Assembly (NCBI GenBank): GCA_030695905.1
Contig: JAUYOL010000028.1
Span: 1-39,134, forward strand
Length of the DNA: 39,134 nucleotides
Source: Candidatus Omnitrophota bacterium
GTDB lineage: Bacteria > Omnitrophota > Gorgyraeia > 2-01-FULL-45-10
Direction: 5' to 3'
Part shown: piece after piece, positions 1 through 39,134 of the stretch
Position numbering within the stretch: the stretch's first letter is position 1
Layout of the letters: each line of letters starts with the position of its first letter
The notes under the pieces: model-generated
What the model was told of the DNA's origin: nothing
The model's input: only the letters and a program-made list of their open reading frames with translations
Database searches by the model: none
Made by a program: the position numbers and the translations under genes

Positions 1-3000
1 CCGCTGTCTGTTTTGCAGAGTCAATGGCCGCCTTGGCCTGTACGGATGTCATGTTCGTGATGTCTATCTTCAACTTAGCGGCTTCGGGCTTTAACGCGTC
101 TATGGCAGCCTGTTCGGCTTTCCGGGCTTCTTCAGTCTTAGCGGATGGGGGTTCGGGTAGAGGATAATACTGTTTCTCGTATGGTATTTTTCCCTCATAT
201 ACTTCGGGCCTTACTTTATAAATCTCAAAGCCTTCTTTAGTTTTTTCGATACAGAGCAGTTTCGCAACTCCTAAATTAAACAGTTCAATAACTGCTTTTA
301 TCTTGGCGAGTCTGTTTTTTGCTTGTTGGATATTGGCGGTTTTTTTGAAGCGAGCTAACTCATATTTTTGAATAAAATCAATTGAACGGGGGGTATAATT
401 TATAGGTTCTCCCGCAAGATTAAAATAATGAAGGAGCTGATACCAATCATTATCCCTTAAAAGCCAAGACAACCTTAGGTCGTATATATCATAGAGATGG
501 CTAACCACCGAAAGCTTTTCTTCATTGGTTAACTTATTCCATTCGGGATCTTTTATAATATGCTTAAGCTCTTTTTTGGCAAAACCTCTTCTGGATGAGG
601 CGATGTTACTAGTAGTCAATGGCAGACCGAGATTCTGTAAAAATATCTTTTGTTTCCGCAGGAGTTCTGGGGTTCTGGAAAGGAGGCTTCTTCCTTTTCC
701 ATTCACAATGCCTAAACCTAACTCATCATGAAGATAGCGTATTCTCCCTTTTAAATCTATTTTCTGTGATTTAAGCAGCCCTTGGACGCTCTTGGAGGAT
801 AAAGACTTTAAAAACTCTATAGTCTGGTCGATCTCCGCACTGGTTATCTTGCTTTCTTCAGGTACAACTTGAGGCGGAGTTTCCGGCTGTATTACTGTTT
901 CAGGCGGTGTTTCTAGAGGCTTTGCTGTTTCGGATGGCGTAACAACTGATGGTGGCTCTTCTTTAACAATTTCGGCTTTAGGTTCTGGTACCTTTTCTTC
1001 TGCCTCTTGTGATGCCTTGGCCTTTTCTTCATTAAGTCTGGCAAGCTCATCCTTTACTTTATCCGATTCGGCTTTTAAGCGAACTATCTCAAGATTTGCA
1101 TCCGCTATCTCTTTCTCCTGCGCAAGACGTATCTTTTCAGCTTCTGCTAATGTTGCCTTTGATTGATCTATCTGGCTGTCTACGTTATGAAGAGCGTCTT
1201 TTGCTAATTGTATTTCTTGAGCTAAAAGTGCTTTTTCAGCCTCTTTTTCAGCTATTTCATGCCTAAGTTGATTTAACCTTTTTCGGCTCTTATATATGCT
1301 AATAGATAATATAATAATACCTAGACTTAGGATGCCCAGCATAGAAAGAATTGCTTCCCAATGACTGCCCAACCAAGTCTTTTCATTCTCCTTGGGATTT
1401 TCCACTACATTAGCAGGTTTCGTTTCCGCAGTATTAAGTTTACCTTTCAGAGTTGATGCTTCGGCTTCCAAAGATTGTTTCTTTTCTTCTAGTGCCTTTA
1501 TTTTAAAAGCCGCTTCATTTTGTTCCTGAGCTGCTTTGGCTAATTTTTCTGCCTGGGTTCTATTCTCTTCTGCCTGAGCCCTTATTTTATCTTGAGCGAT
1601 TTTTACTTCCTGTTCCGCCTCCTCTAACTTAGTCTTTGCTTCTAGCCTTTGAGCTTCTAACACTTCGACTTTTGCTTTATCTACTCTAGCCTCTTCTACA
1701 AGTTTTGCGATATTGGATAACATACCCTTGATTTCTTCTTGGCATTTCTTGATATCTTCTTGGGATTGCTTTAATAAATCCTTTATCTGCATTTCTACTT
1801 GCGATGGGTTTACACTTGGTTGAGTAGCCTGAGGCGCGAGAGAAACTTCTGGAGCCACTACGATAGGAGGAGTAACAACCTGAACATTTTTAGTTTCAAT
1901 TATTCTACGGGCTTCTTCTACGGCTGTATCATAGGTAATTCTCTTTGCGCCTTGAGGTGTTTCAACTTCTACAGATATTATTCGTTTAGGAAAGACTCCT
2001 AACGAACCAACATCTTCATATGCTTCAGAACCTGTTACGGGCTTAAGACCTAAATCCTGGGCGAATCTTATTAAATCCTTCTCTGTGCCATATATTATCT
2101 CACTGCCATCAGAAAGCTTTACAATAGCGCCTACCACAGGATGATTGATATAGGGTGCGACTATATGTCTATTCCCTCTAGAATAGCTGATATTAGTTAT
2201 ATCCGCTGGGTTTATCCGTACTTCTTTTGTTTCTACATAGTAAACAGCGGTGGTGCCGTTATTCAGTTTTTTAGACAATTCCAAAGCCGATTCATAGGTA
2301 AGGGTTTTAACGCCTTCGGGCGTCTGGGCATCCATTGAGATAACGCGCTTTGGTGCTAGTCCTAATGATCCTACGTCTTCACGTTTTTCTGTTCCTGCAA
2401 TAGGTGTAAAGCCAAGATCCTTAATAAATCTTCTTAAATCCCATTCTGTGCCGTAAACAATCTGTGTTCCGTCATTAAGCTTTACAATGGCTCCTACCAC
2501 AGGATGATTGATGTAAGGCGCCAATAGATGCCGGGTGCCCCTTGAGAAAGCCACCTCAGTAATATTCTTTGTACTCAAGGCGGGTGTTTTATCTACATAT
2601 ATCTTGCCCTGCAAATCTAAAATCCGATCACCCTCTTTTAGTTCCTTTAAGCCAACTGATGGTTTTAGTTCGCCTGTTAACGGTCCTAAACGCATCTCGC
2701 CTTCGCCGCCTAATTTTAAAGATTCCCGGAGGCCTTCACCTTTTGAATCTTTAATCTTCTCTGCACCAAGAGAAACACCTGCGCTGACTTCAATAGGCGG
2801 TTTACCTTTCGGAATATCGCTTAAACCAATAGACGATTTTACGTCTCCAACCACAGGCAGAACATCTGCTCTGACTTTTCCTTTTACATCGGTAGATTCG
2901 GTTAAAGAAGACAAATCACGCAGTTTTTTCTCTTCGGTAGATTTAATATTAAATTTTAGGTCTACGGGTGGTGCGCCTTTTTTAAGGTTAACTATGGAAA

Positions 3001-4222
3001 CTGAGGGTTGTATGCCCATATTTAAAGGCCCTGTTTTAGCCTTTACACCGACAGCCAAATCAATCTGGTCTTTGGCTACTTTTTCCTCAACCTGCCCTTG
3101 TCCTAAAGAAATCCTTGCATTTAGATCGACTATCTTCTCTCCCTCATGCGGCTTATTTATTGAAACAACGGTATCGTTACGTATTTGAAGCGGACCCAGG
3201 CGCGCGCTAAAACTAGTCGCACAGCCCGTAACCAACAATATAAGAGAAAACATAAGAGGCATAACAAGACGTCTGAATAATGGCAGGATTCTTTCCATTA
3301 GAGATGGTGCGGTAAGTTTTTTGGCTGGTCGTTGTTCTAAAGATTTTTCGGTGCTTAAGCGCTTGGATTCCTGTTGCCTTAAAGAATCTGCTATCTTCTT
3401 ATCTATTACTTCTATATTCGCCTTTAATGCCTTTACCCTATCTAATATTGAAGTCTTCTTGCCTTGCAGATCCCTTAGTTTTTCTTCAAGCTGCTGTTTC
3501 TTTGTCTGTAATCCATCTAATTCTGCCTTGCGCCCGGCATCGGCATCATCCTGCTTCAAAGAAGATAACTTTGCGTTAATGCCGGATTTCTCAGTTTCTA
3601 AATTAGTAATATCTTTCTCTGCTTCTGCGATGACCTTCCTTAATATGTCTATTTCTTCAGATACTTTATCTCTATCCGCTGATAAGGCTATCTTTCCCCC
3701 GGATAGCGTATTGTCAACTTCGGCTACCTGTATGCCGAACTTCGCTGACACAGCCCAATGAGAATTTGTCTTATTTAGATCGCCTATCTTTTCTTTCGGA
3801 CATATTTTTACCATATATGCCCTGCCGTCCTTTGAATACCTTACAGAAACAACGCCGTCTTCATTATTTATGCTATCCAAATCAAACCCGTTCAATAGTT
3901 CTATATTTTTTCTGAATTCTCTTTCGACAACGGGCTTAACATACCTAATCGGAAGATGATCAGTTAGTAAACAGGCGCCTATAGAGAATGCTGCTGTGAG
4001 GAACCTCATATCTGATAATACCGAGTTCTTAAACTCTATGGATTTTTCATTAGGGAAGGATTGCTGAAATACTGAAGGCGGAGAAAGTTTATGGGCTCCC
4101 ATTTCGCCTCCGGTAGCCCATGTGATATCATACAGCAGGAATGCCTGAATGATTATTATTGAAATGACTCTTATGAAAAACCTTAGCCTCTTATTTTCGC
4201 TCCAAGCTATCATTATAGTCAT
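1..4222 (-). CDS. Giant multi-domain coiled-coil membrane protein, 3' end beyond the window
   Basis: A single reading frame stays open from an ATG at 4222 to the left edge, at least 1407 codons, with no stop, so the C-terminus is missing. Residues about 13-36 form a hydrophobic N-terminal signal or anchor ending in a possible cleavage site (DITWA). A Lys/Glu/Gln-rich coiled coil spans about 185-305. A second hydrophobic stretch at about 318-333 ends in a lipobox-like LLVTGC with Cys334. A beta-rich low-complexity region follows, then two copies of a 121-residue repeat (about 553-775), a second coiled coil (about 810-945), a membrane segment (about 955-980), a third coiled coil, a Pro/Glu-rich linker (about 1075-1125) and an alpha-helical tail. 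A second ATG lies three codons in (4213), so the exact start is uncertain. No enzymatic domain was recognised; a structural or cell-envelope role is an inference. Three small genes precede it on the same strand. Confidence 0.85.
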   Translation of the reverse strand, partial: MTIMIAWSENKRLRFFIRVISIIIIQAFLLYDITWATGGEMGAHKLSPPSVFQQSFPNEKSIEFKNSVLSDMRFLTAAFSIGACLLTDHLPIRYVKPVVEREFRKNIELLNGFDLDSINNEDGVVSVRYSKDGRAYMVKICPKEKIGDLNKTNSHWAVSAKFGIQVAEVDNTLSGGKIALSADRDKVSEEIDILRKVIAEAEKDITNLETEKSGINAKLSSLKQDDADAGRKAELDGLQTKKQQLEEKLRDLQGKKTSILDRVKALKANIEVIDKKIADSLRQQESKRLSTEKSLEQRPAKKLTAPSLMERILPLFRRLVMPLMFSLILLVTGCATSFSARLGPLQIRNDTVVSINKPHEGEKIVDLNARISLGQGQVEEKVAKDQIDLAVGVKAKTGPLNMGIQPSVSIVNLKKGAPPVDLKFNIKSTEEKKLRDLSSLTESTDVKGKVRADVLPVVGDVKSSIGLSDIPKGKPPIEVSAGVSLGAEKIKDSKGEGLRESLKLGGEGEMRLGPLTGELKPSVGLKELKEGDRILDLQGKIYVDKTPALSTKNITEVAFSRGTRHLLAPYINHPVVGAIVKLNDGTQIVYGTEWDLRRFIKDLGFTPIAGTEKREDVGSLGLAPKRVISMDAQTPEGVKTLTYESALELSKKLNNGTTAVYYVETKEVRINPADITNISYSRGNRHIVAPYINHPVVGAIVKLSDGSEIIYGTEKDLIRFAQDLGLKPVTGSEAYEDVGSLGVFPKRIISVEVETPQGAKRITYDTAVEEARRIIETKNVQVVTPPIVVAPEVSLAPQATQPSVNPSQVEMQIKDLLKQSQEDIKKCQEEIKGMLSNIAKLVEEARVDKAKVEVLEAQRLEAKTKLEEAEQEVKIAQDKIRAQAEENRTQAEKLAKAAQEQNEAAFKIKALEEKKQSLEAEASTLKGKLNTAETKPANVVENPKENEKTWLGSHWEAILSMLGILSLGIIILSISIYKSRKRLNQLRHEIAEKEAEKALLAQEIQLAKDALHNVDSQIDQSKATLAEAEKIRLAQEKEIADANLEIVRLKAESDKVKDELARLNEEKAKASQEAEEKVPEPKAEIVKEEPPSVVTPSETAKPLETPPETVIQPETPPQVVPEESKITSAEIDQTIEFLKSLSSKSVQGLLKSQKIDLKGRIRYLHDELGLGIVNGKGRSLLSRTPELLRKQKIFLQNLGLPLTTSNIASSRRGFAKKELKHIIKDPEWNKLTNEEKLSVVSHLYDIYDLRLSWLLRDNDWYQLLHYFNLAGEPINYTPRSIDFIQKYELARFKKTANIQQAKNRLAKIKAVIELFNLGVAKLLCIEKTKEGFEIYKVRPEVYEGKIPYEKQYYPLPEPPSAKTEEARKAEQAAIDALKPEAAKLKIDITNMTSVQAKAAIDSAKQTA
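1900..2566 (-). repeat. Two-copy 363-bp tandem coding repeat in the giant protein
   Basis: Two consecutive repeats with a period of 363 bp (121 codons) lie inside the giant gene; the second copy is shorter at its end. Each copy contains the nearly identical segment APYINHPVVGAIVKL, followed by DG-x2-I-x-YGTE, a DLGxxP segment, EDVGSLG and a T(P)xG-x-(K)-x-(I/L)TY segment. The Tyr/Asn/His-Pro core is almost unchanged between copies at both DNA and protein level, which suggests recent duplication or strong constraint. I do not recognise the domain family. Confidence 0.85.
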
Positions 4223-4306
4223 ATCGCCTAATTTTATTGATACATTACTGTGCCTGATGTTAAAGTAATCAAACTATACCATGAATTCCTTGCATTGCAA
4301 CAACAA

Positions 4307-4660
4307 TTATCTATATTTTTTATTACTTAACATTTCTGCATTGTTTCCCACTCGTGGTGACTGGAATTTCCTACGTCGTAGCCTATTCTTATTGTTGCCT
4401 TTTCCATAATCGGCATAGATTCTCAAGGACTCTTTCACATCATTCAATATTCCTTTACCGGGATCGCTGAGTAAATGGTGGCTAATTTTGTTGTTTGTGG
4501 CTGCTAGCGGGTTAAAATATACCTTAGCGCTTGTAATGCTGTTGTCTCCGTCTATGCCTTCTATTTCCAAGCTTTGCTCCTTTAGAATAACCTTTATGAC
4601 AAAGTTGAACCTTTTATAGTTGTAGATCTCAGTAAAGATTTCTTTATCTGTCTTTGTCAT
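4307..4660 (-). CDS. Hypothetical protein, 117 aa
   Basis: A 117-residue protein of unknown function. The N-terminal two thirds alternate hydrophobic and charged residues in a pattern expected of a small alpha/beta domain (FNFVIKVILKEQSLEIEGI). The C-terminal third is very basic (NKNRLRRRKF) and may be disordered or bind nucleic acid. A plausible ribosome-binding AAGG lies nine bases before the ATG. It is third in a run of small minus-strand genes leading to the giant coiled-coil gene and follows a structured 80-bp gap. No family was recognised; the reading frame is supported by its position and start signal only. Confidence 0.55.
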   Translation of the reverse strand: MTKTDKEIFTEIYNYKRFNFVIKVILKEQSLEIEGIDGDNSITSAKVYFNPLAATNNKISHHLLSDPGKGILNDVKESLRIYADYGKGNNKNRLRRRKFQSPRVGNNAEMLSNKKYR

Positions 4661-4691
4661 ATTACCGCGCCTTCCCCACCCTATCTATAGT

Positions 4692-4731
4692 GCCGGGTCA
4701 CGCACGGGGAAAACGGTTGTCGTAACCCGGC
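4692..4731 (-). other. Intergenic hairpin between two small genes
   Basis: An 11-bp inverted repeat (GCCGGGTCACG and CGTAACCCGGC, one C/A mismatch that becomes a G-U pair in minus-strand RNA) encloses an 18-base loop. It starts nine bases after the stop of the zinc-ribbon gene and ends 31 bases before the next ATG. It is not followed by a U-tract, so it is more likely an mRNA processing, stability or regulatory structure than a simple terminator. Confidence 0.5.
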
Positions 4732-4740
4732 TTCAGGATA

Positions 4741-4938
4741 TTATCCTCTTGCCAAGCGTAGCAAGGAGAATATCCCGAATCGTTTAATGGGTTTTAGATT
4801 TTCATGGTCTTCGGGTATTACCTTGTGCTTCCCCCCACATTTATCACAATTAACTTGCTCAGGAGAAGCTGTATACCCTATGGACCCACATTCTGTGCAC
4901 TGAACTCTCTCTGCCACAAAAATCGCCTTCTTTCTCAT
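4741..4938 (-). CDS. Small zinc-ribbon protein, 65 aa
   Basis: A 65-residue protein with two CxxC knuckles, CTEC at residues 14-17 and CDKC at 31-34, spaced as in a rubredoxin-like zinc ribbon that would bind one Zn(II). The tail is basic and partly hydrophobic (IFSLLRLARG). Its ATG overlaps the TGA of the gene before it by four bases (ATGA), so the two are very probably translationally coupled. No catalytic residues are visible; small zinc ribbons of this kind usually act in protein-protein or nucleic-acid contacts. The specific partner is unknown. Confidence 0.7.
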   Translation of the reverse strand: MRKKAIFVAERVQCTECGSIGYTASPEQVNCDKCGGKHKVIPEDHENLKPIKRFGIFSLLRLARG

Positions 4939-5111
4939 TTCTTAAGCGAGTCGATAAGGGTCAGCGGTATGTTATCGCCAACGCCCTTATCCTCATCGTT
5001 AAACAAATATGCTTCTTTGTTTAAAAGAAACATCCCTATTAAAAACGACAATATAACTGGCATCTGGTGCGAATGCTTCGCTATCTCAACTATATGGTTT
5101 ACTCTAAACAT
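4935..5111 (-). CDS. Small hypothetical protein, 58 aa, first gene of the left operon
   Basis: A short gene that is easy to miss. It has a strong Shine-Dalgarno (AGAGGTG) four bases before the ATG at 5111, a promoter at a suitable distance upstream, and a stop that overlaps the next start by four bases (ATGA). The 58-residue product carries a hydrophobic stretch (MPVILSFLIGMFLL) at about residues 17-30, then an acidic tail. This is consistent with a small membrane-associated or amphipathic protein. It is the first gene after the shared control region and is divergent from the XRE-cupin regulator, which probably controls it. Function unknown. Confidence 0.7.
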   Translation of the reverse strand: MFRVNHIVEIAKHSHQMPVILSFLIGMFLLNKEAYLFNDEDKGVGDNIPLTLIDSLKK

Positions 5112-5146
5112 AGGACACCTCTTTCTGTTCTTTTAACTACACTTAA

Positions 5147-5174
5147 AGTTTATCATAAATAAGCCATTTGTCAA
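5147..5174 (-). promoter_or_regulatory. Promoter of the left operon
   Basis: On the minus strand a consensus -35 box TTGACA (5174-5169) is followed after 16 bases by a weak -10 TAAACT (5152-5147). Transcription would begin near 5140, giving a leader of about 29 bases that holds the strong ribosome-binding site of the 58-aa gene. The -35 lies inside the operator-like repeat described at 5161-5314. Confidence 0.6.
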
Positions 5175-5314
5175 TAGTATCTGCAATACAATGGCTTATT
5201 TATATACTTTTATACTCATAACTTACTATGTTTATTGGTGTTATGATATTGTTAAGACTTAAAATAGGCATATATATTAAGCCATTTCTATATTTTTCTA
5301 TTGACAAATGGCCT
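5161..5314. repeat. Four operator-like boxes in the divergent control region
   Basis: The word AAGCCATT or its complement occurs four times: 5161-5168 (+), 5190-5197 (-), 5279-5286 (+), and 5306-5314 (-, as AATGGCCT). The outer two sit in a perfect 15-bp inverted repeat, GCCATTTGTCAATAG at 5163-5177 against its complement at 5298-5312. Each outer copy contains the -35 hexamer of one of the two divergent promoters. The symmetry suggests one DNA-binding protein, most simply the adjacent XRE-cupin regulator, covering both promoters, possibly with looping between the two box pairs. Confidence 0.65.
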
Positions 5315-5328
5315 AGATATGATATAAT
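5301..5328 (+). promoter_or_regulatory. Promoter of the XRE-cupin gene, probably giving a leaderless mRNA
   Basis: A consensus -35 TTGACA (5301-5306) and a perfect -10 TATAAT (5323-5328) are separated by 16 bases. The expected start site (about 5335) is only a few bases before the ATG at 5338. No Shine-Dalgarno is present there, so the transcript should be essentially leaderless. Confidence 0.75.
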
Positions 5329-5337
5329 TGTGATGTT

Positions 5338-5931
5338 ATGAAAATCGGTGATAACATAAAAAAAATACGGAAAGCACAAGGACTAAAACGTTCTGACTTA
5401 GTAAAGAAACTTCGCTTTACTTACGGCGAGAACGCGTTGGGATACCGTACTATTCAGAGGATAGAGCGCGGTGAGAACCTGAAAGATAGGCTCTCTTCCT
5501 TATTGCAGCTTGCCTATGTTCTAGGTGTAGACTTAAATCAATTCTATAAAAGCACAGAATACGAGGATAAAGCGCAGTTAGAAGAAGCGGCCAAGGAGAT
5601 CTGCATAACGAAGCCCAAAGCCAGGGGCGGAACATTTAGATATAATGATAGGGCTGTCCTAGAAATTGTCTCCCCGAAGAATAGCGGCTATATGTCAATG
5701 CTCATGGAGCTTGAGCCGAATTCCAAGACAAAGCAGGAACAGGATCCTGAAGCAACCATAAAATTTATGTTTGTTATAGCGGGTGAAATAACGATTGTAG
5801 TAGAAGAGCTTGAAAGGACGCTATCTAAGGGAGATTCCGTTCAGATAAATAGCCACAGACCGCATCATTTCGAGAATAGATCCAAAAAGAAATCTCTTGC
5901 CATATTGTATCAAAATCCGAAGCGGTTCTAA
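5338..5931 (+). CDS. XRE-family transcriptional regulator with C-terminal cupin domain
   Basis: A 197-residue regulator. Residues about 4-65 are an XRE/Cro-type helix-turn-helix (IGDNIKKIRKAQGLKRSDL, then a recognition-helix region ending in RTIQRIERGE). Residues about 110-195 form a small beta-barrel cupin with a GDSVQINSHRPHHFENRS turn, the usual ligand-sensing domain in XRE-cupin proteins. Such proteins typically repress or activate adjacent genes in response to a small metabolite. It is transcribed divergently from the 58-aa gene through a control region holding symmetric boxes, which suggests autoregulation together with control of the left operon. Its stop overlaps the end of the convergent response-regulator gene by three bases, so the two transcripts collide. 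The start relies on a promoter with almost no leader. The ligand is unknown. Confidence 0.85.
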   Translation: MKIGDNIKKIRKAQGLKRSDLVKKLRFTYGENALGYRTIQRIERGENLKDRLSSLLQLAYVLGVDLNQFYKSTEYEDKAQLEEAAKEICITKPKARGGTFRYNDRAVLEIVSPKNSGYMSMLMELEPNSKTKQEQDPEATIKFMFVIAGEITIVVEELERTLSKGDSVQINSHRPHHFENRSKKKSLAILYQNPKRF

Positions 5932-6314
5932 ACCAACGGGAAAAATTGATTTCTTTTTTTCAGCTCTTTTGTCACCTTATCGTAAAGTTCCACTAGCGAG
6001 CTGCCCTTCGTTATGTATTCGTCAATACCTCTACTCTGACATGCCTCAAATACCTGATCGCTATCCCATCCTGTAAAGACTATCTTATACATGGGCATGT
6101 CCTTAGCAATGTCTAGTACCTCGATACCGCTTTTTTTAGGCATCCTTATATCAAGAATCATCATATCGCAGGGATTATTCTTTATATATTCTATCGCGTC
6201 TTCGCCATTTATGGCCGATGGGAAATTGCCCTTTATCCGCAATTCAAGATAATTTTTGATATTATCTAACTGATCCCGTTCGTCATCTACTATCAATATC
6301 GTGGGAATACTCAC
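5928..6314 (-). CDS. Single-domain response regulator (CheY-like)
   Basis: A 128-residue stand-alone receiver domain. The acidic triad D10-D11-E12, the phospho-acceptor D55 in ILDIRMP, T81 and K103 are all present, so it should accept phosphate from a histidine. There is no output domain. It is the last gene of the synthase-phosphorelay operon, and its start overlaps the preceding receiver gene by four bases. Single-domain receivers act as phosphate shuttles or bind partner proteins; here the partners are presumably the H-box protein and kinases encoded upstream (inference). Confidence 0.9.
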   Translation of the reverse strand: MSIPTILIVDDERDQLDNIKNYLELRIKGNFPSAINGEDAIEYIKNNPCDMMILDIRMPKKSGIEVLDIAKDMPMYKIVFTGWDSDQVFEACQSRGIDEYITKGSSLVELYDKVTKELKKRNQFFPLV

Positions 6315-6691
6315 TTTGTCTCCTCCTCGTATATTTCATTTATCAGCTTGTGCGCCGCTTTGAGAACATCATCAAAGTTATAGGGTTTAATTATATAAGC
6401 TGAAGCCCCTAAATCCATACAGGTTTGACGAGTCTTATCATCTTCCACCGCGGTAAGCATGATAACACGTATTTTTGGGTTTATTTTTTTGGCCTGTCTC
6501 AGAACATCTATCCCTGTCATGCCTTCCATAATAATATCTAATACAATGATATTGGGCTTTTCTTTTTTAATGAGCGCAATGGCTTCGGGACCACTAGTGG
6601 CGGCCATAGCATGATAGCCTCGCTGTATTAGGAATTCTTTTATTTGATGCGATACTCCTGTTTCATCATCTACAACTAAGAATTTTATCAT
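6311..6691 (-). CDS. Single-domain response regulator (CheY-like)
   Basis: A 126-residue stand-alone receiver with D8/D9, phospho-acceptor D52 (VLDIIMEGMTG), T80 and K102, so fully competent for phosphorylation. No DNA-binding or enzymatic output follows. It overlaps the next receiver gene by four bases (coupled translation) and starts 12 bases after the stop of the degenerate-ATPase gene. The two tandem receivers are clearly different in sequence (IIMEGMTG versus IRMPKKSG around the acceptor), so they are unlikely to be simple duplicates and may receive different inputs. Confidence 0.9.
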   Translation of the reverse strand: MIKFLVVDDETGVSHQIKEFLIQRGYHAMAATSGPEAIALIKKEKPNIIVLDIIMEGMTGIDVLRQAKKINPKIRVIMLTAVEDDKTRQTCMDLGASAYIIKPYNFDDVLKAAHKLINEIYEEETK

Positions 6692-6703
6692 AACTTTTAC
6701 CTC

Positions 6704-7336
6704 TCAATCATTTGAAGGCAGCATAACTGTTATTCTAGTGCCAAAAGAAGGTGCGGCTTTATAATAGAATTTGCCTCCCATACGCTCTAATATCTTTCTT
6801 ATACCTTGCTGTTTCTTTATTTTATCGGGTGGCAAGTCATCTAACTGGCGGCACACGGGATCCTTTATAATGATTATTTTCCAAAGCTTTCTTAAAGTAA
6901 AAGATATCATAACTTTTGGATTATTAAAACCTAAGTATGTGAGAAGCTCCGTCCATTTTTCGATAGCATCTCCGTGAAGATAGCCTTCAACGGCGATCTT
7001 GTTTATTATCCTGAGTCCGGAAATCAATGCGCCCCAGTCTTCAAGTTCTGATTCCAAAGCTGCATCTTGTCGTGCCTCGAAACTAGGTAAAAATGTCTGG
7101 CGTTCTTTCATTTCATACATTAATGCCTTCCCTTTGTTAAAATACTTTTCGGTTTCTTCTAGACACTTCAAGCGGGCAACGGGATCGGAAAGTCCTCGAA
7201 GAGCCATGAGGTTTTTTCCCATTTCCTGCTTTGATTTTTCTATCTCACGAGAAAGCCTTTCAGCGATAAAAATTTCCTTGAAAAGTTGAAATAATCCTAT
7301 CCGTTTTTTCTTGTTATTAAGTAATGGGCTTACCAT
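6704..7336 (-). CDS. Orphan, degenerate histidine-kinase ATPase-like protein
   Basis: A 210-residue protein. The last 30 residues match the end of a histidine-kinase ATPase domain: the pattern GI-x-KILERMGGKF followed by SFGTRITVMLP corresponds to the lid end and G2 box. The N-box asparagines and the DxGxG G1 motif expected before it are not recognisable, and no clear H-box is seen. The N-terminal half is helical and charged, perhaps a dimerisation or adaptor region. It may be a pseudo-kinase or an ATPase half that pairs with the stand-alone H-box protein two genes upstream; both ideas are inference. It starts four bases after the ACP stop, so it is co-transcribed with it. Confidence 0.6.
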   Translation of the reverse strand: MVSPLLNNKKKRIGLFQLFKEIFIAERLSREIEKSKQEMGKNLMALRGLSDPVARLKCLEETEKYFNKGKALMYEMKERQTFLPSFEARQDAALESELEDWGALISGLRIINKIAVEGYLHGDAIEKWTELLTYLGFNNPKVMISFTLRKLWKIIIIKDPVCRQLDDLPPDKIKKQQGIRKILERMGGKFYYKAAPSFGTRITVMLPSND

Positions 7337-7340
7337 AATC

Positions 7341-7604
7341 CTATACTATACTCCCGTATCCCTTGCCCTCTTGTATCAATTTCTTGTTTATATAGTCTAT
7401 AACGTCTTTTACTGTCTTCGCTTTTTCTGCATCCTCATCAGGAATTTCAATGCCGAACTGTTCCTCTAATTCCATTACAAGCTCGACCGTATCAAGAGAA
7501 TCGGCTCCGAGGTCTTCTACAAACCTAGCGTCATCCTTTACTTCTTCCTCTCTTACACCCAATTGTTCCGCTATAATTTTAACCGCTCTATCTTTTATAT
7601 CCAT
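7341..7604 (-). CDS. acpP: Acyl carrier protein (AcpP-like)
   Basis: An 87-residue acyl carrier protein. The phosphopantetheine site is S36 in the canonical [14 protein letters not shown] context, and the acidic helix II and IPDEDAEK segment are typical of housekeeping AcpP. The frame extends to a GTG at 7610, but the AAGG ribosome-binding site is correctly spaced only for the ATG at 7604. Its position is odd: it lies between the stand-alone H-box protein and the degenerate ATPase, not beside the ketosynthases, yet in the same minus-strand unit. It could be the genome's general AcpP or a carrier dedicated to this cluster; the sequence looks like the general type, unlike the more divergent ACP at 13291. 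Confidence 0.93.
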
Positions 7605-7611
7605 GAGCACC

Positions 7612-8070
7612 TTAATACTTACCTAAAGCAGTAAGCTTGTCTTTGCACAAATTCATCGCCTTTACCATATATTGGCATATCGGTTGAAATTTCTTCACCT
7701 CTTCGCCGAATTGCAATAAGTTTTCTTTCTTGTCATATTTTAAAAGATAGTTGTACGATATCTCGCAAGTTTCCTCGGCTTCCTTTAAGCCTTTTAATCC
7801 ATGATTGATACACTCCTGCAATGTATCAGCAATATCCTTGCTTTCTATTTTATCTAACGCAGCTGCTACTAATTTGAGCTGCTCGGCGATTTTCTCTCTA
7901 CAAGAAAAGATGTCCTTATAAGCATTGGTCAAATTTTCTTTGAGATTGCCTTCCAGTCTTTCCATATTGAATGTGGTAATATATGAAATGCATATTTGAG
8001 ACATCGTATTTATCGTACCTGTAGGGCCCGATAGATCATGAAATAGCTTGTGGAGAGGCTCATTTATCAT
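7612..8070 (-). CDS. Stand-alone histidine phosphotransfer/DHp-like protein
   Basis: A 152-residue, almost fully alpha-helical protein. It opens with an H-box-like motif, [12 protein letters not shown], with His11 followed by Asp12 and a conserved-type Pro16, as in the dimerisation and phospho-acceptor helix of histidine kinases. Long helices follow, but no ATPase domain, so it resembles a DHp-only phosphotransferase in the manner of Spo0B or ChpT. It lies directly after a receiver gene (12-base gap) and before the acpP-like gene. The likely role is relaying phosphate between the receivers of this operon; the motif is seen, the role is inferred. A phosphatase or scaffold role is the alternative. 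Confidence 0.65.
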
Positions 8071-8082
8071 CTTTATATACTC

Positions 8083-8460
8083 TTATTTTATATTCTTCGC
8101 CAATTCTTGTAATGTATCACTAAGTTTGTCAAAGTCTATTGGCTTACCCAAGAACATAAAGGGGTTATATTGGTCGCATACTTTTACAATACTATCGTCC
8201 TTGCCATAGCCCGTTGCCACGATGACTTTTATATCTGGATATTTTTGGCTTGTTTGTTTTAATACCTCAATACCTGTTATAGGTGAATCTTCTAGCTGCA
8301 AATCACATAATACTACATGAGGTCTTTCCTTTTCGATTATTCTAAGGGCTTCATCGCCCTTTGGTGTAGCAAAAACTTTGTAGTCCATCAGTTCGTATAT
8401 ATCTTTTAGGCTATTTAACAGGATTATATCATCCTCAAGGATTAGTAGCTTTAGAGCCAT
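8083..8460 (-). CDS. Single-domain response regulator, coupled to the histidine kinase
   Basis: A 125-residue receiver with D10/D11, phospho-acceptor D53 (VLCDLQLED), T83 and K106 (FLGKP). The loop after D53 has a small insertion (LEDSPITGIEVL) compared with typical receivers. No output domain. The gene begins 26 bases inside the end of the histidine-kinase gene, which implies tight translational coupling and suggests this is the first phosphate acceptor for that kinase. The next gene downstream encodes the H-box protein, giving the gene order kinase, receiver, H-box protein, as expected of a phosphorelay. Confidence 0.92.
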   Translation of the reverse strand: MALKLLILEDDIILLNSLKDIYELMDYKVFATPKGDEALRIIEKERPHVVLCDLQLEDSPITGIEVLKQTSQKYPDIKVIVATGYGKDDSIVKVCDQYNPFMFLGKPIDFDKLSDTLQELAKNIK

Positions 8461-10585
8461 TAAAGCCCTCCTGTTCTTTTGGAAGTTCTACTGTAAAGGT
8501 AGTGCCTTTGCCGTATTCTGAAGAAAACGAAATCTTGCCCTTATGTTGTTCTATCCAGTCCTTCATAGAATATAAACCTGCTCCGTCGCCCTTACGCTCC
8601 GCTGACTTTGTGGTAAAGTACCCTGCAAAGAGCTTTTCTTTTACATCATCCTTCATGCCTATGCCATTATCTTCGATGGTTATAGCAATATTTCCGCCTT
8701 TGTCTTTAGCTGTAATGGTTATCTTACCTCTGTATGTGCCATCCGGTTTTAAATAAGAGTCTCTCCACATTATGGCATCGAATGCGTTATTTATTAAGTT
8801 TTCAAGGATCTGCTCTACCAAGCTTTCATTCCCTATTATGTGAGGGAGGTTTTCTGAGACGCCGTTGGTTATAACAGGTGCTGAGATATTTCGCTCCAAG
8901 ACGTCTTTTGATTTTGTGCGAGAGGACTGTTCTAACGCTTGTTTTACGATTGCGTAAACATTCAATTCGGCGAAATCTTCCTTGACCTTCGCGGGATAAA
9001 GGATAGCATCGAGCATACGCTTACCTTTTTCTGCTTCCTTTAATATCCCCTGCATACTATCCTTTGTTACGTTTAGTAAAGACTGTGCTTTTTCAAGAGT
9101 TACCTCTTTCGACTCCGTAACCTTTATAGCGGTAGATACGAATTTAGCACTGGCGGCGAGTCTCGCTAATATGTTTTTCATCTGATGAGCCGCTCCAACA
9201 GAAGTTTTATCAATACCTTTCTTCTCACTTTTTTCCGCTATCTCCTTGGTAAGTTGGGCATTCTTTATGGCAATCGCTTCTGTGCGCGCCAAGTCCATGA
9301 GCATAGTTAACTCTCCTTGAGTATAATACTCATCTGATTTTTTCTTACCCAAAAGGATAATACCTATAAGTTCATCGCGAATTAATAACGGCACCGCTAA
9401 ACTAGCCTTAAGGCTAAGCATTTCGTTTTTTATTTCTTCGCTTATTTTTTTGTCATTTTCATCCTCAATGGATAAAATATCTTTTATTGACTTCAAGCAT
9501 TCTGAGATCGGTGAGTCCTTTCCAATAACCCGGACTGCGCTTTCATCCTTAGCACCGTGCGATATATATCTGTCATTGTTTAATAGAAGAATATCTGAAT
9601 ATTTAGGATGAAGTTTCTCTAATAAATCTATGGTTCTAGTAACAATTTCGTCGATATCCAACACCGTAGCGACATCATCTATGAAAGGTTTTATTATTTG
9701 GCTATAAAAGTCATACTTTTTTTGAAAAAGGTATTTATTGGTAATGGCAATTAAAAAATTTTCTATTGGCCTATACGCAAGAATTATAATCAAACAACTT
9801 ATAGCGGCCCCTAAAAGTCTGCCTCCCATAATAACCTGCTGTATCAAAAATGTTATTCCAACAAATATGCCGAAGATTATTGTAAGTAAAGTTGCAAAAA
9901 CAACCGTCTTTTTAATTACAACATCTACATCCATGAGGTGATGTCTTAAAATTGCGTAAGTTGCTATGAGGCAATAGATAGGAATGGTAATATTACCAAA
10001 AGGGTAAATAGGGATTTTAAACATAAGGATAAGCGTTGAGGCTCCGCCTACAAATCCAGTAAGAAATCCAAAAATTATATAAAGAGTCTGAATGCGTTTA
10101 GCACCTTTTGTTTTTGGGAAAAATCTTAATAACTCAAAGAAGCTAACGCATACTATAAACAACCATGAAAAAACAAGGCTGGCATAAAGCCAAGTAGCAT
10201 CGTTATAATAAGGGATGCCATAAACAAAACGTGTTTTTGCAAATAGCAAATTTGTAAAAAAACAAAAATAGAGAAAAAACATGCTCCATATATACACAGC
10301 AATAAGTTGTATTCTTCGTTGCAGACCACAAAAAATACATACCAAATGATAAAAGAAGGTAGCGATAAATATTCCACCGGATTGACCAAACCTCCATCCG
10401 AACAGCGCCATTGGCTCACTAGCTGCCCTACTAACCCAAAAACAACCATAACCCCATATAGCCACTGAAATGTTAAAAAAAGCTAGTATGCGATGAATCT
10501 TCGCTCTGCCAAATATCAGTGTAACAAGAGCTAAAATTGTGCAAAAAACACCGCAAGCAATGCTTGTTACTGCAAATAAATTCAT
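8435..10585 (-). CDS. Sensor histidine kinase with 7TM N-terminus and GAF domain
   Basis: A 716-residue membrane sensor kinase. Residues 1-250 hold seven or more hydrophobic segments in the style of the 7TM sensor of histidine kinases, including the characteristic YAILRHHLMDVDVVIKKT boundary near 210-227. A GAF-like domain spans about 300-445. The phospho-acceptor His467 lies in GAAHQMKNILARL, followed by a complete ATPase: N-box about 596-600 (NLINNAFDA), G1 at D639 (EDNGIGM), the GDGAGLYSM lid region and a G2 box (GKGTTFTVELP). All catalytic parts are intact. Its start overlaps the stop of the CrtI-like gene by four bases and its end overlaps the receiver gene, so sensing and synthesis genes share one transcript. 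The signal is unknown; a lipid or the pathway product is a reasonable inference. Confidence 0.93.
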   Translation of the reverse strand: MNLFAVTSIACGVFCTILALVTLIFGRAKIHRILAFFNISVAIWGYGCFWVSRAASEPMALFGWRFGQSGGIFIATFFYHLVCIFCGLQRRIQLIAVYIWSMFFLYFCFFTNLLFAKTRFVYGIPYYNDATWLYASLVFSWLFIVCVSFFELLRFFPKTKGAKRIQTLYIIFGFLTGFVGGASTLILMFKIPIYPFGNITIPIYCLIATYAILRHHLMDVDVVIKKTVVFATLLTIIFGIFVGITFLIQQVIMGGRLLGAAISCLIIILAYRPIENFLIAITNKYLFQKKYDFYSQIIKPFIDDVATVLDIDEIVTRTIDLLEKLHPKYSDILLLNNDRYISHGAKDESAVRVIGKDSPISECLKSIKDILSIEDENDKKISEEIKNEMLSLKASLAVPLLIRDELIGIILLGKKKSDEYYTQGELTMLMDLARTEAIAIKNAQLTKEIAEKSEKKGIDKTSVGAAHQMKNILARLAASAKFVSTAIKVTESKEVTLEKAQSLLNVTKDSMQGILKEAEKGKRMLDAILYPAKVKEDFAELNVYAIVKQALEQSSRTKSKDVLERNISAPVITNGVSENLPHIIGNESLVEQILENLINNAFDAIMWRDSYLKPDGTYRGKITITAKDKGGNIAITIEDNGIGMKDDVKEKLFAGYFTTKSAERKGDGAGLYSMKDWIEQHKGKISFSSEYGKGTTFTVELPKEQEGFNGSKATNP

Positions 10586-11997
10586 AGGCTCTTCTTTTCT
10601 CTTCTTGTAATAATCTGTGCTGTGTCACGCCCCAAATATACAACTCCTGGTATGCCTTGTGCTAAGGTAGTCCAGTGTCCTGTCAAATATAAATTCTTTA
10701 TGGGTGTTGTCTGAGATAGGCCAGGAACGGCAAATTGGGTAGGCAAACTCTCCCAACCATAAGAAGCTCCTTCGTGATTTAATGTCCATTTATACAATGT
10801 ATATGGCGTTGCAGCATCGCTTAATACAATATGCTTCGATAAATCAGGTGTTATAAATTCAAGTCTCTTAATAAAACTTTTTATTAGTTTATGCTTTTCA
10901 GTTCTCCAGTATCCTATATCTTTAAATGACGAATTAATGAACATCGTAATGCTTTTTTGATCTGGCATAACACGCATCATGAGCCACGTAGAGTTATTTA
11001 TCATACCTTTTTTAGCCCTATCATACATATCCTCTATATCGTAATTGGGCAGTAACCACATATTAACACCGGGTTTAGGCAAAGAATTTAATTTCCCATC
11101 TATTCCCAAGTATAAAATAAACATGGATAAGGAATGACTGAGTAAGCTAAGCTTATTTATTATTTCCTTACCGATTATTTCCTCTCCAATCAAATTTTGG
11201 AAAGTTAGAAGGGAATCGCAATTTGAAATTACATATTTTGAAGTTATAAAATCTTTATCCCATACTTCTACTCCTTCTACTTTCTTATCTTTCAGCTTTA
11301 CTCTAGTAACTAGGCTAGACAGAGATAGGTCACCTCCATACTCTTTAAATCTCTTGGATAGAATGTCAGAGAATGCTTGCATGCCACCTTCTGGATAATA
11401 ACCACCATCTATAATGAATTCCTTATAAAACTTGGCAGCCGTAAATGCTGAAATTAAAGATGCTGGCAATCCTAAATTTCCTAAAATAAGCACAGAGAAA
11501 AACGCCTTCAATTTTATATCATTAAAATATTCGTCTAATAGATCTTTTAATGTTCTATTTCTCAGTTGTGCACTCGCTAACCCTTTAGAATTGTCTAAAT
11601 AAGTTAAAAAGGTTTTTATATTTTTGCTTTCTTTTGGAAAAGCATTCCCTAACTCGTTAATCGTTTTATCAAGTTTATTCCAAAAAGAAATGTTATGATC
11701 CGGCGATATAATAATGTCCTGCGGATCATGTCTATGTATTTTGATTCTTGACTCTATATCTAACCCTTTAATAACCTGCCTAATGATACCGTCGTTGCGT
11801 AAGCTACCTAGAGAATGAGCACACGCATCGAAATAAAATCCATTGCGCGAAAATGAGGTACAATAGCCACCGGGCTTGACATTCTTTTCAACAATCAACG
11901 TCTTCAGTCCAGCTTTCGCCAAATAACATCCGCATACAAGCCCACTAATACCTGCACCAATAATTATTGCATCATAATCATATTTATGGGATGACAT
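10582..11997 (-). CDS. FAD-dependent oxidoreductase, phytoene desaturase/CrtI-like
   Basis: A 471-residue flavoprotein. The N-terminus carries the dinucleotide-binding fold AIIIGAGISGLVCGCYLAK with the downstream Glu (VEK) and the PGGY motif of the CrtI/retinol-saturase/amine-oxidase superfamily. The C-terminus has the second FAD contact, NLYLTGHWTTLAQGIPGV. Such enzymes desaturate, saturate or isomerise long polyenes and related hydrophobic substrates. No phytoene synthase is present nearby, and the gene is embedded between a ketosynthase and a histidine kinase, so a substrate made by the adjacent acyl synthase is more likely than a carotenoid (inference). The frame extends upstream to a TTG at 12000, but the ATG at 11997 shares one base with the preceding TGA (TGATG), the typical coupled arrangement. 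Confidence 0.85.
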   Translation of the reverse strand: MSSHKYDYDAIIIGAGISGLVCGCYLAKAGLKTLIVEKNVKPGGYCTSFSRNGFYFDACAHSLGSLRNDGIIRQVIKGLDIESRIKIHRHDPQDIIISPDHNISFWNKLDKTINELGNAFPKESKNIKTFLTYLDNSKGLASAQLRNRTLKDLLDEYFNDIKLKAFFSVLILGNLGLPASLISAFTAAKFYKEFIIDGGYYPEGGMQAFSDILSKRFKEYGGDLSLSSLVTRVKLKDKKVEGVEVWDKDFITSKYVISNCDSLLTFQNLIGEEIIGKEIINKLSLLSHSLSMFILYLGIDGKLNSLPKPGVNMWLLPNYDIEDMYDRAKKGMINNSTWLMMRVMPDQKSITMFINSSFKDIGYWRTEKHKLIKSFIKRLEFITPDLSKHIVLSDAATPYTLYKWTLNHEGASYGWESLPTQFAVPGLSQTTPIKNLYLTGHWTTLAQGIPGVVYLGRDTAQIITRREKKSL

Positions 11998-13298
11998 CAA
12001 TCAAGTCTCCTAAATATCGCCGCCGCATTATAACCAGCAAATGCCGCACATATTTTCATAACCATTTTTAATTTTTTATCAATCTTTTCTCTCACCAAAC
12101 TTATATTATATGCCGGATTCGTATTGTCAGAATTTAAAGTAGGTATAATCGTTTCATTTTTTAGCGAAAGCAACAGGATTGCTGTTTCTAGCAAAGCACT
12201 CCCACCTAAATTATGGCCTACATACGGCTTGAAGGCTGTAATAAGAGGTTTATTCGATTTTACCCCAAAAGTATCCGTAATTGCTTTAGACTCATAATAA
12301 TCTATAACATGCGACCCTATGCCATGTGGACAAAGAAGATCTATTTCTTTTTTATCAACGCCGCTTTGTTTAAAGGCTTTTGATATGGCTCGCTGATATG
12401 AGTCGCTACCAACCTTAGGGACTGTTACCTGCCATCCCTCAAGAGAAAAACCGCCACCTAAATATTCAGCATATATTGGGGCGTTTCTTTTCTTTGCGTG
12501 CTCCAATTCTTCTACGACGATGGCAATTCCCCCATCTCCAAACGCCAAACCTTTACTATCTTTTGAGAATGGTTTCATAACACCATCCTTAGAATAAATA
12601 CCTAAGTCTCTAAACCAAATATATTTATATATATCCGGATAGTCTGAAGCCGCAACTATAACGGTAGAATTTTGACCATTCTTTATCATTTCACTCGCTG
12701 TTTCAATACCATATAAACCAGAAGCGCAGGCGTTACATATAAATAATGAATGCTGCCGCACGTTAAAAACTTTGGCTATGTGAAAAAGAGTCATAAAGGG
12801 CTGAACATCATAACCACTTCTTATACAATCCTTATAAAGCTTGTCATAGAATTCTTTCTTTGACAAGTCTTTCGACTTATCTTTTAGTATATTAAAAGCG
12901 CGGTCACTTACTTTAGACAGAAATGGTATTAATCCCATATTTTCATGAGTCAAGACAAGCCCAAAATCATTTTCTTCATATGGTTTATAGTCTAAGCCGC
13001 TATCGTCAAGTGCTAACTTTATCGCAGCAATCATATAATATAGATCTACGATCTCATCGCCCTCTTTCCAATCCTTAACCCAGTCTAATAACTCCTTATT
13101 AATTCCGAATTTAGTTATATCAAAGCCATCAACTTTATGAAAATAATACTTATCCCATAACTCTCCGTCGATACGAGATTCTTCCAGCTTTATATTAGTC
13201 CTGCCCTCAAGCAAACTTCCCCACAAAGCTTCCTTGCCAATACCTATAGAAGTTATGGGGCCTATACCAGTTATAACAATTCTTTTATCTTTAGCCAT
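11997..13298 (-). CDS. Beta-ketoacyl synthase, divergent FabF-like, catalytic triad intact
   Basis: A 433-residue ketosynthase of the FabB/FabF thiolase fold. The catalytic set is complete: nucleophile C191 (CNACASG), H325 in PHGIGS and H362 in YVGHNLGG. It differs from housekeeping FabF in a long insertion around residues 130-165 and in HGIGSHVIDYYE replacing the usual HGTGT-x-x-ND-x-x-E, suggesting an unusual acyl chain or partner. Its start overlaps the end of the ACP gene by eight bases and its end touches the oxidoreductase start, so these three act from one mRNA and probably on one ACP-bound intermediate. Proposed role: one or more decarboxylating Claisen condensations in a specialised lipid or polyketide pathway. 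Confidence 0.88.
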   Translation of the reverse strand: MAKDKRIVITGIGPITSIGIGKEALWGSLLEGRTNIKLEESRIDGELWDKYYFHKVDGFDITKFGINKELLDWVKDWKEGDEIVDLYYMIAAIKLALDDSGLDYKPYEENDFGLVLTHENMGLIPFLSKVSDRAFNILKDKSKDLSKKEFYDKLYKDCIRSGYDVQPFMTLFHIAKVFNVRQHSLFICNACASGLYGIETASEMIKNGQNSTVIVAASDYPDIYKYIWFRDLGIYSKDGVMKPFSKDSKGLAFGDGGIAIVVEELEHAKKRNAPIYAEYLGGGFSLEGWQVTVPKVGSDSYQRAISKAFKQSGVDKKEIDLLCPHGIGSHVIDYYESKAITDTFGVKSNKPLITAFKPYVGHNLGGSALLETAILLLSLKNETIIPTLNSDNTNPAYNISLVREKIDKKLKMVMKICAAFAGYNAAAIFRRLD

Positions 13299-13542
13299 TT
13301 TTTCTCGCTATCAATTCCCTAAGGAAGCTAACGGCATCTTTTACTGTTCTAAGTTTACCCAATTCACTGTCTTTGACTGCAACTTTGTATGTTCTCTCAA
13401 TTTCTGTGGCTATCTCTATTATCTTTAGGGAATCTATACCCAAATCATCGACTACGTTAGCGGTGTCACTTATTTCTCCAACATCCAAGCCTGTCAATCG
13501 GGAAAGGATCAGTTTAACTTCCTGTTCTAAACTATCAGGCAT
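13291..13542 (-). CDS. Acyl carrier protein, cluster-specific
   Basis: An 83-residue acyl carrier protein with the phosphopantetheine site S38 in DLGIDSLKIIEIATEIE. It is more basic and more divergent than the acpP-like carrier at 7341, as is usual for carriers dedicated to secondary pathways. It lies between two ketosynthases, 19 bases after one and overlapping the next by eight bases. This placement marks it as the probable carrier for the chain assembled by the three ketosynthases, the ketoreductase and the dehydratase of the operon. Confidence 0.92.
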   Translation of the reverse strand: MPDSLEQEVKLILSRLTGLDVGEISDTANVVDDLGIDSLKIIEIATEIERTYKVAVKDSELGKLRTVKDAVSFLRELIARKNG

Positions 13543-13561
13543 AGCTACCCCTTTTCTATTA

Positions 13562-14770
13562 TTAGTTTTGAAACTTTTTAATTACAAGACAAGCATTGTT
13601 ACCGCCGAAAGCAAAGCCATTATTTAGGGCTATATTAATGGTCTGTTTTCTAGAAACATTAGGAACACAATCAATATCGCATTCCGGATCAGGCGTTTCA
13701 TAATTTATTGTTGGAGGCATTATGTTATTTTCAACTACAAGGCAACAAGTGATAGCTTCAATAGCTGATGCCGCTCCCATAGTATGACCTAACATAGATT
13801 TAATTGAGCTTACTGGTATTTTCTTATCGCCAAAGATTTGCTTTATGGCTGCGCATTCCGCCCTATCGTTAAATATGGTTCCTGTCCCATGCGCGCTGAT
13901 ATAATCTATATCATTTGGAGTTAAGCCTGCGTCTTTAAGGGCATTCTTCATACAAGACGCAAGCCCTTCTGCTTGAGGATTAGTCATGTGATGCGCATCA
14001 CAGCTTAATCCATATCCTAAGATTTCTGCGTATATATGGGCATTTCTCTTTTTCGCCTGGTCTAAAGTCTCTAAAACTACAATACCTGATCCTTCGCCCG
14101 GAATAATACCTTTTCTATTCTTGTCAAAAGGCTGGCATTTCTCAGGCGCTGTGGCACTTACCTTATTAAACCCTGTAAACGCGATCCAAGAAAATGAATC
14201 AGAGCCTCCTGCCACTATTATATCCGACTCATTAAACTGTAATAAATCGTATCCGTAACCAATGGCATAATTACCTGCGGCACAGGCGGTGGTAAAGATA
14301 CGGTTTCGTCCTTTTAGCTTAAACTCCATCGCGACAGATGAAGGTATATTATTTAAGGGAGACTGATAAAGAGCTAAATTGCCTACTTCTTTTTGACCCG
14401 ATTTAATCCAAGTATGGTCGGCTTTCTCAACAGATTGTATCTCACCCATAGTGGTGCCTAAGCAGACGCTTGTCTTATAGTTAGATATAGATCCATCTGA
14501 TAGCTGAGCGTCTTCTAATGCTAATTTTGTCGCACTCATCGCCAGTTGTGATGCCCTGCCGATTAACCTTATTCTCTTTTTGGAGATAAAATCTTCCGGA
14601 TTGAAGTTCTTTATTTCTCCGCCTTTATGCGTGACGTGTTTAGATGTGTCATAAGACGCTACCTCGCTGATACCGGATTTTCCCTTTAGCAAATTATCCC
14701 AAAAGGCGTTCTTGCCAATACCTATAGAGCTAATAACGCCTAACCCAGTAACTACGACTCTTTTCTTCAC
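13562..14770 (-). CDS. fabF: Beta-ketoacyl-ACP synthase II-like (FabF family), catalytic triad intact
   Basis: A 402-residue ketosynthase of typical FabF length. The residues required for decarboxylating condensation are present: C163 in TTACAAGNYAIGY, H294 in SAHGTGT and H329 in SMLGHTMGAAS, together with the C-terminal glycine-rich NNGFAFGGNNA loop. It is the most canonical of the three ketosynthases and probably the main elongation enzyme, pairing with the histidine-less ketosynthase encoded two genes upstream in a KS-alpha/KS-beta manner (inference). Its start overlaps the fabZ stop by four bases. Whether it also serves general fatty-acid synthesis cannot be told from this window, because fabD, fabH and fabI are not here. 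Confidence 0.92.
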   Translation of the reverse strand: MKKRVVVTGLGVISSIGIGKNAFWDNLLKGKSGISEVASYDTSKHVTHKGGEIKNFNPEDFISKKRIRLIGRASQLAMSATKLALEDAQLSDGSISNYKTSVCLGTTMGEIQSVEKADHTWIKSGQKEVGNLALYQSPLNNIPSSVAMEFKLKGRNRIFTTACAAGNYAIGYGYDLLQFNESDIIVAGGSDSFSWIAFTGFNKVSATAPEKCQPFDKNRKGIIPGEGSGIVVLETLDQAKKRNAHIYAEILGYGLSCDAHHMTNPQAEGLASCMKNALKDAGLTPNDIDYISAHGTGTIFNDRAECAAIKQIFGDKKIPVSSIKSMLGHTMGAASAIEAITCCLVVENNIMPPTINYETPDPECDIDCVPNVSRKQTINIALNNGFAFGGNNACLVIKKFQN

Positions 14771-15204
14771 ACTTTTCTCCTGACAAACACGAATTCACCT
14801 GTAGAAATAGTCTCATCTTTTACGGTTGCTTTTACCTTTGCATAAACATTATCTTCCGTAACTCTAACCGCCTCAGATATTATCTTTAGCTCATCCCCAG
14901 GTAAAACTGTTTTGAAGAATCTGGTATCTTTTACGACACCTAAATAGAAGTTTAGCTTTTGCTCTTTTTTTTCAGGCTTGTAGACCAAAAATGTTGATGC
15001 TTGTGCCATAGCTTCAATAATTGATGTTCCTGGCATAATTGGCTCATCAGGAAAGTGCCCTTCAAAAAATGGTTCGTTAATGCTCACGTTTTTAATGGCA
15101 ACCACACGTTTTCCCGGCTCCAAATCTATGATTTTATCAATCAAGAGAATAGGATACCTCTGCGGTATAAGGTTCTTTATCTGATTAATATCAAGGGTTA
15201 TCAT
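14767..15204 (-). CDS. fabZ: 3-hydroxyacyl-ACP dehydratase (FabZ-like hot-dog fold)
   Basis: A 145-residue hot-dog-fold dehydratase. The catalytic pair is visible: H50 in [14 protein letters not shown] and E64 in SIIEAMAQ. The length and N-terminal [13 protein letters not shown] segment match FabZ. It removes water from 3-hydroxyacyl-ACP to give trans-2-enoyl-ACP. No enoyl reductase is encoded in the operon, so repeated cycles of ketosynthase, ketoreductase and dehydratase without reduction could leave conjugated double bonds, as in aryl-polyene pathways. That reading is an inference and would fail if a reductase encoded elsewhere acts on the same intermediates. The gene sits between two ketosynthases with a 2-base gap and a 4-base overlap. 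Confidence 0.92.
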
Positions 15205-15206
15205 GA

Positions 15207-16454
15207 CTATCCTTTATGCTTTCCAATAATCAAAACGCTATTAGCGCCATTAGGTCCGAAGGAATTTATCATTACTTTGCCAAGGTTTTGTTTTCTTGCC
15301 TTATTGGGAACATAATCTAAGTCACACATTGGGTCTTTCTCTTCAAGATTAACCGTAGGCGGTATGAAATCTTTTGATATACTGCCCAAAGCAGCAGCTA
15401 CAGCCATGGCACCCGAAGAACTAAACGATTCACCTATCATAGATTTTATTGCTGTAATTGGTATTTTTAATGCTTTGTCTCCAAAGACTTCTTTTATAGC
15501 TTTTGTCTCAACAGCATCAGCATCTTGTGTGGAATTAGCATTAGCAAACACACAGTCTATATCATCGGACTTTAAGCTCGCGTTGGTTAAGGCTAATTTT
15601 ATTGCTTCAACGATACCTGTTCCTTTAGGATTAAACTTATCTAAACGAAATGGATCAAAGTTAGAACCAACACCTAATACTTCAGCGTAAATATTAGCCT
15701 TGCGTTCTTCGGCCTTTTTCAAATCTTCTAAGATAAATACGGCTGATCCTTCTGAAAAAATAATACCATCCCTCCTCTTATCGAACGGGCATGATAATGG
15801 TTCTTTATCGTTATTTAAACCTGACAGATACCCTAATCTATAGAATCCGAAGAACGTCTGAAAACACATCTCCTCAACCGCTCCAACTATTACTCTATCG
15901 GCTCTATTAGCGTTTATACAATGAATGGCATAGTCTAATGCGTCTATAGAGGCGCAAAATCCTGTGGAAATAGTAGCGTTAGGGCCTTTAACGCCGTAAC
16001 GAATAGCAACGCGACTCGCAGGTGAATTAACCACGGTATTTGGAAATCTTGACGCATTTACAAAATTAGGCCCCTCTTCCAAAGACTGCCTGTCAAATTG
16101 AGACAAGCTGTTTAGGCTACCAAAGGTAGTGCCTATAGATATGCCTGTTACAGGAGAATTGATATTCGATAAATCTATTTGACTATCTTCTAAGGCAAAT
16201 TTAGTAGCGGATGATAGAAGAGTTGTTGACCTATCCAGATCTATAAGCCCCTTCTTGCCTAAGATATCTACTGGATTAAACCCTGCAATCTCGCCACCTA
16301 TCTTGACCTTTAAATCAGATGTATCGAATAACGTGATCGGTTTAAAACCAGTTTTGCCTTCTGATAGGCTCTGCCAATATTGATCCTTGCCAATACCTAT
16401 GGGAGAAATTACGCCTAATCCTGTTATAACAACTCTCTTCTTGTATGAAGTCAA
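15207..16454 (-). CDS. Ketosynthase-like protein lacking both catalytic histidines (chain-length-factor-like)
   Basis: A FabF-family protein of about 415 residues. The nucleophile position is kept as Cys (TGFCASIDALDYA), but the first catalytic His is Asn (FANANSTQDAD in place of SAHGTGT) and the second is Glu (SMIGESFSSSGA in place of GH). A decarboxylating condensing enzyme needs both histidines, so this is probably a non-elongating partner comparable to the chain-length factor (KS-beta) of type II polyketide synthases. It could also be an acyl-transfer enzyme that uses only the Cys. The frame extends to 16490, overlapping fabG, but a strong GGGAAGG ribosome-binding site points to the TTG at 16454, which gives the usual SYKKRVVITGLG beginning. 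Confidence 0.85.
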   Translation of the reverse strand: MTSYKKRVVITGLGVISPIGIGKDQYWQSLSEGKTGFKPITLFDTSDLKVKIGGEIAGFNPVDILGKKGLIDLDRSTTLLSSATKFALEDSQIDLSNINSPVTGISIGTTFGSLNSLSQFDRQSLEEGPNFVNASRFPNTVVNSPASRVAIRYGVKGPNATISTGFCASIDALDYAIHCINANRADRVIVGAVEEMCFQTFFGFYRLGYLSGLNNDKEPLSCPFDKRRDGIIFSEGSAVFILEDLKKAEERKANIYAEVLGVGSNFDPFRLDKFNPKGTGIVEAIKLALTNASLKSDDIDCVFANANSTQDADAVETKAIKEVFGDKALKIPITAIKSMIGESFSSSGAMAVAAALGSISKDFIPPTVNLEEKDPMCDLDYVPNKARKQNLGKVMINSFGPNGANSVLIIGKHKG

Positions 16455-16467
16455 AATTGCCTTCCCT

Positions 16468-17205
16468 TTATATTGCAAAACCGCCATCAACCTTTATAAC
16501 TTGACCTGTAATATAAGCAGACTGATCGCTTGCTAAAAATGTTACTACTTTAGCAATTTCCTCAGGTTTCCCGAAACGGCCAAAAGGTATCATTTTAATA
16601 AACTGCTCTTTTTGTTTAAGATCCTTTGTCATGTCAGTATCGATGAAACCAGGTGCGATAGCATTTACTCTAATACCAAAAGAAGCTACTTCTTTCGCTA
16701 GGGATTTTGTAAGCCCTATTTCGCCTGCTTTAGCGCTTGAGTAATTTACCTGTCGAGGAATTCCTATTACACCAGATACGGATGATATATTTACTATGTT
16801 TCCGCTCTTCTGTTTCATCATAGATCCTATACATGCCTTTGCCATATTGAAATAGCCGGTCAAGTTTGTGTTTATAACATCAAGCCATTCTGATGGTTCC
16901 ATAAATACAAGCGCCTTGTCTTTGGTGATCCCTGCGTTATTAACCAAGATATCAATCTTGCCGAATTTGGTCAGCGTCTCTTCAAGTACATTTTTTGCCT
17001 CATCAAATACTCTGACATCGGTTTTTATTGCTTCGGCTTCACCTTTGAGCTCTTTTATTTCGTCTAAAATTATACCGGCGGATTCGTCACTTTTGAGGTA
17101 TGTAAATACAACTTTGGCGCCATGTTGAATTAACTCAAAGACTATTGCTCTGCCAATACCTCGGGTCCCACCCGTAACTATTGCTATTCTATCCTTTAAT
17201 AACAT
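16468..17205 (-). CDS. fabG: 3-oxoacyl-ACP reductase (FabG-like short-chain dehydrogenase)
   Basis: A 245-residue short-chain dehydrogenase. It has the cofactor loop TGGTRGIG (11-18), the NNAG motif, N114, and the catalytic S142, Y155 and K159 (YSSAK), all in FabG spacing. It would use NADPH to reduce 3-oxoacyl-ACP to 3-hydroxyacyl-ACP. It is the first biosynthetic gene of the operon, nine bases after the response-regulator gene and 13 bases before the favoured start of the histidine-less ketosynthase. A housekeeping role is possible but not needed by the context. Confidence 0.93.
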   Translation of the reverse strand: MLLKDRIAIVTGGTRGIGRAIVFELIQHGAKVVFTYLKSDESAGIILDEIKELKGEAEAIKTDVRVFDEAKNVLEETLTKFGKIDILVNNAGITKDKALVFMEPSEWLDVINTNLTGYFNMAKACIGSMMKQKSGNIVNISSVSGVIGIPRQVNYSSAKAGEIGLTKSLAKEVASFGIRVNAIAPGFIDTDMTKDLKQKEQFIKMIPFGRFGKPEEIAKVVTFLASDQSAYITGQVIKVDGGFAI

Positions 17206-17214
17206 ATATATTTG

Positions 17215-18087
17215 CTATCCTTTTACCAGCCTCTGCTCTACACATATATTATTGATAAAGCTTATGAGCTTTTGGTTCATTTCAATTAGCTGCTCATGGT
17301 TCATTACATTCTGTATGCATCTTTTCACATTCTTCTGCTGTAGCCGCGTTTCAAACATGCCACCGCGCTCAAATAAACTATGAATTACAATTTCATCGGG
17401 TTGTATTTTAATGCCTCTGATCAAATCTATCATGTTTAGAATATCGCCTTCGCTCATCGCATAATCATTTATCAACACAATGTTCGGCTGGTACTCACAT
17501 AACTCGTGCAATATAATCCCCGACAGACTATCTATGCCACAATATATTACTTTTTTCTCGTATTCTCCCGGGCAAAAATCAGGATTGTTAAACAACCCCG
17601 AAGTGAAAGCATACATTTCAATGCTTGGTTCTATGAATAACAATTTTGCTTTAGGAGTTTGTTTACTTATGGACTGCGCTTTTTCTTTAGTCGGATATAC
17701 CCTTGTATCTTGCTTAATTTTATCTATAACGTAGCGAATCCTACCTATTAACTGGGCAACATCTATAGGTTTCGCAAAAAACCCGTCTATGCCTATCTTT
17801 TCAATTTCGCCCTTCACCTCTTCATCGTAGGCGGTCATTATAATTACTTTGGTCTTGGGTTTATCTTTTCGTACGTGCTTTAATATCTGGATACCATCTA
17901 CACCTGGCATTCGCACATCAAGAAGTATGAGGTCAAGGGTTACGGAATCGATGATTTTAAGCGCTTCATTACCATCAAGCGCGGTAAGCATGTCGTAGCC
18001 TAAAGTCGTAAAAAAACCTTGAAGGCCCATCGTTATCTTTTTGTCATCATCTACTACTAATATAACGCCTTTTCCATTATTGTTCAT
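17215..18087 (-). CDS. Response regulator with an uncharacterised second domain
   Basis: A 290-residue protein. Residues 5-125 are an intact receiver (D13-D15, acceptor D57 in LLDVRMPG, KP near 108). After a linker rich in Lys and Gln, residues about 145-265 again alternate strands and helices (AKLLFIEPSIEMYAF, VIYCGIDSLSG, NIVLINDYAM, DEIVIHSLFER) like a second receiver that has lost its acidic pocket. No DNA-binding helix-turn-helix was recognised. It is the second gene of the synthase operon, 27 bases after the small HTH gene and nine bases before fabG. It may sense kinase output and pass it on by protein contacts. Confidence 0.85.
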   Translation of the reverse strand: MNNNGKGVILVVDDDKKITMGLQGFFTTLGYDMLTALDGNEALKIIDSVTLDLILLDVRMPGVDGIQILKHVRKDKPKTKVIIMTAYDEEVKGEIEKIGIDGFFAKPIDVAQLIGRIRYVIDKIKQDTRVYPTKEKAQSISKQTPKAKLLFIEPSIEMYAFTSGLFNNPDFCPGEYEKKVIYCGIDSLSGIILHELCEYQPNIVLINDYAMSEGDILNMIDLIRGIKIQPDEIVIHSLFERGGMFETRLQQKNVKRCIQNVMNHEQLIEMNQKLISFINNICVEQRLVKG

Positions 18088-18114
18088 ATATCCTCCCGAT
18101 CCTTTGCCATTAAG

Positions 18115-18279
18115 CTATCTTTTGTTTATCCACTTATCTATTTCGCTTGTTCTATACCGATAGCGACCTCCTAGCTTATGAAATGGTAATTTCTTGTGGC
18201 GCATCCATTTATACAGGGTCATTCTAGATATTTTAAGGTATTTCAGTACCTCTGAAGTTGTCATCAAATCATCTGCCAT
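18115..18279 (-). CDS. Excisionase-type helix-turn-helix protein, 54 aa
   Basis: A complete small gene with an excellent GGAGG ribosome-binding site before the ATG at 18279. The 54-residue product is an HTH_17/excisionase-family domain: MTTSEVLKYLKISRMTLYKW is the classic helix-turn-helix opening, followed by a wing (HKLGGRYRYRTSEIDKWI). Proteins of this type bind DNA as excisionases or small transcription factors. It is the first gene of the minus-strand synthase-phosphorelay run and the only clear DNA-binding protein in it, so it may be the operon's regulator. Because the recombinase cassette is next door and divergent, a role as recombination directionality factor for that cassette is an alternative. 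Confidence 0.85.
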   Translation of the reverse strand: MADDLMTTSEVLKYLKISRMTLYKWMRHKKLPFHKLGGRYRYRTSEIDKWINKR

Positions 18280-18461
18280 TTTATGCCTCCTGGCCTGATT
18301 TTACATTATTAAACTAAACGTAAACTATCGTAAAGAAAAGTATACACTATATTATAGGAAATGGCAAATGGGCTAATAAAAAGGTTTAATGTACTCATCG
18401 AAAAACAAGCCTTTTAGTCAGCTTTTTATCCCTTTTAACAACCCAAAATACCTGCTCTCAT

Positions 18462-18510
18462 CGCCTTGACTTGTGGCAGTTAGTATGGCCTATATGACAT
18501 GAGGCTAGAG
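18462..18510 (+). repeat. 49-bp promoter/leader repeat, copy 1
   Basis: This block matches the block at 19252-19300 at 45 of 49 bases. It contains a TTGACT -35-like box at 18466-18471, a TATA-rich stretch about 18-19 bases later (TATATG at 18491) and a short GCCT/AGGC inverted repeat at the downstream end. The last 31 bases are identical between the copies. It lies 33 bases upstream of the ATG of the 45-aa gene, with a strong ribosome-binding site between, so it is best read as a shared promoter or operator. Confidence 0.75.
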
Positions 18511-18542
18511 GAAAAGGTTTTCAAGAAAGGAGGCGCGTTCCC

Positions 18543-18680
18543 ATGAGAAAACACATACATATAGGAATATATATAGGGACGATCCTTTTGGAGCGGGATT
18601 TGAAGTATCAAAGATGGCTTAAGATGGGACGACCTATGTCGTTTTTACCGCAGGCGAATCCTATCCAAAAAGCCAAATAG
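18543..18680 (+). CDS. Small hypothetical protein, 45 aa
   Basis: A 45-residue reading frame with a strong ribosome-binding site (AAAGGAGG) nine bases before the ATG, placed directly behind promoter repeat copy 1. The product is basic (MRKHIHIGIYIGTILLERDL at the start) with no recognised domain. The gene downstream has an equally strong ribosome-binding site 31 bases after this stop, so the two probably form one short transcript ending at the 19184 terminator. It may be a cargo or regulatory peptide of the mobile cassette. No homology is claimed. Confidence 0.5.
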   Translation: MRKHIHIGIYIGTILLERDLKYQRWLKMGRPMSFLPQANPIQKAK

Positions 18681-18711
18681 GAAGATGTGATCAACGAAAG
18701 GAGGCGTTGAA

Positions 18712-19173
18712 ATGATCGCAAAAAAGAAGCAGGCAGTATCGATAGCAGAAGTAAAAAAAGAGGCTGGCTTATACCTAGAAATGCAGGCGGTGATTGGAGA
18801 TCCCGATGCAAAATATCTAGGCATAGCCAAGGGCGGAGGCAAGTGGTTCAAGAACTACAAGACAGGAACCTTATATCGTACTGATAAAGGCGAGAATGGA
18901 TATGAGGTTAAAGAAACCCGTAAACCAAAGGAGGGCGCGGTGAAAGCAACTAATAAAAAGGTTAAAATTAGCGGTCCAACTCGGCAGGAGCTTATGGAAG
19001 AGGCCAAGGCTAAGAAGATCGCCAACTTCAGAGTTATGAATAAGGTAGAGCTTGCTGAAGCCGTAAAGCCAAGTACAGCAAAGGGTCGAATCGAAGAGAT
19101 CCAAGAGGCCGCAGTAAAACGCTGGAAATCCGGATGGAAATTCCAGGATAAGAAGAAAACAGAGAAACAATAG
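18712..19173 (+). CDS. Basic protein with Rho-N/SAP-like C-terminal motif, 153 aa
   Basis: A 153-residue, very basic protein with a strong GAAAGGAGG ribosome-binding site. Residues about 30-65 contain a Gly-rich, aromatic stretch (AKGGGKWFKNYKTGTLYR). Residues about 92-121 resemble a Rho-N/SAP-type helix-extended-helix (PTRQELMEEAKAKKI, then RVMNKVELAEAVK), a fold that binds nucleic acid. The C-terminus is Lys-rich. It is the last gene before a rho-independent terminator and belongs to the recombinase cassette by position and orientation. A DNA-binding accessory function is an inference; no full-length family was recognised. Confidence 0.65.
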   Translation: MIAKKKQAVSIAEVKKEAGLYLEMQAVIGDPDAKYLGIAKGGGKWFKNYKTGTLYRTDKGENGYEVKETRKPKEGAVKATNKKVKISGPTRQELMEEAKAKKIANFRVMNKVELAEAVKPSTAKGRIEEIQEAAVKRWKSGWKFQDKKKTEKQ

Positions 19174-19183
19174 GCAACACAGA

Positions 19184-19215
19184 AAGAGCGCCTTTGGTTA
19201 GGGGCGCTCTTCTTT
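19184..19215 (+). terminator. Rho-independent terminator
   Basis: A perfect 9-bp stem (AAGAGCGCC and GGCGCTCTT) with a 10-base loop, followed by CTTT, lies 10 bases after the stop of the Rho-N-like gene. It separates the two-gene cargo unit from the recombinase unit. Confidence 0.85.
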
Positions 19216-19251
19216 AGGCAGTTATTTAATGCTTAATAAATCTGCCGATAC

Positions 19252-19300
19252 CGCCTTGACTTGTGCCGAATAGTATGGCCTATATGACATGAGGCTAGAG
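19252..19300 (+). repeat. 49-bp promoter/leader repeat, copy 2
   Basis: Second copy of the block at 18462-18510, four mismatches, all in the -35 to -10 spacer. It includes TTGACT at 19256-19261 and the identical 3' half. It precedes the DUF2924-like gene, whose GAGAGGAGG ribosome-binding site starts at the end of the block. The two transcription units of the cassette should therefore respond to the same factor. The pair could also recombine and delete the cargo genes between. Confidence 0.75.
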
Positions 19301-19316
19301 AGGAGGTTTTTCAGCG

Positions 19317-19784
19317 ATGAAAGAGGGCATTTTAGCGAGAATACTGGCTCTTAAAACAGCGTCCTTGTCTGAATTACAAAAGGAATATGAGGCCATATTT
19401 GATGGTAAAAAGGCGCCGTCTAATAATAAGACATATCTATGGCAGAAGATTGCCTATCGAATGCAAGAGCTTGGATATGGCAGTCTTCCGGAAGAAGCGC
19501 GAGACAAAGCCAAGGAACTGGCTCAAGAATATGATCCTATTAATAATAAGGCACTGCGACCGAATGGTATTAATAATGGCACGGATAAGCGATGTATTTC
19601 GCGTGATAGGCGGCTTCCTATGCCGGGTACTCTTATTACCAAAAATTATAAAGGCGTCGAAATCCGAGTCAAAATACTCGAAAAAGGCTTTGAATATAAC
19701 GGCAAAACTTATAAGACGCTTACTGCGATAGCTAAAGAAATAACCGGATCACATTGGAACGGATACTTGTTTTTCAATTTATAG
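19317..19784 (+). CDS. DUF2924-like protein of the recombinase cassette
   Basis: A 155-residue protein. The N-terminal half is helical (LARILALKTASLSELQKEYE, then TYLWQKIAYRMQELGYG). The C-terminal half has the signature of DUF2924: PGTLITKNYKGVEIRVKILE, then FEYNGKTYKTLTAIAKEITGSHWNGYLFF. DUF2924 proteins are found directly upstream of large serine recombinases in phage-like and integrative elements; their role is unproven but they are thought to be recombination or DNA-binding accessories. Here the recombinase starts seven bases after this stop, which fits that pairing. Its own promoter repeat and ribosome-binding site are strong. Confidence 0.85.
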   Translation: MKEGILARILALKTASLSELQKEYEAIFDGKKAPSNNKTYLWQKIAYRMQELGYGSLPEEARDKAKELAQEYDPINNKALRPNGINNGTDKRCISRDRRLPMPGTLITKNYKGVEIRVKILEKGFEYNGKTYKTLTAIAKEITGSHWNGYLFFNL

Positions 19785-19791
19785 GTGGGTT

Positions 19792-21393
19792 ATGAAAACG
19801 GACATCGCTAAAAAGAGATTGTACTGCGCGATTTACACTCGAAAATCAACTAGCGAGGGTTTAGAGCGAGACTTTACATCTTTGGATAACCAGCGCGAGT
19901 CCTCTGAGAGTTATATTAACAGCCAAAAGAGCGAAGGATGGATACTCTTACCGGATCGATATGATGATGGCGGTTATACGGGTGCCAACACCGAAAGGCC
20001 TGCCTTGCAGAAGCTCATTGCCGACATAAAAGAAGGCAGAATTAACTGCATTGTAGTCTATAAAGTCGATAGATTATCAAGGTCATTGCTTGACTTCGTT
20101 AAACTCTTGGAGCTTTTCGAGAAATATAACGTCGTCTTTGTCTCCGTAACTCAGGCCTTTAACACCAACAATTCTATGGGAAGACTTACATTGAACATTC
20201 TGCTGTCTTTCGCCCAATTTGAGCGCGAAATTATCAGTGAACGCGTCAAAGACAAAATGGGCGCTGCCCGCAAGAAAGGCAAATGGCTTGGCGGAAGGAC
20301 TATATTGGGCTACGATCTCGATAAAGTTAACCATAAGCTTTTAATTAACGAGAAAGACGCAAAAATAGTCTGCGAAATATTCGATTTATACATTAGCGAA
20401 AAGTCTTTCCTATCGGTAGCGAAGATTTTGAATGAAAAAGGATATCTTACTAAGAGACACGCAACCAAATCCGGCGATCATGGCGGTATAAAATTCAAGA
20501 ATACGAATATCCATTTTATAGTGAAGAATGTTTTATATATCGGCAAAGTCAAATATAACGGTGAACTTTACAAAGGCACGCATGAAGCCATAATCTCGGA
20601 TGAAACGTTCAACAAAGCGCAGGAAATTATCGCTAATAATCGCGTAAGGCGCGATCATTCCGAGAATACGCATAATACTGGCCTCCTCAGCCGTATCTTG
20701 CGCTGTAAGGCCTGTAACGGCATTATGTTCCACACATATACCAGTAAGAAAAAAGACCGCAAATACCGCTATTATGTCTGCCTAAATGCCCACAAACGAG
20801 GCTACGGCAACTGTCCCACCAAGTCGGTGAATGCTCAGCACATTGAGAATGCCGTAATCGAATCTTTGATTAAAATAGCAGGGGATTCCGAGCTACGGAA
20901 AGGCGCTCTCGAGGAGGTAAACAAGCATATCCGGGAAGAGATCGAAGCCCATGACAAAAAAACGAAAGTATTAATCAAGGATGCGCGCAATCTGCATGAT
21001 AAGATCGACAATTTAAAAGAAACCCTGAAAACTCCGACCGAAAATAAGCGTGAATTGGAGCAGGAACTAAAGACTCTTACGGCTAAATACGGCGAATATG
21101 ACCGCTTATTGACCGAAGCTCGCTTGAAAGAGATGTCTTTAGGCCAAAAAATCATCACAGACCGTGAGCTTGAGCAGGCATTAATAGTAAATTCGCCCAT
21201 TTGGGAAACGTTCTTTCCCCAAGAAAAACACAAAGTGCTAAAACTCATGCTTAAAGAAGTTGATTATAGCGGTACGGACGCCAAAATTGGGCTTACGTTA
21301 AACCACGGCGGCCTTAAATTCTTATACCTGCTATTACATCCAGAGCTGCAAAAGGATCTGAAGCCCTTCGACAGGCTCAGGGCTTCATCCTGA
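19792..21393 (+). CDS. Large serine recombinase
   Basis: A 533-residue site-specific recombinase of the resolvase/invertase superfamily. The catalytic domain (about 8-150) has Y15-x-R17-x-S19 with S19 as nucleophile, the DDGGYTGANTERP loop and the VYKVDRLSRS motif. A Recombinase domain (about 165-275) is followed by a zinc ribbon (CKACNG, then C-x-N-x18 with GNCPT) and a long coiled coil (about 375-450) typical of integrase-type large serine recombinases. The last residues (FDRLRASS) are encoded by a dispersed palindromic repeat, so the C-terminus was probably altered by repeat insertion. The gene lies seven bases after the DUF2924-like gene. It probably drives integration and excision of this cassette. 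Confidence 0.95.
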   Translation: MKTDIAKKRLYCAIYTRKSTSEGLERDFTSLDNQRESSESYINSQKSEGWILLPDRYDDGGYTGANTERPALQKLIADIKEGRINCIVVYKVDRLSRSLLDFVKLLELFEKYNVVFVSVTQAFNTNNSMGRLTLNILLSFAQFEREIISERVKDKMGAARKKGKWLGGRTILGYDLDKVNHKLLINEKDAKIVCEIFDLYISEKSFLSVAKILNEKGYLTKRHATKSGDHGGIKFKNTNIHFIVKNVLYIGKVKYNGELYKGTHEAIISDETFNKAQEIIANNRVRRDHSENTHNTGLLSRILRCKACNGIMFHTYTSKKKDRKYRYYVCLNAHKRGYGNCPTKSVNAQHIENAVIESLIKIAGDSELRKGALEEVNKHIREEIEAHDKKTKVLIKDARNLHDKIDNLKETLKTPTENKRELEQELKTLTAKYGEYDRLLTEARLKEMSLGQKIITDRELEQALIVNSPIWETFFPQEKHKVLKLMLKEVDYSGTDAKIGLTLNHGGLKFLYLLLHPELQKDLKPFDRLRASS

Positions 21394-21406
21394 GCTAAGT
21401 CGAAGG
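21364..21406. repeat. Dispersed palindromic repeat overlapping the recombinase stop
   Basis: An imperfect 43-bp palindrome with arms CCTTCGACAGGCTCAGG and CCTGAGCTAAGTCGAAGG around a short centre. This matches a family of short palindromes that I recall being scattered through many bacterial genomes and often read as FDRLRA or LSLSKG in translated genes. Here it supplies the last residues and the stop codon of the recombinase gene. Confidence 0.8.
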
Positions 21407-21426
21407 ATGAAATAAGCGAGGATTTT

Positions 21427-21801
21427 ATGGGAACTGACCTGAAATTTGAATTTAAGGTAGATTTACAACCAGTTAGGCATGCCTCTCCAAGATGCCGCAT
21501 GGCTAAGATCTCACATGAGCCGAGGCTGCGCCAGTACTTGGTGCTGGCTTATCAAATACAAGAGATGCTTGATAGTGCTAACGCCTTAAGCGCGAAACAA
21601 ATATCGGAGTGGCTTCATATGACTCCGCCGAGAGTCAGCCAAATCCTGAATTTGCTGTTCTTGAGCCCTGCTATCCAAAAAGAAATCCTTCTGTCAAATG
21701 ATGAAAAAATCCGCAACTTAACCGAGCATAAAATACTCGCCATCACGAAAGAAATCGAATGGGAAAAGCAGCAAGTTATGTGGAACGACCTTCTAAAATA
21801 A
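21427..21801 (+). CDS. Helix-turn-helix protein of the recombinase cassette, 124 aa
   Basis: A 124-residue protein with a central helix-turn-helix: RLRQYLVLAYQIQEML, then AKQISEWLHMTPPRVSQIL and LLFLSPAIQKEIL, a pattern like KorB/ParB-type HTH domains. Genes of this kind commonly follow DUF2924 and serine recombinase genes, forming a three-gene module. It begins 33 bases after the recombinase stop, just beyond the palindromic repeat, and is closed by a strong terminator. A role as regulator or directionality factor of the recombinase is an inference. Confidence 0.75.
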   Translation: MGTDLKFEFKVDLQPVRHASPRCRMAKISHEPRLRQYLVLAYQIQEMLDSANALSAKQISEWLHMTPPRVSQILNLLFLSPAIQKEILLSNDEKIRNLTEHKILAITKEIEWEKQQVMWNDLLK

Positions 21802-21817
21802 CCCGCCCTTAGCTATC

Positions 21818-21856
21818 AAAAGCCTCTCTAGTTAATAATCAGAGAGGCTTTTGCTG
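21818..21856 (+). terminator. Strong hairpin terminator at the end of the recombinase cassette
   Basis: A perfect 12-bp stem (AAAAGCCTCTCT and AGAGAGGCTTTT) with an 11-base loop lies 17 bases after the HTH gene stop. The T-run is the end of the stem itself on both strands, so it could stop transcription in either direction. Confidence 0.88.
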
Positions 21857-21880
21857 TAATGATCCGAATGCAGCGCAGAA

Positions 21881-21954
21881 GCATTTAATCGAGCCATTGG
21901 CGAAACAGTGATAGCTTCTAAACCCAAGAATCTCGCACAAAATCGATTAAATGC
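21881..21954. repeat. 11-bp inverted repeat beyond the recombinase cassette
   Basis: GCATTTAATCG at 21881-21891 and CGATTAAATGC at 21944-21954 are perfect inverted copies 52 bases apart. They lie just past the cassette terminator. They may be recombinase or regulator binding half-sites, or chance. Confidence 0.4.
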
Positions 21955-22097
21955 CAATGTGTTAAATGTGAGATAGGGAGAGGCAATAAACGCGGACGTT
22001 GGCTGAATTCTGGCTGACTTTGCATAATGCGGTCACCACAGCCAAGAGTGGTAAAATCGCTTAAACTGGCGAGATGTTCCTGAATTCCTCGACGACA

Positions 22098-22134
22098 AAT
22101 TACAACAAAATAGCCGACATTAAAATGTCGGCTA
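22098..22134 (-). terminator. Rho-independent terminator of the tRNA/gltX region
   Basis: On the minus strand a perfect 10-bp stem (TAGCCGACAT and ATGTCGGCTA, 4-base loop) is followed by a T-rich tract (TTTTGTTGT). It lies about 43 bases past the 3' end of tRNA-Glu, where the minus-strand tRNA transcript should end. Confidence 0.85.
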
Positions 22135-22176
22135 CGATGCTTTATTCTCTACCTCTCTGATTTGAGGTAGTATAAG

Positions 22177-22254
22177 TGGTAGCCCCATGGGGATTTGAAC
22201 CCCAGTCTTTAGGCTGAGAACCTAACGTCCTAGGCCGGGCTAGACGATGGGGCC
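22177..22254 (-). tRNA. tRNA-Glu (anticodon CUC)
   Basis: A full cloverleaf can be drawn on the minus strand. The acceptor stem is GGCCCCA paired with TGGGGCT (one G-U), the T-arm contains GGTTCAAATCC, and the anticodon loop TTCTCAG between TTAGG and CCTAA reads CUC. CCA is encoded at the 3' end (22177-22179). It is the last gene before the minus-strand terminator. Confidence 0.95.
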
Positions 22255-22281
22255 ACACAAATTTGGTGCATTGTTAAATTT

Positions 22282-22366
22282 TGGTGCGCGGGGTGGGATT
22301 TGAACCCACACAGCTTGCGCCATATGCCCCTCAAACATACGCGTCTGCCAGTTCCGCCACCCGCGC
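22282..22366 (-). tRNA. tRNA-Leu (anticodon GAG)
   Basis: An 85-base class II tRNA on the minus strand. The acceptor stem is GCGCGGG with CCCGCGC, the anticodon arm TATGT-TTGAGGG-GCATA gives GAG, a long variable arm follows as expected for leucine, and CCA is encoded (22282-22284). It lies 27 bases upstream of tRNA-Glu in the same orientation. Confidence 0.95.
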
Positions 22367-22377
22367 ACGAAACTTAT

Positions 22378-22539
22378 TTAATTGGCTTCTCTTAATTTTT
22401 GTCTAACAATTTTTTGCTGCTTCGTTAATACTTTATCGGAGAGCTCGTTCATTAATCTCATGCCTTCCAATTTTTTTAACGGAGATATCGTGAGCCCTTT
22501 TGATATCTTCTCTTTTCTTGTTTCCCAGGCAAAACTCAT
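22378..22539 (-). CDS. Small partner protein of the nucleotidyltransferase, 53 aa
   Basis: A 53-residue basic, helical protein (MSFAWETRKEKISKGLTISP at the start). Its ATG overlaps the TGA of the nucleotidyltransferase gene by four bases (ATGA), the strongest evidence that it is real and coupled. It ends 12 bases before tRNA-Leu. No family was recognised. The two-gene arrangement resembles toxin-antitoxin or enzyme-adaptor pairs built on small nucleotidyltransferases, but that is only an inference. Confidence 0.6.
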   Translation of the reverse strand: MSFAWETRKEKISKGLTISPLKKLEGMRLMNELSDKVLTKQQKIVRQKLREAN

Positions 22540-23027
22540 CGTTTCTTCCCAAATATTTTTATCTCTTCTATGTCGCGCAGATCCTTTTCCCTGCCCGACG
22601 CTTTTTTCATTTTTATAAAATTTTTAACTGAAATAATTTTCAACGTAAGCTTGCCGACTCTCGCTTTTATCGCATCTTTGTTAGCGACGCTAAAGCTAAT
22701 GGGGGAATCAACCAAAATATCGACTTCTTCATAACTATCTCGGCCTTTATAAAAGTTGAAGGCCTTCATATTTTTATTCTTAATCCAATCTTTTCTTGTC
22801 GCCTGATCTGCGATACCCATGGGATCTACCGGCTGTTTAACATAATATCCCTGATGTTTTAAAATTTTTACGACCTTGCGAAGGTTATTGTCTGTCATGT
22901 CCACAAGAATATCCATGTCGAGCGTATTACGATTGCCACCCAGCAAATTGAAGGCAATTCCTCCGACAAGTACATATTTAACCTTCTGCCTTTGAAATTC
23001 CCTCAATATCTCTTCATATAATATCAT
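22536..23027 (-). CDS. Nucleotidyltransferase-fold protein (AbiEii/DUF6036-like)
   Basis: A 163-residue protein with the core of the DNA polymerase beta-like nucleotidyltransferase fold: VLVGGIAFNLLGGNRNTLDM followed by DILVD gives the GG motif and the D-x-D metal-binding pair, and EEVDILVDSP near residue 100-110 supplies the third acidic strand. Free-standing members of this group include AbiEii toxins and uncharacterised housekeeping or defence proteins. It overlaps a 53-aa downstream partner by four bases and is set among tRNA genes, which are frequent targets of such enzymes. The substrate is unknown; tRNA or protein nucleotidylation are possibilities, not findings. Confidence 0.8.
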   Translation of the reverse strand: MILYEEILREFQRQKVKYVLVGGIAFNLLGGNRNTLDMDILVDMTDNNLRKVVKILKHQGYYVKQPVDPMGIADQATRKDWIKNKNMKAFNFYKGRDSYEEVDILVDSPISFSVANKDAIKARVGKLTLKIISVKNFIKMKKASGREKDLRDIEEIKIFGKKR

Positions 23028-23044
23028 AATTTCACGGCCCTATA

Positions 23045-23296
23045 TTATATTCGATTCGCCGACAAAATCAAGCTTAACTTCTCGGCGCGTGGTAGCTTTT
23101 TTATGGCCGCCTCGCGCTTCAATGCCGCGGACCTCGTTGCAACTTTTTGTTTGTAGACAAGTTTGACAGGCGCCCTAACTCTTGTAAACTTAGCCCCTTT
23201 TCTTAAATTATGCTCTGATAAGCGCCTATCTATATCTGTTGTTACGCCTGTGTATAGCTTGCTATCTTTACACTCTATAATATAGACTTGCCACAT
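23045..23296 (-). CDS. GIY-YIG domain protein, YhbQ-like
   Basis: An 83-residue GIY-YIG nuclease-superfamily domain. The start MWQVYIIECKDSKLYTGVTT contains the paired VYI and YTGV strands that stand for GIY and YIG, followed by R-x-x-EHN and the usual basic helix (ALKREAAIKKL). The frame continues upstream to 23386, but the ATG at 23296 has a correctly spaced AAGGA and the extension is non-homologous, so 23296 is preferred. Small members of this family (YhbQ/UPF0213) are of uncertain function; a structure-specific nuclease role is presumed from the fold. Confidence 0.88.
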   Translation of the reverse strand: MWQVYIIECKDSKLYTGVTTDIDRRLSEHNLRKGAKFTRVRAPVKLVYKQKVATRSAALKREAAIKKLPRAEKLSLILSANRI

Positions 23297-23415
23297 TCGT
23301 GTCCTTATAAAGAAACTCGCGTTTGGGTTTTGGCCGATATTATTGCCCAGTGCCAGTCGGCACTTCGTGCCTCCGGTGCAGGGCATTCACCATTCGCCTT
23401 AACAATATGGCTGCG

Positions 23416-23453
23416 CCATGAACCTGAGCCCCGAAGGGGCGAATGGTTCATGG
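23416..23453. repeat. Nested hairpin touching the 3' end of tRNA-Gln
   Basis: A 9-bp inverted repeat (CCATGAACC at 23416 and GGTTCATGG at 23445) encloses a second stem GCCCC-GAA-GGGGC. On the minus strand it begins in the CCA end of tRNA-Gln. It may guide 3' processing or act as a weak terminator; no U-tract follows. Confidence 0.55.
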
Positions 23454-23524
23454 TTGCCCAGTTAGGATTCGAACCTAAACAAGCAGATCCAGAATCTGCT
23501 GTGCTACCGTTACACCACCGGGCA
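23451..23524 (-). tRNA. tRNA-Gln (anticodon CUG)
   Basis: A 74-base tRNA on the minus strand. The acceptor stem TGCCCGG pairs with CTGGGCA (one G-U), the anticodon loop TTCTGGA between GCAGA and TCTGC reads CUG, the T-arm has GGTTCGAATCC and CCA is encoded at 23451-23453. Its 5' end lies only four bases after the gltX stop codon, so tRNA-Gln is probably cut from the gltX mRNA. Confidence 0.95.
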
Positions 23525-23528
23525 ACGC

Positions 23529-24809
23529 TTAACAAAATTTTGAAAGACGCGCGAGGACCTTTTCGCGGCCCAATAATTCCATCATGTCAAATAACCCCGC
23601 GCCTACGGTCTTTCCGCTTATCGCGACACGGGTCGGGTGTATCAATTCACCGGCCTTTACCTTTAATTCATCGGCCAGCTTCCTGTAAGCCTCTTCTATC
23701 GCCACTTTGCCGAAGTCGGCGCACCCGGTAACGGCGGTTTTGCATCTTTGCACTATCTCTTTTGCGCCGGGCTTATTTAAATATTTTTCTACCGCCTTCT
23801 GATCATACTCTATCTCATCGGCAAAAAATATCTTATAGACGCTTACCAGGTCGTCTAACGTGCGGGTCCTCTCTTTATACGCCAAAATTATACTTTTCCA
23901 TTGCTCGCGGTCGTATTTAGAGCCGAGCACATTTTTAAACTTAAGAAATTCTTCTGCCGCGGCCACAAGTTTTTCTAAGTCCATATTCTTTATATACTGG
24001 CCGTTCATCCAGCTTAACTTGTCCATATCGAATATCGCGCCGGTCTTGTTGACGTCCTTTACATCAAATAGTTTTATTATCTCTTCTATGGGCAGCACTT
24101 CGACATCATTCCCCGGCGCCCATCCCATCAAAGATAAATAATTCACGAGCGCCTCCGGTAAAAATCCCATATTCTTATACTCGAATATGCTCGTCGCGCC
24201 ATGGCGCTTCGATAGACGGCCGCCGTCCTTGCTCAGTATAAGCGGTATGTGCGCAAATTTTGGCAGCGGCAGGCCCAGCGCCTCATATAGCATGACCTGT
24301 TTGGGCGTATTCGATATATGGTCATCGCCGCGTATAATATGGGTTATCTTCATCTCGTAATCATCCACAACGCACGCGAAATTATACGTCGGGGTGCCGT
24401 CCGATTTCATAAGCACCTGGTCCTTTATATCATCGGTTGAAAATTCCACTTTGCCGCGTATCATATCTTCGAAAGATACTTTTTTGCCTTTTTCAACCTT
24501 GAATATTATAGCCGGCCCTTCAAGATACGCCAGATTTTTTTCCACCAAAATTTGAGCGTATTTTTTATACACATCAAAACGGTTTGATTGAAATACAAGC
24601 TCGTCATCCCAGGACATAAAAAGCCACTTCAAAGATCCCAATATCTCATCGAGATATTCGCTCTTAGAGCGCTCTTTGTCGGTATCCTCTATCCTTAGAA
24701 TAAATTTACCGTTATTATGGCGGGCGTATAACCAATTAAATAATGCGGTCCTCGCGCTTCCTATATGTAAATAGCCCGTAGGGCTTGGGGCAAATCTTAC
24801 TTTTACCAT
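23529..24809 (-). CDS. gltX: Glutamyl-tRNA synthetase, short form
   Basis: A 426-residue class I synthetase that charges tRNA with glutamate. The HIGH signature is HIGS at 15-18 and the KMSKS signature is LSKRHG at 199-204; RFAPSPTG and RGDDHISNTP are also present. It is about 40 residues shorter than usual. The gap is near residue 100, where AYLEGPAIIFKV replaces the usual segment with Cys-x-Cys and RYDGxCR that forms the zinc-binding insertion. Immediately downstream lies tRNA-Gln. This is compatible with a non-discriminating enzyme that also glutamylates tRNA-Gln, although that cannot be proved from sequence by eye. It follows the oxidoreductase gamma-subunit gene by four bases. Confidence 0.95.
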   Translation of the reverse strand: MVKVRFAPSPTGYLHIGSARTALFNWLYARHNNGKFILRIEDTDKERSKSEYLDEILGSLKWLFMSWDDELVFQSNRFDVYKKYAQILVEKNLAYLEGPAIIFKVEKGKKVSFEDMIRGKVEFSTDDIKDQVLMKSDGTPTYNFACVVDDYEMKITHIIRGDDHISNTPKQVMLYEALGLPLPKFAHIPLILSKDGGRLSKRHGATSIFEYKNMGFLPEALVNYLSLMGWAPGNDVEVLPIEEIIKLFDVKDVNKTGAIFDMDKLSWMNGQYIKNMDLEKLVAAAEEFLKFKNVLGSKYDREQWKSIILAYKERTRTLDDLVSVYKIFFADEIEYDQKAVEKYLNKPGAKEIVQRCKTAVTGCADFGKVAIEEAYRKLADELKVKAGELIHPTRVAISGKTVGAGLFDMMELLGREKVLARLSKFC

Positions 24810-24813
24810 TGTA

Positions 24814-25353
24814 TTACGCTTTTGTGTAACCTTTCTCTATAGCTTTTTTATTTAATTGATAGACGCTCTCTTTGTCACCCATCATCTCTTTTAACGCAGC
24901 TGTCACCGCTCTTAGGGGAAATATTTTGGAGCGCTTAAGAAGAGCCCCTATGGCTATCATATTCGCGCAGCGGGAACTTCCTAATTTTGAGGCTATCTCC
25001 GTCATCGGTATCGAAACCGTCTTTATGTCTTTGCGCGACGGCTTAGCCCGGGCCAAAGACTTATTCATTATCAGTATACCTTTGGGTTTTAATTTCCCCT
25101 CGTATTTTGCCATCGATTGTTCATTCATCGCTACTAATATGTCCGGGTTGGCTATTATAGGATTGGCTATCTCTTTATCCGATATTTTGGTGACAGAATA
25201 CGCTGTGCCGCCGCGCACTTCGGCTCCATAAGCCGGCATCCAGGTAACATTTTTATGCAGATTAAGCCCCGTCTGCGCGATGAGCTTACCCATCAACATT
25301 ATTCCCTGCCCGCCGAAACCCGCAAATAGTATTTCTGTTGTTTTGTTTTTCAT
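24814..25353 (-). CDS. korC: 2-oxoacid:ferredoxin oxidoreductase, gamma subunit
   Basis: A 179-residue gamma subunit of the pyruvate/2-oxoacid:ferredoxin oxidoreductase superfamily. The N-terminal AGFGGQGIMLMGKLIAQ and the MPAYGAEVRGGTAYS motifs are diagnostic. With the alpha, beta and ferredoxin subunits encoded just upstream it forms the enzyme that oxidatively decarboxylates a 2-oxoacid to acyl-CoA while reducing ferredoxin, or runs in reverse. The frame reaches a TTG at 25359, but the ATG at 25353, two bases past the beta-subunit stop, is preferred. Confidence 0.93.
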   Translation of the reverse strand: MKNKTTEILFAGFGGQGIMLMGKLIAQTGLNLHKNVTWMPAYGAEVRGGTAYSVTKISDKEIANPIIANPDILVAMNEQSMAKYEGKLKPKGILIMNKSLARAKPSRKDIKTVSIPMTEIASKLGSSRCANMIAIGALLKRSKIFPLRAVTAALKEMMGDKESVYQLNKKAIEKGYTKA

Positions 25354-25355
25354 GA

Positions 25356-26117
25356 TCAATATGTTTTAACGACTCCTATGGGGTAGAACGTCGAAACCTC
25401 ATTCTTAATGCGCTCTACAGATTGTAACGGTGTCATTCCCCAGTACGTCGGACAATTCGATAATACTTCCACCATAGAGAAGCCTTTGCCCTCTATCTGC
25501 GTCCTGAACGCCTTTGTAATGGCGCGTTTTGCCCTTAGGATCTCCTGCGCCGAATGTATAGAAACTCGCTCTAAGTATTTAACGCCTGGTAGTATGGACA
25601 ACATCTCTAATATCTTTAACGGATAGCCGTCATTTCTTAAGCTGCGGCCATGTATAGTAGTCGCCGTCTTCTGGCCCGCCAATGTCGTAGGGGCCAATTG
25701 GCCGCCTGTCATGCCGTATACGCCGTTATTTACGAATATTACCGTTATATTTTCTCCCCTATTTGCGGCATGGATTATCTCGGCGGTGCCTATCGCGGCA
25801 AGGTCCCCATCCCCCTGATAAGTAAACACGATGTTATCGGGCCTCACCCTTTTTATGGCTGTAGCGACAGCAGGGGTTCTGCCATGCGCCGCCTCGCTGA
25901 CATCAAAATCCCAATAATCATACGCTATTACGGCGCACCCTACCGGAGCGATACCTATAACACGTTCGCGTATGCCAAATTCGTCTATCGCCTCACAAAT
26001 AAGCCTATGAACTATGCTGTGGCCGCATCCCGCGCAATAGTGCAACTCTACGTCACGCATACTTTTCGGGCGTGAAAATACCAATACTTCTTCCGTCTTC
26101 GGTCTTTTCTTTTTCAT
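25356..26117 (-). CDS. korB: 2-oxoacid:ferredoxin oxidoreductase, beta (TPP-binding) subunit
   Basis: A 253-residue beta subunit. It carries the YCAGCGHS cysteine motif (about 27-34) and the thiamine-diphosphate site GDGDLAAIGTAEIIHAANRG followed by the NNGVYGMTGGQ segment. A conserved CPTYWGM near the C-terminus is typical of the family. It binds TPP and takes part in 2-oxoacid decarboxylation at the interface with the alpha subunit. Start and stop overlap neighbours by four bases or nearly touch them, showing a coupled operon D-A-B-C. Confidence 0.95.
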   Translation of the reverse strand: MKKKRPKTEEVLVFSRPKSMRDVELHYCAGCGHSIVHRLICEAIDEFGIRERVIGIAPVGCAVIAYDYWDFDVSEAAHGRTPAVATAIKRVRPDNIVFTYQGDGDLAAIGTAEIIHAANRGENITVIFVNNGVYGMTGGQLAPTTLAGQKTATTIHGRSLRNDGYPLKILEMLSILPGVKYLERVSIHSAQEILRAKRAITKAFRTQIEGKGFSMVEVLSNCPTYWGMTPLQSVERIKNEVSTFYPIGVVKTY

Positions 26118-27166
26118 GCTAAAGCTTCTATTCTGGTTAAGATCTCCTCGACACTGGGCACGCCGCCGCCGGCCCTGCCGTAAAAATCGACTTCGGCCTT
26201 GCCGTTTACGGCTATCATTACGTCCTCTACCATTTGGCCCGCGCTCATCTCCACAACAAGGAATTTCTTTGCCTTTGAGGCTGCTTCATTGATAGTCTTT
26301 GAGGGGAACGGCCATAATGTTATAGGCCTTATCAGCCCGACTTTTAATCCTTTCGCGCGCGCCATTTCCATAGACGCTTTTGCCGTCCTGGCAATCGATC
26401 CGTAGGCGACCAGTATTATATCGCTGTCTTTGATATTATGCGCGGCAAAGAGCACTTCTTTGCTTTTAATGGTATTGTATTTTTCCTGCAGTTTCTTATT
26501 ATGCTCCTCGAGCGCGCCTTCCGGAAGGTAAAAAGATCTTACTATATTTGGCGCCCTGCCCTTACAGCCTGTCAGCGCCCATGGTTTGTCGGGTATTTGG
26601 GGTTCGGGACCCGGCGTCCGTAATTGTATAGGCTCCATCATCTGCCCTAATAGCCCGTCGCCCAATATAATAACGGGATTCCTGTATTTGTCGGCAATAT
26701 CAAAAGCCATAAATGTATAATCCATTAATTCCTGCGCTGAAGCGGGGGCCAGTACTATAGATTTATAATCCCCGTGTCCGCCGCCTTTGACGCTTTGAAA
26801 ATAGTCACTCTGGGCCGGCGCTATATTGCCAAGCCCCGGGCCGCCTCTTTGCATATTAACTATTACGCATGGCAATTCCGCCCCGGCGATATATGATATG
26901 CCTTCCTGTTTCAGGCTCATGCCCGGCGAAGATGATGATGTCATGGCCCGTTCACCCGCGGCAGAGGCTCCAAAAACCATATTTATCGCGGCAAGTTCCG
27001 ATTCTGCCTGTATAAAGACCCCTCCGGTTTCCGACATACGCTTAGCCATGTACGCGGTAAGCTCATTCTGCGGTGTAATGGGATATCCGGCATAAAATTT
27101 ACAGCCGGCAAGCATAGCCCCTTCGCCGCAAGCCTCATTACCGCACATCAGTATTTTTCTCGTCAT
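26114..27166 (-). CDS. korA: 2-oxoacid:ferredoxin oxidoreductase, alpha subunit (VorB/KorA-like)
   Basis: A 350-residue alpha subunit without an N-terminal gamma domain. GNEACGEGAMLAGCKFYAGY, QAESELAAINMVFGASAAGE and TSSSSPGMSLKQEGISYIAG are diagnostic. The sequence is closest in my memory to VorB-type proteins (2-oxoisovalerate:ferredoxin oxidoreductase), which are otherwise hard to tell from KorA; the exact 2-oxoacid is therefore open. It pairs with the beta subunit encoded four bases into its end and with the ferredoxin subunit encoded upstream (2-base gap). Confidence 0.93.
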   Translation of the reverse strand: MTRKILMCGNEACGEGAMLAGCKFYAGYPITPQNELTAYMAKRMSETGGVFIQAESELAAINMVFGASAAGERAMTSSSSPGMSLKQEGISYIAGAELPCVIVNMQRGGPGLGNIAPAQSDYFQSVKGGGHGDYKSIVLAPASAQELMDYTFMAFDIADKYRNPVIILGDGLLGQMMEPIQLRTPGPEPQIPDKPWALTGCKGRAPNIVRSFYLPEGALEEHNKKLQEKYNTIKSKEVLFAAHNIKDSDIILVAYGSIARTAKASMEMARAKGLKVGLIRPITLWPFPSKTINEAASKAKKFLVVEMSAGQMVEDVMIAVNGKAEVDFYGRAGGGVPSVEEILTRIEALA

Positions 27167-27168
27167 AA

Positions 27169-27369
27169 TTATCTATAAACCTCTATAATACATTCCGGGC
27201 ATACAAGGGCGCACATGGCGCACCCTGAACATTTACCGCCCAAAAACTTAACTGGCTTCACCCCTTTTGCGTTCAATCGATCCGATACCTTTATAAGATT
27301 ATTGGGGCAATTAACCACGCAAAGGTAACAACCCTTGCACCTATCTTTGTTTATCTTTATCCTTGCCAT
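27169..27369 (-). CDS. korD: 2x[4Fe-4S] ferredoxin subunit of the 2-oxoacid oxidoreductase
   Basis: A 66-residue ferredoxin with two CxxCxxC-x3-CP cluster motifs: CKGCYLCVVNCP near the N-terminus and CSGCAMCALVCP near the C-terminus. It would pass electrons from the catalytic subunits to free ferredoxin. A TTG at 27384 gives a slightly longer frame overlapping dxs, but the ATG at 27369 yields the normal MARIKINKDRCKGC beginning. It is the first gene of the D-A-B-C set and starts four bases after the dxs stop. Confidence 0.92.
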   Translation of the reverse strand: MARIKINKDRCKGCYLCVVNCPNNLIKVSDRLNAKGVKPVKFLGGKCSGCAMCALVCPECIIEVYR

Positions 27370-27373
27370 GTAT

Positions 27374-29275
27374 TTAACCCACAACCTCTCTTGTAATTAC
27401 ATCGCAAATTGCGTCGGGTGTCAAGTTATACTTCGCGAACAGCTCGGCACGGGCGCCATGTTCTATAAATTTGCTTGGCAGGCCTATTCTCCTTACCTTT
27501 ACACCATTAATATTTTCTCTTTCCATAAATTCTAATACCGCGCTGCCGAATCCGCCCTCAAGCACGCCTTCTTCAATAGTAACTATCCTTTTAGTGCCGC
27601 GGCAAACTTCTTCGATAGCCTCTCCGTCGATGGGTTTAACAAACCTGGCATTGATGACAGAGGCATCTATCCTCTTCTTCATCAATAGCGCGGCGACTTC
27701 AAGCGCTGTATATACCATAGATCCTATCGCGATAATCGCTATATCCTTGCCGTTCTTGATCACTTCGGCCTTACCGGTCTCGACCGGCGTTTTATTTGCC
27801 GCGTGTTTGGCTAAGATAAGATGCGCGTCATTTGACAGCATGGGGGAGGAGCCTCTGGGGTATCTTATCGCCATCGCCTTGGGCTGCCGGACCGCATAAT
27901 CGATCATCTCCTTTAGTTCATCGGTATCTTTGGGGGCCATCACCATAAGATTGGGTATATGCCGTAAATAGGCGATATCGAAAACACCGTGATGCGTCGG
28001 GCCGTCCTCTCCGACCAAGCCTGCTCTATCGAGACAAAATATGACGGGCAGGTTCTGCAGGCAGACATCGTGGACGATCTGGTCATACGAGCGCTGTAAA
28101 AATGTGGAGTATATGGAGACTACCGGTTTAAAACCGCCCCTGGCAAGGCCCGCGCTTAACCCCACCGCATGCTCTTCCGATATGCCGACATCAAAAAAAC
28201 GTTCCGGAAATAGTTTCGCGAAATCATTAAACCCTGTACCGTCTATCATTGCGGCGCTTATACCCACCACCTTGGGATCATTTTGAGCGATTTCGACTAT
28301 CTTCGCGCTGAAAGCTTCGGTAAACGTCTCTTTCGCGCCTTTGCTAACTGGTATACCCGTCGCGATATCGAAAGGCCCCGTTGAATGAAATGCGCTGGGG
28401 GAGTTTTCCGCCGGGCTGTATCCTTTACCTTTCTTTGTTATCGCATGGATTAAAAGAGGTTCGTCCAGATCCGCCACATTCTTAAATACATCCACAAGCT
28501 GCGCTATATTATGCCCGTCTATAGGGCCGAAATATCTGAAACCCATCTCTTCGAATAACATCCCCGGTATAAGAAGATTTTTCAGGCCCTCTTCGAGTTT
28601 TCTGGCGGCCCTGTATGCCCTGAAACCAAAACGGGGTATTCTTATCAATACTCTTTCCACATCACGCCTTATTTTGTTATAAGCGGGGTTCGTTATTATC
28701 CGGTTTAAGTACCTACTCAAGGCTCCGACGCTTTTTGATATCGATAATTCGTTATCATTCAGCACAACTATCACGTTCTTTTTAAGGTGCCCTGTGTGAT
28801 TAAGCGCTTCGAATGCCATTCCTCCGGCAAGCGCGGCGTCGCCTATTACAACTATCGTTTTCCTATTGTCCTTGTTCAAATCTTTTGCCAGAACAAGGCC
28901 CAGCGCGGTCGATATAGATGTCGAGCTATGTCCGCAGGTGACTATGTCATGTTCGGGAGACTCATCTTTATTTGGAAATCCGCTTATACCGCCAAGCTGT
29001 CTTAGTGTGGAAAAAGAACGTAACCGGCCCGTCAGTATTTTATGCGCGTAAGCCTGGTGCCCCACATCCCACAAAACCATATCGCGGGGCGTGTTAAACG
29101 TATAGTGTATAGCCACCGCGAGCTCTACCGCGCCCAGGCTTGAGGACAGATGCCCGCCCGTCTTCGATACTGTAGATACGATCTGGTCGCGTATCTCTTT
29201 AGCGAGCGTGGGCAGTTCGGTAAGTTTTAACTTACGCAGATCACTTACGTCGTTTATCGTATCGACCAATCTCAT
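27374..29275 (-). CDS. dxs: 1-deoxy-D-xylulose-5-phosphate synthase
   Basis: A 633-residue TPP enzyme that condenses pyruvate and glyceraldehyde 3-phosphate, the first step of the DXP isoprenoid pathway. Visible motifs: GHLSSSLGAVELAVAIHYTF, DVGHQAYAHKILTGR, the TPP site GDAALAGGMAFEALNH, the second-half ISEEHAVGLSAGLA and PTHHGVFDIAYLRHIPNL. Length is normal. Its ATG shares one base with the stop of the polyprenyl synthase gene upstream (29275), so the two isoprenoid genes are coupled. Confidence 0.97.
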   Translation of the reverse strand: MRLVDTINDVSDLRKLKLTELPTLAKEIRDQIVSTVSKTGGHLSSSLGAVELAVAIHYTFNTPRDMVLWDVGHQAYAHKILTGRLRSFSTLRQLGGISGFPNKDESPEHDIVTCGHSSTSISTALGLVLAKDLNKDNRKTIVVIGDAALAGGMAFEALNHTGHLKKNVIVVLNDNELSISKSVGALSRYLNRIITNPAYNKIRRDVERVLIRIPRFGFRAYRAARKLEEGLKNLLIPGMLFEEMGFRYFGPIDGHNIAQLVDVFKNVADLDEPLLIHAITKKGKGYSPAENSPSAFHSTGPFDIATGIPVSKGAKETFTEAFSAKIVEIAQNDPKVVGISAAMIDGTGFNDFAKLFPERFFDVGISEEHAVGLSAGLARGGFKPVVSIYSTFLQRSYDQIVHDVCLQNLPVIFCLDRAGLVGEDGPTHHGVFDIAYLRHIPNLMVMAPKDTDELKEMIDYAVRQPKAMAIRYPRGSSPMLSNDAHLILAKHAANKTPVETGKAEVIKNGKDIAIIAIGSMVYTALEVAALLMKKRIDASVINARFVKPIDGEAIEEVCRGTKRIVTIEEGVLEGGFGSAVLEFMERENINGVKVRRIGLPSKFIEHGARAELFAKYNLTPDAICDVITREVVG

Positions 29276-30033
29276 TATATGATCCTCTTTACAGAGTAAT
29301 CGGCCATAGCCTTTAGCTTGTCCGCTTTTTTACCGAATATCTTAAGTTCTTTTTTCGCTCTCTCTATAAACACAGCCGCTTCTTTGCGTGCTCCCGCGCC
29401 TCCATCCAAAAGATCATCGACTGCCTGGAAGGATAGGCCAAAATTTAACCCAAATTTTTGAAGCGCGGCCGTTTCTCTGCGGCCCGCGCCCGCGACAATC
29501 GCGCCTGCCTTTGTTGATACCTCAAAAAGTTTCGCGGTTTTAAGAAGGTTTATCTTCTTTAATATATTCCTGTCTTTCTTATCCTGAAATTCCATATCAA
29601 GCGCCTGCCCGCCCACCATCCCATTCACACCAACTGCTTCTGACACTTCTTGTATTATCTCGAGGCCCGCTTTTGCGTGGGTATGTCTTGCTATTATGCC
29701 AAACGCCAAGGTAAGCAGCGCGTCCCCGGCAAGAATCGCGTTCGCTTCCCCAAACACTTTATGGCAAGTCGGCTTACCCCGGCGAAGATCATCATTGTCC
29801 ATCGCCGGAAGATCATCGTGTATAAGCGAGTATGTATGTATAAATTCTATCGCGCACGCTATCGGCATAGCGTCTTTAACAGAACCGGCGCAAACCCTTG
29901 CCGACTCTATTAAAATTAGAGGCCTTATCCGTTTTCCCCCCGAAAGAACACTGTATCTGACGGCTTTTTGTATTATACCGTCGCCTTTTGGCAGATACTT
30001 TTCCAGATTTTTATCTATCTCTATAAGGGCCAA
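29275..30033 (-). CDS. ispA: Polyprenyl (farnesyl/geranylgeranyl-type) diphosphate synthase
   Basis: A trans-prenyltransferase that chains isopentenyl diphosphate onto an allylic primer. The first Asp-rich motif is complete (HDDLPAMDNDDLRRGKPT) and GGKRIRP is present. The second is only DDLLD, and the usual following GKxxGxDxxxxKxTYP segment is missing: the text runs from DDLLDGGAGARKEAAVF straight into the last helix. The enzyme is thus about 20 residues shorter there. The frame is open to an ATG at 30087, inside xseB, but the TTG at 30033 directly after the xseB stop gives the usual spacing to GGKRIRP; neither has a clear ribosome-binding site. Product chain length is uncertain. Confidence 0.9.
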   Translation of the reverse strand: MALIEIDKNLEKYLPKGDGIIQKAVRYSVLSGGKRIRPLILIESARVCAGSVKDAMPIACAIEFIHTYSLIHDDLPAMDNDDLRRGKPTCHKVFGEANAILAGDALLTLAFGIIARHTHAKAGLEIIQEVSEAVGVNGMVGGQALDMEFQDKKDRNILKKINLLKTAKLFEVSTKAGAIVAGAGRRETAALQKFGLNFGLSFQAVDDLLDGGAGARKEAAVFIERAKKELKIFGKKADKLKAMADYSVKRII

Positions 30034-30034
30034 A

Positions 30035-30301
30035 CTATTTCTGAACTTTCTTTTTGGATTCTGCCTTTTCTTCGGCCATTGTCTCATCGAACGGCTTGAG
30101 CTCTACAGAGCCATCTTCCGACTTTAAAAGGATCTCCACTTTCTTCTTCGCGACTTCAAGTTTTTTCGCGCAAAGTTTTGACAATTTTATACCTTCTTCG
30201 TACTTGCCAAGCGCGTCATCCAAAGATAAATTGCCGCTTTCAAGATCATCCACTATCTTCTCAAGTTTTTTTAACGCGTCTTCGAACTTTATCTCAGCCA
30301 T
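30035..30301 (-). CDS. xseB: Exodeoxyribonuclease VII small subunit
   Basis: An 88-residue protein with the XseB signature FEDALKKLEKIVDDLESGNL followed by SLDDALGKYEEGIKLSKLC, two helices that form the small subunit. It assembles in several copies on XseA to make exonuclease VII, which degrades single-stranded DNA. The C-terminus is extended and Lys/Glu-rich. It starts 10 bases after the xseA stop. Confidence 0.95.
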   Translation of the reverse strand: MAEIKFEDALKKLEKIVDDLESGNLSLDDALGKYEEGIKLSKLCAKKLEVAKKKVEILLKSEDGSVELKPFDETMAEEKAESKKKVQK

Positions 30302-30311
30302 CGCTTCCCCC

Positions 30312-31523
30312 TTATTCTATATTTTCTACCCTGCTTATAAATTTTCCATGACCCAATTTTGTCTCCACGGTATCGCCTATCTCCAGCGACTTGGCGTCTT
30401 TTACTATTGTGCCCTCGGGCATCTTAGCGGTAATGCTGTAACCTCTCCCTAATATCGATACCGGGCTCAAAACTTCGAGCTTGCTTAATATGCGGTTAAA
30501 TTTCTCACCACACATATCGACTATATGATCTATCCTTATAGACATATCTTTTCTAAGGTCGTCCACGCGCTGTTCCTGCTGAATAATATAATTTAACGGC
30601 TGCCTTAGAACATACGCGCCTTGAAGGCTGCGCAACTTTTCTCTTAAAGCATCTATAATTCCAAAAGCCGCGTTATTTAAGCGCGTAGTGGCAGTATTTA
30701 TCAGCCTGGTAAGATCCTCTTTTTTTGGAATAACGAGCTCTGCCGCCGCCGAAGGCGTGGGGGCCCGAAAATCCGCTACAAAATCCGATATCGTAAAATC
30801 TATCTCGTGGCCCACCGCGCTTATTACGGGTATTGCGGAAGAGAATATCGCGCGCGCCACGACCTCCTCATTAAAGGGCCACAGGTCTTCAAGACTGCCT
30901 CCTCCGCGTCCCACTATCATGACATCTATATTCTTAAGTTCGTTGAATTGCCTTATCGCAGCGGATATTTCATCTTTAGCTTCGACGCCTTGTACCTTTA
31001 CAGGATTTATAATTATCTCCACATTGGAAAATCTGCGCCTGGCTATATTCAGTATATCCTGTATCGCTGCGCCCGTAGGGCTTGTCACGACGCCTATCCT
31101 CGTCGGAAGAAACGGTATCGGCACTTTATATTTCTCGTCAAAAAGGCCTTCCTTCTGCAATTTTTCCTTTAACTGCTGAAACTGCAGTTGCAGCGCGCCC
31201 ACTCCTTTAGGCTCTATCTCTTCTACTATAAGCTGATAATCACCGCGGGCCTCGTAAACGCTTACCGAGCCGAATGCTATTATCTTCATCCCGCTCTTTA
31301 AATTAAACTTCAGTTTTTCATTCGCGCGCTTAAACATCGCGCACTTTATAACAGAGTTGGCGTCCTTAAGGCTAAAATACATGTGGCCCGAAGTATGAAG
31401 TATGAAATTCGACATCTCGCCTTCCACCCATACACCGGGAAATGAGTCCTCTATTATCACCCGTATATACTTGGTGAGTTCCGAGACCGAATATACATGT
31501 TTCTCTTTTTGCTCGTTCTTCAT
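30312..31523 (-). CDS. xseA: Exodeoxyribonuclease VII large subunit
   Basis: A 403-residue large subunit. The N-terminal OB-fold is evident (VWVEGEMSNFILHTSGHMYF, SLKDANSVIKCAMFK) and the catalytic domain has GVVTSPTGAAIQDIL, VGRGGGSLEDLWPFNEE and SAVGHEIDFTISDFVADFRA. The coiled-coil and C-terminal segments complete it, ending in the ILGRGYSI motif. Length is near the short end of the family. Its ATG overlaps the stop of the NfnB-like gene by four bases. Confidence 0.96.
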   Translation of the reverse strand: MKNEQKEKHVYSVSELTKYIRVIIEDSFPGVWVEGEMSNFILHTSGHMYFSLKDANSVIKCAMFKRANEKLKFNLKSGMKIIAFGSVSVYEARGDYQLIVEEIEPKGVGALQLQFQQLKEKLQKEGLFDEKYKVPIPFLPTRIGVVTSPTGAAIQDILNIARRRFSNVEIIINPVKVQGVEAKDEISAAIRQFNELKNIDVMIVGRGGGSLEDLWPFNEEVVARAIFSSAIPVISAVGHEIDFTISDFVADFRAPTPSAAAELVIPKKEDLTRLINTATTRLNNAAFGIIDALREKLRSLQGAYVLRQPLNYIIQQEQRVDDLRKDMSIRIDHIVDMCGEKFNRILSKLEVLSPVSILGRGYSITAKMPEGTIVKDAKSLEIGDTVETKLGHGKFISRVENIE

Positions 31524-32881
31524 CTTCTTAGATATGTATCTATCGCGCGGGCCGCGCGCTTGCCCGCGCCCATCGCAGAAATTACCGTAGCGGCGCCCGT
31601 AACTATATCGCCGCCGGCGAATACGCCTTTAATAGAAGTCATGCCGTCTTTATCGGTAATAATATTCCCATTCTCATTAAGTTTAAGGTCGCGCATCATC
31701 GCCGGTAATAAAGGATTAGGTCCCTGGCCTATAGCGCAAATAACCGTATCTATCTTCATCTTGAAATCAGAGCCTTTTACCGGCACCGGCCTGCGCCGAG
31801 AGCTCGCGTCCGGCTCTCCGAGCTCATTGCGCATCAACTGGGTTTCTTTTACCCATCCATTATCATCGCCGGAAAATTTTACCGGATGCGTCAACAGCTC
31901 AAACTTTATCCCCTCTTCTTTCGCCCTATGGATCTCGTCTATACGCGCCGGCATCTCTTTTTCCGTACGGCGATAAATAATATATACCTCTTTCGCGCCG
32001 AGCCTTAAGGCGCACCTGGCGGAGTCCATGGCCACATTACCGGCGCCGACAACGGCCGCGATATCGCCGACTTTTACGGGAGTCTCATACTCCGGAAAAA
32101 GATATGACTTCATAAGATTTGTTCTTGTTAAAAATTCATTTGCCGAATATATACCGTTTAAAGATTCTCCTTCTACCCCAAGAAAATATGGCAGGCCCGC
32201 GCCAATACCTATGAAGAACGCCTTAAACCCGTCGCCCCTTAATTCGTCTATAGTCTTTGTCTTACCGGCAAGAAAGTTAACTTCTATCTTTACCCCGAGG
32301 CTTCTAACATAATCTATATCCCATTCGACTATGTTCTTCGGAAGCCTGAATTCAGGAATCCCATAAGCCAGGACCCCGCCTGTTTTATGCAGGGATTCGA
32401 ATATCGTAACGTCATACCCCGCTCTGGCAAGCTCACCCGCGCAAGTGATTCCGGACGGGCCTGAGCCGATTATCGCGACCTTCGGGCCTGTAACCTGACG
32501 GCTCCGTGAGCCGGTGGCTTTCTTCACATGCGCCATTTCCCAATCCGCCGCGAAACGCTCGAGATCGCCTATCCCGATAGGCGCGTCTTTTTTAGCTAAT
32601 ATGCATGTCTTTTCACACTGGTCTTCCTGCGGACAGACTCTGCCGCAAACTGCCGGAAGAGCATTCTTCTCTCTTATCTTTAAAACCGCTTTTTCAAATT
32701 CGCCCCTGGCTATATGATTTATAAACTCTGGTATATTTATCTCTACGGGACAGCCGCCTACACAAAGCGCTTTTTTACATTGTAAGCACCTTGAGGCCTC
32801 TTTCTTTGCCTCATCCTCGGTAAGGCCCAGAGCCACCTCATTAAAATTTTTTATTCTATCTCTTGGATCTTGCGTTCTCAT
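31520..32881 (-). CDS. NADPH-dependent glutamate synthase small-chain-like / NfnB-SudA-like oxidoreductase
   Basis: A 453-residue flavoprotein. The N-terminus has the two [4Fe-4S] Cys clusters of the family (CLQCKKALCVGGCPVEINIP and CGRVCPQEDQCEKTC). Two dinucleotide-binding folds follow: GSGPSGITCAGELARAGYDV for FAD near 142 and GAGNVAMDSARCALRLGAKE for NAD(P)H near 277. The end has GDIVTGAATVISAMGAGKRAA. Next to an FNR-like partner encoded just upstream, this is the arrangement of NfnAB (electron-bifurcating ferredoxin:NADP oxidoreductase) or SudAB, not of glutamate synthase, because no large GltB subunit is present here. Confidence 0.92.
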   Translation of the reverse strand: MRTQDPRDRIKNFNEVALGLTEDEAKKEASRCLQCKKALCVGGCPVEINIPEFINHIARGEFEKAVLKIREKNALPAVCGRVCPQEDQCEKTCILAKKDAPIGIGDLERFAADWEMAHVKKATGSRSRQVTGPKVAIIGSGPSGITCAGELARAGYDVTIFESLHKTGGVLAYGIPEFRLPKNIVEWDIDYVRSLGVKIEVNFLAGKTKTIDELRGDGFKAFFIGIGAGLPYFLGVEGESLNGIYSANEFLTRTNLMKSYLFPEYETPVKVGDIAAVVGAGNVAMDSARCALRLGAKEVYIIYRRTEKEMPARIDEIHRAKEEGIKFELLTHPVKFSGDDNGWVKETQLMRNELGEPDASSRRRPVPVKGSDFKMKIDTVICAIGQGPNPLLPAMMRDLKLNENGNIITDKDGMTSIKGVFAGGDIVTGAATVISAMGAGKRAARAIDTYLRR

Positions 32882-32893
32882 AATAATCTATCC

Positions 32894-32940
32894 CACCGCC
32901 GCGGTGAAACCGTAGTTATCTACATAACACCGCGGCGGTG
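32894..32940 (-). repeat. Intergenic GC-rich hairpin between NfnA-like and NfnB-like genes
   Basis: A perfect 13-bp inverted repeat (CACCGCCGCGGTG at 32894-32906 and its complement at 32928-32940) encloses a loop with an inner GTAG/CTAC stem. It lies in the gap between the two oxidoreductase genes and has no U-tract. It may set the stoichiometry or stability of the two cistrons. Confidence 0.7.
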
Positions 32941-32950
32941 TCCATAGTTC

Positions 32951-33796
32951 TCATCTATATGCGCAATTCTTATGCCCGGCCTGGAAGGCTTCGAATGACT
33001 TCTTCTCTTCTGCCAAAAATCTTTTCTGGCGTTTTAAAAACAGATCCCAGTCCACAAGATGGCCGTCGAATTCCGGTCCGTCAACACAAACAAATTGGGT
33101 CTTCCCGCCCACAATGACCCTGCATGTCCCGCACATGCCTGTGGCATCGACCATATTCGCGTCCAATGACACCAGTGTCTTTATGCCGCAAGGTCTTGTG
33201 CATTCAGAAACGGCCTTCATCATTATGTCCGGCCCGACACAATAGCATATATTAAATATCTTCTTCGCGGTTATCTCACGCAGCGGCCCTGTCACCAGGC
33301 CCTTTACGCCGTAAGAGCCGTCGTCTGTTGTAACAATCAAATCGTCGCTATATTGCTTTAATTCTTTTTCTAAAATTACAAGCTCTTTTGTCCGGCCGCC
33401 AATTATCGTAAAGACATAATTATCGTTGGATTTCGCGTATTTGGCTATCGGCAGGATCTCCGCTATGCCGACGCCGCCGGCGACCAATACTGCGTTGCCG
33501 ATTTTTCCAAAATCTGTCGCCTTGCCAAGCGGGCCGAGCAGGTCCGATATCGAATCTCCGGCCTTAAGGCATCCGAGCCTCTTTGTCGTTGTGCCGGCTT
33601 CCTGGAATATTATTGTTACGGTACCTTTTTTCGGATCGGAATCGTTTATGGTAAGCGGTATACGCTCGCCGGTCTCGTCTATCTTCACGATAACGAATTG
33701 CCCGGCCTTCGCGTTCTTCGCGATAACGGGCGCATCGAGCGACACCTTCCACATCACCGAATTGAGCTTCGTCTTCTCGAGAATTTTATGCGGCAT
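32951..33796 (-). CDS. NfnA/SudB-like ferredoxin-NADP reductase subunit
   Basis: A 281-residue FNR-family protein. The FAD domain has GERIPLTI, the NAD domain has VLVAGGVGIAEILPIAKYAK and GGRTKELVILEKEL. A C-terminal [2Fe-2S] Cys cluster is visible: DATGMCGTCRVIVGGKTQFV with the third and fourth ligands at CVDGPEF and near SECTRPCG. This composition matches the small subunit of NfnAB and dihydroorotate-dehydrogenase electron-transfer proteins. It pairs with the NfnB-like gene immediately downstream. The likely role is coupling NADH, NADPH and ferredoxin pools in an anaerobe. Confidence 0.93.
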   Translation of the reverse strand: MPHKILEKTKLNSVMWKVSLDAPVIAKNAKAGQFVIVKIDETGERIPLTINDSDPKKGTVTIIFQEAGTTTKRLGCLKAGDSISDLLGPLGKATDFGKIGNAVLVAGGVGIAEILPIAKYAKSNDNYVFTIIGGRTKELVILEKELKQYSDDLIVTTDDGSYGVKGLVTGPLREITAKKIFNICYCVGPDIMMKAVSECTRPCGIKTLVSLDANMVDATGMCGTCRVIVGGKTQFVCVDGPEFDGHLVDWDLFLKRQKRFLAEEKKSFEAFQAGHKNCAYR

Positions 33797-33809
33797 ACCG
33801 TTTACCTTA

Positions 33810-33853
33810 TACCCTCCCGGTGGGTAAGACGTGCCTTACCCACCGGGAGGGTA
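33810..33853 (-). repeat. Perfect 19-bp intergenic hairpin
   Basis: TACCCTCCCGGTGGGTAAG at 33810-33828 and its exact complement at 33835-33853 flank a 6-base loop. On the minus strand it starts eight bases after the ymdB-like stop and ends just before the AAGG ribosome-binding site of the NfnA-like gene. A stem this stable would hinder 3' decay of the upstream message or ribosome access downstream. Confidence 0.85.
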
Positions 33854-33860
33854 ATTCTTA

Positions 33861-34643
33861 TTAAGCCAGCTTCTCCTGGACGCGTTTGATAGATTCGGCC
33901 TTGCCTGTCTTTTCATCTATATCTATTATCGCGCCGTGAAGCTGAACGTCGCCTTCGGCCATCTCAAACTTTGTCGGCATCTGCGATATGAATCGCGTAA
34001 GGATCTGCTCTTTATTCCTGCCTATGACTGAATCGAAAGGTCCCGTCATACCCGCGTCTGTCAGAAAAGCCGTGCCTTTCGGCAGGATCTTCTCATCGGC
34101 AGTCTGGACATGTGTATGCGTACCTATGATAGCGCTTACCGACCCGTCGAGAAACCAGCCCATCGCCATCTTCTCGCTCGTCGCTTCGGCATGGATATCG
34201 ACTATTATCACCCTTGCCTTGTTCTTTATCCTGTCTACTTCGGCCTTCGCGGCCCTGAACGGACACTCGATGGCCTGCATAAAAACACGGCCCTGCAGGT
34301 TTATTACGCCGACTTCCACTCCGGACTTCGATTCAACCACCGTAGACCCGGAGCCCGGAGACTCGCGTGGATAATTCGCGGGACGCAATATCCTGGCATC
34401 CTGCGACAATCTGTCTGATATCTCTTTGCGCTTCCAGATATGATCGCCCGATGTTATAACATCGATGCCATAACCCAATAATTCATCGACGAGCATAGGA
34501 GTTATTCCCGAGCCGCCCGCGACATTTTCACCGTTGGCCACGATAAAATCTATCTTCTCTCTCTTTACAATCTTGGGAACAAGCTCTTTTATCGCGTGCC
34601 TTCCAGGCTCGCCTACTATGTCACCGATGAACAATACCCTCAT
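33861..34643 (-). CDS. ymdB: YmdB-like metallophosphoesterase
   Basis: A 260-residue calcineurin-fold phosphoesterase of the YmdB/TIGR00282 type. Metal ligands are in the expected motifs: GDIVGEPG at the start, NGENVAGG, GDHIWKRKE, DIHAEATSEK and GTHTHVQTADE, ending with MTGPFDSVIG. Family members hydrolyse 2',3'-cyclic nucleotides or cAMP and are involved in RNA-linked regulation in Bacillus. The rny gene lies 10 bases upstream, the conserved rny-ymdB order, which supports a link with RNA turnover. Confidence 0.95.
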   Translation of the reverse strand: MRVLFIGDIVGEPGRHAIKELVPKIVKREKIDFIVANGENVAGGSGITPMLVDELLGYGIDVITSGDHIWKRKEISDRLSQDARILRPANYPRESPGSGSTVVESKSGVEVGVINLQGRVFMQAIECPFRAAKAEVDRIKNKARVIIVDIHAEATSEKMAMGWFLDGSVSAIIGTHTHVQTADEKILPKGTAFLTDAGMTGPFDSVIGRNKEQILTRFISQMPTKFEMAEGDVQLHGAIIDIDEKTGKAESIKRVQEKLA

Positions 34644-34653
34644 GGAAACTCCT

Positions 34654-36225
34654 TTATTTCGCGTATTCTACGGCTCTGGTCTCCCGTATAACCGTAACTT
34701 TGATCTGCCCGGGGAATTCTAACCCTTCCTCGATCTTCTTAGTTATATCGCGCGCCATCACAGCCGCCTGGGCATCCGTTATCTTATCCGGCTGGACTAT
34801 TACGCGCACTTCGCGCCCCGCCTGTATAGCATAGGCCTTCTCGACACCTTTGAATGAATCGGCTATCGACTCAAGCTTCTCAAGCCTCTTTACATACGTC
34901 TCGAGCGTTTCGCGTCTGGCGCCTGGGCGAGCCGCGCTTATAGCGTCTGCCGCCTGGGCTAATACCGCCAAAAGCGTCTTAGGTTCTATATCCTGATGAT
35001 GCGCCTCTATCGCGTGGCAAATATTTTCGGGTTCATTGTATTTACGCGCGAGATCCGAGCCTATTTTCGCGTGAGTACCTTCGACTTCGTGGCTTACGGC
35101 TTTACCAAGGTCATGAAGCAGCCCTATCCTTTTGGCCAGAGTAAAATCGAGCTTCAACTCATTTGCCATTACGCCCATAAGATACGCGACTTCTTTGGAG
35201 TGCTGCAGCACATTTTGGCCGTAACTGGTCCTGTATCTTAGCCTTCCTAAAAGCTTCACTATCTCCGGATGGAGGCCGTGTAATCCGGCATCGAAGAGAG
35301 CTTTCTCTCCTTCTTCTGCCATCGATTTCTCCATCTCTTTCTTGGTTTTCTCTACGACTTCCTCGATCCTTCCGGGGTGAATACGCCCATCTTCAAGCAA
35401 TTTTTCTAAGGAGAGTTTGGCTATCTCGCGCTTTACAGGATCAAACCCTGACAGTATCACCGCTCCCGGAGTATCATCGATAATAACGTCTACCCCGGTC
35501 GCTATTTCAAGGGCGCGTATATTCCTGCCTTCACGCCCGATTATTCTGCCCTTCATCTCATCGCTCGGCAGATTTACAACGCTTACCGTCGTCTCGACCG
35601 TATGCTCTACCGCGCATTTTTGTATAGCCAGACCCACTATCTTTCGCGCTTCCTTATCGGCTTTCTCCTTCGCTTCTTCCTCGACGCGTTTGATCATTAT
35701 CGCGGCTTCCTGCTTGACATCGTCTTCGAGCCGCCTTAATAATACCTGACGCGCCTCATCCTTCGTCATCCCAGAAACTTTCTGCAGCTTATCCTTTTCC
35801 TCCTGGATCATGGCTTCAAGCGTCTTCTCTTTCGTCTGCATATGCTTCTCTTTTTCAACAAGAGTGGAATCACGCCTATCAAGATCCTTGTCTTTTCTGT
35901 CAATGATGTCGGCCTTTCTATCCATGTTCTCTTCTTTTTGGTTCAGGCGCTTTTCCAACACATTCAGTTCCTGGCGCCTGGTCCTGGATTCATGCTCAAA
36001 CTCCGTCCTTAACTTCAGAAGAAGGTCTTTGGATTCAAGCTCTGCCTGACGACGAATCTTGTCCGATTCATTTGCGGCACTCTCTAATGTTTTTTTAGCT
36101 CTCTCTTCAGCGTTTTTTAATTTCTTTGTGGCATAGCGCTTCCTGATAAAATACCCAAGCATGAAAAATATGACAGCGCCGATGCCCGCCAGCCCTATGG
36201 TGGTCAACAATGTGTCCTGGTGCAT
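34654..36225 (-). CDS. rny: Ribonuclease Y
   Basis: A 523-residue membrane-bound endoribonuclease that starts mRNA decay. One N-terminal membrane helix (about 8-27) is followed by a long charged coiled coil (about 35-195), a KH domain with [15 protein letters not shown] (226-240) and an HD domain with catalytic His371-Asp372 ([12 protein letters not shown]) and HHQDIEP. All expected domains are intact. The start follows a strong AGGAGG ribosome-binding site. It is upstream of ymdB in the same unit. Confidence 0.97.
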
Positions 36226-36358
36226 AAAACTTCCTCCTCTATAGAATGAACCGTAGAAGATAAAGCCATAATGACGGCTTTTAATACGCCGCTTATCAAA
36301 ACGCTTATCTTACAACGGGTTACGCTGTGATTGTTTCGCTTCGCGGAATCGTCTAAAC

Positions 36359-36907
36359 TCAACCACTAACGATTTTCGAGACGGGAATGTCGTGTGGGTC
36401 TTTGGGAAGATCTTCCAGGACCTGGAAGTCAAATGCCAGGCCGATAGCCTTGGTTGCAGCTGGTAAGCCTGATAAGAATCTGTCGTAGTAGCCGTGACCT
36501 CGCCCTAACCTTATGTTATTTTTATCAAACGCGATGCCCGGAACTACAACCAAATCTATATCATCTAAAGGGACTTCTTCTACCCTGTCGTACCTGGGTT
36601 GATATATCCCAAAATGCTGACTTTCTAAATCTTCCAGCCTATTTTTAATTTCGCCCGCTATCAATCTCTTCTCTTCCTTCAAAATTACAGGAACACAAAC
36701 CCTTTTTCCCGCTTTAAGCGCCTCGTCTATCATGAAGCAGGTATCTACTTCATCCTTCAACGAGACATAAAACATCACAACCTTTGCCTTTTTAAACTCC
36801 TCTTCGTCAAATAGCTTATCCTTTATTATACCACTTTTTCTGGATTTTTCAAGCGGCGAATGCGCCCTAAGCTTCTCTTTTATGTGCTTCCTGATCTTAT
36901 GCTTCAC
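36359..36907 (-). CDS. 5-formyltetrahydrofolate cyclo-ligase
   Basis: A 182-residue enzyme converting 5-formyl-THF to 5,10-methenyl-THF with ATP. Signature segments: KVVMFYVSLKDEVDTCFMID, VCVPVILKEEKRLIAGEIKN, PGIAFDKNNIRLGRGHGYYD with the ATP/Mg loop RLGRGHGYYDRFL, and LAFDFQVLEDLP. The N-terminal R-K-rich helix binds nucleotide. It lies 133 bases upstream of rny; a short GATT...AATC hairpin sits in that gap. Folate one-carbon recycling is the cellular role. Confidence 0.94.
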   Translation of the reverse strand: MKHKIRKHIKEKLRAHSPLEKSRKSGIIKDKLFDEEEFKKAKVVMFYVSLKDEVDTCFMIDEALKAGKRVCVPVILKEEKRLIAGEIKNRLEDLESQHFGIYQPRYDRVEEVPLDDIDLVVVPGIAFDKNNIRLGRGHGYYDRFLSGLPAATKAIGLAFDFQVLEDLPKDPHDIPVSKIVSG

Positions 36908-36928
36908 CGCAGCTCTTCTTTCCCTTAA

Positions 36929-37321
36929 TTATCCCTTGATATTACTCTTTTTACTCATATAATCGTTAATAGCGCTTCTTAAGGCCTCTTCGGCCAATAC
37001 CGAACAATGCATCTTTATCTTAGGCAAGCCTCCCAATGCTTCCGCGACGGCCCTATTAGAGACCTTGAGAGCCTCTTCTATCGTCTTACCCTTCACCAGA
37101 TCCGTGACCATGCTTGACGTAGCTATGGCAGCGCCGCATCCGAATGTCTTAAATTTAGCATCAGTGATTACTCCCTTATCGTCCACTTTGATATAAAGCC
37201 GCATAATGTCTCCGCAAACAGGATTGCCCACATTCCCTACACCGCTTGCGTCAGGAATCTCTCCGACATTATGAGGATTCTTGAAATGCTCCATTACCTT
37301 CTCTGAATATTGACCTTCCAT
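36929..37321 (-). CDS. iscU: Fe-S cluster scaffold protein (IscU/NifU N-terminal type)
   Basis: A 130-residue scaffold with the three ligand cysteines: C36 in GNPVCGD, C62 in FGCGAAIATSS and C105 in HCSVLAEEALRSAI. The Asp in NPVCGD is also conserved. It assembles [2Fe-2S] and [4Fe-4S] clusters with sulfur delivered by the cysteine desulfurase encoded just upstream (2-base gap). The length is that of IscU or a NifU N-terminal domain without the redox ferredoxin part. Many Fe-S enzymes in this window depend on such a scaffold. Confidence 0.95.
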   Translation of the reverse strand: MEGQYSEKVMEHFKNPHNVGEIPDASGVGNVGNPVCGDIMRLYIKVDDKGVITDAKFKTFGCGAAIATSSMVTDLVKGKTIEEALKVSNRAVAEALGGLPKIKMHCSVLAEEALRSAINDYMSKKSNIKG

Positions 37322-37323
37322 CT

Positions 37324-38490
37324 CTATTTCCCTTTCTCATATAACGGCGACATCGCGCGCAGCCTCTTTATTATCGGAGGCAATACGCTGATTACATAAT
37401 CGATCTCTTCTTTGGTATTATCCCTGCCCAATGAAAATCTCACCGAACCTTGAGTATTGACGGCATCGACGCCCATCGCGCTAAGAACATGCGACGGCTC
37501 TAATGTTCCCGATGTACATGCCGAACCGGTTGAAACCGCTATGCCTTCCATATCGAGATTTAATATTATAGACTCACCCTCCAGATACGTAAAACTTACA
37601 TTCAGCGTATTGGGCAATCTTTTTTCAGGGTGGCCGTTTAGTTTTATATCTTCTATATTTGCCGTTATGCCTTTATATAGATAATCCCTTAGGTCTTTTA
37701 TCTTATCCTCTTGCGCGATCTCCTGCTTCGCGAGTTCCGCGGCGCGGCCGAGCCCGACGATGCCGGCTACATTTTCCGTACCGGCGCGCTTGCCCATTTC
37801 ATGGTGTCCGCCATGCATCTGGGGCGTTATTTTTGTCCCTTTCTTCAGATATAAAGCTCCCATGCCTTTGGGACCGTAAATCTTGTGGGCTGACATCGAT
37901 AACAGATCCACATTCATCTGGCTTGCCGCAAATGAAAGTTTTCCCACAGCCTGAACAGCATCCGTATGAAAATAGATGCCTTTTTCTTTCGCGATCCGAA
38001 CCATCTCTTCTATAGACTCGATCGTTCCTATCTCATTGTTCGCGTACATCAGCGTTATAAGCATAGTCTTGTCGGTGATCGCTTTTTTTAGATCTTGCGG
38101 ATTTATCATGCCGTACTGGTCGGCACCCAGATATGTGACACTATACCCTTCTTTCTCCAAAAACTTACATGTATTCAGTACCGCGTGGTGCTCTATTGCC
38201 GATGTTATTATATGATTTCCTTTTGATTTTAACGCATGGGCTACGCCCTTTATCGCGTAATTGTCGGATTCTGTCCCGCCCGACGTGAAGATGATCTCTT
38301 CGGCGCTGGCAGCGCCCAAAAGATCCGCCACTTTCGCGCGAGCCGCATCTATTGCTTTACGCGCGGTCCTGCCAAATTGATGCACGCTGGACGCGTTGCC
38401 ATAGACATCCTTCATGAACGGCAGCATCGCTTCTAAAACTTCCGCTCTCATTTTTGTTGTAGCATTATTATCGAGATATACCTGCCTCAT
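37324..38490 (-). CDS. iscS: Cysteine desulfurase
   Basis: A 388-residue PLP enzyme that takes sulfur from cysteine for Fe-S clusters. It has VYLDNNATTKM, NASSVHQFGRTARKAID, FTSGGTESDNYAIKG, the PLP lysine motif SMSAHKIYGPKGMGALY and the mobile-loop cysteine in STGSACTSGTLEPSHVL. The sequence is of the NifS/IscS type. An in-frame GTG lies at 38496, but the ATG at 38490 has an AAGG five bases upstream. It is the second gene of the Rrf2-iscS-iscU operon. Confidence 0.96.
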   Translation of the reverse strand: MRQVYLDNNATTKMRAEVLEAMLPFMKDVYGNASSVHQFGRTARKAIDAARAKVADLLGAASAEEIIFTSGGTESDNYAIKGVAHALKSKGNHIITSAIEHHAVLNTCKFLEKEGYSVTYLGADQYGMINPQDLKKAITDKTMLITLMYANNEIGTIESIEEMVRIAKEKGIYFHTDAVQAVGKLSFAASQMNVDLLSMSAHKIYGPKGMGALYLKKGTKITPQMHGGHHEMGKRAGTENVAGIVGLGRAAELAKQEIAQEDKIKDLRDYLYKGITANIEDIKLNGHPEKRLPNTLNVSFTYLEGESIILNLDMEGIAVSTGSACTSGTLEPSHVLSAMGVDAVNTQGSVRFSLGRDNTKEEIDYVISVLPPIIKRLRAMSPLYEKGK

Positions 38491-38500
38491 GTGCACCTTC

Positions 38501-38917
38501 CTATTTTTTGCCGCAAAGATCTTCCAGTGTTACCGATTCCAGACAATCGTCGATGGCCTTCGCCAATTTCGCCCATACTGTTTTTGCCACACATGTACTT
38601 TTGCGCTGGCACACGCTCTTCCATCCTTCGCGTCCAGCCGCGCAATCGACAGGCGTAATACTGCCCTCGAGAGTCTTTACTATGTCACCTACCGTGATCC
38701 GGCCGGGATCCTTGGAAAGCATATACCCTCCCGACGGGCCCCTGACACTTTTTACCAGGTTCTCGCGCCTTAACTTATTGAGCAACTGCTCTAAATATAC
38801 GCTGGATATGCCTTCTCTATCCGAAATATCTTTAATAGATACCGCGCACTTGCCCTGGGCCATGGCAATATTCACCATCGCCCGTAAACCATATGTCGAT
38901 TTCGTCGAAAGCTTCAT
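38501..38917 (-). CDS. iscR: Rrf2/IscR-type Fe-S cluster-sensing repressor
   Basis: A 138-residue Rrf2-family regulator. The winged HTH has MKLSTKSTYGLRAMVNIA, DREGISSVYLEQLLNKLR and VKSVRGPSGGYMLSK. The [2Fe-2S] ligand cysteines appear at C92, C104 and C110 (VDCAAGREGW, SVCQRKSTC), the spacing used by IscR. It probably represses its own operon when loaded with cluster. Downstream lie iscS and iscU, and immediately upstream of its ATG is a good IscR type 1-like palindrome. No Shine-Dalgarno is seen. Confidence 0.95.
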   Translation of the reverse strand: MKLSTKSTYGLRAMVNIAMAQGKCAVSIKDISDREGISSVYLEQLLNKLRRENLVKSVRGPSGGYMLSKDPGRITVGDIVKTLEGSITPVDCAAGREGWKSVCQRKSTCVAKTVWAKLAKAIDDCLESVTLEDLCGKK

Positions 38918-38931
38918 GCGGGTATTTTCTC

Positions 38932-38956
38932 ATACCTGACAAGAATGGTCAAGTAT
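38932..38956 (-). promoter_or_regulatory. IscR type 1-like operator and iscR promoter
   Basis: Read on the minus strand, arms ATACTTGAC and GTCAGGTAT with a 7-base centre match the known IscR type 1 consensus (ATASYYGAC at one arm, GTCRRSTAT at the other) at all conserved arm positions; only three positions in the centre differ. The left arm includes a TTGACC -35-like hexamer, with a weak GAAAAT 17 bases downstream, so binding would block RNA polymerase. The start site would then lie very close to the ATG. Confidence 0.75.
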
Positions 38957-39134
38957 AAAATATAAGTAAATTTTCTCCACCCACAAGAGCCCTCGAGGGA
39001 TGGGGTACCTCGCGGGAACGCTTACTTTTCCCCTGCGAGGAAAAGTAAGCTCGGACTCATTGCTCGCTCTCCCGCCAAATAATGTAGAATAGCCCTATAT
39101 GTTATGCGGTAGCCTTGTTTTTAAAGGTATTTGG
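38957..39134. other. Right-edge non-coding stretch with a 12-bp hairpin
   Basis: No gene is recognised in the last 178 bases. A perfect 12-bp inverted repeat (GCTTACTTTTCC at 39020 and GGAAAAGTAAGC at 39039-39050, 7-base loop) stands out; a shorter CCCTCGAGGG palindrome lies before it. It resembles the other stable hairpins between genes in this window and probably marks the end of a transcript from beyond the edge. Confidence 0.5.

Follow-up and report, generated by a model that had tools for sequence, protein, structure and literature searches.

The open frame at the contig edge and its parts

The window analysed here is a 39,134-nt stretch of a Candidatus Omnitrophota genome (JAUYOL010000028.1) and constitutes one entire contig (C28). 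A stop-free frame of more than 1407 residues had been claimed at its left edge, and 1407 open codons were indeed found at 2..4222 on the minus strand, on which all window features given below lie, running off the contig. This frame probably encodes the N-terminal end of a giant bacterial protein, at least 8,656 residues long; it makes up about one sixth of the gene, the remainder of which most likely lies on contig C34 (C34:1-21783). The frame begins with an N-terminal signal or anchor and a module (3713..4195, residues 10-170) common to other ORFs of the lineage. A paralogue of this module occurs in the same genome at C3:23125-23586, and a genome search with all 1407 residues as the query located it in other ORFs of at least 11 of 57 genomes, its own included. 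It is followed by a coiled coil (3332..3679, residues 182-297) with weak SMC/Rad50-like matches far below the cut-offs, an internal lipoprotein-signal-like segment (3221..3298, Met309 to Cys334), a domain without a family match (2591..3205, residues 340-544), whose structure model stayed below confidence, and two 121-residue repeats. Two further coiled coils (1415..1786, residues 813-936, and 998..1282, residues 981-1075), with profile matches below the cut-offs, flank a transmembrane segment (1283..1366, residues 953-980) that has Arg/Lys at its C-terminal side. The hydropathy maxima of the window protein were at residues 15-33, 319-337, and 958-976. Searching the window ORF alone against Pfam and NCBIfam yielded coiled-coil matches, all under the cut-offs, plus one zinc-finger match, C2HC_ASCIZ at ORF residues 590-603. 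The latter scored 23.1 bits with the whole ORF (cut-off 25) and 26.4 bits, just above, with residues 334-794; it covers only 14 residues and was taken for a chance match. Residues 334-794 modelled alone gave a pLDDT of 34.9.

The two repeats, copy 1 at 2228..2590 (residues 545-665) and copy 2 at 1865..2227 (residues 666-786), are present as the preliminary description had stated, ungapped and 121 residues apart; their core, which it called nearly identical, matches in just 53 of 85 residues. Over the full length, 60/121 residues and 209/363 bases were identical, including one 15-residue identical run, and the BLOSUM62 score was 333 versus a maximum of -25 among 2,000 shuffles. At the fourfold sites common to both copies, 11 of 30 matched versus 27% expected by chance; therefore, synonymous sites between the copies are close to saturated, which contradicts the recent duplication that had been supposed. 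Judged from the sequence, the duplication is old. A medium-confidence model (pLDDT 71.5, pTM 0.65) represented copy 1, modelled together with copy 2, as a small alpha/beta domain; with this model, Foldseek retrieved no match under E 0.38 and VIA-align none over Z 3.5.

The LLVTGC sequence reported earlier as lipobox-like, following a second hydrophobic segment, was recovered at residues 329-334, where RR and a hydrophobic run precede Cys334. This lipobox exceeds chance: a simple scoring rule made for the present analysis matched 0.015 times on average when the whole protein was shuffled 200 times, and shuffling residues 300-345 alone produced a match in 39 of 20,000 trials. As in bacterial lipoproteins, it lies behind an n- and an h-region, whereas its position at Cys334 differs from that of a signal at the N terminus of the translated protein. 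No Shine-Dalgarno-like sequence was seen by eye upstream of Met309. Separate genes ending and starting around residue 315 had been suggested as something to look for; no stand-alone relative of residues 309-800 was found in the same genome or in 57 genomes, searched with the whole 1407 residues and keeping the best 10 candidates per genome.

Probable continuation of the gene on a second contig

Extension of the contig to the left, which had also been advised, most likely prolongs the gene, as the start of C34 overlaps the first bases of the window. At the join (1..34), the window matches the opening 34 nt of C34 exactly and in frame, and no other copy of this 34-mer with up to 3 mismatches was detected in the genome. 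C34 begins with 7,260 open codons, and the frame is open on both sides of the join; the joined protein therefore has at least 8,656 residues. A repeated stretch of about 59 nt, EEARKAEQAAIDALKPEAA (77..135), has its second copy about 55 codons onward at C34:65-123; its copy number between the contigs is not resolvable, and the joined length is to be read as a minimum.

On this sequence evidence, the join is most likely correct, and residues 1-1396, the window part, are tied to the AAA part by the contig overlap alone. It is very improbable that the window ORF encodes an independent surface protein linked to C34 by an assembly coincidence. Such a coincidence would fit the short repeat close to the contig ends, as well as the comparison with a relative from genome G068 (see below), the N-terminal part of which showed nothing above coiled-coil-level similarity to the window part. 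It is, however, hard to reconcile with an overlap that is exact, in frame, located at both contig ends, and single-copy in the genome at up to 3 mismatches, with both frames being open at the join, or with G068 itself, which joins a signal-like start and MIDAS in a single frame. That the AAA part is a separate downstream gene was also considered and rejected, since no stop interrupts the frame at the join.

The AAA+ and MIDAS core and its relatives

HEAT repeats are found in the far part of the joined protein, together with six AAA+ modules in tandem, an HExxH...ED domain, and a VWA/MIDAS domain. Sequence comparison placed AAA modules 1-6 at residues 4502-4782, 4879-5144, 5873-6144, 6244-6521, 6636-6902, and 7002-7277, respectively. 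Walker A and Walker B are present in all six, with Ala or Ser ahead of the Walker A Lys in AAA2 and AAA4. When each module was searched singly against solved structures, a search blind to families without structures, midasin was the closest in six of six cases. The best midasin stretch of each module scored 63-91 bits, and the whole-chain scores of the same modules were 22-34 bits for NorQ/CbbQ/CobS among the matches listed and at most 41.5 bits for dynein. The modules do not correspond one-to-one with midasin AAA1-6, the best match being midasin AAA3 or AAA5 for all six (midasin modules numbered by order along the chain). The Pfam family AAA_lid_7, "Midasin AAA lid", was above its cut-off in P0002 and just below it in P0003, and occurred in 0 of 14 control genomes; the AAA region was also above the cut-off of Pfam bpMoxR. 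The best NCBIfam match of this region, bacterial GvpN (TIGR02640, 114.8 bits), did not reach its cut-off of 266.8, and neither did CobS (TIGR01650, 55.7 bits versus 558.55).

The VWA domain carries a DxSxS MIDAS motif and is preceded by a loop like the MIDAS-docking loop of Rea1, which is placed at about Sc 4655-4701 in PMC6624252. Midasin was the best solved match of the MIDAS region (E 3.6e-11), with an alignment spanning the loop, and a docking-type loop is present in G000, G068, and G074. At the place aligned to midasin, the Pro-Tyr of the PY-NLS was absent by eye. From AAA6 to the MIDAS loop there are about 720 residues, which contain the HExxH domain; HExxH occurred in 8 of 9 frames with the D.SGS[MG] motif, L078 being the exception.

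Thus compared, the giant resembles midasin (Rea1, Mdn1), the eukaryotic pre-60S ribosome assembly factor, which strips factors with UBL domains off these particles, in having six AAA+ modules in one chain, AAA1-6 placed before MIDAS, a midasin-type AAA lid, a C-terminal VWA/MIDAS domain with a ring-docking loop, and a charged low-complexity stretch ahead of MIDAS. Unlike midasin, it is bacterial, it has about 4,500 residues of HEAT repeats and coiled coils ahead of AAA1, and it possesses hydrophobic segments, also between AAA2 and AAA3, where hydropathy revealed a separating hydrophobic cluster in all three proteins checked. It also has the HExxH domain, which is not known from midasin. Furthermore, its ring-to-MIDAS distance of about 720 residues contrasts with about 1,700 for the Rea1 linker of stem, middle, and top (excerpt of PMC11603028), and Walker B is retained in all its modules, whereas AAA1 and AAA6 of Rea1 are described without it (excerpt of PMC6286127). 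The dynein heavy chain likewise has six concatenated AAA+ modules, but it reached only the lower per-module scores given above and, according to PMC7159879, is apparently without VWA association.

The layout of the giant recurs in G068, which belongs to another class, and in G074, with six AAA modules in both. The G068 protein is a single frame of 8,314 codons between stops, has a signal-peptide-like start, lies on a 146-kb contig, and is collinear with giant residues 3188-7223 (37% identity) and 7513-8223 (39%). At E 1e-30, relatives of the giant were patchily distributed: of 384 genomes searched within the phylum, at least 4 contained one, its own included; the genome searches retained the best 2, 6, or 10 candidates per genome, which makes such counts lower bounds, and relatives in the collection-wide scan are those among the matches listed. 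By sequence comparison, it is the HEAT-AAA-HExxH-MIDAS core, rather than the ends, that is conserved between the two classes. This speaks against the idea, which we regard as rather unlikely, that the giant is a typical adhesin or predation protein of the lineage with AAA/MIDAS as variable cargo between common N- and C-terminal modules. The end modules are indeed widespread, the C-terminal one occurring in 20 of 57 genomes, its own included, and both are often in large ORFs; giant Omnitrophota ORFs have also been associated with adhesion or predation in PMC10066038. A further point against this idea is that the ATPases require cytoplasmic ATP.

An unfused counterpart was found on the bacterial contig JALHDH010000007.1 (L079), where a two-AAA frame adjoins an HExxH-VWA frame. 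The two-AAA frame aligns to modules 1-2, 3-4, and 5-6, and its neighbour to residues 7511-8206 in two pieces. Like the giant, the pair has midasin-like AAA modules, two in number, and the neighbour bears HEGSHR and a VWA domain behind a similar loop; unlike the giant, it is split over two frames, which measure 750 and 756 codons from stop to stop. In an AAA tree built on 240 columns, whose 35 tips included two midasin fragments from yeast and a single long-branched outgroup (support on the unrooted tree), the six modules grouped position by position over four genomes with ultrafast bootstrap values of 78-100. Both yeast fragments fell outside the bacterial modules, beside the long-branched outgroup, and the tree leaves the attachment point of midasin undecided.

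The existence of an unfused AAA/VWA gene pair would also suit a fused MoxR/VWA machine of the metal-insertion or chelatase type (CobS/CobT, NorQ/NorD) or a GvpN-like one, in which the HExxH-VWA part would supply an enzyme with a metal or cofactor and the midasin likeness would reflect a common AAA clade only. MoxR-VWA systems, including CbbQ/CbbO, are not known to have more than one AAA per chain; like the giant, they use a MoxR-clade AAA+ protein, in several cases with a VWA partner, but they and GvpN are separate proteins as on L079, in contrast to the one fused giant. Bacterial MoxR proteins work together with VWA partners (PMC7159879 and PMC13036017, both in part), Pfam CobT_C exceeded its cut-off on the VWA domain (28.3 bits versus 21), and GvpN is the top NCBIfam match of the AAA region, though below cut-off. 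Nevertheless, each AAA module matched midasin far better than CobS, NorQ, or CbbQ, and the MIDAS region with its loop likewise matched midasin first; a machine of either type is therefore unlikely.

Proposed machine and its possible origin

We consider it likely that the window ORF represents the first, N-terminal sixth of a membrane-tethered giant of the midasin type, a bacterial remodelling machine. In this machine, the six AAA modules would close into a ring at the cytoplasmic membrane face, and the MIDAS domain would bind a ligand through a metal and dock on the ring. ATP cycles might then pull or release the MIDAS-bound ligand, by which a large envelope assembly would be remodelled or dismantled. 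A role as scaffold, tether, or sensor may fall to the HEAT repeats and to the first 3,000 residues with their signal segments, coiled coils, 121-residue repeats, and possibly a lipid anchor. We infer this topology from hydropathy alone.

The gene is built from modules strung together, namely the N-terminal module, coiled coils, lipobox-like segment, HEAT, six AAA+, HExxH, and MIDAS. The fusion proposed in the preliminary description thus holds as regards a composite, modular gene, whereas its derivation from an anchored protein and a former lipoprotein found no direct support. A polyprotein cleaved at its internal signal segments (Cys334 and about 2869-2887), the parts of which act separately, is distinctly unlikely. 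It would explain a lipobox above chance and a second signal-peptide-like segment inside the giant, residues 2869-2887, which was picked out by eye, ends in AQ, and lies under the hydropathy threshold; similar segments also occur in G068 and G074, with no position-by-position equivalence implied. However, a lipobox of the Cys334 type was found in 0 of 41 other translated frames tested, some of them partial, and the Arg-Arg ahead of it would need to face the cytoplasm, yet residues from about 38 should be outside.

As for the origin of the membrane-tethered machine, a two-gene bacterial module of a two-AAA and an HExxH-VWA protein, such as the unfused one on L079, could have been tripled and fused. 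It is conceivable, though doubtful, that midasin and the bacterial giant both go back, by covalent fusion, to a single kind of bacterial operon that paired a tandem AAA protein with a docking-loop VWA partner. If so, the ring with its tethered MIDAS grip would have existed before it was put to work in ribosome assembly, and it would still be in service at the membrane of bacteria. Rea1 and dynein have been described as a special subclass with six AAA+ domains concatenated within a single gene (PMC6286127, in part); a bacterial six-AAA+ and MIDAS family with an unfused two-gene relative would show a route for building such rings. It would also allow the MIDAS-ring mechanism to be tested in a bacterial system and give a clue to the origin of midasin. 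Among the literature matches listed, none reported a bacterial midasin-type six-AAA protein; PMC7203096, which contains midasin 9 times and omnitroph 6 times, may bear on priority.

A function-bearing core would thereby be suggested for at least some giant Omnitrophota ORFs, for which PMC10066038 reports few annotated domains; midasin, dynein, AAA, and MoxR had no hit in the main text of that paper. Like those ORFs, the giant has hydrophobic segments and exceeds 20 kb, with 8,656 codons when joined and 7,260 on C34 alone.

A giant gene probably spanning two contigs and the domains of its product

As the preliminary description stated, 1407 codons are open without a stop at 2..4222 of the minus strand and run off the contig end, the window being all of contig C28 of a source genome of 1.82 Mb (43 contigs, estimated completeness 97.5%). 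Leftward, the frame of this gene most likely carries on into contig C34, which begins with 7,260 open codons, to give a joined protein of 8,656 residues. Where the gene leaves C28, its final 34 bases are identical to the first 34 of C34, with the frame kept, and no further copy of this 34-mer was found in the genome beyond those two contig ends with up to three mismatches allowed. The sequence evidence that the join is real is strong, if not proof. The true giant may exceed 8,656 residues, because a stretch of about 59 bases is present on either side of the join, at a spacing of about 55 codons.

Pfam searches of the joined protein detected HEAT repeats and, downstream of these, AAA_5, the midasin AAA lid, and VWA. 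A profile built out of the AAA+ modules themselves placed six of them at residues 4502-4782 (AAA1), 4879-5144 (AAA2), 5873-6144 (AAA3), 6244-6521 (AAA4), 6636-6902 (AAA5), and 7002-7277 (AAA6). All six carry Walker A and Walker B, with Ala or Ser replacing the Gly before the Walker A Lys in AAA2 and AAA4 of the four genomes examined. C-terminal to AAA6 follow a TPR match under its cut-off, an HExxH motif at 7575 and then N..ED, a charged low-complexity stretch, and the VWA domain with DESGSM at 8042. Eight of nine frames bearing a D.SGS[MG] motif have HExxH as well; the HExxH domain may cut or may be structural only. Hydropathy analysis marked segments close to both termini, ahead of AAA1, and between AAA2 and AAA3, and the cluster between AAA2 and AAA3 was seen again in the related genomes G068 and G074.

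A segment with an HELQH motif lies upstream of AAA1, at about 4184-4312 (C34 about 8362-8750); the same segment, with HELLH instead, is present in large frames of the genomes G008 and G018, in which a Walker-motif AAA scan found nothing. This segment is possibly a second metallopeptidase-like module of the giant family. Two ORFs were noted by eye directly downstream of the giant gene (L013:1931-2974, in the locus holding its 3' end): one is sigma-factor-like, and the other is small and has a cysteine motif similar to an anti-sigma zinc finger.

Relatives of the giant and an unfused version

In G068, which belongs to the same phylum but a different class, the counterpart frame covers 8,314 codons from stop to stop, lies on a contig of 146 kb, and has a signal-peptide-like start. 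It is collinear with giant residues 3188-7223 (37% identity) and 7513-8223 (39%), and aligns more weakly with 1439-1778 (29%). In G074, six AAA modules, HExxH, and VWA lie in a 4,008-codon frame with an open 5' end, and G025 has two plus four AAA modules and HExxH over two contigs open throughout, the second stopping short of the VWA place. Across 384 genomes of the phylum, own genome included, at least four matched the AAA profile at E 1e-30, at least 10 matched the HExxH-VWA query at E 1e-15, and nine had the midasin-lid family (eight above cut-off), which was found in none of 14 control genomes. A further search of 57 genomes gave at least five matches, own included, of which G008, G014, and G018 matched only in the segment before AAA1.

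In a tree of AAA modules (35 tips, four genomes for positions 1-6), each position grouped across the four genomes (ultrafast bootstrap 100, 97, 97, 78, 98, and 99); furthermore, odd positions clustered together (78), as did even positions (90). These groupings fit three copies of an A-B pair that were fixed before the lineages split. The placement of midasin by this tree is not reliable. Other giant frames with many divergent AAA-like modules occur in G112, G080, and G356 (loci L067, L068-L069, and L072), that of G080 being as long as 10,710 codons. They may represent this machine in a second form that has diverged further.

An unfused version was found on bacterial contig JALHDH010000007.1 (bacterium isolate 1-no_shock_S1_038; L079). 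There, a 750-codon frame carries two midasin-like AAA modules, and about 75 bases further on lies a 756-codon frame containing HEGSHR, the MIDAS loop (see below), and DESGSM. The former aligns with giant modules 3-4 (35% over 719 columns) and also with modules 1-2, 5-6, and across 4-5; the latter aligns with giant residues 7511-7679 and 7765-8206. Its best solved match was again midasin, weakly (E 2.3e-6). Such a pair would be a natural ancestor type, from which three two-AAA chains and a VWA partner would have become one chain. At another locus, L078, a one-AAA frame overlaps a VWA frame without HExxH.

Likeness to midasin and proposed function

Each AAA module was searched singly against all solved structures, and midasin (Rea1) was the top match for all six, its best stretch scoring 63.4, 82.5, 90.7, 79.0, 85.9, and 72.2 bits for AAA1 to AAA6. 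For comparison, NorQ, CbbQ, and CobS, where listed, had whole-chain scores of 22-34 bits, and dynein did not exceed 41.5 bits. In every case the best midasin module was number three or five in chain order, so the six do not pair off one to one with midasin AAA1-6. Midasin was again the top solved structure for the HExxH-VWA region (E 3.6e-11), in an alignment passing through the MIDAS loop segment, which PMC6624252 places at about residues 4655-4701 in yeast and describes as tethering MIDAS to the ring. The loop region reads KYKGDFATGTKLNLRKAM...DIWLRRVKPAKR in the source genome, with similar versions in G068 and G074; by eye, the Pro-Tyr of the eukaryotic nuclear-import signal was not seen at the aligned place in the giant. 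Against a special midasin link, the best NCBIfam fit of the AAA region was bacterial GvpN (114.8 bits, under the cut-off of 266.8), the VWA passed the cut-off of CobT_C, and bpMoxR matched above its own.

It is established for Rea1 (sources including PMC6624252 and PMC6286127) that the MIDAS domain binds a ligand and docks via a loop onto the AAA ring, and the ligand is removed from a large particle, driven by ATP hydrolysis. The giant's parts, their order, and their conservation are observed, and its topology and mechanism we infer. By analogy with Rea1, the giant would perform a similar ligand removal on the cytoplasmic side of the membrane, where the segments between AAA2 and AAA3 would hold it; its N-terminal part may have a scaffolding or sensing role.

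The variable front end

Residues 1-1396 are a variable front end of the giant, and the front end of the G068 counterpart is unlike it. Residues 10-170 form a module also present in other ORFs, in at least 11 of 57 genomes, own included, and the last 210 or so residues of the giant (last 219 codons, L013:1124-1780) form another, found in 20 of 57 genomes including its own, with matches of 28-56% identity, many within large ORFs. A 1,233-codon frame on contig C3 of the same genome carries both modules. No other relatives of residues 1-1396 were among the matches listed for the 57 genomes searched.

The hydrophobic N-terminus and the lipobox-like LLVTGC ending in Cys334, both described previously, are present. 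A lipobox there would seldom arise by chance (39 of 20,000 local shuffles yielded one by a simple rule), and it was the sole match among 42 translated frames (86,256 residues, some frames partial). Lipidation of Cys334 is in doubt, because the preceding Arg-Arg would have to be cytoplasmic, at odds with a translocated N-terminus. The two copies of a 121-residue unit, at 545-665 and 666-786, were likewise found, but their recent age and near-identity were not confirmed: the copies are identical at 60 of 121 residues, 209 of 363 bases, and 11 of 30 shared fourfold sites, the last against a 27% chance expectation, indicating that the duplication is old, with a conserved core.

The sequence upstream of the giant gene includes, at a distance of about 115 bases, a 31-base stretch (window 4337-4367) that resembles the end of an apparent multi-copy mobile element. 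Other matches to this stretch are all found no more than about 170 bases from the ends of contigs C17, C18, C19, C40, and C41, and C35 has its first part. By eye, response-regulator-like and histidine-kinase-like ORFs cluster at window 5928-10585, and one ORF within the cluster is acyl-carrier-protein-like.

Follow-up and report, generated by a model that had tools for sequence, protein, structure and literature searches.

The window (the whole stretch of 39,134 nucleotides analysed, from an uncultured Omnitrophota bacterium) carries a run of biosynthetic and signalling genes in the order FabG, a non-catalytic ketosynthase (KS-beta), FabZ, a condensing ketosynthase (KS-alpha), acyl carrier protein (ACP), a third ketosynthase (KS3), a CrtI-like flavoenzyme, a sensor kinase, response regulators and a second ACP. 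Intergenic gaps or overlaps in the KS operon ranged from a few to about 26 nt and, given this tight spacing, the genes have the appearance of one operon. Its features are as follows.

17215-18087, minus strand: response-regulator receiver protein, upstream of FabG on the same strand
16468-17205, minus strand: FabG-like ketoreductase, the operon's first biosynthetic gene (profile matches)
15207-16454, minus strand: KS-beta (P0001), non-catalytic ketosynthase of 415 aa, TTG start, frame open to 16490
14767-15204, minus strand: FabZ-like dehydratase between KS-beta and KS-alpha (profile matches)
13562-14770, minus strand: KS-alpha, condensing ketosynthase in which Cys-His-Lys-His is intact (the solved structure nearest to it is 9s5h_B, 529 bits)
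13291-13542, minus strand: ACP (profile matches)
11997-13298, minus strand: KS3, very divergent ketosynthase with Cys-His-Lys-His (alignment and tree)
10582-12000, minus strand: CrtI/phytoene-desaturase-like FAD oxidoreductase (below the family cut-off)
8435-10585, minus strand: sensor histidine kinase of the 7TM-GAF type with weak similarity to PrsK; its gene shares 4 nt with that of the flavoenzyme
5928-8460, minus strand: operon end, with response regulators (8083-8460, 6311-6691 and 5928-6314) and two proteins without a family assignment (7612-8070 and 6704-7336)
7341-7610, minus strand: second ACP, housekeeping AcpP type (profile match)

No enoyl reductase was found in the operon. KS3 formed a long branch in our tree (2.15) and at least 11 related loci carried it; it may load the starter or catalyse a second condensation. 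Just upstream of the operon, an opposite-strand block (18712-21801) encodes a DUF2924 protein and a large serine recombinase, and is probably a mobile element.

The KS-beta ORF was intact and scored well above the cut-off for both PF00109 and PF02801 in a Pfam profile search. FabF (TIGR03150) was the closest named NCBIfam model, at 358 bits against a cut-off of 493.75, and the Cys-His-His triad of canonical FabF was also missing. An AlphaFold2 model of the single chain had the full KS fold (pLDDT 92.7, pTM 0.94), and a fold search returned KS structures with TM scores up to 0.96. The best 50 Foldseek matches of this model were generic FabF/KS proteins and did not include PDB 9s5h, whose release is possibly later than the library.

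Five codons define the former active site of KS-beta, numbered against FabB/F.

15957-15959, minus strand: Phe166, at the catalytic Cys position (Cys163 of FabB/F; gap-free alignment)
15954-15956, minus strand: Cys167, the nucleophile presumed by the preliminary description of this locus
15540-15542, minus strand: Asn305, at the first catalytic His position (His298; alignment and orthologs)
15444-15446, minus strand: Lys337, at the position of Lys328
15429-15431, minus strand: Glu342, at the second catalytic His position (His333)

The preliminary description had correctly noted that both catalytic His are replaced, with FANANST standing in place of SAHGTGT and GE in place of GH. It had also taken the Cys nucleophile loop to be intact, which was an error of one residue. 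In an alignment including FabF and type II KS-alpha sequences, STGFCASIDA of KS-beta lay over TTACAAGNYA of KS-alpha, gap-free on both sides, so that the nucleophile position is occupied by Phe166 and the Cys lies one residue downstream. To assess conservation we used 89 distinct ortholog sequences, 9s5h_C included, which separated cleanly in relatives (full-length matches of at least 434 bits; next paralogs <300). Position 166 was Phe in 81, Met in four, Val in two, Tyr in one and Cys in one, and position 167 was Cys in 45, Thr in 36, Ser in four and Ala in four. At position 305, Asn (40), Ser (23), Cys (11), Gly (7), Thr (4), Ala (3) and Asp (1) were observed, and position 342 was always acidic (Glu 82, Asp 7). 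The nucleophile was thus absent from 88/89 orthologs, and the first and second His from 89/89 each; no ortholog kept either His. Lys337 was invariant (89/89) and the position of the FabB gate residue, Phe392, was Pro in 84/89. Cys occupied the nucleophile position in a single ortholog (GCCAG), from a Nitrospirota locus (L101, 8998-10227), in which Ser and Glu still replace the two His. Cys-His-Lys-His was kept in all KS-alpha and KS3 examined, and the canonical status that the preliminary description gave to the ketosynthase at 13562 holds.

The residue set is therefore Phe-Asn-Glu, not the Cys-Asn-Glu previously described, as judged from the gap-free alignment and the 89 orthologs. A nucleophilic Cys in KS-beta was rejected on the alignment register and the missing conservation. 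The presence of Cys167 in the loop had allowed the alternative of a Cys-Asn-Glu enzyme with a retained nucleophile, acting in acyl transfer. We consider this very improbable, since Cys167 is one residue out of register in a motif that is gap-free on both sides and is replaced by Thr, Ser or Ala in 44/89 orthologs. The contrast drawn earlier with classical chain-length factors (CLFs), which usually lose the Cys, likewise falls away because KS-beta has lost it too. KS-beta is a real, conserved protein and a fully dead ketosynthase; it is of the fatty-acid type, from an uncultured Omnitrophota bacterium, and none of the three catalytic residues is left.

Conservation also extended to the surroundings of the invariant Lys. 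In condensing KSs, residues 328, 333 and 342 (FabB numbering) read K-H-E, except in the Iga11 type (K-H-A/G). In 87/89 KS-beta orthologs, an acid had moved to the second-His position and the FabB-numbered Glu342 was lost. The same acid shift was seen in Iga12 and other CLFs of its type, as R/M-D-Q. We interpret the acid at this position as pairing structurally with the Lys. Alternatively, KS-beta could be an independent non-condensing enzyme (e.g. an isomerase, a hydratase or an acyl-ACP-modifying enzyme) that uses the Lys, the acid and the former active-site pocket. Retention of Lys337 and of Glu or Asp at 342 in all 89 orthologs would fit such an enzyme, as would the occurrence of KS-beta without KS-alpha in some genomes. 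However, the acid substitutes for the lost Glu near the same Lys, consistent with a structural salt bridge; the residue at the first-His position is free to vary, unlike one in a catalytic site; and the nucleophile position is filled by a bulky Phe. We therefore hold an independent enzyme to be distinctly unlikely.

The relationships of KS-beta were inferred from a maximum-likelihood tree of 45 rows, in which the groups tested were picked after the tree had been seen. KS-beta and the Iga12-type CLFs formed one clade (support 97/99), and KS-alpha grouped with the Iga11-type KS and KS3 (94/99) at an open fork. Forcing KS-beta to group with FabF, without Iga12, was rejected (AU test, P = 0.0076), and with it a position inside FabF. 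A single clade of all CLFs was neither supported nor rejected (AU test, P = 0.30). The Iga12-type branch was long (2.16), making its exact place less certain, and a sister relationship between KS-beta and the Iga12-type CLFs is likely, though not certain. With FabF as its closest named NCBIfam model, albeit below the cut-off, KS-beta might be taken for an ordinary FabF paralog decaying at random. We give this next to no credence: the frames are open and the same substitutions recur in 89 distinct orthologs from several phyla, which is not the pattern of chance decay, and the FabF grouping failed the tree test. The 89 conserved orthologs likewise rule out a pseudogene.

We further investigated the occurrence of KS-beta, which was carried by 67/285 genomes of the Omnitrophota. 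Among the related loci, of which the best 80 of 277 were kept, 58 were from Omnitrophota, 17 from Nitrospirota and few from others. FabG, FabZ, ACP and KS-alpha were neighbours of KS-beta in Omnitrophota, Nitrospirota and a Myxococcota-assigned MAG. The cluster is also carried by Ca. Velamenicoccus archaeovorus (NZ_CP019384.1, locus L106). The loci fell into three layouts: the complete operon, a variant in Nitrospirota that includes a methyltransferase gene, and a riboflavin-locus form (about 17 cases) in which KS-beta occurs with FabG and FabZ only. In the last (L052, L054, L071, L087, L103, L115 and others), the KS-beta-FabG-FabZ block lies between RibE and the DNA ligase LigA, with no KS-alpha, ACP or flavoenzyme. 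The genome studied here harbours a second cluster on another contig (C29), comprising a KS-beta at 49% identity together with an acyl-ACP-reductase-like gene, FabG, ACP, KS-alpha, a flavoenzyme and a kinase. Acyl-ACP-reductase/PigE-like or thioester-reductase genes were observed in this and another sister cluster (L027, 10728-11840 on C29; L077, 2542-3645), suggesting release of the chain as an aldehyde or alcohol.

Kinases and response regulators accompanied the KS operon both in the window (5928-10585 and 17215-18087) and at loci L051, L060 and L125. The same place in the operon was taken by PrsK-like 7TM-GAF kinases in Omnitrophota and by CckA/PAS-like kinases in Nitrospirota and the Myxococcota-assigned MAG. 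Two kinase types at one position suggest a functional link between the product and signalling.

Whilst KS-beta was co-inherited with KS-alpha in many genomes, no KS-alpha ortholog (a match of at least 400 bits to the ketosynthase at 13562) was detected in 8/15 KS-beta genomes checked, including the complete chromosome CP070780.1. These eight genomes and the roughly 17 riboflavin-locus cases count against a fixed pairing with KS-alpha. The lack in KS-alpha of the Asp113 of Iga11 (see below) and the long Iga12-type branch weigh against the reading of KS-beta as a chain-length partner set out below. The riboflavin-locus form, with FabG and FabZ only, means that the partner of KS-beta is not always KS-alpha; FabF may take that place where KS-alpha is lacking, or KS-beta may fulfil a separate function there. 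A broader reading would have KS-beta pair with any condensing KS, including the housekeeping FabF, as a regulatory or specificity subunit that diverts fatty acid synthesis to another chain, the KS-alpha pairing being one case. It draws on the conserved riboflavin-locus block and on the presence of FabF in the eight genomes without a KS-alpha ortholog, CP070780.1 having only two KS matches in total. Yet KS-alpha is adjacent in the window and in most other loci, and several assemblies without KS-alpha are drafts whose completeness is not stated. We regard this broader reading as unlikely, though less so than the other alternatives.

Taken together, KS-beta probably serves KS-alpha as a non-catalytic KS partner, shaping or measuring the chain that KS-alpha makes. 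Partnership with KS-alpha appears most likely from the residue losses and their conservation, the operon structure, co-inheritance, the phylogeny and the finding of both homologs in a single PDB entry. KS-alpha, with its Cys-His-His, would carry out decarboxylative condensation on ACP-bound chains, and KS-beta would form the other half of the dimer, helping to determine the form and depth of the acyl pocket and probably providing an ACP docking face. Each round would continue with FabG reduction and then FabZ dehydration, and the CrtI-like flavoenzyme would then alter double bonds. Without an enoyl reductase in the operon, the chain would be expected to keep its double bonds, giving a polyene. 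For this organism, we infer the heterodimer, the chain-length control and the polyene product. A non-condensing role had been proposed in several versions; chain-length-type partnership with the ketosynthase at 13562 is the best supported and that idea was likely right, and the acyl-transfer or Cys-Asn-Glu chemistry fell with the Phe at the nucleophile position and the unconserved Cys beside it.

The nearest known systems include the FASII ('ladderane') clusters of ladderane-making anammox bacteria. Kuste2805 was reported in 2009 to carry F163/N298/K328/E333 (Rattray 2009, PMC2649909, Table 2), exactly the Phe/Asn/Lys/Glu set of the window KS-beta, and Kuste3606 has Val/Asn/Lys/Glu at 163/298/328/333 (Rattray 2009, PMC2649909). 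A canonical FabF has the adjoining locus number in each case (2804 and 3605, respectively). The genes kuste3603-3607 encode ACP, FabZ, FabF, a non-canonical FabF and a phytoene desaturase (Javidpour 2016, PMC4790861), a set common to the window operon with its CrtI-like gene. In both its F/N/K/E residues and its canonical FabF-type, ACP, FabZ and phytoene-desaturase-like neighbours, KS-beta resembles the anammox-type non-canonical FabF. The window operon differs in its Omnitrophota host and in its extra FabG, third KS and sensor kinase; in addition, no radical SAM was seen among the Pfam matches of the operon genes scanned, which bears on membership of the ladderane clusters and not on the protein family of KS-beta. 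The operon thus appears, from its genes and residues, to be of the polyene type already known from anammox bacteria. To our knowledge, there is no report of ladderane lipids from Omnitrophota.

A homologous pair occurs in PDB 9s5h/9s5i (3-oxoacyl-ACP synthases), where chain C is a KS-beta homolog (V/N/K/E) and chain B a KS-alpha homolog, in equal chain counts. 9s5h_C was the best PDB match of KS-beta (365 bits), as 9s5h_B was of KS-alpha, and differs in having Val rather than Phe at the Cys position. V163, N298, Y300, G302, K328, E333, Q342 and R392 of 9s5h_C are all eight residues tabled for Kuste3606 (PMC2649909), and it is on this residue matching that the putative organism assignment of 9s5h rests.

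KS-beta also has the properties of a CLF, namely a KS fold without catalytic Cys or His and a condensing KS-alpha adjacent in the window and in many loci. The Iga11-Iga12 KS-CLF (PDB 6kxd/e/f), a highly reducing (polyene) type II PKS, similarly works with KR and DH without ER. Iga12 is shorter than KS-beta and very divergent, and Iga11 has Asp113, where the window KS-alpha has Met and 9s5h_B has Ala; an Iga11-type Asp113 release mechanism in KS-alpha was hence not supported. The classical aromatic type II CLF (actinorhodin type, PDB 1tqy_B) is likewise a KS fold without catalytic Cys or His; in the Streptomyces example tested, Gln takes the place of the Cys and Asp/Arg that of the two His.

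A conserved dead KS subunit thus replaces the supposed Cys-Asn-Glu enzyme, and the poorly understood 'non-canonical FabF' of ladderane type is tied to polyene PKS chain-length factors. Since the KS-beta gene is common in the Omnitrophota, a polyene or lipid so far uncharacterised may occur widely in this phylum and in the Nitrospirota. Tentatively, and with rather low expectation, one might go further: the anammox non-canonical FabF and the CLF of actinobacterial polyene type II PKSs would be one lineage, ladderane precursors would come from a KS-CLF polyene synthase, and in many Omnitrophota KS-beta without KS-alpha would redirect the housekeeping FabF. antiSMASH 'ladderane' clusters were reported earlier in Omnitrophota MAGs from the Cariaco Basin (PMC9902471). 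Both the residue pattern and the cluster type have thus been described previously.
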